Assembly (NCBI RefSeq): GCF_964204645.1
Contig: NC_134027.1
Coordinates: forward strand, 541,501 to 605,500
Length of the DNA stretch: 64,000 nt
Source of the DNA: Tubulanus polymorphus
Lineage: Eukaryota; Nemertea; Palaeonemertea; Tubulaniformes; Tubulanidae
Direction of reading: 5' to 3'
Shown: in pieces, positions 1 to 64,000 of the stretch
Position numbering within the stretch: position 1 is the first letter of the stretch
How the letters are laid out: each line of letters opens with the position of its first letter
Program-made: the position numbers and the translations under genes
Notes under the pieces: generated by a model
The model's database searches: none
Told to the model about the DNA's origin: nothing
Seen by the model: the letters and a program-made list of their open reading frames with translations, nothing else

Positions 1-310
1 TTTGGTATATGTTAAAATTATTTTTCCAGTAAAGGCATATTAAGCACATCAAAACAAATCCGGAATTGTCCCCGAACGAAGTGGCTCCCTCCACTCTCCA
101 TCAGTATGCCGGGCCACCACCTCTACCTCTCGGGCCACTCGATCGTTTGGTGAGTGAACGAGTGACCGCCCGAAATACCGATGGAGAAGCAGGACCCTCC
201 CCAGCCCCACCACAATCCCTCCTCGGCCTCTTCCCCCTATCTAACCCTGCCCCGTCGTCCTGATTACCTTGATTAGCTGCACCATCCGCAGGGGCAACTC
301 TTGCCTCCCC
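1..310 (-). pseudogene. Degenerate terminal exon, MPKA family
   Basis: On the minus strand this stretch aligns by eye with the terminal exon of the + strand gene (35674-36066). It keeps the Gly/Arg-rich middle, the RAVTRSL segment and the end GTIPDL. A deletion of about 10 bases in the Leu-Ala-Lys-Lys region shifts the frame, so the coding end is not intact. Its 3' side (1-65) is almost the same as 13276-13340, so both come from the same ancestral terminal exon plus 3' flank. The opposing + strand frame at 66-263 is a shadow of this exon. Confidence 0.6.
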
Positions 311-1136
311 TCCCTGAGGAACCTTGATCTTTCGTATATATTTGAATTCCCCAAGGGCCCATCAGCATAAGAAAAATTGAATGCGGAATAGAATTGATTT
401 TTTTACGCAATAGCCCGCAGCTACTAAAAGTCCCAAATGGGCTAAAAACTCTAAATTCTTCATACAATGACTAGGCAAACTGGACCGAGGGCAAACTTAT
501 TAAAATGCTTGCTTTATAACAAATTTGGCCTTTAAAATTCGACCATATATGAATAGATAAAATCACTGTTCATACTTCTATCAATAACATTTTTAGTACT
601 TTCTAAAGTTGACGACTTTGCTGTTGTTCATTCTTCCTCTGCATTTTTACTTTCTAAAGTTGATTCATTAATATACCGAATTTTTATACAATCTTCGCCG
701 GCTCATCGGCTGACGACTTTGCTGTGTGATAAAATCACTGTTCATATTTATTTCTATGAATAACAGTGTCCGCCGGGGGGGGGGGGGGGGGGGGCGTCCA
801 CTTTCACTCGCATCAACGTTTGTTCTATTTGTCGATATCGATGAATCATCTGATTCTTCTTCGGTGGTTTTAATACTTTAATTTATTATGTCTATACAAT
901 GTGGTATAATTAATTTTAATGCAGCCCGATGATCGAATGCGTCTATTAGTTTAAAACAGACATCTGTTAAACAAAATACAATTCATTATCAGTTAAAAGG
1001 ATATTTTATGGAAATAGTTACTACTACTTACAATGGGGAATTATTAATTTCAGCACCGCTCGGCAGTTGACGGCGTCTATTAGTTTATACAACACGTCTG
1101 TAAAACAAAATACAATTCATTATAATCACGCGTTAA
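311..1136. other. Non-coding stretch with 20-G homopolymer
   Basis: I see no gene. A run of 20 G residues lies at 775-794. Two short related segments (about 940-1000 and 1070-1130) repeat the phrase CGTCTATTAGTTTA followed by an AAACAAAATACAATTCATTAT-like tract. Confidence 0.6.
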
Positions 1137-1262
1137 TTACAGAACTAGTTTGAATTCTAAAGCAGTTTGTCTGAGGTGAACTCTTGCCTCCCTTCCCTGC
1201 GGAGCCACGACCACCGGAACTTTTCTTTTCCTTTTGTTTTTCTTTTTAGGCGGTGGCCGTGT
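1137..1262 (-). CDS. Alternative or truncated terminal exon, MPKA family
   Basis: A CTTTACAG acceptor on the minus strand precedes 41 codons and a TAA stop. The first 23 residues match the basic start of the other terminal exons (TRPPPKKKNKRKRKV, then VVVAPQG), with substitutions. After that the sequence departs from the Gly/Asp-rich region and reads a different short tail. The intron upstream (1263-1390) is also related to the intron before 35674. It lies 3' of the longer terminal exon at 1458-1685, so it is either an alternative last exon giving a shorter C-terminus or a decayed duplicate. The basic cluster would fit nuclear localisation. Exon homology is clear; use is inferred. Confidence 0.45.
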   Translation of the reverse strand, partial: TRPPPKKKNKRKRKVPVVVAPQGREARVHLRQTALEFKLVL

Positions 1263-1457
1263 CTGTAAAGAGAAAAAATTAAAAAATTTGTTGAGTATAA
1301 AATTAAACACGAGTATAAAAATTCAGAATGAGAAAACCAGCGATTCAGCAAATAAAACACCTATACGTAGTTAGGATATCGTGTCACAAGGTGGCGTTTA
1401 GGTATAGCTATGAGCAATCACCTTGACTTGGCCAGCTGTGCGTCCTTCGCTAGTTGC

Positions 1458-1685
1458 CTAGTGAGGGAATGATTGACTGCCCACAATAGCAGGACCCGCA
1501 CCATCCCCAGCCCCACCACCATCCCTCCTCGGCCGCTTCCTATTTATCCCCTCCCCTTCCTCCCGATTACCTTCGTCAGCCGCACCATCCGCCGGGACCA
1601 CTCTTGCTCCTCCTCCCTGCGGAGCCACGACGACCGCAACTTTTCTTTTCCTTTTTGTTCGAGTTTTTTTTGGCGGTGGTCGTGT
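1458..1685 (-). CDS. Terminal exon, MPKA family minus-strand copy
   Basis: The minus-strand acceptor TTTCTTTACAG is followed by a phase-0 exon of 75 codons and a TAG stop. It starts TRPPPKKTRTKRKRKV, a classical basic nuclear-localisation-like stretch, and has a second basic patch, RKRPRRD, near residue 50. To about residue 66 it is nearly identical to the + strand terminal exon at 35674. It then diverges abruptly into a nine-residue tail ending QSFPH, so it lacks the long C-terminal region of the + copy. It is in frame with the 60-bp exon at 1844-1903. Function unknown; probably the C-terminus of a nuclear protein. Confidence 0.6.
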   Translation of the reverse strand, partial: TRPPPKKTRTKRKRKVAVVVAPQGGGARVVPADGAADEGNREEGEGINRKRPRRDGGGAGDGAGPAIVGSQSFPH

Positions 1686-1843
1686 CTGTAAAGAAAGAAA
1701 AAGTGAAAAATTTGTTTAGTATAAAATTAAACACTACATAAAAAATCAGAATGAGAAACCAGCGAATCTATTATCAGTTAGATAATTCACTAAAACTGAC
1801 TCATTGTACTTAAAAACATCAAACTAGAATTATTATAACTTAC

Positions 1844-1903
1844 TGGTAAAACCCGCCTTTCAAATGGCGTTGGCGCTCGAGTCGGGGCAGGAGCATTGGT
1901 ATT
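1844..1903 (-). CDS. 60-bp micro-exon, Pro/Ala/Arg-rich
   Basis: A phase-0 exon of 20 codons is bounded on the minus strand by TTTTTCTAG and CCA|GTAAGT. It encodes an Asn/Ala/Pro/Thr-rich segment (NTNAPAPTRAPTPF) that ends in a basic RRVLP. It splices in frame to 2073-2111 upstream and 1458-1685 downstream. I did not find an equivalent on the + strand copy. Confidence 0.55.
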
Positions 1904-2072
1904 CTAGAAAAAATGAAATTATTTCATATAAATGAAAAATATACAAATTCACAGAACACAATTTCATGCTACAGTCAGGCCGTAGAGTGAGATATATTGA
2001 ATTAGTTATAACTCTAAAATGGGTGATGAATGTTTGAGCTCTAATAGCTGAAGTTCCTGGTTTCGCAGATAC

Positions 2073-2111
2073 ATTGGTACTGGTTGACGTTCCTGGTTTC
2101 GGTGATAAATT
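2073..2111 (-). CDS. 39-bp micro-exon (exon 4-like)
   Basis: The acceptor CTTTACAG and a possible weak donor GTATCT enclose 13 phase-0 codons, NLSPKPGTSTSTN. The first part aligns with exon 4 of the + strand gene (DLSPIQHVD at 23945), which is 27 bp, so this version is longer and different after LSP. The upstream intron is almost identical to the + copy. The donor choice is the weakest part of the call. Confidence 0.45.
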
Positions 2112-2487
2112 CTGTAAAGATAAAATAAAACAAAATATTAGATGGATATTCATGAATGCATGTATCACTGATTCGGGTTTTCAATAAAAACTGATTAACG
2201 AATGATAAGTTAATTTTGCAGCAAATTCTCCAAGATTAGAACAAAACCAGTAGTTATATAGTAGAGGCTTTTGGGTCATGAAGCAAATTAAGTAGTAAAT
2301 ATAACACTTAATTTAAATGACAACTGTAGAGATAGCATCATTAATATATGACTTCTACGATGATGAGACTTAATCGAATTTGAATTTATTCCTAATTAGC
2401 ATAATTTATGCAAAACAGCTACTGCCCTCTATTTTCAAATTACAAATTGAAATAAGCGTGATTTATTAGAAAATAGTTATCACTTAC

Positions 2488-2526
2488 CGGCGTAGAAGAA
2501 CCGCTCGGCGGCGTTGACGGCAAAAA
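2488..2526 (-). CDS. 39-bp micro-exon (exon 3 copy)
   Basis: The acceptor TATTTTCAG and the donor CCG|GTAAGTG enclose 13 phase-0 codons, FLPSTPPSGSSTP. The + strand version at 23530-23568 is FLPTTPPSGTSTP, with four base differences in 39. The same exon at 10.3 kb has lost its donor. Confidence 0.65.
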
Positions 2527-3086
2527 CTGAAAATACAATCAAAGACAATGTTAAAAACCTGATCTGATTTGTATAGTGTAAGTAAATGGTTTTGGGGTTC
2601 GGACCGTCTGCCCACACGAGAACACCCGACCCTCGCGCTACTGCTGCATTTGACTGCTCGGTGCGTCTGAGGAGCCTTGATGGACAGAACACACCATTGA
2701 TGGAATAATGGTTAATTCAGTCTAACCTCGTTAAAACTCTGTAAATGTGAGTTAAACTCATTGAAATTCCCTTATGTTTACCATGAGGTAACATTGAACT
2801 GGTTTTTCAGTTTTTCTCCACTCGTCTATAACGGGCTATCAATCAATATGGTCGAATGTGCAGAATGTTCCAGCTGATAAAAACTGGGTTCCAAAATAAT
2901 CGGCCCTTTGCATGTGATGATGCAAACGATCAGGCTGGGTGCACCCTGGTATAGATTTGACGATGCAGTAATGTATGACGGACATTACCTGTCAGTAGCA
3001 GAAGCAGGGTTTAATATTCTATATATATAAATTTCGGTTTCAAGCTCAAGAATGATGACTTCAAACAGGCGTTTACGATAACTTAC

Positions 3087-3129
3087 GTCAATCCCAGACA
3101 TGGAAATGTTAAAACGTTGTTGCATATTC

Positions 3130-3178
<49 letters not shown>

Positions 3179-3185
3179 GAGTTCT
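3087..3185 (-). CDS. Poly-Gln exon 2 copy
   Basis: The acceptor CTTTTATAG and the donor GAC|GTAAGT enclose 33 phase-0 codons. These are Arg-Thr, a long Gln run encoded almost only by CAA, then NMQQRFNISMSGID. The + strand exon 2 (22877-22969) ends KFDISMSGID. The SMSGID end is the same in every copy, while the residues before it vary. It is the first recognisable exon of the second minus-strand exon set (3185 to 1458). That set has no start exon of its own, so it would be spliced to an upstream exon or is not expressed. Confidence 0.6.
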
Positions 3186-3227
3186 CTATAAAAGAGAAAA
3201 CATATTCATACAATGACAAGAAATACT

Positions 3228-4385
3228 TTTATTCTGTAAAATTGACGGGATTTCGGGTGAACAGGAACCTGAAAATATGCATCTTTCAGGTCCAATGAAG
3301 CCGCCCATTAACCTCGGCGGAGACCTTGAATTACCTCCCTGTTTTAGTCATCGGAAGCCTCGGGATATCCAGGTGCCGCTCGAGGAATGACAGTCCATCG
3401 ACGCCCTGTGGTTTTCAGGAGCATAAATTTTCATGAAAACCAGCCGGATGTGGCTTCGTCGCGTACTGGTTCTATTGCTCTCTTTTTGGCCAGATCTTTG
3501 AGAGCTGACGAGATTAGTGTCTCCTGATCTGCTTTCGGGCGCATGTCGAGAGGTGTTCAGAATTGAAGACAGTAGCCTCCGTGATACGACCCGGGACCGA
3601 CGGACCAGTGGCTGCCTGCTGCAGACAACCTCTCACTGGCCCCGAGCATTCATTTTGAGTTTCTCCGAGAGGAAGAGCTCCTTTTAGGAGCATTCCCTGA
3701 TATGTACTAGAATTATTCTGACCAGAAGGGGCACGAGAATGTTGGAGCTGTGCACTTGTTCACCAACCTGCATTAGTAGCCGCTTGAGAAAGTACGGATG
3801 CTTGAGATGGCATTGTGTGAGTTCGGGCTGAACCTTGAGCGGCCGGAGCTGGAGCTAAACCTTGAGCTGCCGGAGCCGGAGCTGAACCTTGAACGGCCGG
3901 AGCCGGAGCTGAACCTTCAGCTGCCGGAGCTGGAGCTGGACCTTCAGCTGCCGGAGCCGGAGCTGAACCTTGAGCGGCCGGAGCCGGAGCTGAACATTCA
4001 GCTGCCGGAGCCGGAGCTGAACCTTGAGCTGTCGGAGCTGGAGCTGGACCAGAACGCTTCTTTCACGGAGTCCGCATGGTTGACTTGAATCTGCACCTCT
4101 CGAATATTCCTCCGTTTGGTCAAAACTGGAGCACTCCAACCGGAGAAGAGACGCAAAGACGAACCTAGTTGAGCTCTTAATACTCTAGGTTTGACTGTGG
4201 CAATCGAGGATTCCAATTGTTCCACACCTAATCGAGCCCATTCTCTTGAAACTGCTGACGATTCACGCAAAATATTGAGATCAAAGTCCGGGGGGTGGGG
4301 GTGGTGGTGATTCACCGACATGGGGACCTGCCGAGGACTTAGCACGAGTTTCTCCACATTTAACAAACTAGATATTAACCCTTGA
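3228..4385 (-). mobile_element. DIRS-like retroelement remnant, left copy
   Basis: Read on the minus strand this is the mirror copy of 29380-30490. About 4366-3998 encodes an open gag-like segment containing FDLNILRESSAV. Next comes an Ala/Pro-rich stretch built from about eight 27-bp units (3840-4050), then the start of a reverse transcriptase region with an AIEPV motif and the DLKDAYFQVPVHP motif near 3250-3290. Stops and frameshifts make it defective. It is cut off at about 3228, before the YLDDW catalytic motif, where it joins the intron upstream of the poly-Gln exon at 3185. The DIRS assignment rests on the RT motifs; the gag identity is inferred from position. Confidence 0.6.
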
Positions 4386-5213
4386 CCAGTGAGTCAAGTA
4401 GAGAATGCAAAATTGTAATAGGGCTCATCCTCTGACCACCATAAATAAACCACAGTACAAGTATGAATAAAATTATAATCCTCTAAGCATCTACATCTTA
4501 GAGCAGTAACAAGCTCCAAATCGGCTATTCAAGACACTGATATAACTGTGGTGGCCTACACACATCAAACACAGTAGAGTTCATCGATCCTTATGCCTTC
4601 AATCCACATAGCACGTGATAAGAAAATCAGTATAAAACTGTAGATTGTACAGTGGAAAACAAGCTCCAAAATATAGCTATTTCACACATTAAAACAACCG
4701 TGGCGGCCATCTTGGATGACCTATATATGTCAAAAATAATAGGGCTCATCCATCTCACACCTCAAACAAACAAACCAAGTCACAAGAAAATCAATGAAAA
4801 ACTTAAGTCTGTAGAGCGATAACAAGCTTCAAATGGCTATTTCACACATTGCAATGGCTGTGGCGGCCATCTTGGATGACCTATATATGTCAAAAACAAA
4901 CAGCCCGCCCGTCGGGACATAGGTGATTTTTTACCCCTTGCGTCCTATGGCTGAGGGGTAAAAAATAGCATATCCCCTGCAGGCATGGCTAACCGTGTTA
5001 CGAGCTTCTGTTGTGAGCGGCAACCCGAAGCTTATTGCTGCAGGAACTAGATCCTCGTTGAAATCAGATGCTACCCCTCAGAAATTCAGAGTCAGAATTC
5101 CGAATAACTGAACTTCTAACCGGGCAATCAAGAATAGGCTTACCTGTAACTGCGGTAGCTTACAATGACAATAACATCTTACTTTCGAAATCACGGAAAT
5201 CCCGATTATTGTG
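4386..5213. other. Intronic non-coding DNA with duplicated phrase
   Basis: I see no exon. The phrase GGCGGCCATCTTGGATGACC followed by TATATATGTCAAAAA occurs twice (about 4703-4735 and 4863-4896). The whole stretch is mirrored at about 28566-29380. Confidence 0.5.
4927..4965. repeat. Perfect 12-bp stem hairpin
   Basis: TTTTTTACCCCT and AGGGGTAAAAAA pair perfectly across a 15-base loop. The same hairpin is present in inverted orientation at 28816-28854. Confidence 0.7.
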
Positions 5214-5805
5214 ACGACTTCCTAAACAGTCCCTCGATGTGAAAGACATGAACTTCCTAAAGGGTCCCTCGACGTGAAAGACATGAACTTCCTAAACGGT
5301 CCCTCGACGTGAAAGACGTGAACTTCCTAAACGGTCCCTCGACGTGAAAGAGATGAACTTCCTAAACGGTCCCTCGACGTAAAAGACGTGAACTTCCTAA
5401 ACGGTCCCTCGACGTGAAAGACATGAACTTCCTAAACGGTCCCTCGACGTGAAAGACATGAACTTCCTAAACGGTCCCTCGACATGAAAGACGTGAACTT
5501 CCTAAACGGTCCCTCGACGTGAAAGACATGAACTTTCTAAACGGTCCCACGACGTGAAAGACATGAACTTTCTAAACGGTCCCACGACGTGAAAGACGTG
5601 AACTTCCTAAACGGTCCCTCGACGTGAAAGACGTGAACTTCCTAAACGGTCCCACGACGTGAAAGACGTGAACTTCCTAAACGGTCCCTAGATGTGAAAG
5701 ACGTGAACTTCCTAAACGGTCCCTCGACGTGAAAGACGTGAACTTCCTTAACGGTCCCTCGACGTGAAAGACATGAACTTCCTAAACGGTCCCTCGACGT
5801 GAACT
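5214..5805 (-). repeat. 35-bp minisatellite, about 17 copies
   Basis: The unit contains AACTTCCTAAACGGTCCCTC then GACGTGAAAGACGTG. It has scattered substitutions and almost no length change. The mirrored array at 28080-28565 has about 14 units. Confidence 0.85.
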
Positions 5806-5989
5806 GATGAATGATGATGGTTCCTACAGAATCAATCATAATCTCTCGATCCATCCTCGATATCAGTGAAGGTGACCTTACTCCTGCGTCTGATAGAAGA
5901 GCGCCCTCTACCAAACCTAGAGCCATAATAACTATGTTTCAAATTCGAAACATTGATGCCAGGCCGCCCGGACCAGACCGGATGTTCAG

Positions 5990-6780
5990 TACCTGATGAT
6001 GCCTGGACCGGACCGGACTGGATGTACAGTTCCCAGTGATGCCTGGACCGGACCAGACTGGATGTTCAGTACCCAGTGATGCCTAGACCGGACCGGACTG
6101 GATGTACAGTTCCCAGTGATGCCTTGGCCGGACCGGACTGGATGTACAGTTCCCAGTGATGCCTGGACCGGACCGGACTGGATGTTCAGCACCCAGTGAT
6201 GCCTTGGCCGGACCGGACTGGATGTACAGTTCCCAGTGATGCCTGGACCGGACCGGACTGGATGTACAGTTCCCAGTGATGCCTGGACCGGACCGGACTG
6301 GATGTTCAGTACCCGGTGATGCCTGGACCGGACCAGATGTTCAGTACCCGGTGATGCCTGGACCGGACCGGACTGGATGTTCAGTACCCAGTGATGCCTG
6401 GAATGGACTGGTGCTCAAAGCTGCTGGACCGGACCAGATGTTCAGTACCCGGTGATGCCTGGACAGGACCAGACTGGATGTACAGTTCCCAGTGATGCCT
6501 GGACCGGACCGGACTGGATGTACAGTTCCCAGTGATGCCTGGACCGGACCAGACTGGATGTTCAGTACCAGGTGATGCCTGGACGGGACCAGATGTTCAG
6601 TACCCTGTGATGCCTGGACCCAACCGTAGCTTGAGGCCGCCCGGACCGGACAAGATGTTCAGTAACCGGTGATGCCTGGACTGGACCGGTGCTCGGAGGT
6701 GACCGCACCGGACTGGATGTACAGTTCCCGGTGATGCCTGGACCGGACCGGTGCTCGGAGTAGCCCGGACCGAACCCGAG
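5990..6780 (-). repeat. 40-bp minisatellite, about 20 copies
   Basis: The unit contains GATGCCTGGACCGGACCGGA then CTGGATGTACAGTTCCCAGT. It alternates with a variant carrying GATGTTCAGTACCC, and some units are shortened. The mirrored array is at 27040-27925. The open frames across it follow from the repeats. Confidence 0.85.
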
Positions 6781-7657
6781 TTCCTGTGCGATATCTGGGA
6801 AATACCATTCGGACAGTGAACCAGCTGAACCATTGATTGACTGGTGACTGACCGGCACTAGAGAACCAGCGATCCTCCTCAGAGAATGGAGTTGGGAAAC
6901 CAACCTTGCTAGTACAGCTGGCGACCGCTGTTACTTTCTGAAATAGAGACATCAATCGGTACATCGACAGAAACTGTACTTTCTGTTTCTGGGACTTCTC
7001 GGCCCGAACCCATAGATCTTCCGACCACAATCCGCAAGTCCAGGAAGGATTAACTCATATAACGCCCGATGTAGCCAAACAGGATGAACACAGAACGTAA
7101 TCAGGGCCCGAACAGATGACCGCATCCCTCACGATGACGACGCTGGACTTTAGCAGGGAGCGGCATTATCGCATTCAAAATACAACAATTAAATATTCGG
7201 TTTAAATATAACAGATATTTTAACGTTATAACTTACATAATATTATAACATACACGCAATTCAAGAAAGATGCACTGATTTGATTTGATTCAAACAAAAA
7301 TAAAATTCACGAGGGAACAAAAACAGAACAAACTCACTGCATAGAGAGTACAAGTGTCTCTTAAATTCCTAAATCCCTTAGAGACAAAATCAAACACCTT
7401 CTTATAAAAAACGCCAAGAAAAAGGATGGCTAAATGCAATACAGCAGAGCCGGGTCGTATAGAAAAACCGCTGGCGATCATTCAATCCAAATTGGCAAAA
7501 AACATAGGAAAGGGTCCGGTACTCGATGGAAATATGATATTGTATTTTGTCTCACACCTGACGTCACGGAGTTATGAAAACTAGTCACAACTTTAACCGT
7601 TTTAACGCCATACAAAAAATTGAATGCGTTGAAATTGTATTTGAAGACTGAACTTAC
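6781..7657. other. Intronic DNA downstream of exon 6 (minus strand)
   Basis: This stretch mirrors about 26206-27035. A good acceptor-like site (TCTCTATTTCAG) occurs on the minus strand near 6947, matching 26930 on the + strand. The following sequence does not keep the frame expected after exon 6. I do not call an exon. Confidence 0.4.
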
Positions 7658-7727
7658 TTCTTGCTTGCAAGTCGGGAGGCGTCTCCGGCGGGAGGGGTGC
7701 GCTGCTGCTGCTGCTGCTGTTTGACAA
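7658..7727 (-). CDS. Exon 6 copy, Ser/Pro-rich
   Basis: The minus-strand acceptor TTTATAG and the donor AGAA|GTAAGT bound 70 bp. The exon enters in phase 0 and leaves one base over. The frame used by the + copy reads a Ser run, then APLPPETPPDLQAR. Only two bases differ from the + copy (26136-26205). The two exons that follow it on the + strand (32918 and 34313) were not found in the left arm, so this exon has no obvious in-frame partner here and may be skipped or dead. Confidence 0.55.
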
Positions 7728-7937
7728 CTATAAATAGAAATAATATATAAATCAATGCAACAGAAAATGAACACAACAGGTACTGATTACACGGTAGTTC
7801 AGTAGAATGAAGGGGTCTGGGTACAAAAACGTGTATTCTAAGATTATCAGTATATATTTTCTTGAGGAATTTCATAAAAATGGTTACATTAGGAGGGAAG
7901 TGAGGCATGTGAGATTGAGGGCGTCACTGATACTTAC

Positions 7938-7976
7938 ATTTAGAGATGGAGAATGCGCAAGGCGACCGATATGACC
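7938..7976 (-). CDS. Exon 5 copy, 39-bp micro-exon, hyperdiverged
   Basis: The acceptor TTTCTAG and the donor AAT|GTAAGT enclose 13 phase-0 codons, GHIGRLAHSPSLN. The matching + strand exon (25887-25925) reads RQFASEAGSPSLN. Counted by hand, 20 of 39 bases differ, including synonymous changes in the Pro, Ser and Leu codons of the shared SPSLN end. The next intron (210 bp, up to exon 6) is identical between the copies, and the 75 bp upstream differ at two positions. Exon borders, phase and splice sites are fully preserved, so the exon looks used rather than decayed. Confidence 0.6.
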
Positions 7977-8729
7977 CTAGAAATGAAAATAAAAAAAATA
8001 CATTAGTCAAATTCATTAACGGTTGAATTTTTAAACATTTTCATTATGACGTTCATTAGTTCAAGGTGCTGGTTTTTTAGACAATTTCAATAAGAGAAAA
8101 GTATTCAGGTATAGCTAGCACTATATCAGGAACGTAGCTTGAAGCGGTTCAGGGGGGTTCGAAAATTCAGTTCCTTACAAAGAAAAATTAAAAACAGAAA
8201 TGTTAAACTTACAAATATTAAAATTTGTTCATTCAATCAAAACCTTGTTAATCAATCTCCCAGAGGCAATTTATCTGGGCACGTTTTCAAAATTTGTTTT
8301 GGTTAGGAGACCCCGTTCTGGTCCAGTCAAACGCTACGGACCTGTCTATGGCAATAGCTAATCAACATTGATATAATTATCACCGGTCGCTGTGGTCAAT
8401 ACACCGTGCATTGTTAAACTTGATAGGCGTTCATTTCCTGTATATGAGGGCGCTGCTGGTTACCTCGCTTCAGTATTAGGGAATAGATGGAGCCACTTGT
8501 CGAATCATACTCGATTTATAAAGCTAACTCCACTGTATAGATGGCGCCACTCACCATGATTTCCACGGAAACTAGAATATATACTTAGTAAGCAGAATAT
8601 GAGTGGGAAGGGTTTCAAGCGTAATATCAAAATATTGATTTGATCGGTTTAAAAATCTCCAAAACGCTTTCATTTCACAACAAAGTTAAACATCCGTTTT
8701 CTAACTTTACTTTATCACACGCCAAACAA

Positions 8730-9040
8730 TGGGATACCCGCAGTTTTACTGTGGCAATCGAGGATTCCACTTATGGCATGCGAGGATCCACCAGGTGTCG
8801 CTAGTAAATAGTTGGTCGTCTGCGTTCGATTTTCTTGTACATTTCAATTAAATCTGAATGAATTGTTCTCTTAAATGAATCAATTATTAATGAAAACTAA
8901 ACCGATATCAGAGTAGAAGAATGAAAGTATTTCTTCTTCAAACCAGTTCAAAGTTCATTGAAAATGAACTAATTTTGACAACGAACGACCTACTACTCGT
9001 TGCGCCATCTGGTGGAATAGCTGGTTTTGCGGGTATCCCA
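8730..9040. mobile_element. MITE with 13-bp TIRs, left copy
   Basis: Terminal inverted repeats TGGGATACCCGCA and TGCGGGTATCCCA bound about 311 bp with no coding capacity. I see no certain target-site duplication. It lies in the intron between exons 4 and 5, and the same element is at the mirrored place (24823-25133), so it was present before the duplication. Confidence 0.65.
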
Positions 9041-9890
9041 TATATCAAATATCACACTTATGGCGCCATCTAACGGTAAAAGTAATACGCACAGGTTTTT
9101 AAACACGGAGGATATTAATATAAGGTGACGAACACCTTTTAAACATTGGAACGAGGAAATACAACAGATTGATATCATACATTGACACGCGAGACCAAAT
9201 ACTCTTATACAACAGACCCTTAACTCAAAAAGTCAATATGAAAAATAACAATTTCATTACATTTATCACAAATCTATTGATTCACAGCAGGTTCATATTT
9301 GCTGTGTTTTGATCTCATGGTTGTTGATCCAATTACAAGACCGATATCAATGTATGGTATATCAATATATTCTATCAAATAAAAATATTAATGTATTATT
9401 AAAATATTAACGGTATAACTAGGGGTGCAGGGACCCACTTTGGAAGTGGTCTGAAATGCTCGACGATCTGACATTTTCAAATTTAACTCCCCCTGGTTTA
9501 AAAGGAACCAAAGACATTGAAACTCACTACACATATACAGAACATGTCATGAGATTATTTATAACTTTATTTATAACTAGAGCAAAAACCTGCTCTATAC
9601 TGATATATATTAAACTCTGATTTCAATGTAATATAACAACAACAGAATTGATCCTAAAGCGCTGATTTTGCCGGGGAAAAAAATGGTCATACAAGTCCGC
9701 CATCTTAATTCCAATTGTGCCAATATTTTGAGTTTGAGTAGTTTGAGTATATAAACCAATTATCAACACGATAAATCAAAAACTAGCCGAGACAACTGGA
9801 CGCAAAGTGAACGCAATAACTATAGTCCCGAGTGAGATAAAAAATAAATTAGTTTGAACTTAAAATTCAAGATCAATGTTTAATGTCTTA

Positions 9891-9917
9891 GTCCACGTGC
9901 TGTATCGGTGATATGTT
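9891..9917 (-). pseudogene. Exon 4 copy with lost donor
   Basis: The minus strand keeps the acceptor CTTTACAG and 27 bases reading NISPIQHVD. Loss of the G at the junction turns GAC|GTAAG into GACTAAG, which removes the donor and creates an in-frame TAA. The + strand copy at 23945-23971 is intact. Confidence 0.6.
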
Positions 9918-10282
9918 CTGTAAAGATAAAATAAAACAAAATATTAGATGGATATTCATGAATGCATGTATCACTGATTCGGGTTTTCAATAAAAACTGA
10001 TTAACGAATGATAAGTTAATTTTGCAGCAAATTCTCCAAGATTAGAACAAAACCAGTAGTTATATAGTAGAGGCTTTTGGGTCATGAAGCAAATTAAGTA
10101 GTAAATATAACACTTAATTTAAATGACAACTGTAGAGATAGCATCATTAATATATGACTTCTACGATGATGACACTTAATCGAATTTGAATTTATTCCTA
10201 ATTAGCATAATTTATGCAAAACAGCTACTGCCCTCTATTTTCAAATTACAAATTGAAATAAGCGTGATTTATAAGAAAATAG

Positions 10283-10329
10283 TTTGGCGTAGTAGGCAGC
10301 GAACCGCTGGGCGGCGTTGACGGCAAAAA
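10283..10329 (-). pseudogene. Exon 3 copy with damaged 3' end
   Basis: The acceptor and FLPSTPPSGS are kept. The 3' part is rearranged and the GTAAGT donor present in the other two copies is missing. With the exon 4 defect downstream, this exon set appears to be decaying. Confidence 0.55.
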
Positions 10330-10888
10330 CTGAAAATACAATCAAAGACAATGTTAAAAACCTGATCTGATTTGTATAGTGTAAGTAAATGGTTTTGGGG
10401 TTCGGACCGTCTGCCCACACGAGAACACCCGACCCTCGTGCTACTGCTGCATTTGACTGCTCGGTGCGTCTGAGGAGCCTTGATGGACAGAACACACCAT
10501 TGATGGAATAATGGTTAATCAGTCTAACCTCGTTAAAACTCTGTAAATGTGAGTTAAACTCATTGAAATTCCCTTATGTTTACCATGAGGTAACATTGAA
10601 CTGGTTTTCCAGTTTTTCTCCACTCGTCTATAACGGGCTATCAATCAATATGGTCGAATGTGCAGAATGTTCCAGCTGATAAAAACTGGGTTCCAAAATA
10701 ATCAGCCCTTTGCATGTGATGATGCGAACGATCAGGCTGGGTGCACCCTGGTATAGATTTGACGATGCAGTAATGTATGACGGACATTACCTGTCAGTAG
10801 CAGAAGCAGGGTTTAATATTCTATATATATAAATTTCAGTTTCAAGCTCAAGAATGATGACTTCAAACAGGCGTTTACGATAACTTAC

Positions 10889-10934
10889 GTCAATCCCAGA
10901 CATGGAAATGTTAAAACGTTTTTGCTGTTGCTGC

Positions 10935-10977
<43 letters not shown>

Positions 10978-10996
10978 GCTGTTGCTGCGCTGTACC
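10889..10996 (-). CDS. Poly-Gln exon 2, copy in left arm
   Basis: The acceptor TTTTATAG and the donor GAC|GTAAGT enclose 36 phase-0 codons. These are Gly-Thr-Ala, a Gln run of CAA with CAG at both ends, then KRFNISMSGID. It differs from the + copy in the Gln-run length, in its first codons and in the RFN/KFD position. About 140 bp of the following intron differ at roughly one position. It follows a fused exon 1-2 upstream, so this gene copy has two poly-Gln/SMSGID segments. Confidence 0.55.
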
Positions 10997-11169
10997 CTAT
11001 AAAAGAGAAAACATATTCATACAATGACAAGAAATAGGACGGACGCGAAATCAGAGTTTATCTAACAGTTTATCTCCAGGATGGATGTGGCTGTGAAATC
11101 AGACAGTTTATCTCTAGGACGGACACGCCTGTTAAATGTTGCCACTGGTTACCTCGAACACAAACTTAC

Positions 11170-11286
11170 GTCGATCCCAGACATTGAAATATCAAAGCGT
11201 TGTTGTTGTTGTTTTTCAGTTCTGTTATTATAGGGGCTCGATGTTGAGGGCCCCACGCCCCGAGTTTTTTTCATTGCTTTTGGCAT
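11170..11286 (-). CDS. Start exon with exons 1 and 2 fused
   Basis: The minus-strand acceptor TTTTTCTAG and three bases precede an ATG and 39 phase-0 codons ending GAC|GTAAGT. The protein begins MPKAMKKTRGVGPS and continues SPYNNRTEKQQQQRFDISMSGID without interruption. On the + strand the same content is split into exon 1 (21653-21715) and exon 2 (22877-22969) by a 1.16-kb intron. This copy has therefore lost, or never had, that intron exactly at the junction. Exon 1 differs at about 11 of 60 bases from the + copy, while the 70 bp upstream differ at about one. The acceptor before the ATG implies an upstream 5' non-coding exon. Confidence 0.65.
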
Positions 11287-11381
11287 TATCTAGAAAAACA
11301 AGTAAAAATATTAAATCATTTGAAAATATATCAGTCAGTCTTATTCTGGTTCAATGAACTAATTCTCTATATGATGCATTT

Positions 11382-12535
11382 AGGGGTCCAGGGACACCAC
11401 ATCCACTAATTCTCTATATGATGCATGTAGGGGTCCAGGGACACCACATCCACTAATTCTCTATATGGTGCATGTAGGGGTCCAGGGACACCACATCCAC
11501 TAATTCTCTATATGGTGCATGTAGGGGTCCAGGGACACCACATCCACTAATTCTCTATATGGTGCATGTAGGGGTCCAGGGACACCACATCCACTAATTC
11601 TCTATATGGTGCATGTAGGGGTCCAGGGACACCACATCCACTAATTCTCTATATGGTGCATGTAGGGGTCCAGGGACACCACATCCACTAATTCTCTATA
11701 TGGTGCATGTAGGGGTCCAGGGACACCACATCCACTAATTCTCTATATGATGCATGTAGGTGTCCAGGGACACCACATCCACTAATTCTCTATATGGTGC
11801 ATGTAGGGGTCCAGGAACACCACATCCACTAATTCTCTATATGATGCATGTAGGGGTCCAGGGACACCACATCCACTAATTCTCTATATGGTGCATGTAG
11901 GGGTCCAGGGACACCACATCCACTAATCCTCTATATGGTGCATGTAGGGGTCCAGGGACACCACATCCACTAATTCTCTATATGATGCATGTAGGGGTCC
12001 AGGGACACCACATCCACTAATTCTCTATATGGTGCATGTAGGAGTCCAGGGACACCACATCCATAAATTCTCTATATGGTGCATGTAGGGGTCCAGGGAC
12101 ACCACATCCACTAATTCTCTATATGGTGCATGTAGGGGTCCAGGGACACCACATCCACTAATTCTCTATATGGTGCATGTAGGGGTCCAGGGACACCACA
12201 TCCACTAATTCTCTATATGGTGCATGTAGGGGTCCAGGGACACCACATCCACTAATTCTCTATATGATGCATGTAGGGGTCCAGGGACACCACATCCACT
12301 AATTCTCTATATGGTGCATGTAGGAGTCCAGGGACACCACATCCATAAATTCTCTATATGGTGCATGTAGGGGTCCAGGGACACCACATCCACTAATTCT
12401 CTATATGGTGCATGTAGGGGTCCAGGGACACCACATCCACTAATTCTCTATATGGTGCATGTAGGGGTCCAGGGACACCACATCCACTAATTCTCTATAT
12501 GATGCATGTAGGGGTCCAGGGACACCACATCCTCT
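11382..12535 (-). repeat. 47-bp minisatellite, about 24 copies
   Basis: The unit contains CTAATTCTCTATATGGTGCA, TGTAGGGGTCCAGGGACACC and ACATCCA. Copies are nearly identical, which suggests recent expansion. The mirrored array upstream of exon 1 on the + strand (21283-21590) has only six or seven units. Confidence 0.9.
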
Positions 12536-12930
12536 ATTCTGTTTGGGGCATGGAGATTGCCCAGATTGCCTCTGCTAACAACAGACACCCATTCAACATT
12601 TCTCTTTGTGGTACTTTCTTCTTCCTCTTTTCTCTCATTTTACAAATTGATATTCAACTATGACCTTTTTCATTTTGATATGATGTTTATCTTTACATCA
12701 TGGTTGCTGGAGATTGTACAAGGAATGATACAAGAAATAATATCCTTAGTTTTAAACTCACAGCTGTTTGCAATTCTTTCATTTAATCACAGGTTCAATT
12801 GAAACGATGCATTCCTATACATATACGCAATCATATCTTTTTTCGAGTCATCATTCTCAGGGAAATTTGATCTGCACTCAGGTACAGTCTACTGGCTTGC
12901 CAGTTATCCTTTAACTTTTTTACAAAATTA
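12536..12930. other. AT-rich non-coding stretch
   Basis: No exon with homology to the family is visible. The open frame at 12557-12802 is AT-rich, lacks similarity to anything here and has no supporting splice context. Confidence 0.4.
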
Positions 12931-12975
12931 TCTTTTCAAAATGAATTACCATGAAAGCAGTAAATTTGAACTTGC

Positions 12976-13121
12976 CTTATCATAAGGGGTTTTTCTTTTA
13001 CTCTTTGTTTTAGCTTTAGGTATCTTTGATTTGCTGGTGGTTTAAACATGCATGTCGAGGGAGCTCTCAATCCAGGAACAGTCAGCTCACAAGCAGCCCC
13101 TGCCCCAAAAGGTTTTGACAT
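12976..13121 (-). pseudogene. Diverged exon 1-like segment
   Basis: On the minus strand the end of this segment reads IPKAKTKSKRKTPYDK and is followed by GCAAGT, then an intron start (CAAATTTACTGCTTTCATGG) clearly related to that after exon 1 at 21715. It is an older paralogue of exon 1 with a GC donor. The upstream ATG frame (MSKPFGAGAAC) is not in the same frame as the PKA-like part; a TAA interrupts it, so a frameshift or another splice is needed. I treat it as a degenerate start exon of a further copy. Confidence 0.4.
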
Positions 13122-13323
13122 ATTTTCAAAAGCTCTAGTTGTTCCGTAGAACCGAGAGCGGAACTCTGACTTGTTCCCCTCACTGTTGAGGTCTACTTTC
13201 TCTGATTCGCTGATTGGCTTCTCTTTGGTACATTTTGGATGATCAAAAACTAGGAACTGTCATGCGTTTATTCATTTTGGTATATGTTAAAATTATTTTT
13301 CCAGTAAAGGCATATTAGGCACA

Positions 13324-13668
13324 TCAAAACAAATCCGGAATTGTCCCCGAACGAAGTGGCTCCCTCCACTCTCCATCAGTATGCCGGGCCACCACCTCTA
13401 CCTCTCGGGCCACTCGATCACTCGCCAGCTTTTTGGCGAGTGAACGAGTGACCGCCCGAGATACGGATGGAGGAGCAGGAGGAGCAGGACCCGCACCTGC
13501 CCCAGCCCCACCACCATCCCTCTTCGGCCTCTTCCTATTTATCCCATCCCCGTCCTCCCGATTACCTTCGTCAGTCGCACCATCCGCCGGGACCACTCTT
13601 GCTCCTCCTCCCGCGGAGCCACGACGACCGCAACTGGTACTTTTCGGTTTCTCATGGTTTCCCACCAT
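13324..13668 (-). pseudogene. Terminal exon copy, 5'-truncated
   Basis: On the minus strand this encodes the Gly/Asp-rich middle, RKRPKRD, an Ala/Pro stretch, RAVTRSLAKKLASDRVAREV and the end GTIPDLF, then TGA. Compared with the + strand exon it lacks the first basic stretch (similarity begins inside GTTGCGGTC). One base is missing in the CCGCAGGG region, which shifts the upstream frame. The C-terminus is shorter by 12 residues because the foldback extension of the + copy is absent. The sequence upstream is interrupted by the 13751-19708 duplication block. Confidence 0.55.
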
Positions 13669-14552
13669 CTTTCAAAAGAGAACTATCGATATATCATTAG
13701 CTACAAGGAAACTTTTCAGAAACTTTTTCAGGTCATTCTTTCTTGTATTATTAGCATTTGATTCTCTATATATCGTCAGAACATGGACTCAGAGTGTTTC
13801 TTTAATGGTTAAGAATGTCTCTTTAACCAACATCCCCCTAGCCTGCTTCCTACATATCCCTTCCCTTTCCTCCTGATTACCTTTGATCCCCACTGCCTAG
13901 CAGCTAACAGCTGCTGCTATTTTATCTGGTTTACATGTTTTGCAAATAGTGTCTGTTATGCTATAGTTGTTCTTTTAATTGTTTAACTTCTTCATCTGAA
14001 ATTTCATTATTCTCATTTCAGTTTCACGCAGGAAATGGTTCATGAAAATCTGCATTGAGACTGGGACGAAATGTGCATTGAGACGGATGAAATCTGCATG
14101 AACAGAGATATACTTTAAGATCCCCATTTTATCCATCGGAGTGAATGTACATCCACTACTCACAGGTAGCAAACCTACAAACGCTAAACACTCATCCCTG
14201 GGCCCTGATTCAAAAATAAAAATAAAAGATTAAATTAAGAATTAACAATTTTATGAATCAGTGATCAGTTTCATAAAATAAGTCCTAAATTAATTTTAGG
14301 GGTTTATTATTTCATATTGAAATGAATTCTTCATGTTTATGCAATTCTCATTATCTTTCATTGCAGCATTTATATATTCATTTTTAATCATACATGTGAA
14401 ATATATAATGTATTTTCAGGGAAACGTAAACAAGAAAGGAAGGGAAGAAAGAGAAGGGAAGAAAGAGTTGGATGATTAATGCGCACTTATTCTCCATTCC
14501 GAATTCCTGTATTCGACTCTAGGTGATCATCATACGAACGAGATATAGAAAA

Positions 14553-14840
14553 AAAACATTACTGAAGTCATCTCTATTTTTTAGTCTCAATTTATATTTC
14601 TAATTCAATTCACTAAGTGTGTAAGTCATCATTTGGATAAGTCGTCACATTACTGAAGTCATCTCTATTTTTTAGTCTCAATTTATATTTCTAATTCAAT
14701 TCACTAAGTGTGTAAGTCATCATTTGGATAAGTCGTCACATTACTGAAGTCATCTCTATTTTTTAGTTGTAATTAGTATTTCTAATTCAATTTACTTATG
14801 TCAGTTATCATTTCGATAAATTGCCACATTACTGAAGTCA
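14553..14840. repeat. Roughly 100-bp tandem repeat
   Basis: The phrase ACATTACTGAAGTCATCTCT recurs about every 95-105 bp, four times here including a diverged last unit. There are three at the matching place near 58360-58560. It is a copy-number difference between the two duplication blocks. Confidence 0.75.
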
Positions 14841-15338
14841 TCTTTATTTTGAAGTCTCAATTAGTATTCGGTTTACTTCAGATAACGTAATTTGGTTTAA
14901 TCACAAGTCGTCAACATTATAATCAATGTAACTACAGTGACTACATTATTGTCTTTTTATTGAGAAATTTATGTTAATTTTTGATTTCTGGGATAAATCA
15001 AAATTCAAATGTTATCATTTTTTGTATCAAAAATTGTAAAAAATTGAATAACTTGTGTGCTGTTGAAACATTCAGTTATGGAGAGTTTTTAGCTCAGAAA
15101 ACTTTGAGCCTGTTTATACAAGTGTTGTAGCAAGTGTTGAACAATTCAAAGATCATGTTTTTTATACTTTGTCATGTTAGAAAATATTTTTTCTGGTATA
15201 TTGATGTTTCTAAAAAAACATATGATTCAACTTTAAAAGGCCAACAAGCCTTCTAATAAAACTAGTTTGTCATATATATATATATATTACTTGTCAAGTC
15301 ATTGTCAAGTTTTTTAAAAAATATTTTGGTTTTCTCAG

Positions 15339-15467
15339 CTTTCTCTGGTGGAAATTTCTTCGTGGAATTCCTCTTCTATACAAGTTCCTCCTCAGACTGT
15401 TTTTATGCGAGAGTTTATAACAACCGGATCCTCAGAAAATGGTCGCAGTGCCAAGTCTTCGATTTAA
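15339..15467 (+). other. Candidate terminal exon of unknown gene
   Basis: A good acceptor (TTGGTTTTCTCAG) precedes 42 codons and a TAA. The frame reads LSLVEISSWNSSSIQVPPQT, then a Ser/Gly-rich end. It is unchanged at 59051-59179. A longer frame over the same DNA (15302-15712) lacks an ATG. With only two near-identical copies there is no evolutionary test of coding, so the call is weak. Confidence 0.2.
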
Positions 15468-16369
15468 GATCACCAGTCTTATCTGAGACCATAAGTTCAC
15501 TAGCAAGTTTCACTAGCGATTCCAACAGCTATAGGATGGAACAGTATTATTATATAGGTCACCACTGTGCAATTGAGCCCAGATCATCAGAAAAAGATAG
15601 TGAAGATGTGATGGGATTCATTGAAAATTTTGCATATATAATTAATTCATTGAACGACTTAATTTGTATAATCTATTTTTTGGGAATTTTCGAATTTTTC
15701 ATCAATAACTAGTATATATTTCTTTTCAAGTTGTGAGCGATCTAGTTCTCTGTCGACCCATTGAAAATGAATCGACTCTGACCTGTAGAACTGGACCCAG
15801 GGAACTGAATCTCGCGTGCCACAGCAAGATACAGAGCTCTTCAATGTATTAACCGTTAGGTGCTGCCCCTAAACAAATCAATAGCGGTAAATCTGTGAAC
15901 TAACTTATAGCTCGCTTGCCAGAGTAGAATCATAGCGAGCTGTCTAAAATCTTGAACCGTCTAGTGCTGCCCCTTAATCGATATGTATCGGAAAAGTGAA
16001 TTTATTACTCGCATGCCACAGTAGTTGTGTAGTTGGAACATCATGATAGACTCGTTTTTCTGTGCAGCTATAACGGGAGCTATTTCAGATCTGACAATGA
16101 ATATAAACTCAGTCACAGTTCGATAACAAACGCCGCTGGGTGGAATTGATGTAAACAATTAATCGTGTTTAAATTGAATTTAGTTTAAGATATATTTTCG
16201 AGGTAGTTTTTATTTTCAAGCTGTTTACGTTCACTTCAAATGATGAAACGATGAAACCATATTAAATACATCCCTGTTTTAGTGGGGATTTTGAGTTTTG
16301 GTCCTTTCCGTATCTTCTAGAAACATCAAGTAGAAAGGCATTAACTGAACCCTGTGTCTTTAACTTCAG

Positions 16370-16554
16370 GAGTCTATGGAGTTTTCGGATGCCTCTTTTC
16401 CTCACTTCTTGCATTCGTCACCATTAGAAATCTGGACAAACTGAATTCAGTTCGACGAGGCCGAAGAACAGAAGACCAAAGAGTGATCTGCACTAGCCGC
16501 AGGGTTCGTGTTGGCTTGAATCGGTGGGAGGCAATCAAACCCCGACAGGGATAA
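16370..16554 (+). other. Candidate exon with short hydrophobic segment
   Basis: After an AACTTCAG acceptor a frame reads VYGVFGCLFSSLLAFVTI, a possible membrane-spanning stretch, then a basic RRGRRTEDQR region. In the second block (60082-60317) the frame continues further. Here a deletion of about 74 bp removes the end and changes the C-terminus. Coding status is unproven and I do not recognise a family. Confidence 0.2.
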
Positions 16555-19189
16555 CTCTTCGGCGGGGCGTGATCGCGTGAATAGCCCAAACTAAACCTTC
16601 AGAGTTCACTGTACTACAGCATACAACATCTGATAACTTGCATAATAAAGCGCGGCGTGCATGAAAAGAATTGTATAAATGCGGGTAAGATTCCGTGCCG
16701 GAGTGGAGGTATTCCATACACTGGTAGGTGAGTCGGAGCATAGACTGTTTGCCTGTCCCATAGACTGGTTGCCGGTCTCTACCTTCAGTTAGAGACCGGT
16801 TGATCCCATCCTCCATTTTACATTTTCCATGCATGTCAAACATGTCAGTATCGAGTTACTTCCGGGTTAAAATGGCGTCTCATCGAATAAGCGAAACTAG
16901 GAGTAATATCAAAATCGCGCTGGAATGATTGATTACAGTAAATCAGCTGATTATCTATGAATCATAAATGTAAACAGCAAACAAAAGGAAATTTAAAGAC
17001 CGAAGAATAGGCATTAATTGCTGTAAGTATCGAAATAATCCGCTGATATTTACTCGGAATTCAAACTGACAACTGAATTGATACTTATTCATTTTGTAGG
17101 TAAGAAAAAGGGCTCAGCTGCGATAGTCATTCTGAAGGAACTTGGCCGAAGGGGGACATGCTTTCTTTATAAACCGTATGTGAAATATATTCAGTGAATT
17201 GTTTTGTTAATGATGTGAAAATCACTAAAGTCTGAATAAAGTTTACAATAGTTGAACTCCTTTGTCAGTGTTTTGCGAGATCAGATATTTGGATCCACTG
17301 CAGCATCTTCACTTATATTCTCGATACAGACAATGAGTTGGGACAGACTTGGGTAAGACCAATAATTCAGATCATCTGGATATTCACAATATTTTCCTCT
17401 CCTCATGGACCAACATGATTTTTGCTAGAAATTGAGTATAAAATCCATCAAGAAAAACTCTTTTTTACTGCCATTCTATATTTATTGTCCACTTCTAGTA
17501 CAAAATCTAATTCAATATAAAGACAGCCTGACAAGACGATACATATTTTGTGACATTGCAAATTGTGTGACAACAGAATGACTCTGATATCTCTAACATA
17601 ACTCGAATCACAAAGACCAAGTCTTGACCAGACAGTAGGTCTAAATCCATGCTCGCTCGTGTAGTTATTCATAAATTCCAGCTCTTTAAACCTCATCATC
17701 TCAGAATCAAGGAGTTTCATCGTTATTTGGAATCTAATTTCATGACGATTAGAGCTGGATTCGTTAATCTCTTTGATTCGTGATTGACGTTACTTTCTGA
17801 AATTGAATCAATACACATATCACCAACAATTAAACCTGGATTGACTTTTCAATTCATGTCCCATCCATTTTTCAAACTTACCATGATACAACGACAATTC
17901 ATTCTGTGCACGTTGAGCTCATTCAATTTAATATTGAGTTGTATCTCAGAAAATCTTCATCAGAACACACACAATGACCTACAAATAGACAATCAACAGA
18001 ATATTTATAAATAAGTATTCATTTACTGTTCACAAGTTTTAAAAGACATTGTCATTGAAGTGAAGTTACCTGTCGTATAATATTTTCACCACACTGTCAT
18101 TGGGGGTCACTGAAATTGACTGCTAATGTCCAGTGTCACATTCAGAATAATCAATCAATCATCTTAAGTGAACTGACAAATTGCCGGTGTCGTGGCCTCT
18201 GCTGCATGGCTGTTTCAGTTCAGTACGTCAGTCAGTGGAGATTGGTTTTTCCATCTCAAGTTCGTTGTTGTTGTCGATTGACGACAGTTCATTCGAGCAG
18301 GGTAGATTTTGACGGCGCTGTAACGGAGACATCTTGAATTGTATATCGATATTTTCGAAGCCACACGTAGTACAGGTGCCCGCAGAAAGGTTACCTGATA
18401 GTTTTGGTCGAGTTTCTTTCTTCATTGGTGTAAAAATCGACTTTTAAGCGGTCCATGGAACGTAAATCGAGACACTCTGGATGCGGCCATGTTACATTGT
18501 ACACGTGATGAAATACTGAAATCTGATTGGATCCGTACATTCCGTGGAAGATGGCGGACGGGTTAAACCTGTCCTATTCTGACTGCGAATGCAGGTGGCG
18601 CAGAATTGGACAGGCGACCAGTCTACCTGTCCCATAGACACCGGTAACCAGTCTAGCCACCTCACGATCAGTCTACATTGAAAAACCATTACTGAAATAT
18701 GGTTGACGGAAATATTCATTTTATATCAGATTCTGAAATATTTTCCCATATTGATTACAAAATTTTTTATTATCTTAATAAGATAAATCTGCAAAAGCTC
18801 AACAATTTGAATTAGTGAAAACCGATGTGCGAAGTCGTCAATTCAGTAGCCTGATAGAGCCCGGTAACCAGTCTAACTGTCAATGTTCATTGCGCGGGAA
18901 TGAACGGGCAACCAGTCTACGATGAAAAATCATTTCTGAAAAATTATGAACGGAGATATTCATTTTACTTTGAATTTTGAATTATCTTATAAAACTGACA
19001 GCCATATTAACCAAAGTATTAATAGTAAATCTGATAAAATCTAATACCGGTTTTAGAATAGGTGAAAACTGATTTATGTGATGCCGTCGGTTCAGAAGAC
19101 TGATCCGTAGAATCGTTCGCCACTTTCTTCCGGTCCACTTACTTCCGCGTTTGTGATTTGCATACAAGTAGTTTGAATGTTAAATGTAT

Positions 19190-19283
19190 GAAGCCGCGTG
19201 TTGATTGGTTGAGGTCAGTGCGGTTTACTGAACGATGACCAGCTGTCAGCTGATCGAATCATTCGTTTCACAGACATTACGAC
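19190..19283 (+). promoter_or_regulatory. Possible promoter and 5' non-coding exon
   Basis: A more GC-rich stretch holds an inverted CCAAT box (GATTGGTTGAGG near 19203) and ends in a strong donor, ACGAC|GTAAGTA, at 19283. The MPKA gene on the + strand has an acceptor three bases before its ATG at 21653, so it needs an upstream exon in this orientation. This is the best donor I see for that role, with the satellite in the resulting intron. It is duplicated at about 62986-63079. Role inferred. Confidence 0.3.
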
Positions 19284-19714
19284 GTAAGTATATTTTACAT
19301 CTTTGATCAAAAATTGTTGTGAAAAAACTCAAAACTAAGGCCTCTATAAATGATTGATTGACTTTAAATGATTACTTTAGCACAGCTCTTGTAGACAATG
19401 ATTAGGTGTCATAGTAGTTTAGCTCGAAAGTGCACATATAAGGTTAATTTTCATCCCTTATTTAGAGACTGAGGTATTGAGCGTCCATTTCAGCCCTTAA
19501 ACCATCATCAACCTACCTCAAACTGACTGTTTTTAATCCAGCAATAGTTACCTAACTATTGACTCATCATGGATTCGATTCAAAAACAATTTTTGATGAT
19601 CATAGTGATTCGAAACATTTGAATTTTTGAAAAACGCGAATGCTAAACGACGGATCCGGACTTCGATTGCGGCCCAATGGCAGAGTTGATTTTCTTATTT
19701 GGAATTTGATTATT

Positions 19715-21240
19715 TTTCTTATTTGGAGGTTAGATTGCTGTTTTTGGGTTAGATCGCTGTTTTTGTGTTAGATCGCTGTTTTTGGGTTAGATCACTGTTT
19801 TTGTGTTAGATCGCAGTTTTGTGTTAGATCGCTGTTTTAGGTTAGATCGCTGTTTTTAGGTTAGATCACAGTTTTTAGGTTACATTGCAGTATTTATGTT
19901 AGACCGCAGTTTTTTTTGTTAGATCGCAGTTTTTAAGTTAGATCGCTGTTTTGGGTTAGATCACAGTTTTTGTGTTAGATCGCTGTTTTTGTGTTAGATT
20001 GCTGTTTTGTGTTAGATCGCTGTTTTAGGTTAGATCACAGTTTTTAGGTTACATTGCAGTTTTTGGGTTAGACCGCAGTTTTTTTGTTAGATCGCAGTTT
20101 TTAAGTTAGATTGCTGTTTTGGGTTAGATCACAGTTTTTGTGTTAGATCGCTGTTTTTGGGTTAGATCACTGTTTTTGTGTTAGATAGCTGTTTTTAGGT
20201 TAGATTGCTGTTTTTGTGTTAGATCGCTGTTTTTGTGTTAGATCGCTGTTTTTGGGTTAGATCGCTGTTTTGGGTTAGATCACAGTTTTTGGGTTAGATC
20301 GCTGTTTTGGGTTAGATCACAGTTTTTGTGTTAGATCGCTGTTTTTGGGTTAAATTGCTGTTTTTGTGTTAGATCATTGTTTTTTGTGTTAGATCGCAGT
20401 TTTTAGGTTAGATCGCAGTTTTTGTGTTAGATCGCATTTTTGTGTTAGATCACTGGTTTTTTGTTAGATCGTAGTTTTTAGGTTAGATCGCTGTTTTGTG
20501 TTAGATCGCTGTATTTAGGTTAGATCGCAGTTTTTGTGTTAGATCACTGTTTTTGTGTAAGATATCAGTTTTTAGGTTAGATCCCAGTTTTTGAGTTAGA
20601 TCACCGTTTTGGGTTAGATCACAGTTTTTGTGTTCGATCGCAGTATTTAGGTTAAATTGCTGTTTTAAGGTTAGATCGCAGTTTTTTGTCTTAGATCGCA
20701 GTTTTTTGTTAGATTGCATTTTTTGGGTTAGACCACAGGTTTTAGGTTAGATCGCAGTTTTTAGGTTAGAACACTGTTTTTCTGTTAGATCGCAGTTTTT
20801 TGTTAGATCGCTGTTTTTAGGTTAGATCGCAGTTTTTGTGTTAGATCGCAGTTTTTAGGTTAGATCGCAATTTTTTGTGTAAGATCGCAGTTTTTTATGT
20901 CGCTGTTTTTGGGTTAGAAAGCTGTTTTTGTGTTAGATTGGTGTTTTTAGGTTAGATCACTATTTTTGTGTTAGATCGCTGTTTTTGTGTTAGATCGCTG
21001 TTTTTGGGTTAGATGGCTGTTTTTGAGTTAGATTGGTGTTTTTAGGTTAGATCACTATTTTTGTGTTAGATCGCTGTTTTTGTGTTAGATCGCTGTTTTT
21101 GGGTTAGATGGCTGTTTTTGTGTTAGATTGGTGTTTTTAGGTTAGATCACTATTTTTGTGTTAGATCGCTATTTTTGTGTTAGATCACTGTTTTTGGGTT
21201 AGCTCGCTGTTTTTGAGTTAGATCATGTTTTTGTGTTTTT
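19715..21240. repeat. 18-20-bp satellite, roughly 80 units
   Basis: Units such as GTTAGATCGCTGTTTTTGT vary in CTG/CAG, the length of the T run and GTG/GGG/AGG. It has the same sequence as 63700-64000, which continues past the window. Confidence 0.9.
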
Positions 21241-21282
21241 GTCAATCATCATATCAAGATTTGCAATCCCAGTTGCCTTCAC

Positions 21283-21590
21283 GTTTCATATAGAGAATTA
21301 GTGGATGTGGTGTCCCTGGACCCCTACATGCATCATATAGAGAATTAGTGGATGTGGTGTTCCTGGACCCCTACATGCATCATATAGAGAATTAGTGGAT
21401 GTGGTGTCCCTGGACCCCTACATGCACCATATAGAGAATTAGTGGATGTGGTGCTGGACCCCTACATGCATCATATAGAGAATTAGTGGATGTGGTGTCC
21501 CTGGACCCCTACATGCACCATATAGAGAATTAGTGGATGTGGTGTCCCTGGACCCCTACATGCACCATATAGAGAATTAGTTCACTGAAC
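21283..21590 (+). repeat. 47-bp minisatellite, right copy
   Basis: Six to seven units, reverse-complementary to those at 11382-12535. One unit has lost several bases in the GTGTCCCTGG part. It lies directly upstream of exon 1. Confidence 0.85.
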
Positions 21591-21652
21591 CAGAATAAGA
21601 CTGACTGATATATTTTCAAATGATTTAATATTTTTACTTGTTTTTCTAGAAT

Positions 21653-21715
21653 ATGCCAAAAGCTGTAAGAAAAACACGGGGCGCGGGCCCCTCACATTCG
21701 AGCCCGTATAATAAA
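21653..21715 (+). CDS. Exon 1, MPKA start exon
   Basis: The acceptor TTTTTCTAG at 21641-21649 and three bases precede the ATG. The 21 codons (MPKAVRKTRGAGPS then HSSPYNK) end at AAA|GTAAGT. The exon is basic and unstructured. The mirror copy differs at about 18% of bases while its upstream flank is almost identical. Confidence 0.65.
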
Positions 21716-24700
21716 GTAAGTACAAATTTACTGCTTCCATGCTTATTTATTCATCCCATACTTAGTATTTTGTACCCCTGGGTCCAGTTTCACAAAAAGG
21801 ATTAACGCCTAAATTGATTTAAGATAAACTGAATTAATGAAGAAATTAAATCGATTTAAGAGTTAAACCTGTTTGTGAAACTGGGCCCTGAATTGCATCT
21901 AGAATGAAAAAAAAGAAAAAAAAATATTGAAAATAACGTTGGTGAAATATTTCTGGATCTTTCTGGATTTCTGCTCAATGCATCGTTTAGTAAAATATCG
22001 ATATTCTCTAAAAGTAAAGATATAAGAATAAAAATATTGTATTGAATCGTGATTAGTTACTGTATGCGCTGCTAGTTGTTGCCCAACCCATAGCCTCATT
22101 TCTCTCCATTCTAAATTTGCATTGTTTAACATTGCCTGGTTGCTATGGAAACTATTTATTTAAGTTTCTTTGTGGTATCCATGGCAACAGTAACGTTTAG
22201 GTAGTGGCACCAATTATGGGTCCCAACGTTCCCATGGCGATACATGAGAACATTTATCCTATTTTTGACCTTCATGACGTAAGATGGTAGTGAGTCGATG
22301 ACGTCATTTTCGTCTCGCCACTAATGAAAAAAAAAAGAAATGAAAAAAAAGGAAAAAATCGTTAGAATTACGTTTATGAAATTTTTCTGGATCGGCTAAA
22401 TGTATTGTTCCATTAAATATCGACATTCTCTAAAATCATAGGCATCAATATCAAAATGATGATACAGCAGACTCCGCTTAACTCTGTTCTATTTGGACCA
22501 TTAATTAACCGAATACCGACTTTTTAAATTTTAGGATTTTAACTTTAAGGATCAGAAAATGTGTATGCAATATCAACCGGGTACCGAGTAGGGTGGCCGA
22601 GTCTACTGTAGTCTGCTGCCCCCTCGAATCCATTACCTTATTATCTCTCAATTTGCATTGTTTGACCTCGTCTGGTTGCTATGGAAACTATTAAGTTATA
22701 TCAGGAACGGTTTTTTCGTGGTAACCAGTGGCAACATTTAACAGGCGTGTCCGTCCTAGAGATAAACTGTCTGATTTCACAGCCACATCCGTCCTGGAGA
22801 TAAACTGTTAGATAAACTCTGATTTCGCGTCCGTCCTATTTCTTGTCATTGTATGAATATGTTTTCTCTTTTATAGAGAACTCAACAACAACAACAACAA
22901 CAGCAACAACAACAACAACAACAGCAGCAACAGCAACAAAAATTTGATATTTCTATGTCTGGGATTGACGTAAGTTATCGTAAACGCCTGTTTGAAGTCA
23001 TCATTCTTGAGCTTGAAACCGAAATTTATATATATAGAATATTAAACCCTGCTTCTGCTACTGACAGGTAATGTCCGTCATACATTACTGCATCGTCAAA
23101 TCTATACCAGGGTGCACCCAGCCTGATCGTTCGCATCATCACATGCAAAGGGCTGATTATTTTGGAACCCAGTTTTTATCAGCTGGAACATTCTGCACAT
23201 TCGACCATATTGATTGATAGCCCGTTATAGACGAGTGGAGAAAAACTGGAAAACCAGTTCAATGTTACCTCATGGTAAACATAAGGGAATTTCAATGAGT
23301 TTAACTCACATTTACAGAGTTTTAACGAGGTTAGACTGAATTAACCATTATTCCATCAATGGTGTGTTCTGTCCATCAAGGCTCCTCAGACGCACCGAGC
23401 AGTCAAATGCAGCAGTAGCGCGAGGGTCGGGTGTTCTCGTGTGGGCAGACGGTCCGAACCCCAAAACCATTTACTTACACTATACAAATCAGATCAGGTT
23501 TTTAACATTGTCTTTGATTGTATTTTCAGTTTCTGCCGACAACGCCGCCAAGCGGTACTTCTACGCCGGTAAGTGATAACTATTTTCTAATAAATCACGC
23601 TTATTTCAATTTGTAATTTGAAAATAGAGGGCAGTAGCTGTTTTGCATAAATTATGCTAATTAGGAATAAAATCAAATTCGATTAAGTCTCATCATCGTA
23701 GAAGTCATATATTAATGATGCTATCTCTACAGTTGTCATTTAAATTAAGTGTTATATTTACTACTTAATTTGCTTCATGACCCAAAAGCCTCTACTATAT
23801 AACTACTGGTTTTGTTCTAATCTTGGAGAATTTGCTGCAAAATTAACTTATCATTCGTTAATCAGTTTTTATCGAAAACCCGAATCAGTGATACATGCAT
23901 TCATGAATATCCATCTAATATTTTGTTTTATTTTATCTTTACAGGATTTATCACCGATACAGCACGTGGACGTAAGACATTAAACATTGATCTTGAATTT
24001 TAAGTTCAAACTAATTTATTTTTTATCTCACTCGGGACTATAGTTATTGCGTTCACTTTGCGTCCAGTTGTCTCGGCTAGTTTTTGATTTATCGTGTTGA
24101 TAATTGGTTTATATACTCAAACTACTCAAACTCAAAATATTGGCACAATTGGAATTAAGATGGCGGACTTGTATGACCATTTTTTTCCCCGGCAAAATCA
24201 GCGCTTTAGGATCAATTCTGTTGTTGTTATATTACATTGAAATCAGAGTTTAATATATATCAGTATAGAGCAGGTTTTTGCTCTAGTTATAAATAAAGTT
24301 ATAAATAATCTCATGACATGTTCTGTATATGTGTAGTGAGTTTCAATGTCTTTGGTTCCTTTTAAACCAGGGGGAGTTAAATTTGAAAATGTCAGATCGT
24401 CGAGCATTTCAGACCACTTCCAAAGTGGGTCCCTGCACCCCTAGTTATACCGTTAATATTTTAATAATACATTAATATTTTTATTTGATAGAATATATTG
24501 ATATACCATACATTGATATCGGTCTTGTAATTGGATCAACAACCATGAGATCAAAACACAGCAAATATGAACCTGCTGTGAATCAATAGATTTGTGATAA
24601 ATGTAATGAAATTGTTATTTTTCATATTGACTTTTTGAGTTAAGGGTCTGTTGTATAAGAGTATTTGGTCTCGCGTGTCAATGTATGATATCAATCTGTT

Positions 24701-27700
24701 GTATTTCCTCGTTCCAATGTTTAAAAGGTGTTCGTCACCTTATATTAATATCCTCCGTGTTTAAAAACCTGTGCGTATTACTTTTACCGTTAGATGGCGC
24801 CATAAGTGTGATATTTGATATATGGGATACCCGCAAAACCAGCTATTCCACCAGATGGCGCAACGAGTAGTAGGTCGTTCGTTGTCAAAATTAGTTCATT
24901 TTCGATGAACTTTGAACTGGTTTGAAGAAGAAATACTTTCATTCTTCTACTCTGATATCGGTTTAGTTTTCATTAATAATTGATTCATTTAAGAGAACAA
25001 TTCATTCAGATTTAATTGAAATGTACAAGAAAATCGAACGCAGACGACCAACTATTTACTAGCGACACCTGGTGGATCCTCGCCTGCCATAAGTGGAATC
25101 CTCGATTGCCACAGTAAGACTGCGGGTATCCCATTGTTTGGCGTGTGATAAAGTAAAGTTAGAAAACGAATGTTTAACTTTGTTGTGAAATGAAAGCGTT
25201 TTGGAGATTTTTAAACCGATCAAATCAATATTTTGATATTACGCTTGAAACCCTTCCCACTCATATTCTGCTTACTAAGTATATATTCTAGTTTCCGTGG
25301 AAATCATGGTGAGTGGCGCCATCTATACAGTGGAGTTAGCTTTATAAATCGAGTATGATTCGACAAGTGGCTCCATCTATTCCCTAATACTGAAGCGAGG
25401 TAACCAGCAGCGCCCTCATATACAGGAAATGAACGCCTATCAAGTTTAACAATGCACGGTGTATTGACCACAGCGACCGGTGATAATTATATCAATGTTG
25501 ATTAGCTATTGCCATAGACAGGTCCGTAGCGTTTGACTGGACCAGAACGGGGCCCCCTAACCAAAACAAATTTTGAAAACGTGCCCAGATAAATTGCCTC
25601 TGGGAGATTGATTAACGAGGTTTTGATTGAATGAACAAATTTTAATATTTGTAAGTTTAACATTTCTGTTTTTAATTTTTCTTTGTAAGGAACTGAATTT
25701 TCGAACCCCCCTGAACCGCTTCAAGCTACGTTCCTGATATAGTGCTAGCTATACCTGAATACTTTTCTCTTATTGAAATTGTCTAAAAAACCAGCACCTT
25801 GAACTAATGAACGTCATAATGAAAATGTTTAAAAATTCAACCGTTAACGAATTTGACTAATGTATCTTTTTTATTTTCATTTCTAGCGTCAGTTTGCCTC
25901 AGAGGCTGGGTCGCCGTCGCTTAATGTAAGTATCAGTGACGCCCTCAATCTCACATGCCTCACTTCCCTCCTAATGTAACCATTTTTATGAAATTCCTCA
26001 AGAAAATATATACTGATAATCTTAGAATACACGTTTTTGTACCCAGACCCCTTCATTCTACTGAACTACCGTGTAATCAGTACCTGTTGTGTTCATTTTC
26101 TGTTGCATTGATTTATATATTATTTCTATTTATAGTTGTCAAACAACAGCAGCAGCAGCAGCGCACCCCTCCCGCCGGAGACGCCTCCCGACCTGCAAGC
26201 AAGAAGTAAGTTCAGTCTTCAAATACAATTTCAACGCATTCAATTTTTTGTATGGCGTTAAAACGGTTAAAGTTGTGACTAGTTTTCATAACTCCGTGAC
26301 GTCAGGTGTGAGACAAAATACAATATCATATTTCCATCGAGTACCGGACCCTTTCCTATGTTTTTTGCCAATTTGGATTGAATGATCGCCAGCGGTTTTT
26401 CTATACGACCCGGCTCTGCTGTATTGCATTTAGCCATCCTTTTTCTTGGCGTTTTTTATAAGAAGGTGTTTGATTTTGTCTCTAAGGGATTTAGGAATTT
26501 AAGAGACACTTGTACTCTCTATGCAGTGAGTTTGTTCTGTTTTTGTTCCCTCGTGAATTTTATTTTTGTTTGAATCAAATCAAATCAGTGCATCTTTCTT
26601 GAATTGCGTGTATGTTATAATATTATGTAAGTTATAACGTTAAAATATCTGTTATATTTAAACCGAATATTTAATTGTTGTATTTTGAATGCGATAATGC
26701 CGCTCCCTGCTAAAGTCCAGCGTCGTCGTCGTGAGGGATGCGGTCATCTGTTCGGGCCCTGATTACGTTCTGTGTTCATCCTGTTTGGCTACATCGGGCG
26801 TTATATGAGTTAATCCTTCCTGGACTTGCGGATTGTGGTCGGAAGATCTATGGGTTCGGGCCGAGAAGTCCCAGAAACAGAAAGTACAGTTTCTGTCGAT
26901 GTACCGATTGATGTCTCTATTTCAGAAAGTAACAGCGGTCGCCAGCTGTACTAGCAAGGTTGGTTTCCCAACTCCATTCTCTGAGGAGGATCGCTGGTTC
27001 TCTAGTGCCGGTCAGTCACCAGTCAATCAATGGTTCAGCTGGCATCCCAGGGTACTGAACATCCAGTCCGGTCCGGTCCAGGCATCACTGGGAACTGTAC
27101 ATCCAGTCTGGTCCGGTCCAGGCATCACCGGGTACTGAACATCTGGTCCGGTCCGGCAGCTTTGAGCACCAGTCCATTCCAGACATCACTGGGTACTGAA
27201 CATCCAGTCCGGTCCGGTCCAGGCATCACCGGGTACTGAACATCCAGTCCGGTCCGGTCCAGGCATCACTGGGAACTGTACATCCAGTCCGGTCCGGTCC
27301 AGGCATCACTGGCAACTGTACATCCAGTCCGGTCCGGTCCAGGCATCACTGGGTACTGAACATCTGGTCCGGTCCGGCAGCTTCGAGCACCAGTCCATTC
27401 CAGGCATCACCTGGTACTGAACATCCAGTCCGGTCCGGTCCAGGCATCACTGGGAACTGTACATCCAGTCCGGTCCGGTCCAGGCATCACTGGGAACTGT
27501 ACATCCAGTCCGGTCCGGTCCAGGCATCACTGGGAACTGTACATCCAGTCTGGTCCGGTCCAGGCATCACCGGGTACTGAACATCCAGTCCCGTCCGGTC
27601 CAAGCATCACTGGGTACTGAACATCCAGTCTGGTCCGGTCCAGGCATCACTGGGTACTGAACATCCAGTCTGGTCTGGTCCAGGCATCACTGGGAACTGT

Positions 27701-30700
27701 ACATCCAGTCCGGTCCGGTCCAGGCATCATCAGGTACTGAACATCCGGTCTGGTCCGGTCCAGGCATCACCGGGAACTGAACATCTGGTCCGGTCCGGTC
27801 CAGGCATCACTGGGAACTGTACATCCAGTCTGGTCCGGTCCAGGCATCATCAGGTACTGAACATCCGGTCTGGTCCGGCCAAGGCATCATCAGGTACTGA
27901 ACATCCGGTCTGGTCCGGGCGGCCTGGCATCAATGTTTCGAATTTGAAACATAGTTATTATGGCTCTAGGTTTGGTAGAGGGCGCTATTCTACCAGACGC
28001 AGGAGTAAGGTCACCTTCACTGATATCGAGGATGGATCGAGAGATTATGATTGATTCTGTAGGAACCATCATCATTCATCAGTTCACGTCGAGGGACCGT
28101 TTAGGAAGTTCATGTCTTTCACGTCGAGGGACCGTTTAGGAAGTTCACGTCTTTCACGTCTAGGGACCGTTTAGGAAGTTCACGTCTTTCACGTCGAGGG
28201 ACCGTTTAGGAAGTTCACGTCTTTCACGTCGTGGGACCGTTTAGGAAGTTCACGTCTTTCACGTCGAGGGACCGTTTAGGAAGTTCACGTCTTTCACGTC
28301 GAGGGACCGTTTAGGAAGTTCATGTCTTTCACGTCGAGGGACCGTTTAGGAAGTTCATGTCTTTCACGTTGAGGGACCGTTTAGGAAGTTCACGTCTTTC
28401 ACGTCGAGGGACCGTTTAGGAAGTTCATCTCTTTCACGTCGAGGGACCGTTTAGGAAGTTCACGTCTTTCACGTCGAGGGACCGTTTAGGAAGTTCATGT
28501 CTTTCACGTCGAGGGACCCTTTAGGAAGTTTATGTCTTTCACATCGAGGGACCGTTTAGGAAGTCGTCACAATAATCGGAATTTCCGTGATTTCGAAAGT
28601 AAGATGTTATTGTCATTGTAAGCTACCGCAGTTACAGGTAAGCCTATTCTTGATTGCCCGGTTAGAAGTTCAGTTATTCGGAATTCTGACTCTGAATTTC
28701 TGAGGGGTAGCATCTGATTTCAACGAGGATCTAGTTCCTGCAGCAATAAGCTTCGGGTTGCCGCTCACAACGGAAGCTCGTAACACGGTTAGCCATGCCT
28801 GCAGGGGATATGCTATTTTTTACCCCTCAGCCATAGGACGCAAGGGGTAAAAAATCACTTATGTCCGGACGGGTGGGCTGTTTGTTTTTGACATATACAG
28901 GTCATCCAAGATGGCCGCCACAGCCATTGCAATGTGTTAAATAGCCATTTGAAGCTTGTTATCGCTCTACAGACTTAAGTTTTTCATTGATTTTCTTGTG
29001 ACTTGGTTTGTTTGTTTGAGGTGTGAGATGGATGAGCCCTATTATTTTTGACATATATAGGTCATCCAAGATGGCCGCCACGGTTGTTTTAATGTGTGAA
29101 ATAGCTATATTTTGGAGCTTGTTTTCCACTGTACAATCTACAGTTTTATACTGATTTTCTTATCACGTGCTATGTGGATTGAAGGCATAAGGATCGATGA
29201 ACTCTACTGTGTTTGATGTGTGTAGGCCACCACAGTTATATCAGTGTCTTGAATAGCCGATTTGGAGCTTGTTACTGCTCTAAGATGTAGAAGCTTAGAG
29301 GATTATAATTTTATTCATACTTGTACTGTGGTTTATTTATGGTGGTCAGAGGATGAGCCCTATTACAATTTTGCATTCTCTACTTGACTCACTGGTCAAG
29401 GGTTAATATCTAGTTTGTTAAATGTGGAGAAACTCGTGCTAAGTCCTCGGCAGGTCCCCATGTCGGTGAATCACCACCACCCCCACCCCCCGGACTTTGA
29501 TCTCAATATTTTGCGTGAATCGTCAGCAGTTTCAAGAGAATGGGCTCGATTAGGTGTGGAACAATTGGAATCCTCGATTGCCACAGTCGAACCTAGAGTA
29601 TTAAGAGCTCAATTAGGTTCGTCTTTGCGTCTCTTCTCCGGTTGGAGTGCTCCAGTTTTGACCAAACGGAGGAATATTCGAGAGGTGCAGATTCAAGTCA
29701 ACCATGCGGACTCCGTGAAGTACTGGTCCAGCTCCAGCTCCGACAGCTGAAGGTTCAGCTCCGGCTCCGACAGCTAAAGGTTCAGCTCTGGCTCCGGCAG
29801 CTCAAGGTCCGGCTCCGGCAGCTCAAGGTCCAGCTCTGGCTCCGGCCGCTCAAGGTTCAGCTCCGGCTCCAGCTCCGGCCGCTCAAGGTTCAGCCCGAAC
29901 TCACACAATGCCATCTCAAGCATCTTACTTTCTCAAGCGGCTACTGGTGGTTGGAGAACAAGTGCACAGCTCCAACATTCTCGTGCCCCTTCTGGTCAGA
30001 ATAATTCTAATTCATATCACTAAAAGGAGCTCTTCCTCTCGGAGAAACTCAAAATGAATGCTCGGGGCCAGTGAGAGGTTGTCTGCAGCAGGCAGCCACT
30101 GGTCCGTCGGTCCCGGGTCGTATCACGGAGGCTACTGTCTTCAATTCTGAACACCTCTCGACATGCGCCCGAAAGCAGATCAGGAGACACTAATCTCGTC
30201 AGCTCTCAAAGATCTGGCCAAAAAGAGAGCAATAGAACCAGTACGCGACGAAGCCACATCCGGCTGGTTTTCATGAAAATTTATGCTCCTGAAAACCACA
30301 GGGCGTCGATGGACTGTCATTCCTCGAGCGGCACCTGGATATCCCGAGGCTTCCGATGACTAAAACAGGGAGGTAATTCAAGGTCTCCGTCGAGGTTAAT
30401 GGGCGGCTGCATTGGACCTGAAAGATGCATATTTTCAGGTTCCTGTTCACCCGAAATCCTGTCAATTTTACAGAATAAAAGTTGAAAGGCTGCCAGTTCC
30501 AGTTCAGGTCTCTTCCAATCGGCCTCAGTACAGCCCACGCCCTGGGTATTTACCAGCTTGGGTCAAGTCCAGAAGGTACATTACAGTCCAGGGCTGGGTT
30601 TCATAGATATGGAAGAAAAATAATTCCAGGGAACATTTTGAAATTTGTCAGTTATAACCATGGTTTCTCATTGTTAGTATGGTGGTTGTTACCAAGATTG

Positions 30701-33700
30701 AGGATTTACCCCTAGGGATAACTTTGATACTCAGTCTATGAAACCGGGTCCTGGAGTATTTGTCTGTTGGTTTACCTCGACGACTGGTTACTAGTACCAA
30801 ACTCGACTATAGAATGTCAGGAGGCGAGGACCGCTGTCGTAGACTTAGTTCACCAGTTCCGCGTAAACTAAGTAAAATCTCACTTGATGCCATCCCAACA
30901 GTTCACATCTCCGGATCAGCACGGTCTTTCCGTCCATGGCTCGAGTAGCCAAACTTCAAGAAGCGTAGTTACCACAAACGAGAGGACAGCTAGTTATCGG
31001 TGACGCCTGTGGCTAAATGCAATACCGCAGTGCCAGGGATCGTATCTCTGGCTATCTACACATTCAGAGAATATTAACTAAAACCATAGGAAAGGGTCAA
31101 GCACTACTCCGAAAAAAAAACTAATTTTATTTCCAAAAAATTATGATATTATATGGATTGCATGCTGTGTGGAAGAAGTTTTCAAAATTATTTAGGAGCT
31201 TATTATAATTTGAATGCATGAATTGAGAGCAATTTGAAATGTATTGATATCCGAAAGTGTCTCCATTGACTTCACTCATTCACCTGATGAAGCTTCTATA
31301 CATTAGTACCCAAAGCTTGTGTGTCAAATAAACTAGTTACACGTCCTATAAAGTACTACTTGTCTCGTTATATATTCTAAACCCCAGTTAACAATTCCAG
31401 TAAGTCAGGTTTAGGGAATAGATATTTAAACCTTGAGATGATACCGATGTGATACAATTCCAGTAAGTCAGGTTTAGGGAATAGATATTTAAACCTTGAG
31501 ATGATACCGATGTGATACAATTCCAGTAAGTCAGGTTTAGGGAATAGATATTTAAACCTTGAGATGATACCGATGTGATACAATTCCAGTAAGTCAGGTT
31601 TAGGGAATAGATATTTAAACCTTGAGATGATACCGATGTGATACAATTCCAGTAAGTCAGGTTTAGGGAATAGATATTTAAACCTTCAGATGATACCGAT
31701 GTGATACAATTCCAGTAAGTCAGGTTTAGGGAATAGATATTTAAACCTTGAGATGATACCGATGTGATACAATTCCAGTAAGTCAGGTTTAGGGAATAGA
31801 TATTTAAACCTTCAGATGAAACCGATGTGATACAATTCCAGTAAGTCAAGTTTAGGGAATAGATATTTAAACCTTCAGATGATACCGATGTGATACAATT
31901 CCAGTAAGTCAGGTTTAGGGAATAGATATTTAAACCTTGAGATGATACCGATGTGATACAATTCCAGTAAGTCAGGTTTAGGGAATAGATATTTAAACCT
32001 TGAGATTAAACCGATGTGATACAATTCCAGTAAGTTAGGTTTAGGGAATAGATATTTAAACCTTGAGATGATACCGATGTAATACAATTCCAGTAAGTCA
32101 GGTTTATTAAGGAATAGATATTTAAACCTTGAGATTAAACCGATGTGATACAATTCCAGTAAGTCAGGTTTAGGGAATAGATATTTAAACCTTGAGATGA
32201 TACCGATGTGATACAATTCCAGTAAGTCAGGTTTAGGGAATAGATATTTAAACCTTGAGATTAAACCGATGTAATACAATTCCAGTAAGTCAGGTTTAGG
32301 GAATAGATATTTAAACCTTGAGATTAAACCGATGTGATACAATTCCAGTAAGTCAGGTTTAGGGAATAGATATTTAAACCTTGAGATTAAACCGATGTAA
32401 TACAATTCCAGTAAGTCAGGTTTAGGGAATAGATATTTAAACCTTGAGATGATACCGATGAATTTAGCAATTTTGAATGAATTAAACCAATATGAGATTT
32501 CGATCCTAAGAATATTGGAAGCTTGTGTTTAACGTTACTAAATAGTAATATTATATAAAGCTAGAAGGACACGAGGGTATCCATTTTTTTGCCCGATCGC
32601 AACGATTAAATTTGCCGGTGAATTTATACGCCCGATACGAGTGGGTACCGATCTATCTATAAATCGGCCGTCACGGTGATTTCGTCGCCCGCCAACATTA
32701 AACATGTTCTATATTTACGCCGGTGTTCGGGTCACTTGTTAATTCGCTCGTCTTGTCGGCAAGCTTAAAAAGATTTAGAAAAAACTACATATTCTTCTTC
32801 CTGAATAAACTGGATTCATCTGGGTTCAGTTTCATGAGACACAGTTCAAACTGCTCTTGAATTTGAGTTTGTAATTAATGTATGTGATTATAATGAATTG
32901 TATTTTTTGTTTTACAGCACTGATATTTAGATTGAGTCGTGCGTTCCGGCGGGAGGAGTTCGTACGCTTATTTTTACCGGAGTGTAAGTAGTTTAACTAT
33001 TTTCATACAATATCATTTAGTGTGACGTGTGTTACTGATCCAGGAATTTTTCCAAGAGGGGGTTCATAAAAATCCTGACTTAAATCTCTAATGATAGCCG
33101 GGGCCTATACGGCATATTGTTTGGCCAAACATAAGATCATATGGTACCGGTTTTTTGGCTTGTCTCGAGTAAGCATTTACATTCCTTCAAGAAAACGAAT
33201 TTTTAAAATTTTTGGTAGCTGATCAGCGGAGTCACGACCCCTGAAACCCTCCCTGGATCCGCGCCTGTGATATCTCCTCAAAATCTAATAAAAACATTCA
33301 ACAAATTAATGCTATAATGACGATATGTAGCCTGTTATATCTGTCTATTTGAATGCATTTGCATAAAGAAATAGTTGCGGAATTATCAACTGCAAATAAC
33401 AGTGTAACCCTAGTGGGTCTTAAGAGACGGCCAGAGCCTTTTTATAGGTTGTTATGGCTCACAACCTGACTTGAGTTAGCTGTACGGACCTGTCAGATTA
33501 GTTACTTCTAGAAGTTATGTTAGTCACATTTTCTGACTATATTCTGGAAAACAGTGGAAGCTTGTATCCACCCCTAGATTAGAACCAATCAGAATAGAAC
33601 CAATCAGAATAGAACCAATCAGAATAAAACCAATCAGAATAGAACCAATTAGAATAAAACCAATCAGAATAGAACCAATCAGAATAAAACCAATCAGAAT

Positions 33701-36066
33701 AAAACTAATCAGAATAGAACCAATCAGAATAGAACCAATCAGAATAGAACCAATCAGAATAAAACCAATCAGAATAGAACCAATCAGAATAAAACCAATC
33801 AGAATAAAACTAATCAGAATAGAACCAATCAGAATAAAACCAATCAGAATAAAACCAATCAGAATAAAAGCAATAAATAGCGTTTTTTTCTCGAGTAGTT
33901 GCCGAAGAAGCATAAAAATTTGATTCAATTTCATTCAGATTTAAACAAACAAATCGAATTTCATTTCATTCAGCGCAAACTTCAAATCTAATTAAAATTT
34001 TGTTCAGTATGAATAAGTTGCAAATCATTGAGAGGAAAAAATAATTAATTGTGTTACTTAAAAAAATCACAATTGTGCTGTGTTTATCAAAACAGGAGAC
34101 CACAGGACCTTTGGTCCTCTAGTATTCTTTTCCTAGTTATTCCAAAAACACTAAAACAGTCCAATCAGCGATGGCTGCCAGACCAACACGATTACATTGA
34201 AATCAAACTTAAGTAACATCAGGCGCCCCCTGTTGGAATAATATTCATAGCCGTAGCATCGAAACCATTCGACTTGTTGTTTAATGTATTTCTCTCTATT
34301 TTTATTTTACAGTTCTGCAAGTTTTAGAAGACTGCCCCTTTGAGGATTTGGTGGGGGAATTCAAAAGAAACTTGGTTCCCGATAGGATATTACCACCACC
34401 GGTTAATCCTATGTCGCCCGCTGCTGCCCCTCCCCCACGTCCATTAAATTCGCCTCAGCAGCGGCCTGTCAGACAGCCGCCCCCGGCCGCCACTCGTTCG
34501 TCAGACAGAGTCCGGGGACGGCTGTTTGAAGGAGATCTGACGGAGGTAAGAATCTTTATTTGTTTTCATATTTTATTCAGGATATCAGTTGAAGTTCAGC
34601 AAATAAATTACCAGACCTGTAAACAGAAGAGTAGTCATAAATTTCCATTTGCGGGTAAAACCCCATAGTCGAAAACCTTCGGTTATTGATCTATATCTGC
34701 TTAAGACCAATGGTTGTACACACGAGTGCGAAAACTTATCGCTCAAACTTTGATTGTATCCATGGTAACGCGTACAGTATACTATGCGTGACTTACCGTT
34801 TCCTATCACTGGAATACAATACTGTTTTAGACCATGAGCGCCATCTGCGGCGGTCATAACGGACTGAGTGGTGATTGGCTGAAATGCTCGTCTACCGTGG
34901 TGACGATTATTCGGTGTTACACGTGCAGCAGACACGTCTCTGAATATCTAACATTTGATTGTTGTAACTCATCGGGAAAAATATGTTTATGAGTCGATTT
35001 TTTGTCGAAATTTTGTTCGGCAGAAAATTGGCTGCGTACGTCAAGAAGGCGGCTGATATTTGTATCGTGTGACCCCTCGTCCCGGTAATATGCCGACCCA
35101 CGTACACCTGAGACCAGTTGCATAGTCAGAGCTTAGAATTAAGACCGTTTTAAGACCAACTTAGTTCTATAGCCAATCTAATAACTTAAGACCAGTCTTT
35201 AGATTTAAGACCACTTTTGGACTTAAGTCTTGACCATGGAATCGGCCCCAGATGCTTATTCCGCTGTATTGGATGCTGACGTGCTCGTGTCTTCCAGCAA
35301 TGTTGTTATTCACCAAAAATATCATGTTTTGTTCGAATAACACGATTCATCTGAGTCTGGGTTTAACGGATGACACGTTCAAACAGAACTACGAAATCAA
35401 TATCAGAAGTCCTTTTATATTGAAACGGTCCCAGAAGTCCCTGTTATAATGGGTACTTTTTCAAAAAAAGTAACGAGAACTCCGATGGCTTTCCGTATTC
35501 ACCGAACTATTTCTATGAGCGTCACTCGTAGATTTACCGAAACGCCACCTTGTGGCACGATATCCTAACTACGTATAGGTGTTTTATTTGCTGAATCGCT
35601 GGTTTCTCATTCTGATTTTTTATGTAGTGTTTAATTTTATACTAAACAAATTTTTCACTTTTTCTCTTTACAGACACGACCACCGCCAAAAAAAACTAGA
35701 ACAAAAAGGAAAAGAAAAGTTGCGGTCGTCGTGGCTCCGCAGGGAGGAGGAGCAAGAGTGGTCCCGGCGGATGGTGCGGCTGACGAAGGTAATCGGGAGG
35801 AAGGGGAGGGGATAAATAGGAAGCGGCCGAGGAGGGATGGTGGTGGGGCTGGGGATGGTGCGGGTCCTGCTCCTCCTGCTCCTCCATCCGTATCTCGGGC
35901 GGTCACTCGTTCACTCGCCAAAAAGCTGGCGAGTGAACGAGTGGCCCGAGAGGTAGAGGTGGTGGCCCGACATACGGATGGAATGTGGGAGGAGCGGCTT
36001 CGTTCGGGGACAATTCCGGATTTGTTAACTGATTTAAAAAATATTCTTTCAGTGAAGGGATATTAG
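21653..36066 (+). CDS. MPKA-family gene, nine-exon + strand copy
   Basis: Exons 21653-21715, 22877-22969, 23530-23568, 23945-23971, 25887-25925, 26136-26205, 32918-32983, 34313-34545 and 35674-36066 join with GT-AG sites and agreeing phases into 340 codons plus TAG. Introns 1-5 and 8 are phase 0; introns 6 and 7 are phase 1. The protein has a basic MPKA start, 19 Gln, low-complexity Ser/Pro segments, a hydrophobic/charged region (about residues 112-157, with FRREEFVRLFLPE), a Pro-rich tail, then a basic and Gly/Asp-rich C-terminus. The basic clusters suggest a nuclear protein; I do not recognise the family. That three phase-1 joins fit by chance is unlikely, which is the main support. No transcript evidence is available. 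Confidence 0.65.
21778..21890. mobile_element. Short MITE in intron 1
   Basis: The ends CTGGGTCCAGTTTCACAAA and TTTGTGAAACTGGGCCCTG are near-perfect inverted repeats about 110 bp apart, with no coding capacity. The intron that holds it is absent from the mirror copy. Confidence 0.6.
22877..22969 (+). CDS. Exon 2, poly-Gln
   Basis: The acceptor CTTTTATAG and the donor GAC|GTAAGT bound 31 phase-0 codons: Arg-Thr, 19 Gln (mostly CAA, some CAG), then KFDISMSGID. Gln-run length differs in every copy. Confidence 0.65.
23530..23568 (+). CDS. Exon 3, 39-bp micro-exon
   Basis: The acceptor TATTTTCAG and the donor CCG|GTAAGT bound 13 codons, FLPTTPPSGTSTP. It is rich in possible Ser/Thr-Pro phosphorylation sites. 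Confidence 0.65.
23945..23971 (+). CDS. Exon 4, 27-bp micro-exon
   Basis: The acceptor CTTTACAG and the donor GAC|GTAAGA bound nine codons, DLSPIQHVD. It is phase 0 on both sides, so skipping would keep the frame. Confidence 0.55.
24823..25133. mobile_element. MITE with 13-bp TIRs, right copy
   Basis: The ends TGGGATACCCGCA and TGCGGGTATCCCA are the mirror of 8730-9040. It sits in the intron between exons 4 and 5. Confidence 0.65.
25887..25925 (+). CDS. Exon 5, 39-bp micro-exon
   Basis: The acceptor TTTCTAG and the donor AAT|GTAAGT bound 13 codons, RQFASEAGSPSLN. It is the partner of the hyperdiverged exon at 7938-7976, with 20 of 39 bases different and only AGAxxSPSLN-type spacing retained. 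Confidence 0.6.
26136..26205 (+). CDS. Exon 6, Ser/Pro-rich, ends in phase 1
   Basis: The acceptor CTATTTATAG and the donor AGAA|GTAAGT bound 70 bp. In the incoming frame it reads LSNNSSSSS, then APLPPETPPDLQAR, with the AGC run as poly-Ser rather than poly-Gln. The single base left over joins the CA at the start of the exon at 32918 to make a Thr codon. Confidence 0.6.
27040..27925 (+). repeat. 40-bp minisatellite, right copy, about 22 units
   Basis: It is the reverse complement of the 5990-6780 array, with units containing GGTCCGGTCCAGGCATCACT. Variant units carry GGCAGCTTTGAGCACCAGTC. Confidence 0.85.
28080..28565 (+). repeat. 35-bp minisatellite, right copy, about 14 units
   Basis: Units containing CACGTCGAGGGACCGTTTAG are the mirror of 5214-5805, with about three fewer copies. 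Confidence 0.85.
28816..28854. repeat. Perfect 12-bp stem hairpin, right copy
   Basis: TTTTTTACCCCT and AGGGGTAAAAAA form the mirror of 4927-4965. Confidence 0.7.
29380..30960 (+). mobile_element. DIRS-like retroelement remnant, right copy
   Basis: A gag-like open segment (29415-29750) and an Ala/Pro-rich 27-bp repeat part (29720-29890) come first. A broken reverse transcriptase follows. AIEPV lies near 30230, LDLKDAYFQVPVHP near 30412-30455, and the QFRSLPIGLSTA block is in another frame near 30500-30535. YLDDWLL at 30773-30793 is followed by EARTAVVDLV and an in-frame TAA. The YLDDW box and the order of motifs fit DIRS-group RT. Stops, frameshifts and a nested MITE make it inactive. I saw no intact RNase H, methyltransferase or tyrosine recombinase. 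Confidence 0.65.
30588..30754. mobile_element. MITE nested in the DIRS RT
   Basis: The ends CCAGGGCTGGGTTTCATAGA and TCTATGAAACCGGGTCCTGG match at 17 of 20 positions as inverted repeats. RT sequence stops at the left end and resumes with the YLDDW region after the right end. Confidence 0.6.
31389..32460. repeat. 63-bp minisatellite, 17 units
   Basis: The unit contains ACAATTCCAGTAAGTCAGGT, TTAGGGAATAGATATTTAAA and CCTTGAGATGATACCGATGT. Since 63 is a multiple of three, frames stay open over several units on the minus strand. One unit has a 3-base insertion near 32108. It is absent from the left arm. Confidence 0.9.
32918..32983 (+). CDS. Exon 7, helical segment
   Basis: The acceptor TTTTACAG and the donor GAGT|GTAAGT bound 66 bp, phase 1 on both sides. 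The codons read LIFRLSRAFRREEFVRLFLPE, an amphipathic-looking stretch unlike the low-complexity exons before it. It has no copy in the left arm. Confidence 0.6.
33581..33875. repeat. 15-bp CCAAT-box array, about 20 units
   Basis: Units AGAACCAATCAGAAT or AAAACCAATCAGAAT repeat without length change. Most contain AACCAATCAG, the consensus of the NF-Y CCAAT box. It lies in intron 7, about 440 bp before exon 8. The ILIG frame on the minus strand results from the 3n period. Confidence 0.85.
34313..34545 (+). CDS. Exon 8, helical end and Pro-rich tail
   Basis: The acceptor TTTATTTTACAG and the donor GAG|GTAAGA bound 233 bp, entering phase 1 and leaving phase 0. It reads LQVLEDCPFEDLVGEFKRNL, then a Pro-rich stretch and RVRGRLFEGDLTE. 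With exon 7 it forms the only part of the protein that looks folded (about 45 residues). Confidence 0.65.
34546..35673 (+). other. Intron 8 with MITE-like fold
   Basis: No further exon is seen. At about 35110-35250 the sequence is a loose foldback built from repeated TTAAGACC phrases, ending CATGGAATCGGCCCC, like a short MITE. The minus-strand frame at 34585-34935 has no support. Confidence 0.4.
35674..36066 (+). CDS. Exon 9, terminal exon with basic clusters
   Basis: The acceptor TTCTCTTTACAG opens 130 phase-0 codons and TAG. The order is TRPPPKKTRTKRKRKV (nuclear-localisation-like), a Gly/Ala/Asp/Glu region, RKRPRRDGGG, an Ala/Pro stretch, RAVTRSLAKKLASERVAREV, GTIPDLL and a 12-residue extension ending SVKGY. 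The extension is absent from the copies at 1-310 and 13324-13668; it comes from a foldback of the 3' flank (hairpin at 36044-36121). GC content is clearly higher than its surroundings. Confidence 0.65.
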   Translation, partial: TRPPPKKTRTKRKRKVAVVVAPQGGGARVVPADGAADEGNREEGEGINRKRPRRDGGGAGDGAGPAPPAPPSVSRAVTRSLAKKLASERVAREVEVVARHTDGMWEERLRSGTIPDLLTDLKNILSVKGY

Positions 36067-36121
36067 GTGCCTTGAACGCATGAGTCGTTCATGCGCGCCT
36101 AATATGCCTTCACTGAAAGAA
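36044..36121. repeat. Hairpin spanning the stop codon
   Basis: A 24-base arm (36044-36067, beginning TTCTTTCAGTGAAGG) pairs with 36098-36121 with one mismatch. The inner bases CGCATGA and TTCATGCG extend the stem. The TAG stop (36064-36066) lies in the left arm. The right arm matches the normal 3' flank of the other terminal exons. Confidence 0.75.
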
Positions 36122-36161
36122 AATCAACTATAACATGTACCACATATTTTTTGATTTAATT

Positions 36162-36374
36162 TTAGTCCAATTCCACAATTATTTCGGCTTTCAATAGTGT
36201 CTTCAATTCTTTAAAGCCCAAAGCACCTTTTTGACTCAACATCCAGTATGAAGGTGGTCGGGAATTGGGCCTGTTTTCTTCGATTTTTGTATCCCGCCCA
36301 GCATACTGGTTGTTGACTCGAAAAGGTGCTCGCTCTGGGAGCTTATCAAAGGCAGGTGATGGGAAAGGTGCCAT
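36162..36374 (-). CDS. Small ORF of unknown identity
   Basis: A minus-strand ATG at 36374 opens 70 codons to TAA. Composition is mixed and protein-like (APFRVNNQYAGRDTK in the middle, LKTLLKAEIIVELD at the end) rather than low-complexity. It lies between two convergent terminal exons of the family and has no second copy here. It could be the last exon of a minus-strand gene or chance. I recognise no family. Confidence 0.3.
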   Translation of the reverse strand: MAPFPSPAFDKLPERAPFRVNNQYAGRDTKIEENRPNSRPPSYWMLSQKGALGFKELKTLLKAEIIVELD

Positions 36375-36529
36375 CACACACTCTCCTTTGATAAGTTTCC
36401 TAGAGTGTCACGGGCTTTAACGGATTGAATTCACTATAATACCAATTTTCCAAAATCAATTTAATTTCTTTCAGGCCATTCTTTTTCCATGTTTTTCTGG
36501 TACATGTTATGGTTGATTTCCATTTTCGA

Positions 36530-36660
36530 AAATCCGGAATTGAAGCCGTTCGAAGTCGGGGGGATGGTGGTGGGGTTGGGTTAGTTTAGGGTTCCTCTCT
36601 GATTACCTTCTTTAGCTCATCATCCGTGCAGGTGGCGCTTGCTCTTCTAGCCGGTGTTCC
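36530..36660 (-). pseudogene. Degenerate terminal exon fragment, antisense
   Basis: AATCCGGAATTG, a CCGTTCGAAG-like phrase, a G-rich GGTGGTGGGG stretch and GATTACCTTCTTTAGCTCAT appear in the same order as the reverse complement of the terminal exon. It is shortened and broken, and faces the + strand exon 9 tail to tail. Confidence 0.5.
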
Positions 36661-36729
36661 CTGGGGTAAACATTTTAAATTAAAAAAATAAAAAATTTAA
36701 AAAAAATTATAAAATCTTTAAAAATCTCA

Positions 36730-37540
36730 TCTCATTTCATCCAATTTATTTATTTGCGGGTGCGATCCCTATCGCACCCATTCATGTCATTCATCCAAAA
36801 AAAATTAAAAACTAAAAAAGAAAAAAAAATATAAAAATTTAAAAAATCTCATCTCATTTCATCCAATTTATTTATTTGCGGGTGCGATTCTTATCGCACC
36901 CATTCATGTCATTCATCCAAAAAAAATTAAAAAATTAAAAACAAAATAGAAAATTATAAAATCTTAAAAAATCTCATCTCATTTCATCCAATTTATTTGC
37001 GGGTGCGATTCCTATCGCACCCATTCATGTCATTCATCCAAAAAAAATTAAAAAATTAAAAACAAAATAGAAAATTATAAAATCTTAAAAAATCTCATCT
37101 CATTTCATCCAATTTATTTGCGGGTGCGATTCCTATCGCACCCATTCATGTCATTCATCCAAAAAAAATTAAAAAATTAAAAACAAAATAGAAAATTATA
37201 AAATCTTAAAAAATCTCATCTCATTTCATCCAATTTATTTGCGGGTGCGATTCCTATCGCACCCATTCATGTCATTCATCCAAAAAAAATTAAAAACTAA
37301 AAAGGAAAAAAAAATATAAAAATTTAAAAAATGTCATCTCATTTCATCCAATTTATTTGCGGGTGCGATTCCTATCGCACCCATTCATGTCATTCATCCA
37401 AAAAAAATTTAAAAATTAAAAACAAAATAGAAAATTATAAAATCTTAAAAAATCTCATCTCATTTCATCCAATTTATTTATTTGCGGGTGCGATCCCTAT
37501 CGCACCCATTCATGTCATTCATCCAAAAAAAATTTAAAAA
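36730..37540. repeat. 121-bp repeat with conserved hairpin, 7 units
   Basis: GGGTGCGAT, four bases, then ATCGCACCC occurs at about 36758, 36880, 37001, 37122, 37243, 37361 and 37486. The hairpin arms are conserved in every unit, while the A-rich spacer varies in length and sequence. Confidence 0.85.
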
Positions 37541-37753
37541 CTAGAAATTAAAGTTCTAAGTTTGTTGTTAGATTCTATTCAAAGAACGTTGTAAAGTTCT
37601 TAATTTGTCGTAAAAAACGTTTGAAAAAAAGAACTTCTTAAAGTTCTCAATCTGCCGTAAAATGCAATTGAAAAGATTATAACTCACATGAAAATTAAAA
37701 CGATAAAATAATTGATAAATAATCATTAATAAAAATTGAACTTTGGTCTCGCA

Positions 37754-38485
37754 ATGTTTCCCCGTTATGCATTTTTTACTCGTCGTCAAACATCGGCAGC
37801 TCATCGTCGATACTCGCAGCTCGATACACAACAGCAGTTCGTCGTCGATACACACCAGCAGTTCGATACACGCCAGCAGCTCGATACACACCAGCAGCTC
37901 GTCGTCGATACACACCAGCAGTTCGTCGTCGATACACACCAGCAGTTCGTCGTCGATACAGACCAGCAGTTCGTCGTCGATACACACCAGCAGTTCGTTG
38001 TCGATACAAACCAGCAGTTCGATACTCACCAACAGCTCGATACACGCCAGCAGTTCGTCGTCGATACACACCAGCAGTTCGTCGTCGATACACACCAGCA
38101 GTTCGTCGTCGATACACACCAGCAGTTAGTCATCGATACACACCAGCAGTTCGTCGTCGATACACACCAGCAGCTCGATACACACCAGCAGCTCGATACT
38201 CACCAGCAGTTCGTCGTCGATACACACCAGCAGTTCGATACACACCAGCAGCTCGATACACACCAGCAGTTCGTCGACACTCACCAGCAGCTCGTCGTCG
38301 ATACACACCAGCAGTTCGTTGTCGATACACACCAGCATTTCGATACTCACCAGCAGCTCGATACACACCAGCAGCTCGTCGATACTCACCAGCAGCTCGA
38401 TACTCACCAGCAGCTCGTCGTCGATACACACCAGCAGCTCGATACACACCAGCAGCTTGATACCAAAACAGCTTTTAGCTGGTGA
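37754..38485 (+). repeat. 18/21/24-bp array with intact 243-codon frame
   Basis: An ATG at 37754 opens MFPRYAFFTRRQTSAAHRRY, then repeats of QQFVVDTH (24 bp), QQFVDTH (21 bp) and QQLDTH (18 bp), to TGA. Unit lengths differ by whole GTC triplets, so the frame is kept; three or more other frames are open too. Gln is nearly always CAG, with rare CAA. It could be a secreted or repetitive protein or just a satellite; nothing decides it. Confidence 0.35.
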
Positions 38486-39437
38486 AAACCTACCCCCCCC
38501 CCCCCCCATCGGGGTTAAACATGATCAAGCTATTATTCTAGGAATATAACTGTTGCAAGGGAAGTTAAGATTCATTAACCTAAACTTGATACAAAGAGAT
38601 TATTGCTAATTATGAATTTCAAGGGTTTAAAAACTGATTTAAAAATCTTGAAAGACGCTCGGTCTCACTAGAGATTTTCATCTTAAAGATTTATTGTCCT
38701 CTTACTATTGTTTAGGTGATCTATAATTTGGTAAATGCTGCTGTTGGAAAGATGCCAGAAGAAAGTTGATTCATGCACATCTTCACTTCACGTATTTATT
38801 GCACAAGGCGCCGACTTGCACCTGCACTACACCATTCACACTTCATCACTTCTGCACTTTTATCAATTAATTCTGGCATCTATTTGAAAATTACTTTAAA
38901 CATCAGATCTCAAACTGAAACATTGAGGTATTGAATTTCAAACTGAAATATCGAGCTATCGAATCTCGATCTCAAATGTTTACTGGAAGCCATATTTGAT
39001 GTTGTATTATTCATCATAGATTGTTTAGTGTTTTCTGGCATATGCGGGCCATTTAAGATGGTCAGATAAATTCCCCGGTGGAAAATATATCTCGTGGAAG
39101 AGTCATGGAAATGAAAAATATCTTATGTAGATGTGAAGTTAGGAACCTTGCAACAGTTATTCCACCTGAGGATAATTTGATATAAGATGAATCAGTTATT
39201 GGATCATTTAACTGAAGCCAAATATAGTGAAAAATCTTAGTACAAATTTGTCTCAAACTACAATTGAAAGGACTTATCACAGTTCTAATTCGACTCTAGG
39301 TGCGTTCAGAAGAACTTCTTAACAGTGAAAAAACTTGACTAAAAATCAGGAATCGACCCTGTTCATTGATAAGATTTGATCTTTATTTGAAGATTAAGAA
39401 TCAAACTCGCTAATTCACAATTTTTGGTAGTAAATAC
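38486..39437. other. C-tract and non-coding stretch
   Basis: A run of about 17 C residues directly follows the array near 38492-38508. The rest is AT-rich, with no exon I can support. Confidence 0.5.
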
Positions 39438-39643
39438 TGTTGATCCATCATATTCGCAGCCCCCGTGGGCTTACCAATCCATCATACGTGCAGCCCCCTT
39501 GGGCTTACCAGTCTATCATACTCGCAGCCCCAGTGGGCTTATCAATCCATCATACGTGCAGCCCCCTTGGGCTTACCAGTCTATCATACTCGCAGCCCCA
39601 GTGGGCTTACCAGTCCATCATACGTGCAGCCCCCTTGGGCTGA
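39438..39643. repeat. 34-bp minisatellite, six units
   Basis: The unit contains CCATCATACGTGCAGCCCCC and TTGGGCTTACCAGT. It alternates between TACGTGCAG and TACTCGCAG forms and is open in all three + frames. Confidence 0.8.
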
Positions 39644-40619
39644 ATTTGAATATTTGATACGCGACGCGCGTGATTGAAGCTTTGTTTATGTTCGTGCTTG
39701 CCGCGATGAATTGTCATAAATATATCCTCCGTACTGGAGGACCATGAAAAGGTTTGAAGGGATCCCTAGTTAGCGCCTGTCCAGGTTTGGCTCTGGACCC
39801 GCTTGTTCGACTAGGCATCTTGTTGGAAATTTTGTCGACTGAAACTTTCGTAACTTTCGTTTTAGACCTCGCTTAGAAACCGCCTTGTTCTTCTGCCGTA
39901 GATGTTGACTGTGTCGTACCCACAGTAGTATCATTTGAGATCTTCAAAGTCTCATTAGCCATCTTAAATTCAAATAGTTTCGGACATTTGAGGTCCTCAT
40001 CAACTCCGGGTCTTCATTCAACTGCAGTTACTGCAATTTGCCAGTGTCTGATGTAGAAGTGTCTGACTTGACATTTTGATTTTCAGAATTAAAACCTTTT
40101 TCTATTAAAGAAATTAGATATTGGTTAAAAAAAACGAGTGAATAATTGTTTGTAAGAAAAAAGAAAATCTTGTTAGAAAAAAATATAGATGTAAAAAAAT
40201 ATAGATGTAAGAAAAAAAAGTATATTGTAAATCGACGAGACAACAGAACCAGCATCAGCAACAACAACATCAGAGGAAGCAGTAACCAGTTATTTATCAG
40301 CTCCATAAATTACTGAAACGAAATCCACAACTTGGAAACCAGACACACTCGACTCTAGAATTGTTTATACAACTGTCAACATGGAGTTCATCTCACAAGC
40401 AAATTAGGTAATTATCTTATGATTTTGTATGAAATGCTAATTTTACATTTTTGCATTTAAGTTTAAATGAGTTTAAAATCACGTTTCATTTGTTGTTTAT
40501 TTTGTCGTTTCAGTTTTCAATTTGCCGAGATTAGTCGTCAGAAAACTGTTACAACGGAAACTAATGTATCAAAGACTTGATTTGGCAAAGATTGAAGAAA
40601 TCCTGCGAAAAGATTATTC

Positions 40620-40834
40620 ATGAATTGTTCATACAACTGTCAACATGGAGTTCATCTCACAAGCAAATTAGGTAATTATCTCATGATTTTGTATGAAATG
40701 CTAATTTTTACATTTTTGCATTTAAGTTTAAATGAGTTTAAAATCACGTTTCATTTGTTGTTTATTTTATCGTTTCAGTTTTCAATTTGCCGAGATTAGT
40801 CGTCAGAAAACTGTTACAATGGAAACTAAGATAA
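40620..40834 (+). pseudogene. Array unit A, interrupted
   Basis: It has an ATG at 40620 and the same first part, spliced at 40671 to 40779. TAT has become TAA early in the second part, which truncates the peptide. The ATG expected at the end of that exon is also missing. Upstream, the 40514 exon body is intact but its own 5' part at about 40357-40407 lacks an ATG. Confidence 0.35.
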
Positions 40835-41290
40835 CAAAAACTTGATTCGGCAAAGATTGAAGAAATCTTGCGAAGAGATTGTTCATAGAACTGTCAACAT
40901 GGAGTTCATCTCACAAGTAAATTAGGTAATTATCTTATGAAATTGGATGAATTGCCGATTTTACATTTTTGCATTTCAAGTAGGTGTAATTGAATGTTTG
41001 TCAACCTAACTCTTATAAAACTGTGTTAACCGTTGAACAGGATTCTAGAACTGTGCAGAAAACCCGTTATCGCTGCTTTGCAGCTATATTTATCTTATGA
41101 TTTTGTATGAAATGCTAATTTTTGCATTTAAGTTTAAATGAGTTTAAAATCATGTTTCATTTGTTGTTTATTTTGTCTTTTCAGTTTTCAATTTGCCGAG
41201 ATCAGTCGTCAGAAAACTGTTACAACGGAAACTAAGATATCAAAGACTTGATTTGGCAAAGATTGAAGAAATCCTGCGAAAAGATTATTC

Positions 41291-41551
41291 ATGAATTGTT
41301 CATACAACTGTCAACATGGAGTTCATCTCACAAGCAAATTAGGTAACTATCTCATGATTTTGTATGAAATGCTAATTTTTACATTTAAGTTTAAATGAGT
41401 TTAAAATCACGTTTCATTTGTTGTTTATTTTGTCTTTTCAGTTTTCAATTTGCCGAGATTAGTCGTCAGAAAACTGTTACAACAGAAACTAAGATATCAA
41501 AGACTTGATTTGGCAAAGATTGAAGAAATCCTGCGAAAAGATTATTCATGA
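41291..41551 (+). CDS. Predicted 53-residue peptide, unit B
   Basis: An ATG at 41291 opens MNCSYNCQHGVHLTSKL and reaches the donor at 41342. Joined to 41442, it continues VFNLPRLVVRKLLQ, then Q in place of the usual R, KLRYQRLDLAKIEE and ILRKDYS, then TGA at 41549-41551. The N-terminal half has two Cys in CSYNC; the rest is basic and probably helical. The TGA overlaps the ATG of the next unit (41548). No known family. The splice is inferred from sites and from the open frame. Confidence 0.35.
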
Positions 41552-41816
41552 ATTGTTCATACAACTGTCAACATGGAGTTCATCTCACAAGCAAATTAGG
41601 TAATTATCTTATGATTTTGTATGAAATGCTAATTTTTACATTTTTACATTTAAGTTTAAATGAGTTTAAAATCACGTTTCATTTGTTGTTTATTTTGTCT
41701 TTCCAGTTTTCAATTTGCCGAGATCAGTCGTCAGAAAACTGTTACAACGGAAACTAAGATATCAAAGACTTGATTTGGCAAAGATTGAAGAAATCCTGCG
41801 AAAAGATTATTCATGA
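41548..41816 (+). CDS. Predicted 53-residue peptide, unit C
   Basis: An ATG at 41548 reads the same 17-residue first part. It splices at 41599 to 41707 and ends at TGA 41814-41816, again overlapping the next ATG (41813) as ATGA. It differs from unit B by a Leu-to-Ser and a Gln-to-Arg change. The unspliced frame would give a 69-residue chance extension into the intron. Confidence 0.35.
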
Positions 41817-42021
41817 ATTGTTCATACAACTGTCAACATGGAGTTCATCTCACAAGCAAATTAGGTAATTATCTTATGATTTTGTATGAAATGCTAAATT
41901 TTACTCGTTATTTTTTTACTAATAAGTTGACTTTGAAATCTTTATTTATTTCTTGTTTATTTTGTCTTTTCAGTTTTCAATTTGCCAAGATTCACATGTA
42001 GCAGATATAATGGAATTAAGT
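41813..42021 (+). CDS. Last array unit with different C-terminus
   Basis: An ATG at 41813 gives MNCSYNCQHGVHLTSKL, splices at 41864 to 41974, then reads VFNLPRFTCSRYNGIKY and stops at 42019-42021. The array homology ends inside this exon after FNLPR, so the tail is new. Confidence 0.3.
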
Positions 42022-42024
42022 ATT

Positions 42025-43290
42025 GAGAACCGCAACTTAACAATAAACCGGATCAACTTAATATAGTGCTGAGGACCAAAAATAAACAATAAACCCGACC
42101 AGTGTAATTCAGTGTCGAGAACCGCAGTTAAATGATGAACCCGACCAGTGTAATTCAGTGTTGAGAACCACAATTAAACGATGAACCGGACCAGTGTAAT
42201 TCAGTGTCGAGAACCACAATTAAACGATGAACCTGACCAGTGTAATTCAGTGTCGAGAACTGCAATTAAATGATGAACCGGACCAGTATAATTCAGTGTC
42301 GAGAACCACAATTAAACGATGAACCTGACCAGTGTAATTCAGTGTCGAGAACCACAATTAAACGATAAACCAGACCAGTGTAATTCAGTGTCGAGAACCG
42401 CAATTAAAGGATGAACCGGACCAGTGTAATTCAGTGTCGAGACCAACAATTAAACGATAAACCCGACCAGTGTAATTCAGTGTCGAGAACCGCAATTAAA
42501 CAATGAACCCGACCAGTGTAATTCAGTGTCGAGGACCGCAATTAAACGATGAACCCGACCAGTGTAATTCAGTGTCGAGGACCACAATTAAACGATGAAC
42601 CGGACCAGTGTAATTCAGTGTCGAGATCCGCAATTAAAGGATGAACCGGACCAGTGTAATTCAGTGTCGAGAACCGCAATTAAACGATGAACCTGACCAG
42701 TGTAATTCAGTGTCGAGAACCGCAATTAAACAATGAACCCGACCAGTGTAATTCAGTGTCGAGAACCGCAATTAAAGGATGAACCGGACCAGTGTAATTC
42801 AGTGTCGAGACCAACAATTAAACGATAAACCCGACCAGTGTAATTCAGTGTCGAGGACCACAATTAAACGATGAACCGGACCAGTGTAATTCAGTGCTGA
42901 GAACCACAATTAAACGATGAACCCGACCAGAGTAATTCAGTGTCGAGGACCACAATTAAACGATGAACCGGACCAGTGTCATTCAGTGCTGAGAACCACA
43001 ATTAAACGATGAACCCGACCAGTGTAATTCAGTTTCCAGAGCCGCAGTTAAACAATGAACCGGACCAGTGTAATTCAGTGTCGAGAACCGCAATTAAACG
43101 ATGAACCGGACCAGTGTAATTCAGTGTCGAGAACTGCGATTAAACGATGAACCGGACCAGTGTAATTCAGTGTCCAGAGCCGCAGTTAAACAATGAACCA
43201 GACCAGTGTAATTCAGTGTCGAGAACCGCGATTAAACGATGAACCGGACCAGTGTAATTCAGTTTCGTAATAACCGCAATTAAACGATTA
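42025..43290. repeat. 46-bp minisatellite, about 27 units
   Basis: The unit contains GACCAGTGTAATTCAGTGTC, GAGAACCGCAATTAAACGAT and GAACCG. It starts directly after the exon array. Confidence 0.9.
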
Positions 43291-43479
43291 TCTGGAGTTG
43301 TAATAGTGTTGTGTATTTGCGTAGTGGATCAAGTGGAAGGATTTTAAGTGTATTTGGTGACTTTAATTCGTTCGCATCCAACAGAATCAACAAAGACATT
43401 ACAAAAAACGACAAAAAATGATTGAATGTAAATGCATTGAATTTAGGTTTGTTGATCAAGATAATCACTGATCAAGATT

Positions 43480-44690
43480 GACAGTTATAATCCATAATTG
43501 TTGAACTTGATCAGAGATTTTCAAGATCGATTTTAAGGTGATTCAGAAGTTTAAATCTGATGTTTTAATCTCTGGGACTCAGATATTAAATCAATAGATT
43601 TTTACTGCTGAATGATCTTCATGTACAGATGAGCTACAATTGTTCCTAGTGTGTTCTGTTAAGACTGATTAAAGGGTGGAAAAACTTGACCCAAATTCAA
43701 ATTGAGTCGAGTTTTTCCAAGATAATCTCTGATCAAGATCGGCAGTTATAATCCATAATTGTTGAACTTGATTGGTGATTTTCAAGATCTGTTTTAAGGT
43801 GATTCACAAGTTTAAATCTGATGTTTGAATCTCTGGGTTCCAGATATTAAATCAATAGATTTTTACTGCTGAATGACCTTCGTGTTCAGATAAGCTACAA
43901 TTGTTCCTAGTGTGTTCTGTTAAGAAAGGGTGGAAAAACTTGACCCAAATTCAAATTGAGTCGAGTTTTTCCAAGATAATCTCTGATCAAGATCGGCAGT
44001 TACCGGTATAATCCATAATTGTTGAACTTGATTGGTGATATTCAAGATCTGTTTTAAGGTGATTCACAAGTTTAAATCTAATGTTTTAATCTCTGGGTTC
44101 CAGATATTAAATCAATAGATTTTTACTGCTGAATGACCTTCGTGTTCAGATAAGCTACAATTGTTCCTAGTGTGTTCTGTTAAGAAAGGGTGGAAAAACT
44201 TGACCCAAATTCAAATTGAGTCGAGTTTTTCCAAGATAATCTCTGATCAAGATCGGCAGTTATAATCCATAATTGTTGAACTTGATTGGAGATTTTCGAG
44301 AACTGTTTTTAAGGTGATTCAGAAGTGTGAATCTGATGTTTTAATCTCTGGGTTTCAGAGATTAAATAAATAGGTTTTTACTTCTGAATCACTTCGGGTT
44401 TAGGTAAGTTAAAGTGGTTCCTATTGTAATCTGTTAAACTGATTAAAGGGTGGAAAAACTTGATTCAAATTAATAATCTGAATCAAGTTTTCCAATGATA
44501 ATCCGCGATCAAGTTCGGCAGTTATAATTCATAACTGTTGAACTCAATTCACAATTAAATGAACTGTTTTAAGGTGATTCAGAAGTATAAATCTGATGTT
44601 CTAATCTCTGGGTTTCAGAGATTAAATCAATAGGCTTTACTTCTGGATCACTGTTGGGTTTTGATAAGTTGTAAGTTGTTCCTATTGTTT
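43480..44690. repeat. About 258-bp tandem repeat, five units
   Basis: The phrase TAATCCATAATTGTTGAACT marks units at about 43489, 43751, 44011, 44263 and 44527. Each complete unit has an imperfect palindrome, GGAAAAACTTGACCCAAATT facing AATTGAGTCGAGTTTTTCC. The last units are more diverged. Confidence 0.85.
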
Positions 44691-46429
44691 AAATGAATTG
44701 GTAGAAATTCTATTTTTAGGTGACAGGTCAAATAGATTAGAGCAATAATTTATCCAGAGGTTGAATTAATTTAATGTTTAATATACCAAAGAATGGTTTA
44801 TTGTGAAGATTTAATTAAAATCTTAAATAAACAGTTGTTCAATTTCATAAATGTTTTGTTTTCGATGAAGTTTTTTCATTTTCTGGATTTGAGGAATTTG
44901 ACTTTAAACACATCAGTGGATTCAGCACAGTTCTGTGGACACAGTTTTGGGACCGAGACCTGGAGACACAGCTCAAGACCCAGTTACAAGTTCAACTGGA
45001 CTCGATCCCAAAAAACCCTGGGCCCTTCAAACCTTTAAGTAAGATGCTCACTTACAGATTCATAAAATTGACCCTTATTATCTTGTCATCTGCAGCACCA
45101 TCTCAGAGGCTTAAACCAAGAATTTCTTGTAATGTTCAACAACTGTGAATTACATTAAGTAATTTTTGAGATCGACTTACACCTGAGTTTTTTCTAAATC
45201 ACAGTCTACTTATTTCATAGTCATCCACGATTTCATAGCTCTTTAACTATTCAACCCTTTCCCTGATGGGCCCTGGCCCCAATTGCTGAACCCAGTTCTT
45301 CAAGTCTAACTTCTGGGTTTAGTGGTTTATCAGGAAATTAATGGATTAATTAGAAATATATCTAACAGTCATAATAAAGTTTAAAATTAATCATTTGACA
45401 TATCGTAATTGATTTTGTTCGCCACAACGCCTTTCTCAGCAGGATTATAGCATTTTACTTTCTATGGGTTTTTTAAAGGTAAGTTTTCAAAGGACAGAAT
45501 GTCCGAATATACGTCCGGATCCGCCTTTATATGCCTCATTCCGATTCTGCTCATTTGCATATATTTTCAGCAAGTGGAAATCCCCGAATTCCAAGATGGC
45601 GGCGACCATGATATATCAAATAACAACTATTTTGGGCCAAATCAACGCTTTCTCAAGCCCAATATGAGTTTTCCCGAGTGCAAATGTAACTTAAAGAGAA
45701 AATAATCCTGTTGGTTAGTTATATTTTTGATAATTGAATTTATTTGCAAAGTTAAAGTGAAGTTCCAATGACAGATAGAAACGTTGAAAGACTGGGGTAG
45801 ATTGAAACATGCCCTAGCCACTGGCCACTATCATATGAACAGTCCTAAACGTTTTGATCCAACTGCACCAGTTAAGGTCACCGACTGTGTGGCCCTTATT
45901 TAACAATAATGTGTACATATAAGCACAAGGGCCCCCAAACTGCAGTTGCTCTGTTGGTTTTAAATCTGTATATAGTCTTAGTCATTTTTGATCTTATCAT
46001 CTGTTCTCCACCTTTTTGAGTGTGAGAGTTTTATAAACTGTTGTGAAGATTGAGGAAGTCGATAGAAAGAGATGAAAATTGTTAAAGTTGTTATCATGAA
46101 AATGACTGAGCTTACTATGTACAGTATATACGACCCAGAGGGACATGGCTTATTATGAGAAACATTGAGGTTTTCATGAAAGTTCATGAATTTTGCATGA
46201 AAGTACAATGTTGGAAAATATATCCCCTATGTCACACTCCCTGATTCTTTTTCATTGCCCTCATTTCTCTGAAAGGCCCTTCAACTGAATCAGTCTCCAG
46301 TCGAAAAGGTTCCTCTTATTAGTTCAATTGTCTATAACTGATGATGTGATGTGAAGAGTCTACAATTGAACAAATACCGCATTGAAATCAAATCTTCTCT
46401 ATTTCAGGCATTACTTCTGGCATAAAACA
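44691..46429. other. Non-coding stretch
   Basis: The frames at 44793-45038, 45464-45705 and 45978-46208 have no splice context, repeats or recognisable motifs. I see nothing to support a gene. Confidence 0.4.
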
Positions 46430-46439
46430 CTATTCAAGC

Positions 46440-46580
46440 AATGTAGGAGCATTTATAGGCGCAGCAGGAAGGAGGAGTTCAGGAGCAGCATCATATAGGA
46501 GTTGCACAGGAGCAGCATCATAGGAGTAGTGCAGGAGCAGTGAGAGCTTCATAGGAGCAGCAAGACCAGCATCATAGATA
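46440..46580. repeat. Imperfect GGAGCAGCATCATA repeat
   Basis: Short phrases such as AGGAGCAGCATCATAGGAGT recur five or six times with varied spacing. Confidence 0.6.
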
Positions 46581-46659
46581 GGAACAGTAGCTGAAGGAAT
46601 GAAACAAGATAAGTAGCATTTGAAATATAGAAAATAGAAAAGCTGTAGAATGTTTTCTA

Positions 46660-47250
46660 TTGTAAAAATATTTTCAAATTCAGTCTGATTTGTGCCAGAT
46701 TGTAACTGTAGAAGTTTCACTCATTGTTTCAGTCTAATTGAGATGTGGCTGGTGTACATGTATCACTGACTGTGTAACACTGCAGTCATTTCTTCAATTA
46801 TTCCTCCTCAGTTGGAAGAATGTTTGTTCTCTCATCTTCATCAGCGATAAGAATCAATCCCATCCGTCTAACAACAGCATCGTAACATTTCCACTTATCT
46901 AATCCTAGAGGGAATGAGTAGTATGAGGTTTGGGTATGGAGTGGGGCAGGGTAAGGTGAAGTTGACAGTTAGGGTAGGATAGGGTAATGTGATGAGGTAA
47001 GGTCGGTCAGATGATGCAGGGTTATTTGATGTGGTTGGATTCGATGATGAGTTTGATATGGAACTGGTCGAGGTGGGTGTTTGTGGTAGTGTACGGTGTG
47101 TATGTTCGGAGGGTGTATGATAACTGATTGAAAGGTTGCTGTTAGAGGTCAGTGCAGTAGTGATGCTGGTATAGTTTGTGTAATGAAGCGTCGGTGTACC
47201 GGGTTAAGTATAGGGTAAGGCATGGTCAGAGTAATGTTACCGTAGAGGAA
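46660..47250. repeat. Left arm of a 3-kb imperfect inverted repeat
   Basis: It is the reverse complement of about 49100-49770, most clearly around GTTAGACGGATGGGATTGAT and GGTCGAGGTGGGTG. The arms are diverged (roughly 75-85% by eye) and flank a spacer of about 1.85 kb. Confidence 0.7.
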
Positions 47251-49099
47251 AAGTTATGTTGGGAAGGGTGTTTTTGTTTTCAGCCCACTTGAGACTTAAG
47301 TCTCAGCGGGCCGTTGCATTTTCTTTTCATCCGTTGTCCGTTTGTGCATCCGCAGACGGAATACAGTTATTTTTGGAGGTTTTTAAGTTTTCCAACGCCA
47401 CTGCACATGTTCTCCAGGGGGTGTTGAGTATAGAATTTTCAGATTGTCAGGAATTTCACCAAGTGTGCATGGTGTCCCTGGACTCCCCAATTTTGAAATT
47501 AGGGTGAATTCTGTAGAATTCTAATGATTGGTTAAATGGGCATCACTCTTTATTGGAATTCTGTGCTTAAAATATTGAATATGAAAGTAAGAACAGACGT
47601 CGTAGCTGTCACTGTGGACAGTGAATCTATTTCTGATTTGTGTGGATGTGATGGCGCAGGTGGTGGCCATAACTTCGAGGTCACCTCTTAATCATTACAT
47701 GTCCTTAGATGGATAGGACACAAGGGTAAATGAAAACATTCTTTAGGTTACTGCCAGGTTTTAGGGTATCGTACCAAGCCTTACCTTCCCGACCTCCTTC
47801 CCGCGCTAGCTATTCCAAAATCTCTATATGAGATACATCGATAACGATGCTACTGAAGATTGAATTCATCGATTCATTTTGGAATTGAAACTTGTTTCAT
47901 GGAACAAATGGTGCTGCAAATAAACAATATCATCAAACAATGATTCTGATTGACTATAGTGAACTGCTGCCCTACTACTGGTTTTAAAAGCACTGATTGA
48001 GATAGATTCAAACCCAGTTCAATTACTTATTTCCGAACACTTACTGCCGGTTGGTACTGGTACATAGCCAGGAGAGACAGCCATAAGAAAAAGAAAGAAA
48101 ATGAAGAACATGAAGAGTGGGGGGTTTAGTCCACTGTCTGCCTAGCGGGTAGGCAGTGGTCTATTACTACCTCGACTCAAAAAAAAGGTGAGCTTAAAGC
48201 CACCAAGCACAAAAGTGGGGTCCGAAGGGTAGTCCTCTGCTGGCTTAGAGGGCAGGCATTGGTCTATTCTTACCTCACGTGCTTAAAAATGGCTATTAAG
48301 AGAGAGAGAGTGAGAGAGAGGAGGTGCTAAGTTTCCTGTACTTGACTGGGTGTAAAGTGATCAATAATGGAAATCATTTACGGTAAACCTTGAGTTTACT
48401 AACAATGTATTTTGGGTTCAGAGTCTATTTCCCAACAGTTTGCTGTTCACAAGCTGGTAGTAGGGTAAAAACTACCGGTATTCAGAGATTTGTGAATCAG
48501 AAGTTTTGCCATCATTTGCTTCATGAATCATTCACTTGTTAAAATGAATGATGTGACACACATGTAAAATACTGTTACTGATTTATCATTTTTGATGGTG
48601 TCTTGATATTCGACATCTTGCAGGTATCGTCTCCTAGTATTTCACATAGAATTGAGGAGTAGTTCGAGTGAGTGGGAGGCATGGAGAGATTGGGCTCAAG
48701 ATATCTCACTCGTTTGTTTAGGTTTAGTTTGGGATCATCTTATTCAGCTTCAGTGTATAATACATCCTCGACTACTTTTCAACTAGTAGTTCATCGTAGG
48801 TTTTTGACATCACATCCATAGCTCCTTCCACTACTCGTGAATTTACAATTCATTCCTATCCGATGATGCTATTTATGATGGAATGTGTTAAAGTAGATGT
48901 CTATGTGTTTTCATCTTTTGGTAAATCGTGAAAAATTCTGGCTAATTTGAATCGAAAGCCATTGATTATTATCTTGCGCGGTAATGATGGAAAAATTCAA
49001 AATGCGAATAGCTGTGTGGAATAAGAGAATGTCTTGAAAGGATTTGAGACACTGAGATGTGTAAAGAGAGACTGATTACACCTGTACTGTCCTAGCCCC
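47251..49099. other. Spacer of the inverted repeat
   Basis: It holds the perfect 14-bp palindrome GAGACTTAAGTCTC near 47290. A phrase around GTAGGCAGTGGTCTATTACTACCTC occurs twice (48130-48175 and 48225-48275). A GA-rich run lies at 48300-48325. The 84-codon frame at 47256-47507 is unsupported; no transposase was recognised. Confidence 0.4.
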
Positions 49100-49770
49100 T
49101 CCCCAGGCAGTCACCACCTCGCCCCAACCAATTTTACCAAATCACCCTCACCTCAACAACATCAAAATCCCTTTCACTTTTCCTCTACCATTATTTTTAC
49201 CATGCCGGCTACCTTATCCCTAACCCTGCAAACCACACTCTACTCTACACAAACCATACCAACATCACAACTGTACCGTCCTCCAGCACCAACCTTTCTT
49301 CATTGTCAGACACCTCTCTAACTATACATCGTACACTACCACGTACACCCACCTCGACCGGATCTATAACAAGCTGATCATCTAATCCAGCCATATCAAA
49401 CAACCCTGCATCATCCAACCTGACCTTACCTTACCAAAATACCCTATCCTCCCCTAACATGTCAATCACACCATTCCCTTTTCCATTCCATCCCCAAGCG
49501 CCATACTACACATTCCCTCTATGATTGAATAAGATAGAAATGTTACAATGTTGTAGTTAGACGGATGGGATTGATTTTCTTTGCTAATGAAGATGAGAGA
49601 TCAAACATTCTTCTAACTGAGGAGGAATAAGTGAACAAACTACAGCGGTGTTACACACTCAATGTTACATGTACATCAGTTATATCTCAATTAGACTGAA
49701 ACAATGAGTGAAACTTCTACAGTTACAATCTGACACAAATCAGACTGTGTCAGAAAACATTTTAACATTA
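49100..49770. repeat. Right arm of the imperfect inverted repeat
   Basis: It is the partner of 46660-47250. The outer ends are best conserved (AGTTTCACTCATTGTTTCAG and its complement). It could be a foldback element or the remains of a long-TIR DNA transposon. Confidence 0.7.
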
Positions 49771-50015
49771 GCCCCACGTGCTGAGTGGATGATAGACATC
49801 ATGAGACTCATCAAATTTTGAGAAATTAGTTTGATTGAAAAATTAATCTAAGCAATGTCTGTTTTTGCATTTCAGAGGTTGATGTTACCTGAACATGCAG
49901 TTCTGAGCTGACTCCATATCAGGTGAGCATGTATGCAGTGAAATTGGATAAAATCATGAGATTTTCCAAGAGCTCTTATTAGTGGAATTTTATCTCTAAT
50001 AGCCCTTGATCCAAG

Positions 50016-50231
50016 TGCTGCCCAGTGAGACACTGTCTGGTGAACTCAACATCCAAGTGCTGCAGAATCTACCCCCAGTGAGACACTGTCTGGTGAACTC
50101 AACATCCAAGTGCTGCAGAATCTACCCCCAGTGAGACACTGTCTGGTGAACTCAACATCCAAGTGCTGCAGAATCTACCCCCAGTGAGACACTGTCTGGT
50201 GAACTCAACATCCAAGTGCTGCAGAATCTAG
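50016..50231. repeat. 53-bp minisatellite, four units
   Basis: The unit contains GAGACACTGTCTGGTGAACT, CAACATCCAAGTGCTGCAGA and ATCTACCCCCAGT. It has the same unit as 51412-51658. Confidence 0.9.
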
Positions 50232-50571
50232 GTTTGAATTCTCTTAGATTTTTTAAACCTAAAATTCTAAGATATTCTGTAAAGACAACAATTTGACCAG
50301 TTGTCCTTTTGACTGCATGTTTTGAGTGATTTCCAATTAGCTACATGATTCAATGATGGTTGTCAAATGGCTCAATATTTCCCAAACCATTTTCTAATTT
50401 ATAACTGTCAAAATTCATTTGTTCAATCATGAGGTCTAGAATTGGTTTTCATTGAATACATGAAATCCAGATATTTTATTTGTTGATTTCAAAATTATTT
50501 ATTTCGCCGATTCATTTCTAATCTCACTTTGGCAACTCATTCTGAATCAGCGACGGAAGGTGACAAACTGG

Positions 50572-51081
50572 TCACATCGAAATACGCTGTGCTCGGTGCC
50601 TCGGGATCCGAACCCAAACCTGACCACACGTATAAATCCAATTGAATCCATTCGGGTTCTTCCTTTTCTTAGTTAAACTCGTTTCTGTGGTTGCGAGACG
50701 GCGGGAAGAAAAATAGCGGTGGCGGTAAGGGGGTGGTAGCCCTTTAAGTGAATATGCTCGGTGACAGGGATGGCGAAAGGCCACCCGGGGAGGACGATAG
50801 CATGAGGGCATCGGACGCTCCTTTACTGAACCGCGGACTCTGGGGCCCGAAAGTATCGTGTGTATGATCACTTACTCGATAGGGTAGTCATGTGCGTCAA
50901 GAGATACGGGCATTTCTATCCTAGCCTCAGTTGTCTGCGGGGACGCACCTTAAAACAGTTTGAAAAAATCACCTCGAACATGTTTAAGCATAATTCACGG
51001 GCGCCAAAAAAAAGAATAAACAGAAAGAAAGAAAGAGGTGTCGGTCGTTTTTATAAACCACTAGGGGCGAGTTTAGCTTAG
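50572..51081. other. GC-rich island with opposing small ORFs
   Basis: This stretch is much more GC-rich than its flanks to about 50950. It is open on the minus strand for 99 codons (50871-50572) and on the + strand for 73 codons (50860-51081); neither frame starts clearly with ATG in good context. I compared it by memory with common structural RNAs and found no match. It may be an insertion with foreign base composition, since it lies between two arrays of the same 53-bp repeat. Confidence 0.3.
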
Positions 51082-51409
51082 ACGAGGAATTTGGCATCTT
51101 AGAAATATATTCGAAATTCCTAGGTTTTAATGGAGAATTCAGCAGGGAAAATATTTGAGTATTTTATGTGATTCAATTCTAAATTGTAACCTCATCGTGC
51201 AATGTATTTTATTGGAATGAACTTAAACATGCAGGCTGGACATCACGTGATGTTTTGAAATATAGATTCAGGAACATTGACAATTCCTGATTTGAAGCAC
51301 ATGTTTTTACCACAAAGCAGTTAAACTTTACTCTATCTACTGTATGATTACATTCTAACATGTATTTCTTTCCATTATTTTTCTATCATTCACGCCGAGA
51401 TCATCTACT

Positions 51410-51660
51410 CCCAGTGAGAACTGTCTGGTGAACTCAACATCCAAGTGCTGCAGAATCTACCTCCAGTGATACACTGTCTGGTGAACTCGACATCCAAGTG
51501 CTGCAGAATCTACCCCCAGTGAGACACTGTCTGGTGAACTCAACATCCAAGTGCTGCAGAATCTACCTCCAGTGAGACACTGTCTGGTGAACTCAACATC
51601 CAAGTGCTGCAGAATCTACCCCCAGTGAGACACTGTCTGGTGAACTCAACATCCAAGGAG
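51410..51660. repeat. 53-bp minisatellite, five units
   Basis: These are the same units as at 50016-50231, with CCTCCAGTGA and CCCCCAGTGA variants. They end at CATCCAAGGAG, where the exon-like array begins. Confidence 0.9.
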
Positions 51661-53880
51661 ATGATCTGTTAATTACACTCATGGTTGTGCTGGCTCCTGA
51701 TATGGGAGGTATGTATCCTATCTGGAGCCAATTTCACTTTGATTCCAACAACTAATTTCTTATGATACTCCATTTCATTTTCCATTAGAAGGAACTGTGT
51801 TATTATGATTTGTCTGAGTGTCCGTTAATGTTAGTTGAACTGTAACTCAGAGAAGTGAACCGTGGATGTTATAACTCCACAGATGTCATGTATGTATCAG
51901 GACAACTTTCATTATCAATGAATATATGTTTTATTTTTTCATAATCTATGAAATAGATGTCATTGAATCTGTTATTTTCATTTCAGTGTCCTAAGTTTAA
52001 CTGTAACGGATAGAACCGATAGCTGAATTGAATTCAACTCCTCCGGCAATGTTTGAGTCAGCTTCAGATATGAGTGGTATGTGTGTATGGAGACGAATTC
52101 AATTTGTGAGAATCTGTGAGATATAAATGTTACAATGTAGAATTTGTTATTCTCATTTCAGTGTCCATCAATATTAAGCTGAACTGATGCAGAATGAACT
52201 TATAGATAATGAACTGAATTGCTGGAGTCAGCTACTACTGGTCTGTGGTATGTGTTTGGAGCCAGAAATTTAACAATGACTTCATAATTTCCTGTAATAT
52301 AATCTCAGAGCTGCCAACTGTTACTGATTTTCAGTATTTGTAACGATTTTGTTACGAGAAATACTGATTTAGTTAATTCACATTTTGATGAAATGATACT
52401 GAAAAAAGCTCAATTTGTTGGTGATAACACTTTTCAGGGGTTGGCAGCCCTGTAATCTGATAAATAGATGTAATAAACATATTGTTCTCATTTCAGTGTC
52501 CGATCAATGTTAGTTACACTATAAGGAATAGACCCAGTAGCTGAATTGAACTGAACTGATCCACAGTGAATATTTGAGTCACCTTCAGATATTAGTGGTA
52601 TGTCTGTATGCAGACAAAATTCTATTTTAACAACTGAGTTTGTGTTTTAAATCTTTGAAATAAGTAGGCCTATAATATCATTGAATCTGTTATTTTCATT
52701 TCAGTGTTTGTCATTATAAGCTGAACTGGTAAATAATTAACGTACAAACTCCACTGGTTGAGTCACCTACAGACACATGGTATGTGTATAGAGATTAATT
52801 CAATGAATCTGAAATACTTTGTTTCTTAGTTATAAATGATTTTCCATTTTGTTTTAATCTGTTAGGAGATGAACTGAACAAATCAACAGTTCGAATTCTG
52901 TATCAATAAGTGGTATGTATGAAAATAGAATTTCAACAACTTATTTCATAATTTCCTGCAATAGAATCTGATAAATAATTGCCATTGAATCCGTTGTTTT
53001 CATTTCAGTGTCAATCATTGTTCGTTGAACTGTAAAGAATGAATGAACCAACATCTTATTTGAACTGAACTCTACAGTCCATGGTTGAATCTATAGCTAT
53101 AGACATACAGTACGTGGTGTGTGTGTATGGAGGCAATTTCAATTTAATTGAAACACTTGTTTCATTATAATTATTAATGATTATTATGATTATCCATTTT
53201 GTTTTAATCTGTTTAGGAGAAACCTGAACCAAGGATGTTATATTGCCACAGATATCATGTATGTATCAACGTCTTTCTGTTTTATTCTGTTTCTGTTCTG
53301 CAGAAGAATCTGAGATGATTATAATGTTATGGACTGAATGTGTTTTCCATTTTAGTTTCCATCAATGTTAGTTGAACTGTAACTGATAGAAGAGAACCAT
53401 GGACGTTATAACTCCCCACAGATGTCGTGTATGTATCTGTAGAGGAATCTTTGAGAGATAGATTTTATAGAATCTGTTATTTTCAGTGTTGATCAATGTT
53501 AGTTGAACTGTAATGAGTAAAACCAGTAGTTACTTCACAGTCAATGGTTTAGTCAGTAACAATGTATGTGATGTGGTTTGTGTGTATGGAGACAATTTCA
53601 TTATTTTCATTAATTATTTGTTAGACGATGACCAATTGTCCATGGGATGACCGGTTACTAGTAGATGACCAGGGTTGACCAATTGCCAGATGACCAATTG
53701 CCAGAAATGATCAGGGAACAGTCAACATGTATGTATCGAGACAATTTTCTGTTGTTATGAGGAATCTCATAGAATCTGTTATTTTTATTTCAGTGTCCGC
53801 ATCATGAGTTGAAACGAATATCTGATTTGAAGTGAACTCTGCAGTCATTCAACAGTTGAGGAGCCCTTACACATATATAA
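51661..53880 (+). repeat. Second tandem exon-like array, non-coding
   Basis: At least eight units share the layout TTATTTTCATTTCAG, an exon-like body of about 75-110 bp starting TGTCC or similar, then GTATGTGT. Examples are 51987-52076, 52162-52247, 52497-52597, 52705-52779 and 53009-53116, with later weaker ones near 53230, 53356, 53487 and 53794. The bodies carry stops in all frames and vary by insertions not in threes. They look like amplified exons of a non-coding transcript or a decayed gene. Confidence 0.5.
52306..52452. mobile_element. MITE with GCTGCCAAC ends, copy 1
   Basis: The ends CAGAGCTGCCAAC and GTTGGCAGCCCTG match at 12 of 13 positions over 147 bp. It lies in an intron-like part of the array. 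A related longer copy is at 55820-56007. Confidence 0.65.
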
Positions 53881-55134
53881 GTTACGTATTAGTGATATTT
53901 ACCACTGACAGACAATTAAAACAACTTGTATTATAATGATTTGCTGTTTGTGAATGAACTTGAGAACAGTCGCTACTCCTTAATGCTATCAGTTACAGCC
54001 ACCTTTTGATAGAATCTCTGTCTAAACCTCTTGCATGATCATCTCTATCTCAATTATAATATAATAAATACTAATCCTTCATTTTAACTCTCTTCTATTC
54101 TAATACATTGTCAAAAGATGGTTGTCATTAATAGAATTAGGGACGCTATACAGCTGGCTAATTGTCATAATCTAAACCCTTTTTGTGTTCACTGCATACT
54201 CTGTGACCCTCCATTTCAATACATTTTAATTGATTCAATTGCACCAACTTTTTATATTTTTTTTTCATGTCAGCGTCAATCGTTTTTACCTGCTGCAGGT
54301 AGAAATGAATCCACTGCTTGAGTGGCTATAAAAGTCGGTGGTGAAGACAAGTACACTCAATTGGAGACAATAATTTCTTTGAGATCTGACAGTGGTAGGA
54401 ATTGTAACATTTTAATAAATAAGGGGTACATCTAGAAAATTGGAAGACACGTTTTAATTGATATCTGTTATTTTACGTGTTTCAGCTTCAAGTTCATCCG
54501 AGTTCTACCAAATGAGATTATTCACCCATGAAGACTCGACTGATTCATACCCACATAAGGTAGTTGTACTTTCATTTTTATTAAACATTTCAATAATTAA
54601 AATTGGCGCTATTAAGAAGAAAAAAGAAATTCATAAATTGCATTATTTAAAGTACTTTGATTTAAAACCTATTCATAGATAACAATGCGGTACCGCTGCA
54701 TAACAGATGGCACCACTATACGGTCGTTGGTACTACTAGACTGGTTACCTGTATAATAAGTACAATACAATGAATTTTATTCGCACGGTGACGGATGTAT
54801 TGGCATTGAAGCGCTCACTTATAATTCTATTGTATTGAATGTAGACCCAGAAAACCACGAAGGCTGCATTACGATTGTACCTTACACACAGGGCCACCTT
54901 CGGTTATCGGAGTCAGTCGACTTAAAGTAGTCCCGGAACTCGGGTGCCGAGTAACTCATGTCAAATGTCGGAACTATATTCCGGAAATAGTTCGAAAATC
55001 AAGCGCATTCGGTTATTAGTTCCAACCACTAGTCGACTAGCTACCGATTACCGAATTTGGCCCAGCCTGTCTAACTCTGGATTCGCAACTGGCAACCGAG
55101 TTAATAAGTGCTTCTCGCTAGCCAGGTTGCCGCT
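53881..55134. other. Non-coding stretch
   Basis: No gene is supported. A possible short exon, TGTTTCAG then TTCAAGTTCATCCGAG to ACATAAG|GTAGTT (54487-54559), resembles the array layout but has no partner. The frame at 54118-54321 is unsupported. Confidence 0.35.
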
Positions 55135-55236
55135 AAGCGGCCACCAGTCTATAATATTAACCCAATCACGCGTTGTTTGTCACTCGCTGATTCGCTACGC
55201 ATCTGATTGGCTAGATATATAGACTGGTGGCCGCTT
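55135..55236. mobile_element. Short palindromic MITE
   Basis: AAGCGGCCACCAGTCTATA and TATAGACTGGTGGCCGCTT are perfect 19-bp inverted repeats at the ends of 102 bp. Weaker pairing of CTCGCT-GCC phrases continues outside. CCAATCACGCG and GATTGGCT inside also pair. Confidence 0.65.
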
Positions 55237-55819
55237 GACCATTGAGGCAAGCGAGGATGGTTGCGTGACTTATCGAAATGTTCGCTTGCCACAGCAGGAA
55301 TACCGTCCAATGTAATAAGTGTTTATGTATTAATTGTAGGAATGCCTGGTGATGTAGATCAAGTTCACAGAAACTGAAAACAGAAAGAAACCTGGCGGAA
55401 TCTATTGTGTATAAATAAATATATTTATTATCGTGTTGTGTTGTTTATTCTGAGTGCGATCTGTGGTGATTCAACCACTTGGTCCTCTCAAGTTTTTTTC
55501 CCCATCCAAATTTTTGAATCCGTTTGCGCCGTTTTGACTGAAGTGATCTTTAAATTTGTATTAGTTCTAAGACTTAGACAGGTCTTAAATTCTTTCAGTT
55601 GCGGCCACCTCTCGACAAAAATCTATTGTACTAATCCTTAAAAACTTCTAATCGCATGCGTCGAAAGGTGGCTGTCATAGATGGAACTAGAGATATGATC
55701 GATGTCTAAGATGAATACAATTGCGTTTAATTTGAAACTGCTAAACAGTTGCAGTAAGAGTTAAATAACGATCATCGCTGTATCTATGCTTGTGATGCTC
55801 GTTCCACTCTCAGTAATTA
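55237..55819. other. Non-coding stretch
   Basis: Nothing is supported beyond a CTTGCCACAGCAGGAATACC phrase that recurs in related form (CGTGCCACAGCAAGATAC) in both duplication blocks. Confidence 0.35.
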
Positions 55820-56007
55820 CAGAGCTGCCAACTGTTACTGATTTCCAGTATTAGTTAGTATTTTATAACGAGAAATACTGATCTGATTTGTGAAGGTCTT
55901 GCCGTTGATTACTGATTAATTGAACATTCCTTTGATATTTCAATGAAACGTTACTGAAAAAAATTCAATTTGCTACTGATAGGACTTTTCAAAGGTTGGC
56001 AGCCCTG
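55820..56007. mobile_element. MITE with GCTGCCAAC ends, copy 2
   Basis: The same terminal repeats as 52306-52452 surround 188 bp. The internal ACGAGAAATACTGAT and the end with TTTCAAAGGTTGGCAG are shared with that copy. Confidence 0.65.
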
Positions 56008-56093
56008 TAGTTATCTTGGTCTCGCAACTTTACCACCTCAGTACCGGCGACGCTTCACTCGTAATCCTCGCCTTCCATTCCGCGCATTTAGCT

Positions 56094-56189
56094 ATCCTCG
56101 CTTGCCGGGGTTTAATTGGTTCTGCCCAATCAGATGCGTTGTTTTTCTACCAATAAGGGGCGCCAATTTAAACCCCGGCAAGCGAGGAT
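56094..56189. mobile_element. MITE with perfect 22-bp TIRs
   Basis: The 22-base arms 56094-56115 (beginning ATCCTCGCTTGCCGGGG) and 56168-56189 are perfect inverted repeats around 52 bp. The perfect match suggests recent activity or maintained folding. Confidence 0.7.
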
Positions 56190-56377
56190 TAATTTGTCAG
56201 CGTTGCCACCGTTAGCTCCAGTACTGTGCCATTGTCAGTTAGACTGGGTCTGAAATTGTTGTGGCAAGCTGCAGGTCTGGACTGCGCGACCAACATTTTC
56301 CATTCCTACATCCGAAATCTACACGTTTTCTTGGCAGTTTGGTTGGTTTTTGTTCGAACGCGCCTCTGGTAGTAGAC

Positions 56378-57551
56378 TGGTTGCTAGTTTACATTAGCCT
56401 GGTTGCCGGTCTCTTCCTGTAGACCGTTTACCGGTCTCTATCTTTCATTAGAGACCGGTTGTGCCCATCCTCCATTTTACATTTTCGATGCATGTCAAAT
56501 AAGGTCAAACATGTTAAGTAGCAAGTTACTTCCTGGTTAAGATGGCGTCTCTTCGAATCTGCTTGGCTTCGAGCGATATTAAAATTGCCCTTTATAATGG
56601 ACGGAAAGACATTAATTGCTAAGTATCAGATAAATCCGCTGATAATTTACCTGGTACTCGAAATACCGACTAACAAGGATCGAAATCTAATGCGAGGTGA
56701 GCTCTGCCGCGACCGTCACTGAATACAGAACATTCTGAAGGAACAGAGGACATCCTTCCTATAACTACCGTTCGTGGGATGTATTTAGTGAATTGATGTT
56801 TTAATACAGTGTTGTAAAATGACTATATTTAGTATCTGAATAAAGTTTACAATTGCTGAATTCCTTAGTGCTTTGTTAGATCAGATATTTGGATCCACCT
56901 CAGCCTACTGATTTCCTGATACAGACAGCAAGTTGGGACAGTCAAATTAAGAGATTTGGTCAAGACAAGTTACTCAGATCACACTGGAAATTCGCAATAT
57001 CCTCTCTCCTCATGGACCACACATTGTCAATGTTGACTTTGCTAGAAATCGATTATAAAATTCACCACGACCAATTCTTTTTCACTGAATTCAATATTTA
57101 TTGTTCACTTCTGGTACAAAATCTTGTTCAGCCCCTGACAAGAGAATAAACAATGACACTACGTATTTCATGACATAGAACAGTAGTTTTTTTTTCATCG
57201 ACAAATTGGGACGATCCTGATATCCCTGATTTGAATGATAGTGTCTTTAGAATCATAAATACCATGTCTCGACCAGACAGATAATCCAATCACAATTCAA
57301 ATTGAAGGCTCGCTAGTGCAGTTATTCACAGAATCCAGCTCTTTAAACCTCATCAGTTTATCAGAATCGAGGAGTTTCACCGCCTGTTATTTGGAATTTC
57401 ATTTCATGACAGCTAGTGCTGATTCTTTATTCTCTTTGATTACTGCATGATGTTATCATTCTGAAATTAAAATACATATCACACTTATAATTAAACCTGG
57501 ATTGACTTTACAAATTTAATGGTTCAGAATCCATTTTTCAAACTTACCTTG
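56378..57551. repeat. Diverged partial third copy of duplication block
   Basis: It corresponds to about 16735-17885 of block 1 (GGTTGCCGGTCTCT, CATCCTCCATTTTACATTTT, CTGAATAAAGTTTACAAT and GATCAGATATTTGGATCCAC in the same order), with many substitutions and indels. At 57551-57553 it stops and block 2 begins from its own left end. Confidence 0.75.
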
Positions 57552-57552
57552 A

Positions 57553-60500
57553 TTAGCATTTGATTCTCTATATATCGTCAGAACATGGACTCAGAGTGTT
57601 TCTTTAATGGTTAAGAATGTCTCTTTAACCAACATCCCCCTAGCCTGCTTCCTACATATCCCTTCCCTTTCCTCCTGATTACCTTTGATCCCCACTGCCT
57701 AGCAGCTAACAGCTGCTGCTATTTTATCTGGTTTACATGTTTTGCAAATAGTGTCTGTTATGCTATAGTTGTTCTTTTAATTGTTTAACTTCTTCATCTG
57801 AAATTTCATTATTCTCATTTCAGTTTCACGCAGGAAATGGTTCATGAAAATCTGCATTGAGACTGGGACGAAATGTGCATTGAGACGGATGAAATCTGCA
57901 TGAACAGAGATATACTTTAAGATCCCCATTTTATCCATCGGAGTGAATGTACATCCACTACTCACAGGTAGCAAACCTACAAACGCTAAACACTCATCCC
58001 TGGGCCCTGATTCAAAAATAAAAATAAAAGATTAAATTAAGAATTAACATTTTTATGAATCAGTGATCAGTTTCATAAAATAAGTCCTAAATTAATTTTA
58101 GGGGTTTATTATTTCATATTGAAATGAATTCTTCATGTTTATGCAATTCTCATTATCTTTCATTGCAGCATTTATATATTCATTTTTAATCATACATGTG
58201 AAATATATAATGTATTTTCAGGGAAACGTAAACAAGAAAGGAAGGGAAGAAAGAGAAGGGAAGAAAGAGTTGGATGATTAATGCGCACTTATTCTCCATT
58301 CCGAATTCCTGTATTCGACTCTAGGTGATCATCATACGAACGAGATATAGAAAAAAAACATTACTGAAGTCATCTCTATTTTTTAGTCTCAATTTATATT
58401 TCTAATTCAATTTACTAAGTGTGTAAGTCATCATTTGGATAAGTCGTCACATTACTGAAGTCATCTCTATTTTTTAGTTGTAATTAGTATTTCTAATTCA
58501 ATTTACTTATGTCAGTTATCATTTCGATAAATTGCCACATTACTGAAGTCATCTTTATTTTGAAGTCTCAATTAGTATTCGGTTTACTTCAGATAACGTA
58601 ATTTGGTTTAATCACAAGTCGTCAACATTATAATCAATGTAACTACAGTGACTACATTATTGTCTTTTTATTGAGAAATTTATGTTAATTTTTGATTTCT
58701 GGGATAAATCAAAATTCAAATGTTATCATTTTTTTGTATCAAAAATTGTAAAAAATTGAATAACTTGTGTGCTGTTGAAACATTCAGTTATGGAGAGTTT
58801 TTAGCTCAGAAAACTTTGAGCCTGTTTATACAAGTGTTGTAGCAAGTGTTGAACAATTCAAAGATCATGTTTTTTATACTTTGTCATGTTAGAAAATATT
58901 TTTTCTGGTATATTGATGTTTCTAAAAAAACATATGATTCAACTTTAAAAGGCCAACAAGCCTTCTAATAAAACTAGTTTGTCATATATATATATATATT
59001 ACTTGTCAAGTCATTGTCAAGTTTTTTAAAAAATATTTTGGTTTTCTCAGCTTTCTCTGGTGGAAATTTCTTCGTGGAATTCCTCTTCTATACAAGTTCC
59101 TCCTCAGACTGTTTTTATGCGAGAGTTTATAACAACCGGATCCTCAGAAAATGGTCGCAGTGCCAAGTCTTCGATTTAAGATCACCAGTCTTATCTGAGA
59201 CCATAAGTTCACTAGCAAGTTTCACTAGCGATTCCAACAGCTATAGGATGGAACAGTATTATTATATAGGTCACCACTGTGCAATTGAGCCCAGATCATC
59301 AGAAAAAGATAGTGAAGATGTGATGGGATTCATTGAAAATTTTGCATATATAATTAATTCATTGAACGACTTAATTTGTATAATCTATTTTTTGGGAATT
59401 TTCGAATTTTTCATCAATAACTAGTATATATTTCTTTTCAAGTTGTGAGCGATCTAGTTCTCTGTCGACCCATTGAAAATGAATCGACTCTGACCTGTAG
59501 AACTGGACCCAGGGAACTGAATCTCGCGTGCCACAGCAAGATACAGAGCTCTTCAATGTATTAACCGTTAGGTGCTGCCCCTAAACAAATCAATAGCGGT
59601 AAATCTGTGAACTAACTTATAGCTCGCTTGCCAGAGTAGAATCATAGCGAGCTGTCTAAAATCTTGAACCGTCTAGTGCTGCCCCTTAATCGATATGTAT
59701 CGGAAAAGTGAATTTATTACTCGCATGCCACAGTAGTTGTGTAGTTGGAACATCATGATAGACTCGTTTTTCTGTGCAGCTATAACGGGAGCTATTTCAG
59801 ATCTGACAATGAATATAAACTCAGTCACAGTTCGATAACAAACGCCGCTGGGTGGAATTGATGTAAACAAATAATCGTGTTGAAATTGAATTTAGTTTAA
59901 GATATATTTTCGTGGTAGTTTTTATTTTCAAGCTGTTTACGTTCACTTCAAATGATGAAACGATGAAACTATATTAAATACATCCCTGTTTTAGTGGGGA
60001 TTTTGAGTTTTGGTCCTTTCCGTATCTTCTAGAAACATCAAGTAGAAAGGCATTAACTGAACCCTATGTCTTTAACTTCAGGAGTCTATGGAGTTTTCGG
60101 ATGCCTCTTTTCCTCACTTCTTGCATTCGTCACCATTAGAAATCTGGACAAACTGAATTCAGTTCGACGAGGCCGAAGAACAGAAGACCAAAGAGTGATC
60201 TGCACTAGCCGCAGGGTTCGTGTTGGCTCGAATCGGTGGGAGGCAATCAAACCCCGACACGTGAAGATGTCATCCTCAAAAATAAGGATACCGGGACGCT
60301 TCTCTGGTTTACGATGATTAGTCTGCAGGGATAACTCTTCGGTGGGGCGTGATCGCGTGAATAGCCCAAACTAAACCTTCAGAGTTCACTGTACTACAGC
60401 ATACAACATCTGATAACTTGCATAATAAAGCGCGGCGTGCATGAAAAGAATTGTATAAATGCGGGCAAGATTCCGTGCCCTTGCAATCGAACGCCGGTGT

Positions 60501-63500
60501 GGAGGTATGCCATACACTGGTAGGTGAGTCGGAGCATAGACTGTTTGCCTGTCCCATAGACTGGTTGCCGGTCTCTACCTTCAGTTAGAGACCGGTTGAT
60601 CCCATCCTCCATTTTACATTTTCCATGCATGTCAAACATGTCAGTATCGAGTTACTTCCGGGTTAAAATGGCGTCTCATCGAATAAGCGAAACTAGGAGT
60701 AATATCAAAATCGCGCTGGAATGATTGATTACAGTAAATCAGCTGATTATCTATGAATCATAAATGTAAACAGCAAACAAAAGGAAATTTAAAGACCGAA
60801 GAATAGGCATTAATTGCTGTAAGTATCGAAATAATCCGCTGATATTTACTCGGAATTCAAACTGACAACTGAATTGATACTTATTCATTTTGTAGGTAAG
60901 AAAAAGGGCTCAGCCGCGATAGTCATTCTGAAGGAACTTGGCCGAAGGGGGACATGCTTTCTTTATAAACCGTATGTGAAATATATTCAGTGAATTGTTT
61001 TGTTAATGATGTGAAAATCACTAAAGTCTGAATAAAGTTTACAATAGTTGAACTCCTTTGTCAGTGTTTTGCGAGATCAGATATTTGGATCCACTGCAGC
61101 ATCTTCACTTATATTCTCGATACAGACAATGAGTTGGGACAGACTTGGGTAAGACCAATAATTCAGATCATCTGGATATTCACAATATTTTCCTCTCCTC
61201 ATGGACCAACATGATTTTTGCTAGAAATTGAGTATAAAATCCATCAAGAAAAACTCTTTTTTACTGCCATTCTATATTTATTGTCAACTTCTAGTACAAA
61301 ATCTAATTCAATATAAAGACAGCCTGACAAGACGATACATATTTTGTGACATTGCAAATTGTGTGACAACAGAATGACTCTGATATCTCTAACTTAACTC
61401 GAATCACAAAGACCAAGTCTTGACCAGACAGTAGGTCTAAATCCATGCTCGCTCGTGTAGTTATTCATAAATTCCAGCTCTTTAAACCTCATCATCTCAG
61501 AATCAAGGAGTTTCATCGTTATTTGGAATCTAATTTCATGACGATTAGAGCTGGATTCGTTAATCTCTTTGATTCGTGATTGACGTTACTTTCTGAAATT
61601 GAATCAATACACATATCACCAACAATTAAACCTGGATTGACTTTTCAATTCATGTCCCATCCATTTTTCAAACTTACCATGATACAACGACAATTCATTC
61701 TGTGCACGTTGAGCTCATTCAATTTAATATTGAGTTGTATCTCAGAAAATCTTCATCAGAACACACACAATGACCTACAAATAGACAATCAACAGAATAT
61801 TTATAAATAAGTATTCATTTACTGTTCACAAGTTTTAAAAGACATTGTCATTGAAGTGAAGTTACCTGTCGTATAATATTTTCACCACACTGTCATTGGG
61901 GGTCACTGAAATTGACTGCTAATGTCCAGTGTCACATTCAGAATAATCAATCAATCATCTTAAGTGAACTGACAAATTGCCGGTGTCGTGGCCTCTGCTG
62001 CATGGCTGTTTCAGTTCAGTACGTCAGTCAGTGGAGATTGGTTTTTCCATCTCAAGTTCGTTGTTGTTGTCGATTGACGACAGTTCCTTCGAGCAGGGTA
62101 GATTTTGACGGCGCTGTAACGGAGACATCTTGAATTGTATATCGATATTTTCGAAGCCACACGTAGTACAGGTGCCCGCAGAAAGGTTACCTGATAGTTT
62201 TGGTCGAGTTTCTTTCTTCATTGGTGTAAAAATCGACTTTTAAGCGGTCCATGGAACGTAAATCGAGACACTCTGGAGGCGGCCATGTTACATTGTTCAC
62301 GTGATGAAATACTGAAATCTGATTGGATCCGTACATTCCGTGGAAGATGGCGGACGGGTTAAACCTGTCCTATTCTGACTGCGAATGCAGGTGGCGCAGA
62401 ATTGGACAGGCGACCAGTCTACCTGTCCCATAGAGACCGGTAACCAGTCTAGCCACCTCACGATCAGTCTACATTGAAAAACCATTACTGAAATATGGTT
62501 GACGGAAATATTCATTTTATATCAGATTCTGAAATATTTTCCCATATTGATTACAAAATTTCTTATTATCTTAATAAGATAAATCTGCAAAAGCTCAACA
62601 ATTTGAATTAGTGAAAACCGATGTGCGAAGTCGTCAATTCAGTAGCCTGATAGAGCCCGGTAACCAGTCTAACTGTCAATGTTCATTGCGCGGGAATGAA
62701 CGGGCAACCAGTCTACGATGACAAATCATTTATGAAAAATTATGAACGGAGATATTCATTTTACTTTGAATTTTGAATTATCTTATAAAACTGACAGCCA
62801 TATTAACCAAAGTATTATTAGTAAATCTGATAAAATCTAATACCGGTTTTAGAATAGGTGAAAACTGATTTATGTGATGCCGTCGGTTCAGAAGACTGAT
62901 CCGTAGAATCGTTCGCCACTTTCTTCCGGTCCACTTACTTCCGCGTTTGTGATTTACATACAAGTAGTTTGAATGTTAAATGTATGAAGCCGCGTGTTGA
63001 TTGGTTGAGGTCAGTGCGGTTTACTGAACGATGACCAGCTGTCAGCTGATCGAATCATTCGTTTCACAGACATTACGACGTAAGTATATTTTACATCTTT
63101 GATCAAAAATTGTTGTGAAAAAACTCAAAACTAAGGCCTCTATAAATGATCGATTGACTTTAAATGATTACTTTAGCACAGCTCTTGTAGACAATGATTA
63201 GGTGTCATAGTAGTTTAGCTCGAAAGTGCACATATAAGGTTAATTTTCATCCGTTATTTAGAGACCGAGGTATTGAGCGTCCATTTCAGCCCTTAAACCA
63301 TCATCAACCTACCTCAAACTGACTGTTTTTAATCCAGCAATAGTTACCTAACTATTGACTCATCATGGATTCGATTCAAAAACAATTTTTGATGATCATA
63401 GTGATTCGAAACATTTGAATTTTTGAAAAACGCGAATGCTAAACGACGGATCCGGACTTCGATTGCGGCCCAATGGCAGAGTTGATTTTTTTATTTGGAA

Positions 63501-63504
63501 TTTT
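57553..63504. repeat. Segmental duplication block, copy 2
   Basis: It is near-identical to 13751-19708 in the same orientation. It keeps the roughly 74-bp segment near 60258-60331 that block 1 lacks and has one fewer roughly 100-bp repeat unit. The exon candidates at 59051-59179 and 60082-60317 and the promoter-like 5' exon ending at 63079 are the counterparts of those in block 1. Confidence 0.9.
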
Positions 63505-63699
63505 GAAGATATAAATCACTGAAATCAATTGGTTTTCTCAACCAAAATTGAAATTAAGAAGAATTTAGGATGGAGATGTTTGATTTTCATTTTGTCTAAA
63601 ATGCCGATTTAAAAATTAATTTAATTGAATCAAATTAATGAATTCATCATTTCATGATATTATAGATAATCAAAATGTGAATATGAAATAACCTTTTCA

Positions 63700-64000
63700 A
63701 TCGCTGTTTTTGGGTAAGATCGCAGTTTTTAGGTTAGATCGCTGTTTTGTGTTAGATCACTGTTTTTGTGTTAGATCGCTGTTTTTGTGTTAGATCGCTG
63801 TTTTAGGTTAGATCGCAGTTTTTAGGTTACATTGCAGTTTTTGGGTTAGACCGCAGTTTTTTTGTTAGATCGCAGTTTTTAAGTTAGATCGCAGTTTTTA
63901 GGTAAGATCGCAGTTTTTAGGTTAGATCGCTGTTTTGTGTTAGATCACTGTTTTTGTGTTAGATCACTGTTTTGTGTTAGATCGCTGTTTTAGGTTAGAT
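63700..64000. repeat. GTTAGATCGCTG satellite, second array
   Basis: The same 18-20-bp units as 19715-21240, cut by the window end. It is separated from block 2 by about 200 bp of AT-rich sequence not present after block 1. Confidence 0.9.

Follow-up and report, generated by a model that had tools for sequence, protein, structure and literature searches.

Gene structure and copy number

We analysed a 64,000-nucleotide window of the Tubulanus polymorphus genome (NC_134027.1, 541,501–605,500) that holds two copies of one gene in opposite orientations, a left copy (L010) on the minus strand and a right copy (L017) on the plus strand. Six predicted exons were recognised: exon 1 of 63–66 nt, exon 2, with poly-Q, of 84–108 nt, exon 3 of 36–48 nt, and exons 4, 5 and 6 of 27, 39 and 70–85 nt, respectively (Table 1). 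A divergence scan, a comparison of unit flanks and the open reading frames revealed no additional exon before exon 1 or after exon 6. The first-pass annotation had labelled the product a basic, probably nuclear protein; a basic composition was seen in exon 1, whereas the other exons are rich in Q, S, P and T, and the sequence is low-complexity. The composite protein had zero Pfam matches up to an E value of 1, Rfam gave no match, and no homologous protein was returned by the database searches, one with an artificial joined query and both limited by the length of the candidate.

Table 1 Features of the two gene copies and their surroundings, in window coordinates
Feature	Position	Strand	Remarks
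Left copy, exon 1	11170..11289	-	fused to exon-2-like piece without intron 1, IMPKAMKKTRGVGPSTSSPYNNRTEKQQQQRFDISMSGID, then intron 1 tail
Left copy, exon 2	10889..10996	-	GTA, poly-Q, KRFNISMSGID; 5' part C3-like, 3' part B/out-like
Left copy, exon 3 remnant	10285..10329	-	L036-like (3 differences in 44 nt); donor deleted
Left copy, exon 4	9891..9917	-	NISPIQHVD; donor GT lost via 1-bp deletion
Left copy, exon 5	7938..7976	-	class B, GHIGRLAHSPSLN
Left copy, exon 6	7658..7727	-	LSNSSSSSSAPLPPETPPDLQAR
Right copy, exon 1	21650..21715	+	NMPKAVRKTRGAGPSHSSPYNK; hypervariable among copies
Right copy, exon 2	22877..22969	+	RT, poly-Q, KFDISMSGID
Right copy, exon 3	23530..23568	+	FLPTTPPSGTSTP
Right copy, exon 4	23945..23971	+	DLSPIQHVD
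Right copy, exon 5	25887..25925	+	class A, RQFASEAGSPSLN
Right copy, exon 6	26136..26205	+	LSNNSSSSSAPLPPETPPDLQAR; phase 1 end before GTAAGT
Longest possible B tract, projected on right copy	25871..25965		nearest recipient-type sites 25870, 25966
Shortest B tract, projected on right copy	25887..25919		
Minisatellites	5217..6760, 11350..12650, 19650..21240, 27040..28560, 31290..32590, 41920..43370		

The window belongs to one of several arrays of this gene with at least six tiny exons. A 401-base probe had at least 30 near-complete matches (at least 397 probe bases covered, or nearly so) in the 267.8-Mb genome, at 89–100% identity, and we therefore rejected the reading of the pair as a two-copy family: its members are two of these matches. 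By place, the counts, all lower bounds, are at least nine at 0.41–0.73 Mb and at least two at 1.24–1.32 Mb of contig C3, at least 18 at 0.66–1.74 Mb of C6, and at least one at 15.6 Mb of C8. Beyond these there are at least six copies of a diverged subtype, all on C6. The copies of the family lie mostly in arrays close to contig ends. Twenty-eight of 30 copies were read across most of the gene (L009–L036) and two, L047 and L048, around exon 5 only; L009 was aligned from intron 3 onward, its 5' part being in L045, and L029–L036 were retrieved without exon 1. We sorted them into the sets C3a (L011–L017), C3b (L009 and the left arm, L010), C6 (L018–L033) and out (L034–L036).

Exon 1 was obtained for 19 of the 28 copies, among them L021 with a 1-base deletion. 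All splice dinucleotides of the 28 copies are intact apart from those of L010 at exon 3, exon 4 and the fused exon 1, and those of L009 at exon 4. In the left copy and a near-twin at C3:663 kb, the exon 3 donor is deleted and the exon 4 donor is lost through a 1-bp deletion; the exon 3 donor loss of L010 is also present in L045, the L009 locus. With two splice donors lost, the left copy is probably a pseudogene now.

Several other features lie around the copies. The left copy is followed by another, partial one at window positions 2096–3225, which extends from intron 3 back to the region of exon 2; 2096–3173 is 98% complementary to 22883–23960. The unit flank recurs as a direct repeat (14500–19700 and 58210–63500) with 27 substitutions in 5110 aligned bases and no divergence islands. 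Similar open reading frames occur in opposite orientations at 13324–13668 (minus strand, 114 aa) and 35731–36066 (plus strand, 111 aa); a search for a homologue of the latter found none. Many minisatellites, with units of ~19–63 bp, flank the gene copies. At C3:653800–655000 (L046) three exon-1 copies stand in tandem with 174-bp spacing, each with a good acceptor and a GTAAGT donor, the middle one differing in residues. Subtype II (L039–L044, C6) has an additional exon-1-like exon, MSKATKKAPSGQGGPSTSSPYAP, and an added fused exon 5–6 module upstream of the usual exon 5.

Divergence of exons and introns

The first-pass annotation had singled out exon 5, which it described as differing at 20 of 39 bases between the left copy and its mirror copy, with identical DNA over 210 bp downstream and two mismatches in the 75 bp upstream. 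Base by base, the 20 mismatches proved exact, the downstream stretch has zero differences and the upstream mismatches lie at 25848 and 25866 (20/39 in the exon versus 2/285 in the flanks, Fisher p = 4e-19). Its description of the exon's frame also holds: the AG acceptor, GTAAGT donor, 39-nt length, phase 0 and SPSLN end are retained in both copies, four of the five SPSLN codons having a third-base change only. Introns 2–5 show 23 differences between the arms in 3059 compared bases, a count that includes some alignment noise at the exon 3 edge. Exons 1–4 too are more divergent than introns in one or other comparison, and exon 6 hardly so. Among the 30 copies, 25 have an exon 5 of class A (xQFASxxxSPSLN) and five one of class B (GHIGRLAxSPSLN; L009, L010, L034, L035 and L036). 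The class B copies come from four places on C3 and one on C8, and all are in frame with intact exon 5 splice sites.

Collecting further copies genome-wide had been proposed as a check, and in them exon-over-intron divergence holds across the family: among the 28 copies covering most of the gene, several short exons stand out as islands of divergence within near-identical introns. A diversity scan of the seven C3a copies had its top peaks, tandem repeats aside, at exons 2, 1 and 4 (17, 14 and 6%) and no peak at exon 3. In the eleven C6 copies, one of which (L025) is offset by ~1 kb and adds noise, the top gene peaks were exons 1 and 3 (18 and 14%), and exons 2 and 5 (5 and 6%) were equalled by an 8% peak within intron 4 and smaller ones. 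Over 27 copies (the set omits L009), diversity in the exon 2 tail and exons 3, 4 and 5 was 13.6, 13.1, 5.6 and 16.0%, respectively, and the exon 6 tail, at 1.9%, was a near-exception among the exons; diversity was 0.3–2.5% within 40 bp of exon junctions and 3.2–3.5% at 41–80 bp. Copies differ block-wise in exon 1, with 60 bp on either side near-identical, the fused L010 excepted, and synonymous sites of several exon 1 codons carry three or four bases. Residues vary at codon 6 of exon 1 and codons 6–8 of exon 5, and variants are present in all six exons. The DNA 3' of exon 6 is as uniform as the introns (0.19% in C3, 0.64% in C6).

We compared seven C3a with ten C6 copies, omitting L025. Fixed differences numbered 20 in intron 2, 19 in intron 4 and five in intron 5. 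Exon 1, counted three bases off in this comparison (as 21653–21718), had no fixed difference, ten shared polymorphic sites and an Fst of 0.16. Its upstream flank had six shared polymorphic sites and an Fst of -0.03, and the start of intron 1 an Fst of 0.39. Because the upstream flank mixes between arrays as exon 1 does, exchange at exon 1 is not exon-limited. Fst was 0.64, 0.65, 0.13, 0.60 and 0.41 for exons 2 to 6, respectively; exons 2, 3 and 5 group by array, like the introns.

Silent and replacement sites

Nei–Gojobori counts covered exon 1, the last nine codons of exon 2, exons 3–5 and the last fourteen codons of exon 6, omitting poly-Q, most poly-S, exon 3 where it has 36 or 45 nt, and the frameshifted exon 1. 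Within C3a, pS was 0.094, pN 0.034 and intron divergence 0.0031 (pN/pS 0.36); within C6 the values were 0.118, 0.034 and 0.0071 (pN/pS 0.29). Between C3a and C6 they were 0.252, 0.048 and 0.0258, and between C3a and C3b 0.348, 0.135 and 0.0063. Overall, pS is ~10–55 times intron divergence in the main comparisons and pN about one third of pS; the ratio of pS to intron divergence is smallest within out (0.105 to 0.0264) and between C3b and out (0.225 to 0.0330). Taken together, the protein gives the impression of being conserved rather than pushed to diverge, and the exon versions appear older than their surrounding introns.

Exon 5 has its own pattern. Between classes A and B, pS is 0.84 and pN 0.39, replacement changes outnumbering silent ones by count despite the higher per-site pS. 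Within C3a and within C6 its differences are replacements only (pS 0, pN 0.03 and 0.05), an observation that speaks against exon transfer and for some selection on exon 5.

Private variants, counted without exon 1, were no denser in exons than in introns of C3a (1/183 versus 23/3061, p = 1), and exon hypermutation in that set was rejected; ten of its eleven segregating exon sites are non-singletons. In C6 they were 3.4 times denser in exons (10/183 versus 48/2861, p = 0.002), which argues for some exon-specific input.

Ancestry of the left copy

We asked which lineage each part of L010 resembles, taking as diagnostic those sites at which L011 and L015 are alike and unlike all three out copies, the L011/L015 state being called recipient-like. 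Introns 2–5 of L010 are recipient-like at 36 of 37 diagnostic sites, and exons 2–5 are out-like at 21 of 26 (Fisher 5e-11). Exon 5 is out-like at 15 of 15 sites. Exon 2 is out-like at six of ten, in its 3' part, and recipient-like at four in its first part; exon 4 has one diagnostic site, recipient-like, and exon 6 is recipient-like at nine of nine. Exon 3 has zero diagnostic sites, its 45 nt being as in L036 (three differences in 44). Introns 2 and 3 hold few markers (two and three), one of them out-like. The B tract at exon 5 spans at most 95 bp, ending at most 16 bp upstream and 40 bp downstream of the exon.

AU tests gave the same conflict. For introns, grouping L010 with out in one clade was rejected (p = 0.014); for exons, grouping it with C3a was rejected (p = 2e-7), in a set of 96 nt and 27 rows comprising the exon 2 tail and exons 4 and 5, with groups picked after the distances had been seen. 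The L010 introns nest among C3a copies, which makes a change of class, A to B, within the C3b line the simplest history. The class B exon 5 of L010 differs at 5 of 39 positions from the nearest other B exon, which points to a donor outside our sample.

Intron absences

In L039, exon 1 is directly joined to exon 2, with intron 1 precisely absent and a genuine intron 2 following; the fused exon is out of frame as read. L010 and L045 have a fused exon 1–2 followed by the remaining intron 1 and a second exon 2. In six of six subtype II copies (L039–L044) exon 5 is joined to exon 6 without intron 5, and the fused exon lies between one match resembling the last part of intron 4 and another resembling the first part of intron 6. 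Both lesions of L010 and L045, at the exon 3 and exon 4 donors, sit at exon–intron junctions. Precise removal of an intron, with adjacent introns kept, is the signature held to follow cDNA recombination. These absences and junction lesions are hints of an RNA template, not proof. In the reverse-transcriptase model, as the cited parts of two reports describe it, cDNA of spliced mRNA recombines with the gene and removes introns (PMC3652778, PMC2614967). That model concerns the loss of introns, whereas the process considered here would rewrite exons and keep the introns.

Possible explanations

The best reading, which we judge about as apt to be wrong as right, is short, exon-limited conversion between paralogues, possibly templated by spliced RNA. 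Whole gene units would be young and alike, with exons drawn from a pool of family exons that is old and diverged: short exon-confined tracts, copied among paralogues by ectopic conversion, would furnish a young copy with an ancient exon version. The left arm would be a C3-type copy that acquired its exon 5 from the B type and, from a like lineage, exon 3 and the 3' portion of exon 2; its neighbouring introns would not have been transferred, as far as the markers tell. Given the few markers in introns 2 and 3, the exon 2 and exon 3 tracts could include intron. Counting against exon-limited conversion are the mixing of exon 1 flanks, the clustering of exons 2, 3 and 5 by array, the replacement-only exon 5 differences within arrays and the denser private variants of C6 exons.

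We infer both conversion as the cause and spliced RNA or cDNA, rather than short DNA tracts, as the template. The first-pass annotation also suggested that sequence copied from a diverged mRNA replaced the exons, and this suggestion agrees with the mosaic nature of the left copy and with the precise lack of single introns in its relatives. In L010 a contiguous run of donor exons would comprise the 3' part of exon 2, exon 3 and exon 5, all donor-like; the one site of exon 4 and the four sites of early exon 2 are recipient-like, which tells against one unbroken run. DNA conversion tracts shorter than 95 bp require no RNA, and the fused exons could arise in other ways. In its full form, which we think rather unlikely on what the sequences offer, spliced transcripts would be reverse-transcribed and would overwrite the tiny exons of further family copies, with the introns looped out and preserved, the exons forming a cross-chromosome pool and the introns ageing with their arrays. 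If true, this would be an RNA-templated exon-diversifying system within a eukaryotic nuclear genome, and the left copy, with its two splice donors lost, would bear the scars of the rewriting.

A serious rival, which we regard as possible and somewhat doubtful, is that the introns move and not the exons: DNA-level conversion and unequal crossing-over would homogenise introns and intergenic DNA up to the exon edges, with selection keeping the exon versions. Such homogenisation has been proposed for Hessian-fly SSSGP genes and for HLA class I introns. It accords with DNA beyond exon 6 that is as uniform as the introns, with the 27 substitutions over 5110 bases of the 5-kb repeat outside the gene, with C3a exon variants that are shared, not private (10 of 11 sites), with exon 1 flanks that mix between arrays and with residue variants in all six exons. 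However, it requires introns 2, 4 and 5 to have been converted separately in the L010 line, each conversion halting at exons, and the array-specific fixed differences of introns 2 and 4 (20 and 19 between the seven C3a and ten C6 copies) persist. Silent divergence exceeds replacement divergence per site, and selection acting on the protein would leave silent differences as such unprotected; L010, moreover, is probably a pseudogene now.

Exon-directed mutation in place, or selection for silent exon change (for example, escape from small RNAs of inverted copies), seems to us improbable. The three or four bases at synonymous sites of exon 1, the excess of private variants in C6 exons and the large inverted repeat formed by the two arms would suit it, but C3a has no such excess (1/183 versus 23/3061), and the arrays have linked blocks of differences in common, namely the exon 1 classes and exon 5 A/B.

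Ordinary positive selection on amino acids, through point mutation after duplication, we hold very improbable. The first-pass annotation had invoked diversifying selection; as the main cause it does not stand, pS being about three times pN over all exons, and what may survive of it is selection on exon 5, whose residues vary with pS 0 and pN 0.03–0.05 within C3a and within C6. Residues do vary at codon 6 of exon 1 and codons 6–8 of exon 5, but pN/pS over all exons compared is 0.36 in C3a and 0.29 in C6, exon 5 A versus B has a pS of 0.84 against a pN of 0.39, and SPSLN is kept while its codons change.

Near-identical arrays are difficult to assemble, but an assembly chimaera or sequencing artefact is hardly credible with class B in five of 30 copies, at four C3 places and one on C8, in frame and with exon 5 splice sites intact.

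Comparison with known systems

The exon-over-intron divergence is real and extends across the family, and it recalls venom genes, as suggested from the window's sequence. In snake three-finger toxins, accelerated segment switch in exons (ASSET) replaces short exon segments while introns remain highly similar, and its authors, in the cited parts of their reports, found no satisfactory mechanism (PMC2474615, PMC2711939). As in ASSET, corresponding exon segments here are distinctly different (20 of 39 between exon 5 A and B) and paralogue introns highly similar (23 differences in 3059 bases of introns 2–5). However, with one exception the ASSET switches described there fall within exons of secreted toxins; in the present family the tiny exons differ along their whole length, as far as the splice sites, in a protein lacking a known domain. 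Nor is a venom fold with a changed surface matched by this low-complexity sequence without a Pfam match. Also set apart from ASSET, as far as those reports describe it, are the excess of silent over replacement divergence per site overall and the single introns precisely missing in relatives.

The Hessian-fly SSSGP genes, in the cited part of their description, form clustered inverted and tandem copies with a diverse coding region and conserved introns and UTRs; homogenisation of the non-coding DNA was proposed, and alignable members have dN/dS >1 (PMC2955719). The present family is likewise clustered, with introns conserved and coding region diverse. Unlike alignable SSSGP members, it has a pN/pS within arrays of 0.29–0.36 for the compared exons taken together, with exon 5 as an exception at pS 0; compared with what that description covers, its variation spans five exons or more, and one and the same copy gives conflicting trees for exons and introns. 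ASSET toxins and SSSGP are both described as secreted proteins. Among the entries returned by literature searches, none came closer than these two, which is no claim of absence from print. They are the closest precedents on the parts of those reports cited, and the present case differs from them as a variant.

Exon-over-intron divergence is normally taken as positive selection. Here divergence is highest per silent site, and the pattern is therefore that of exons and introns of unequal age within a single gene. The authors of the ASSET and SSSGP reports, in the parts cited, left the mechanism open, and the present family offers ~30 natural copies. With conflicting exon and intron ancestry in one copy and precise intron absences, it makes DNA-tract and RNA-template models directly testable.
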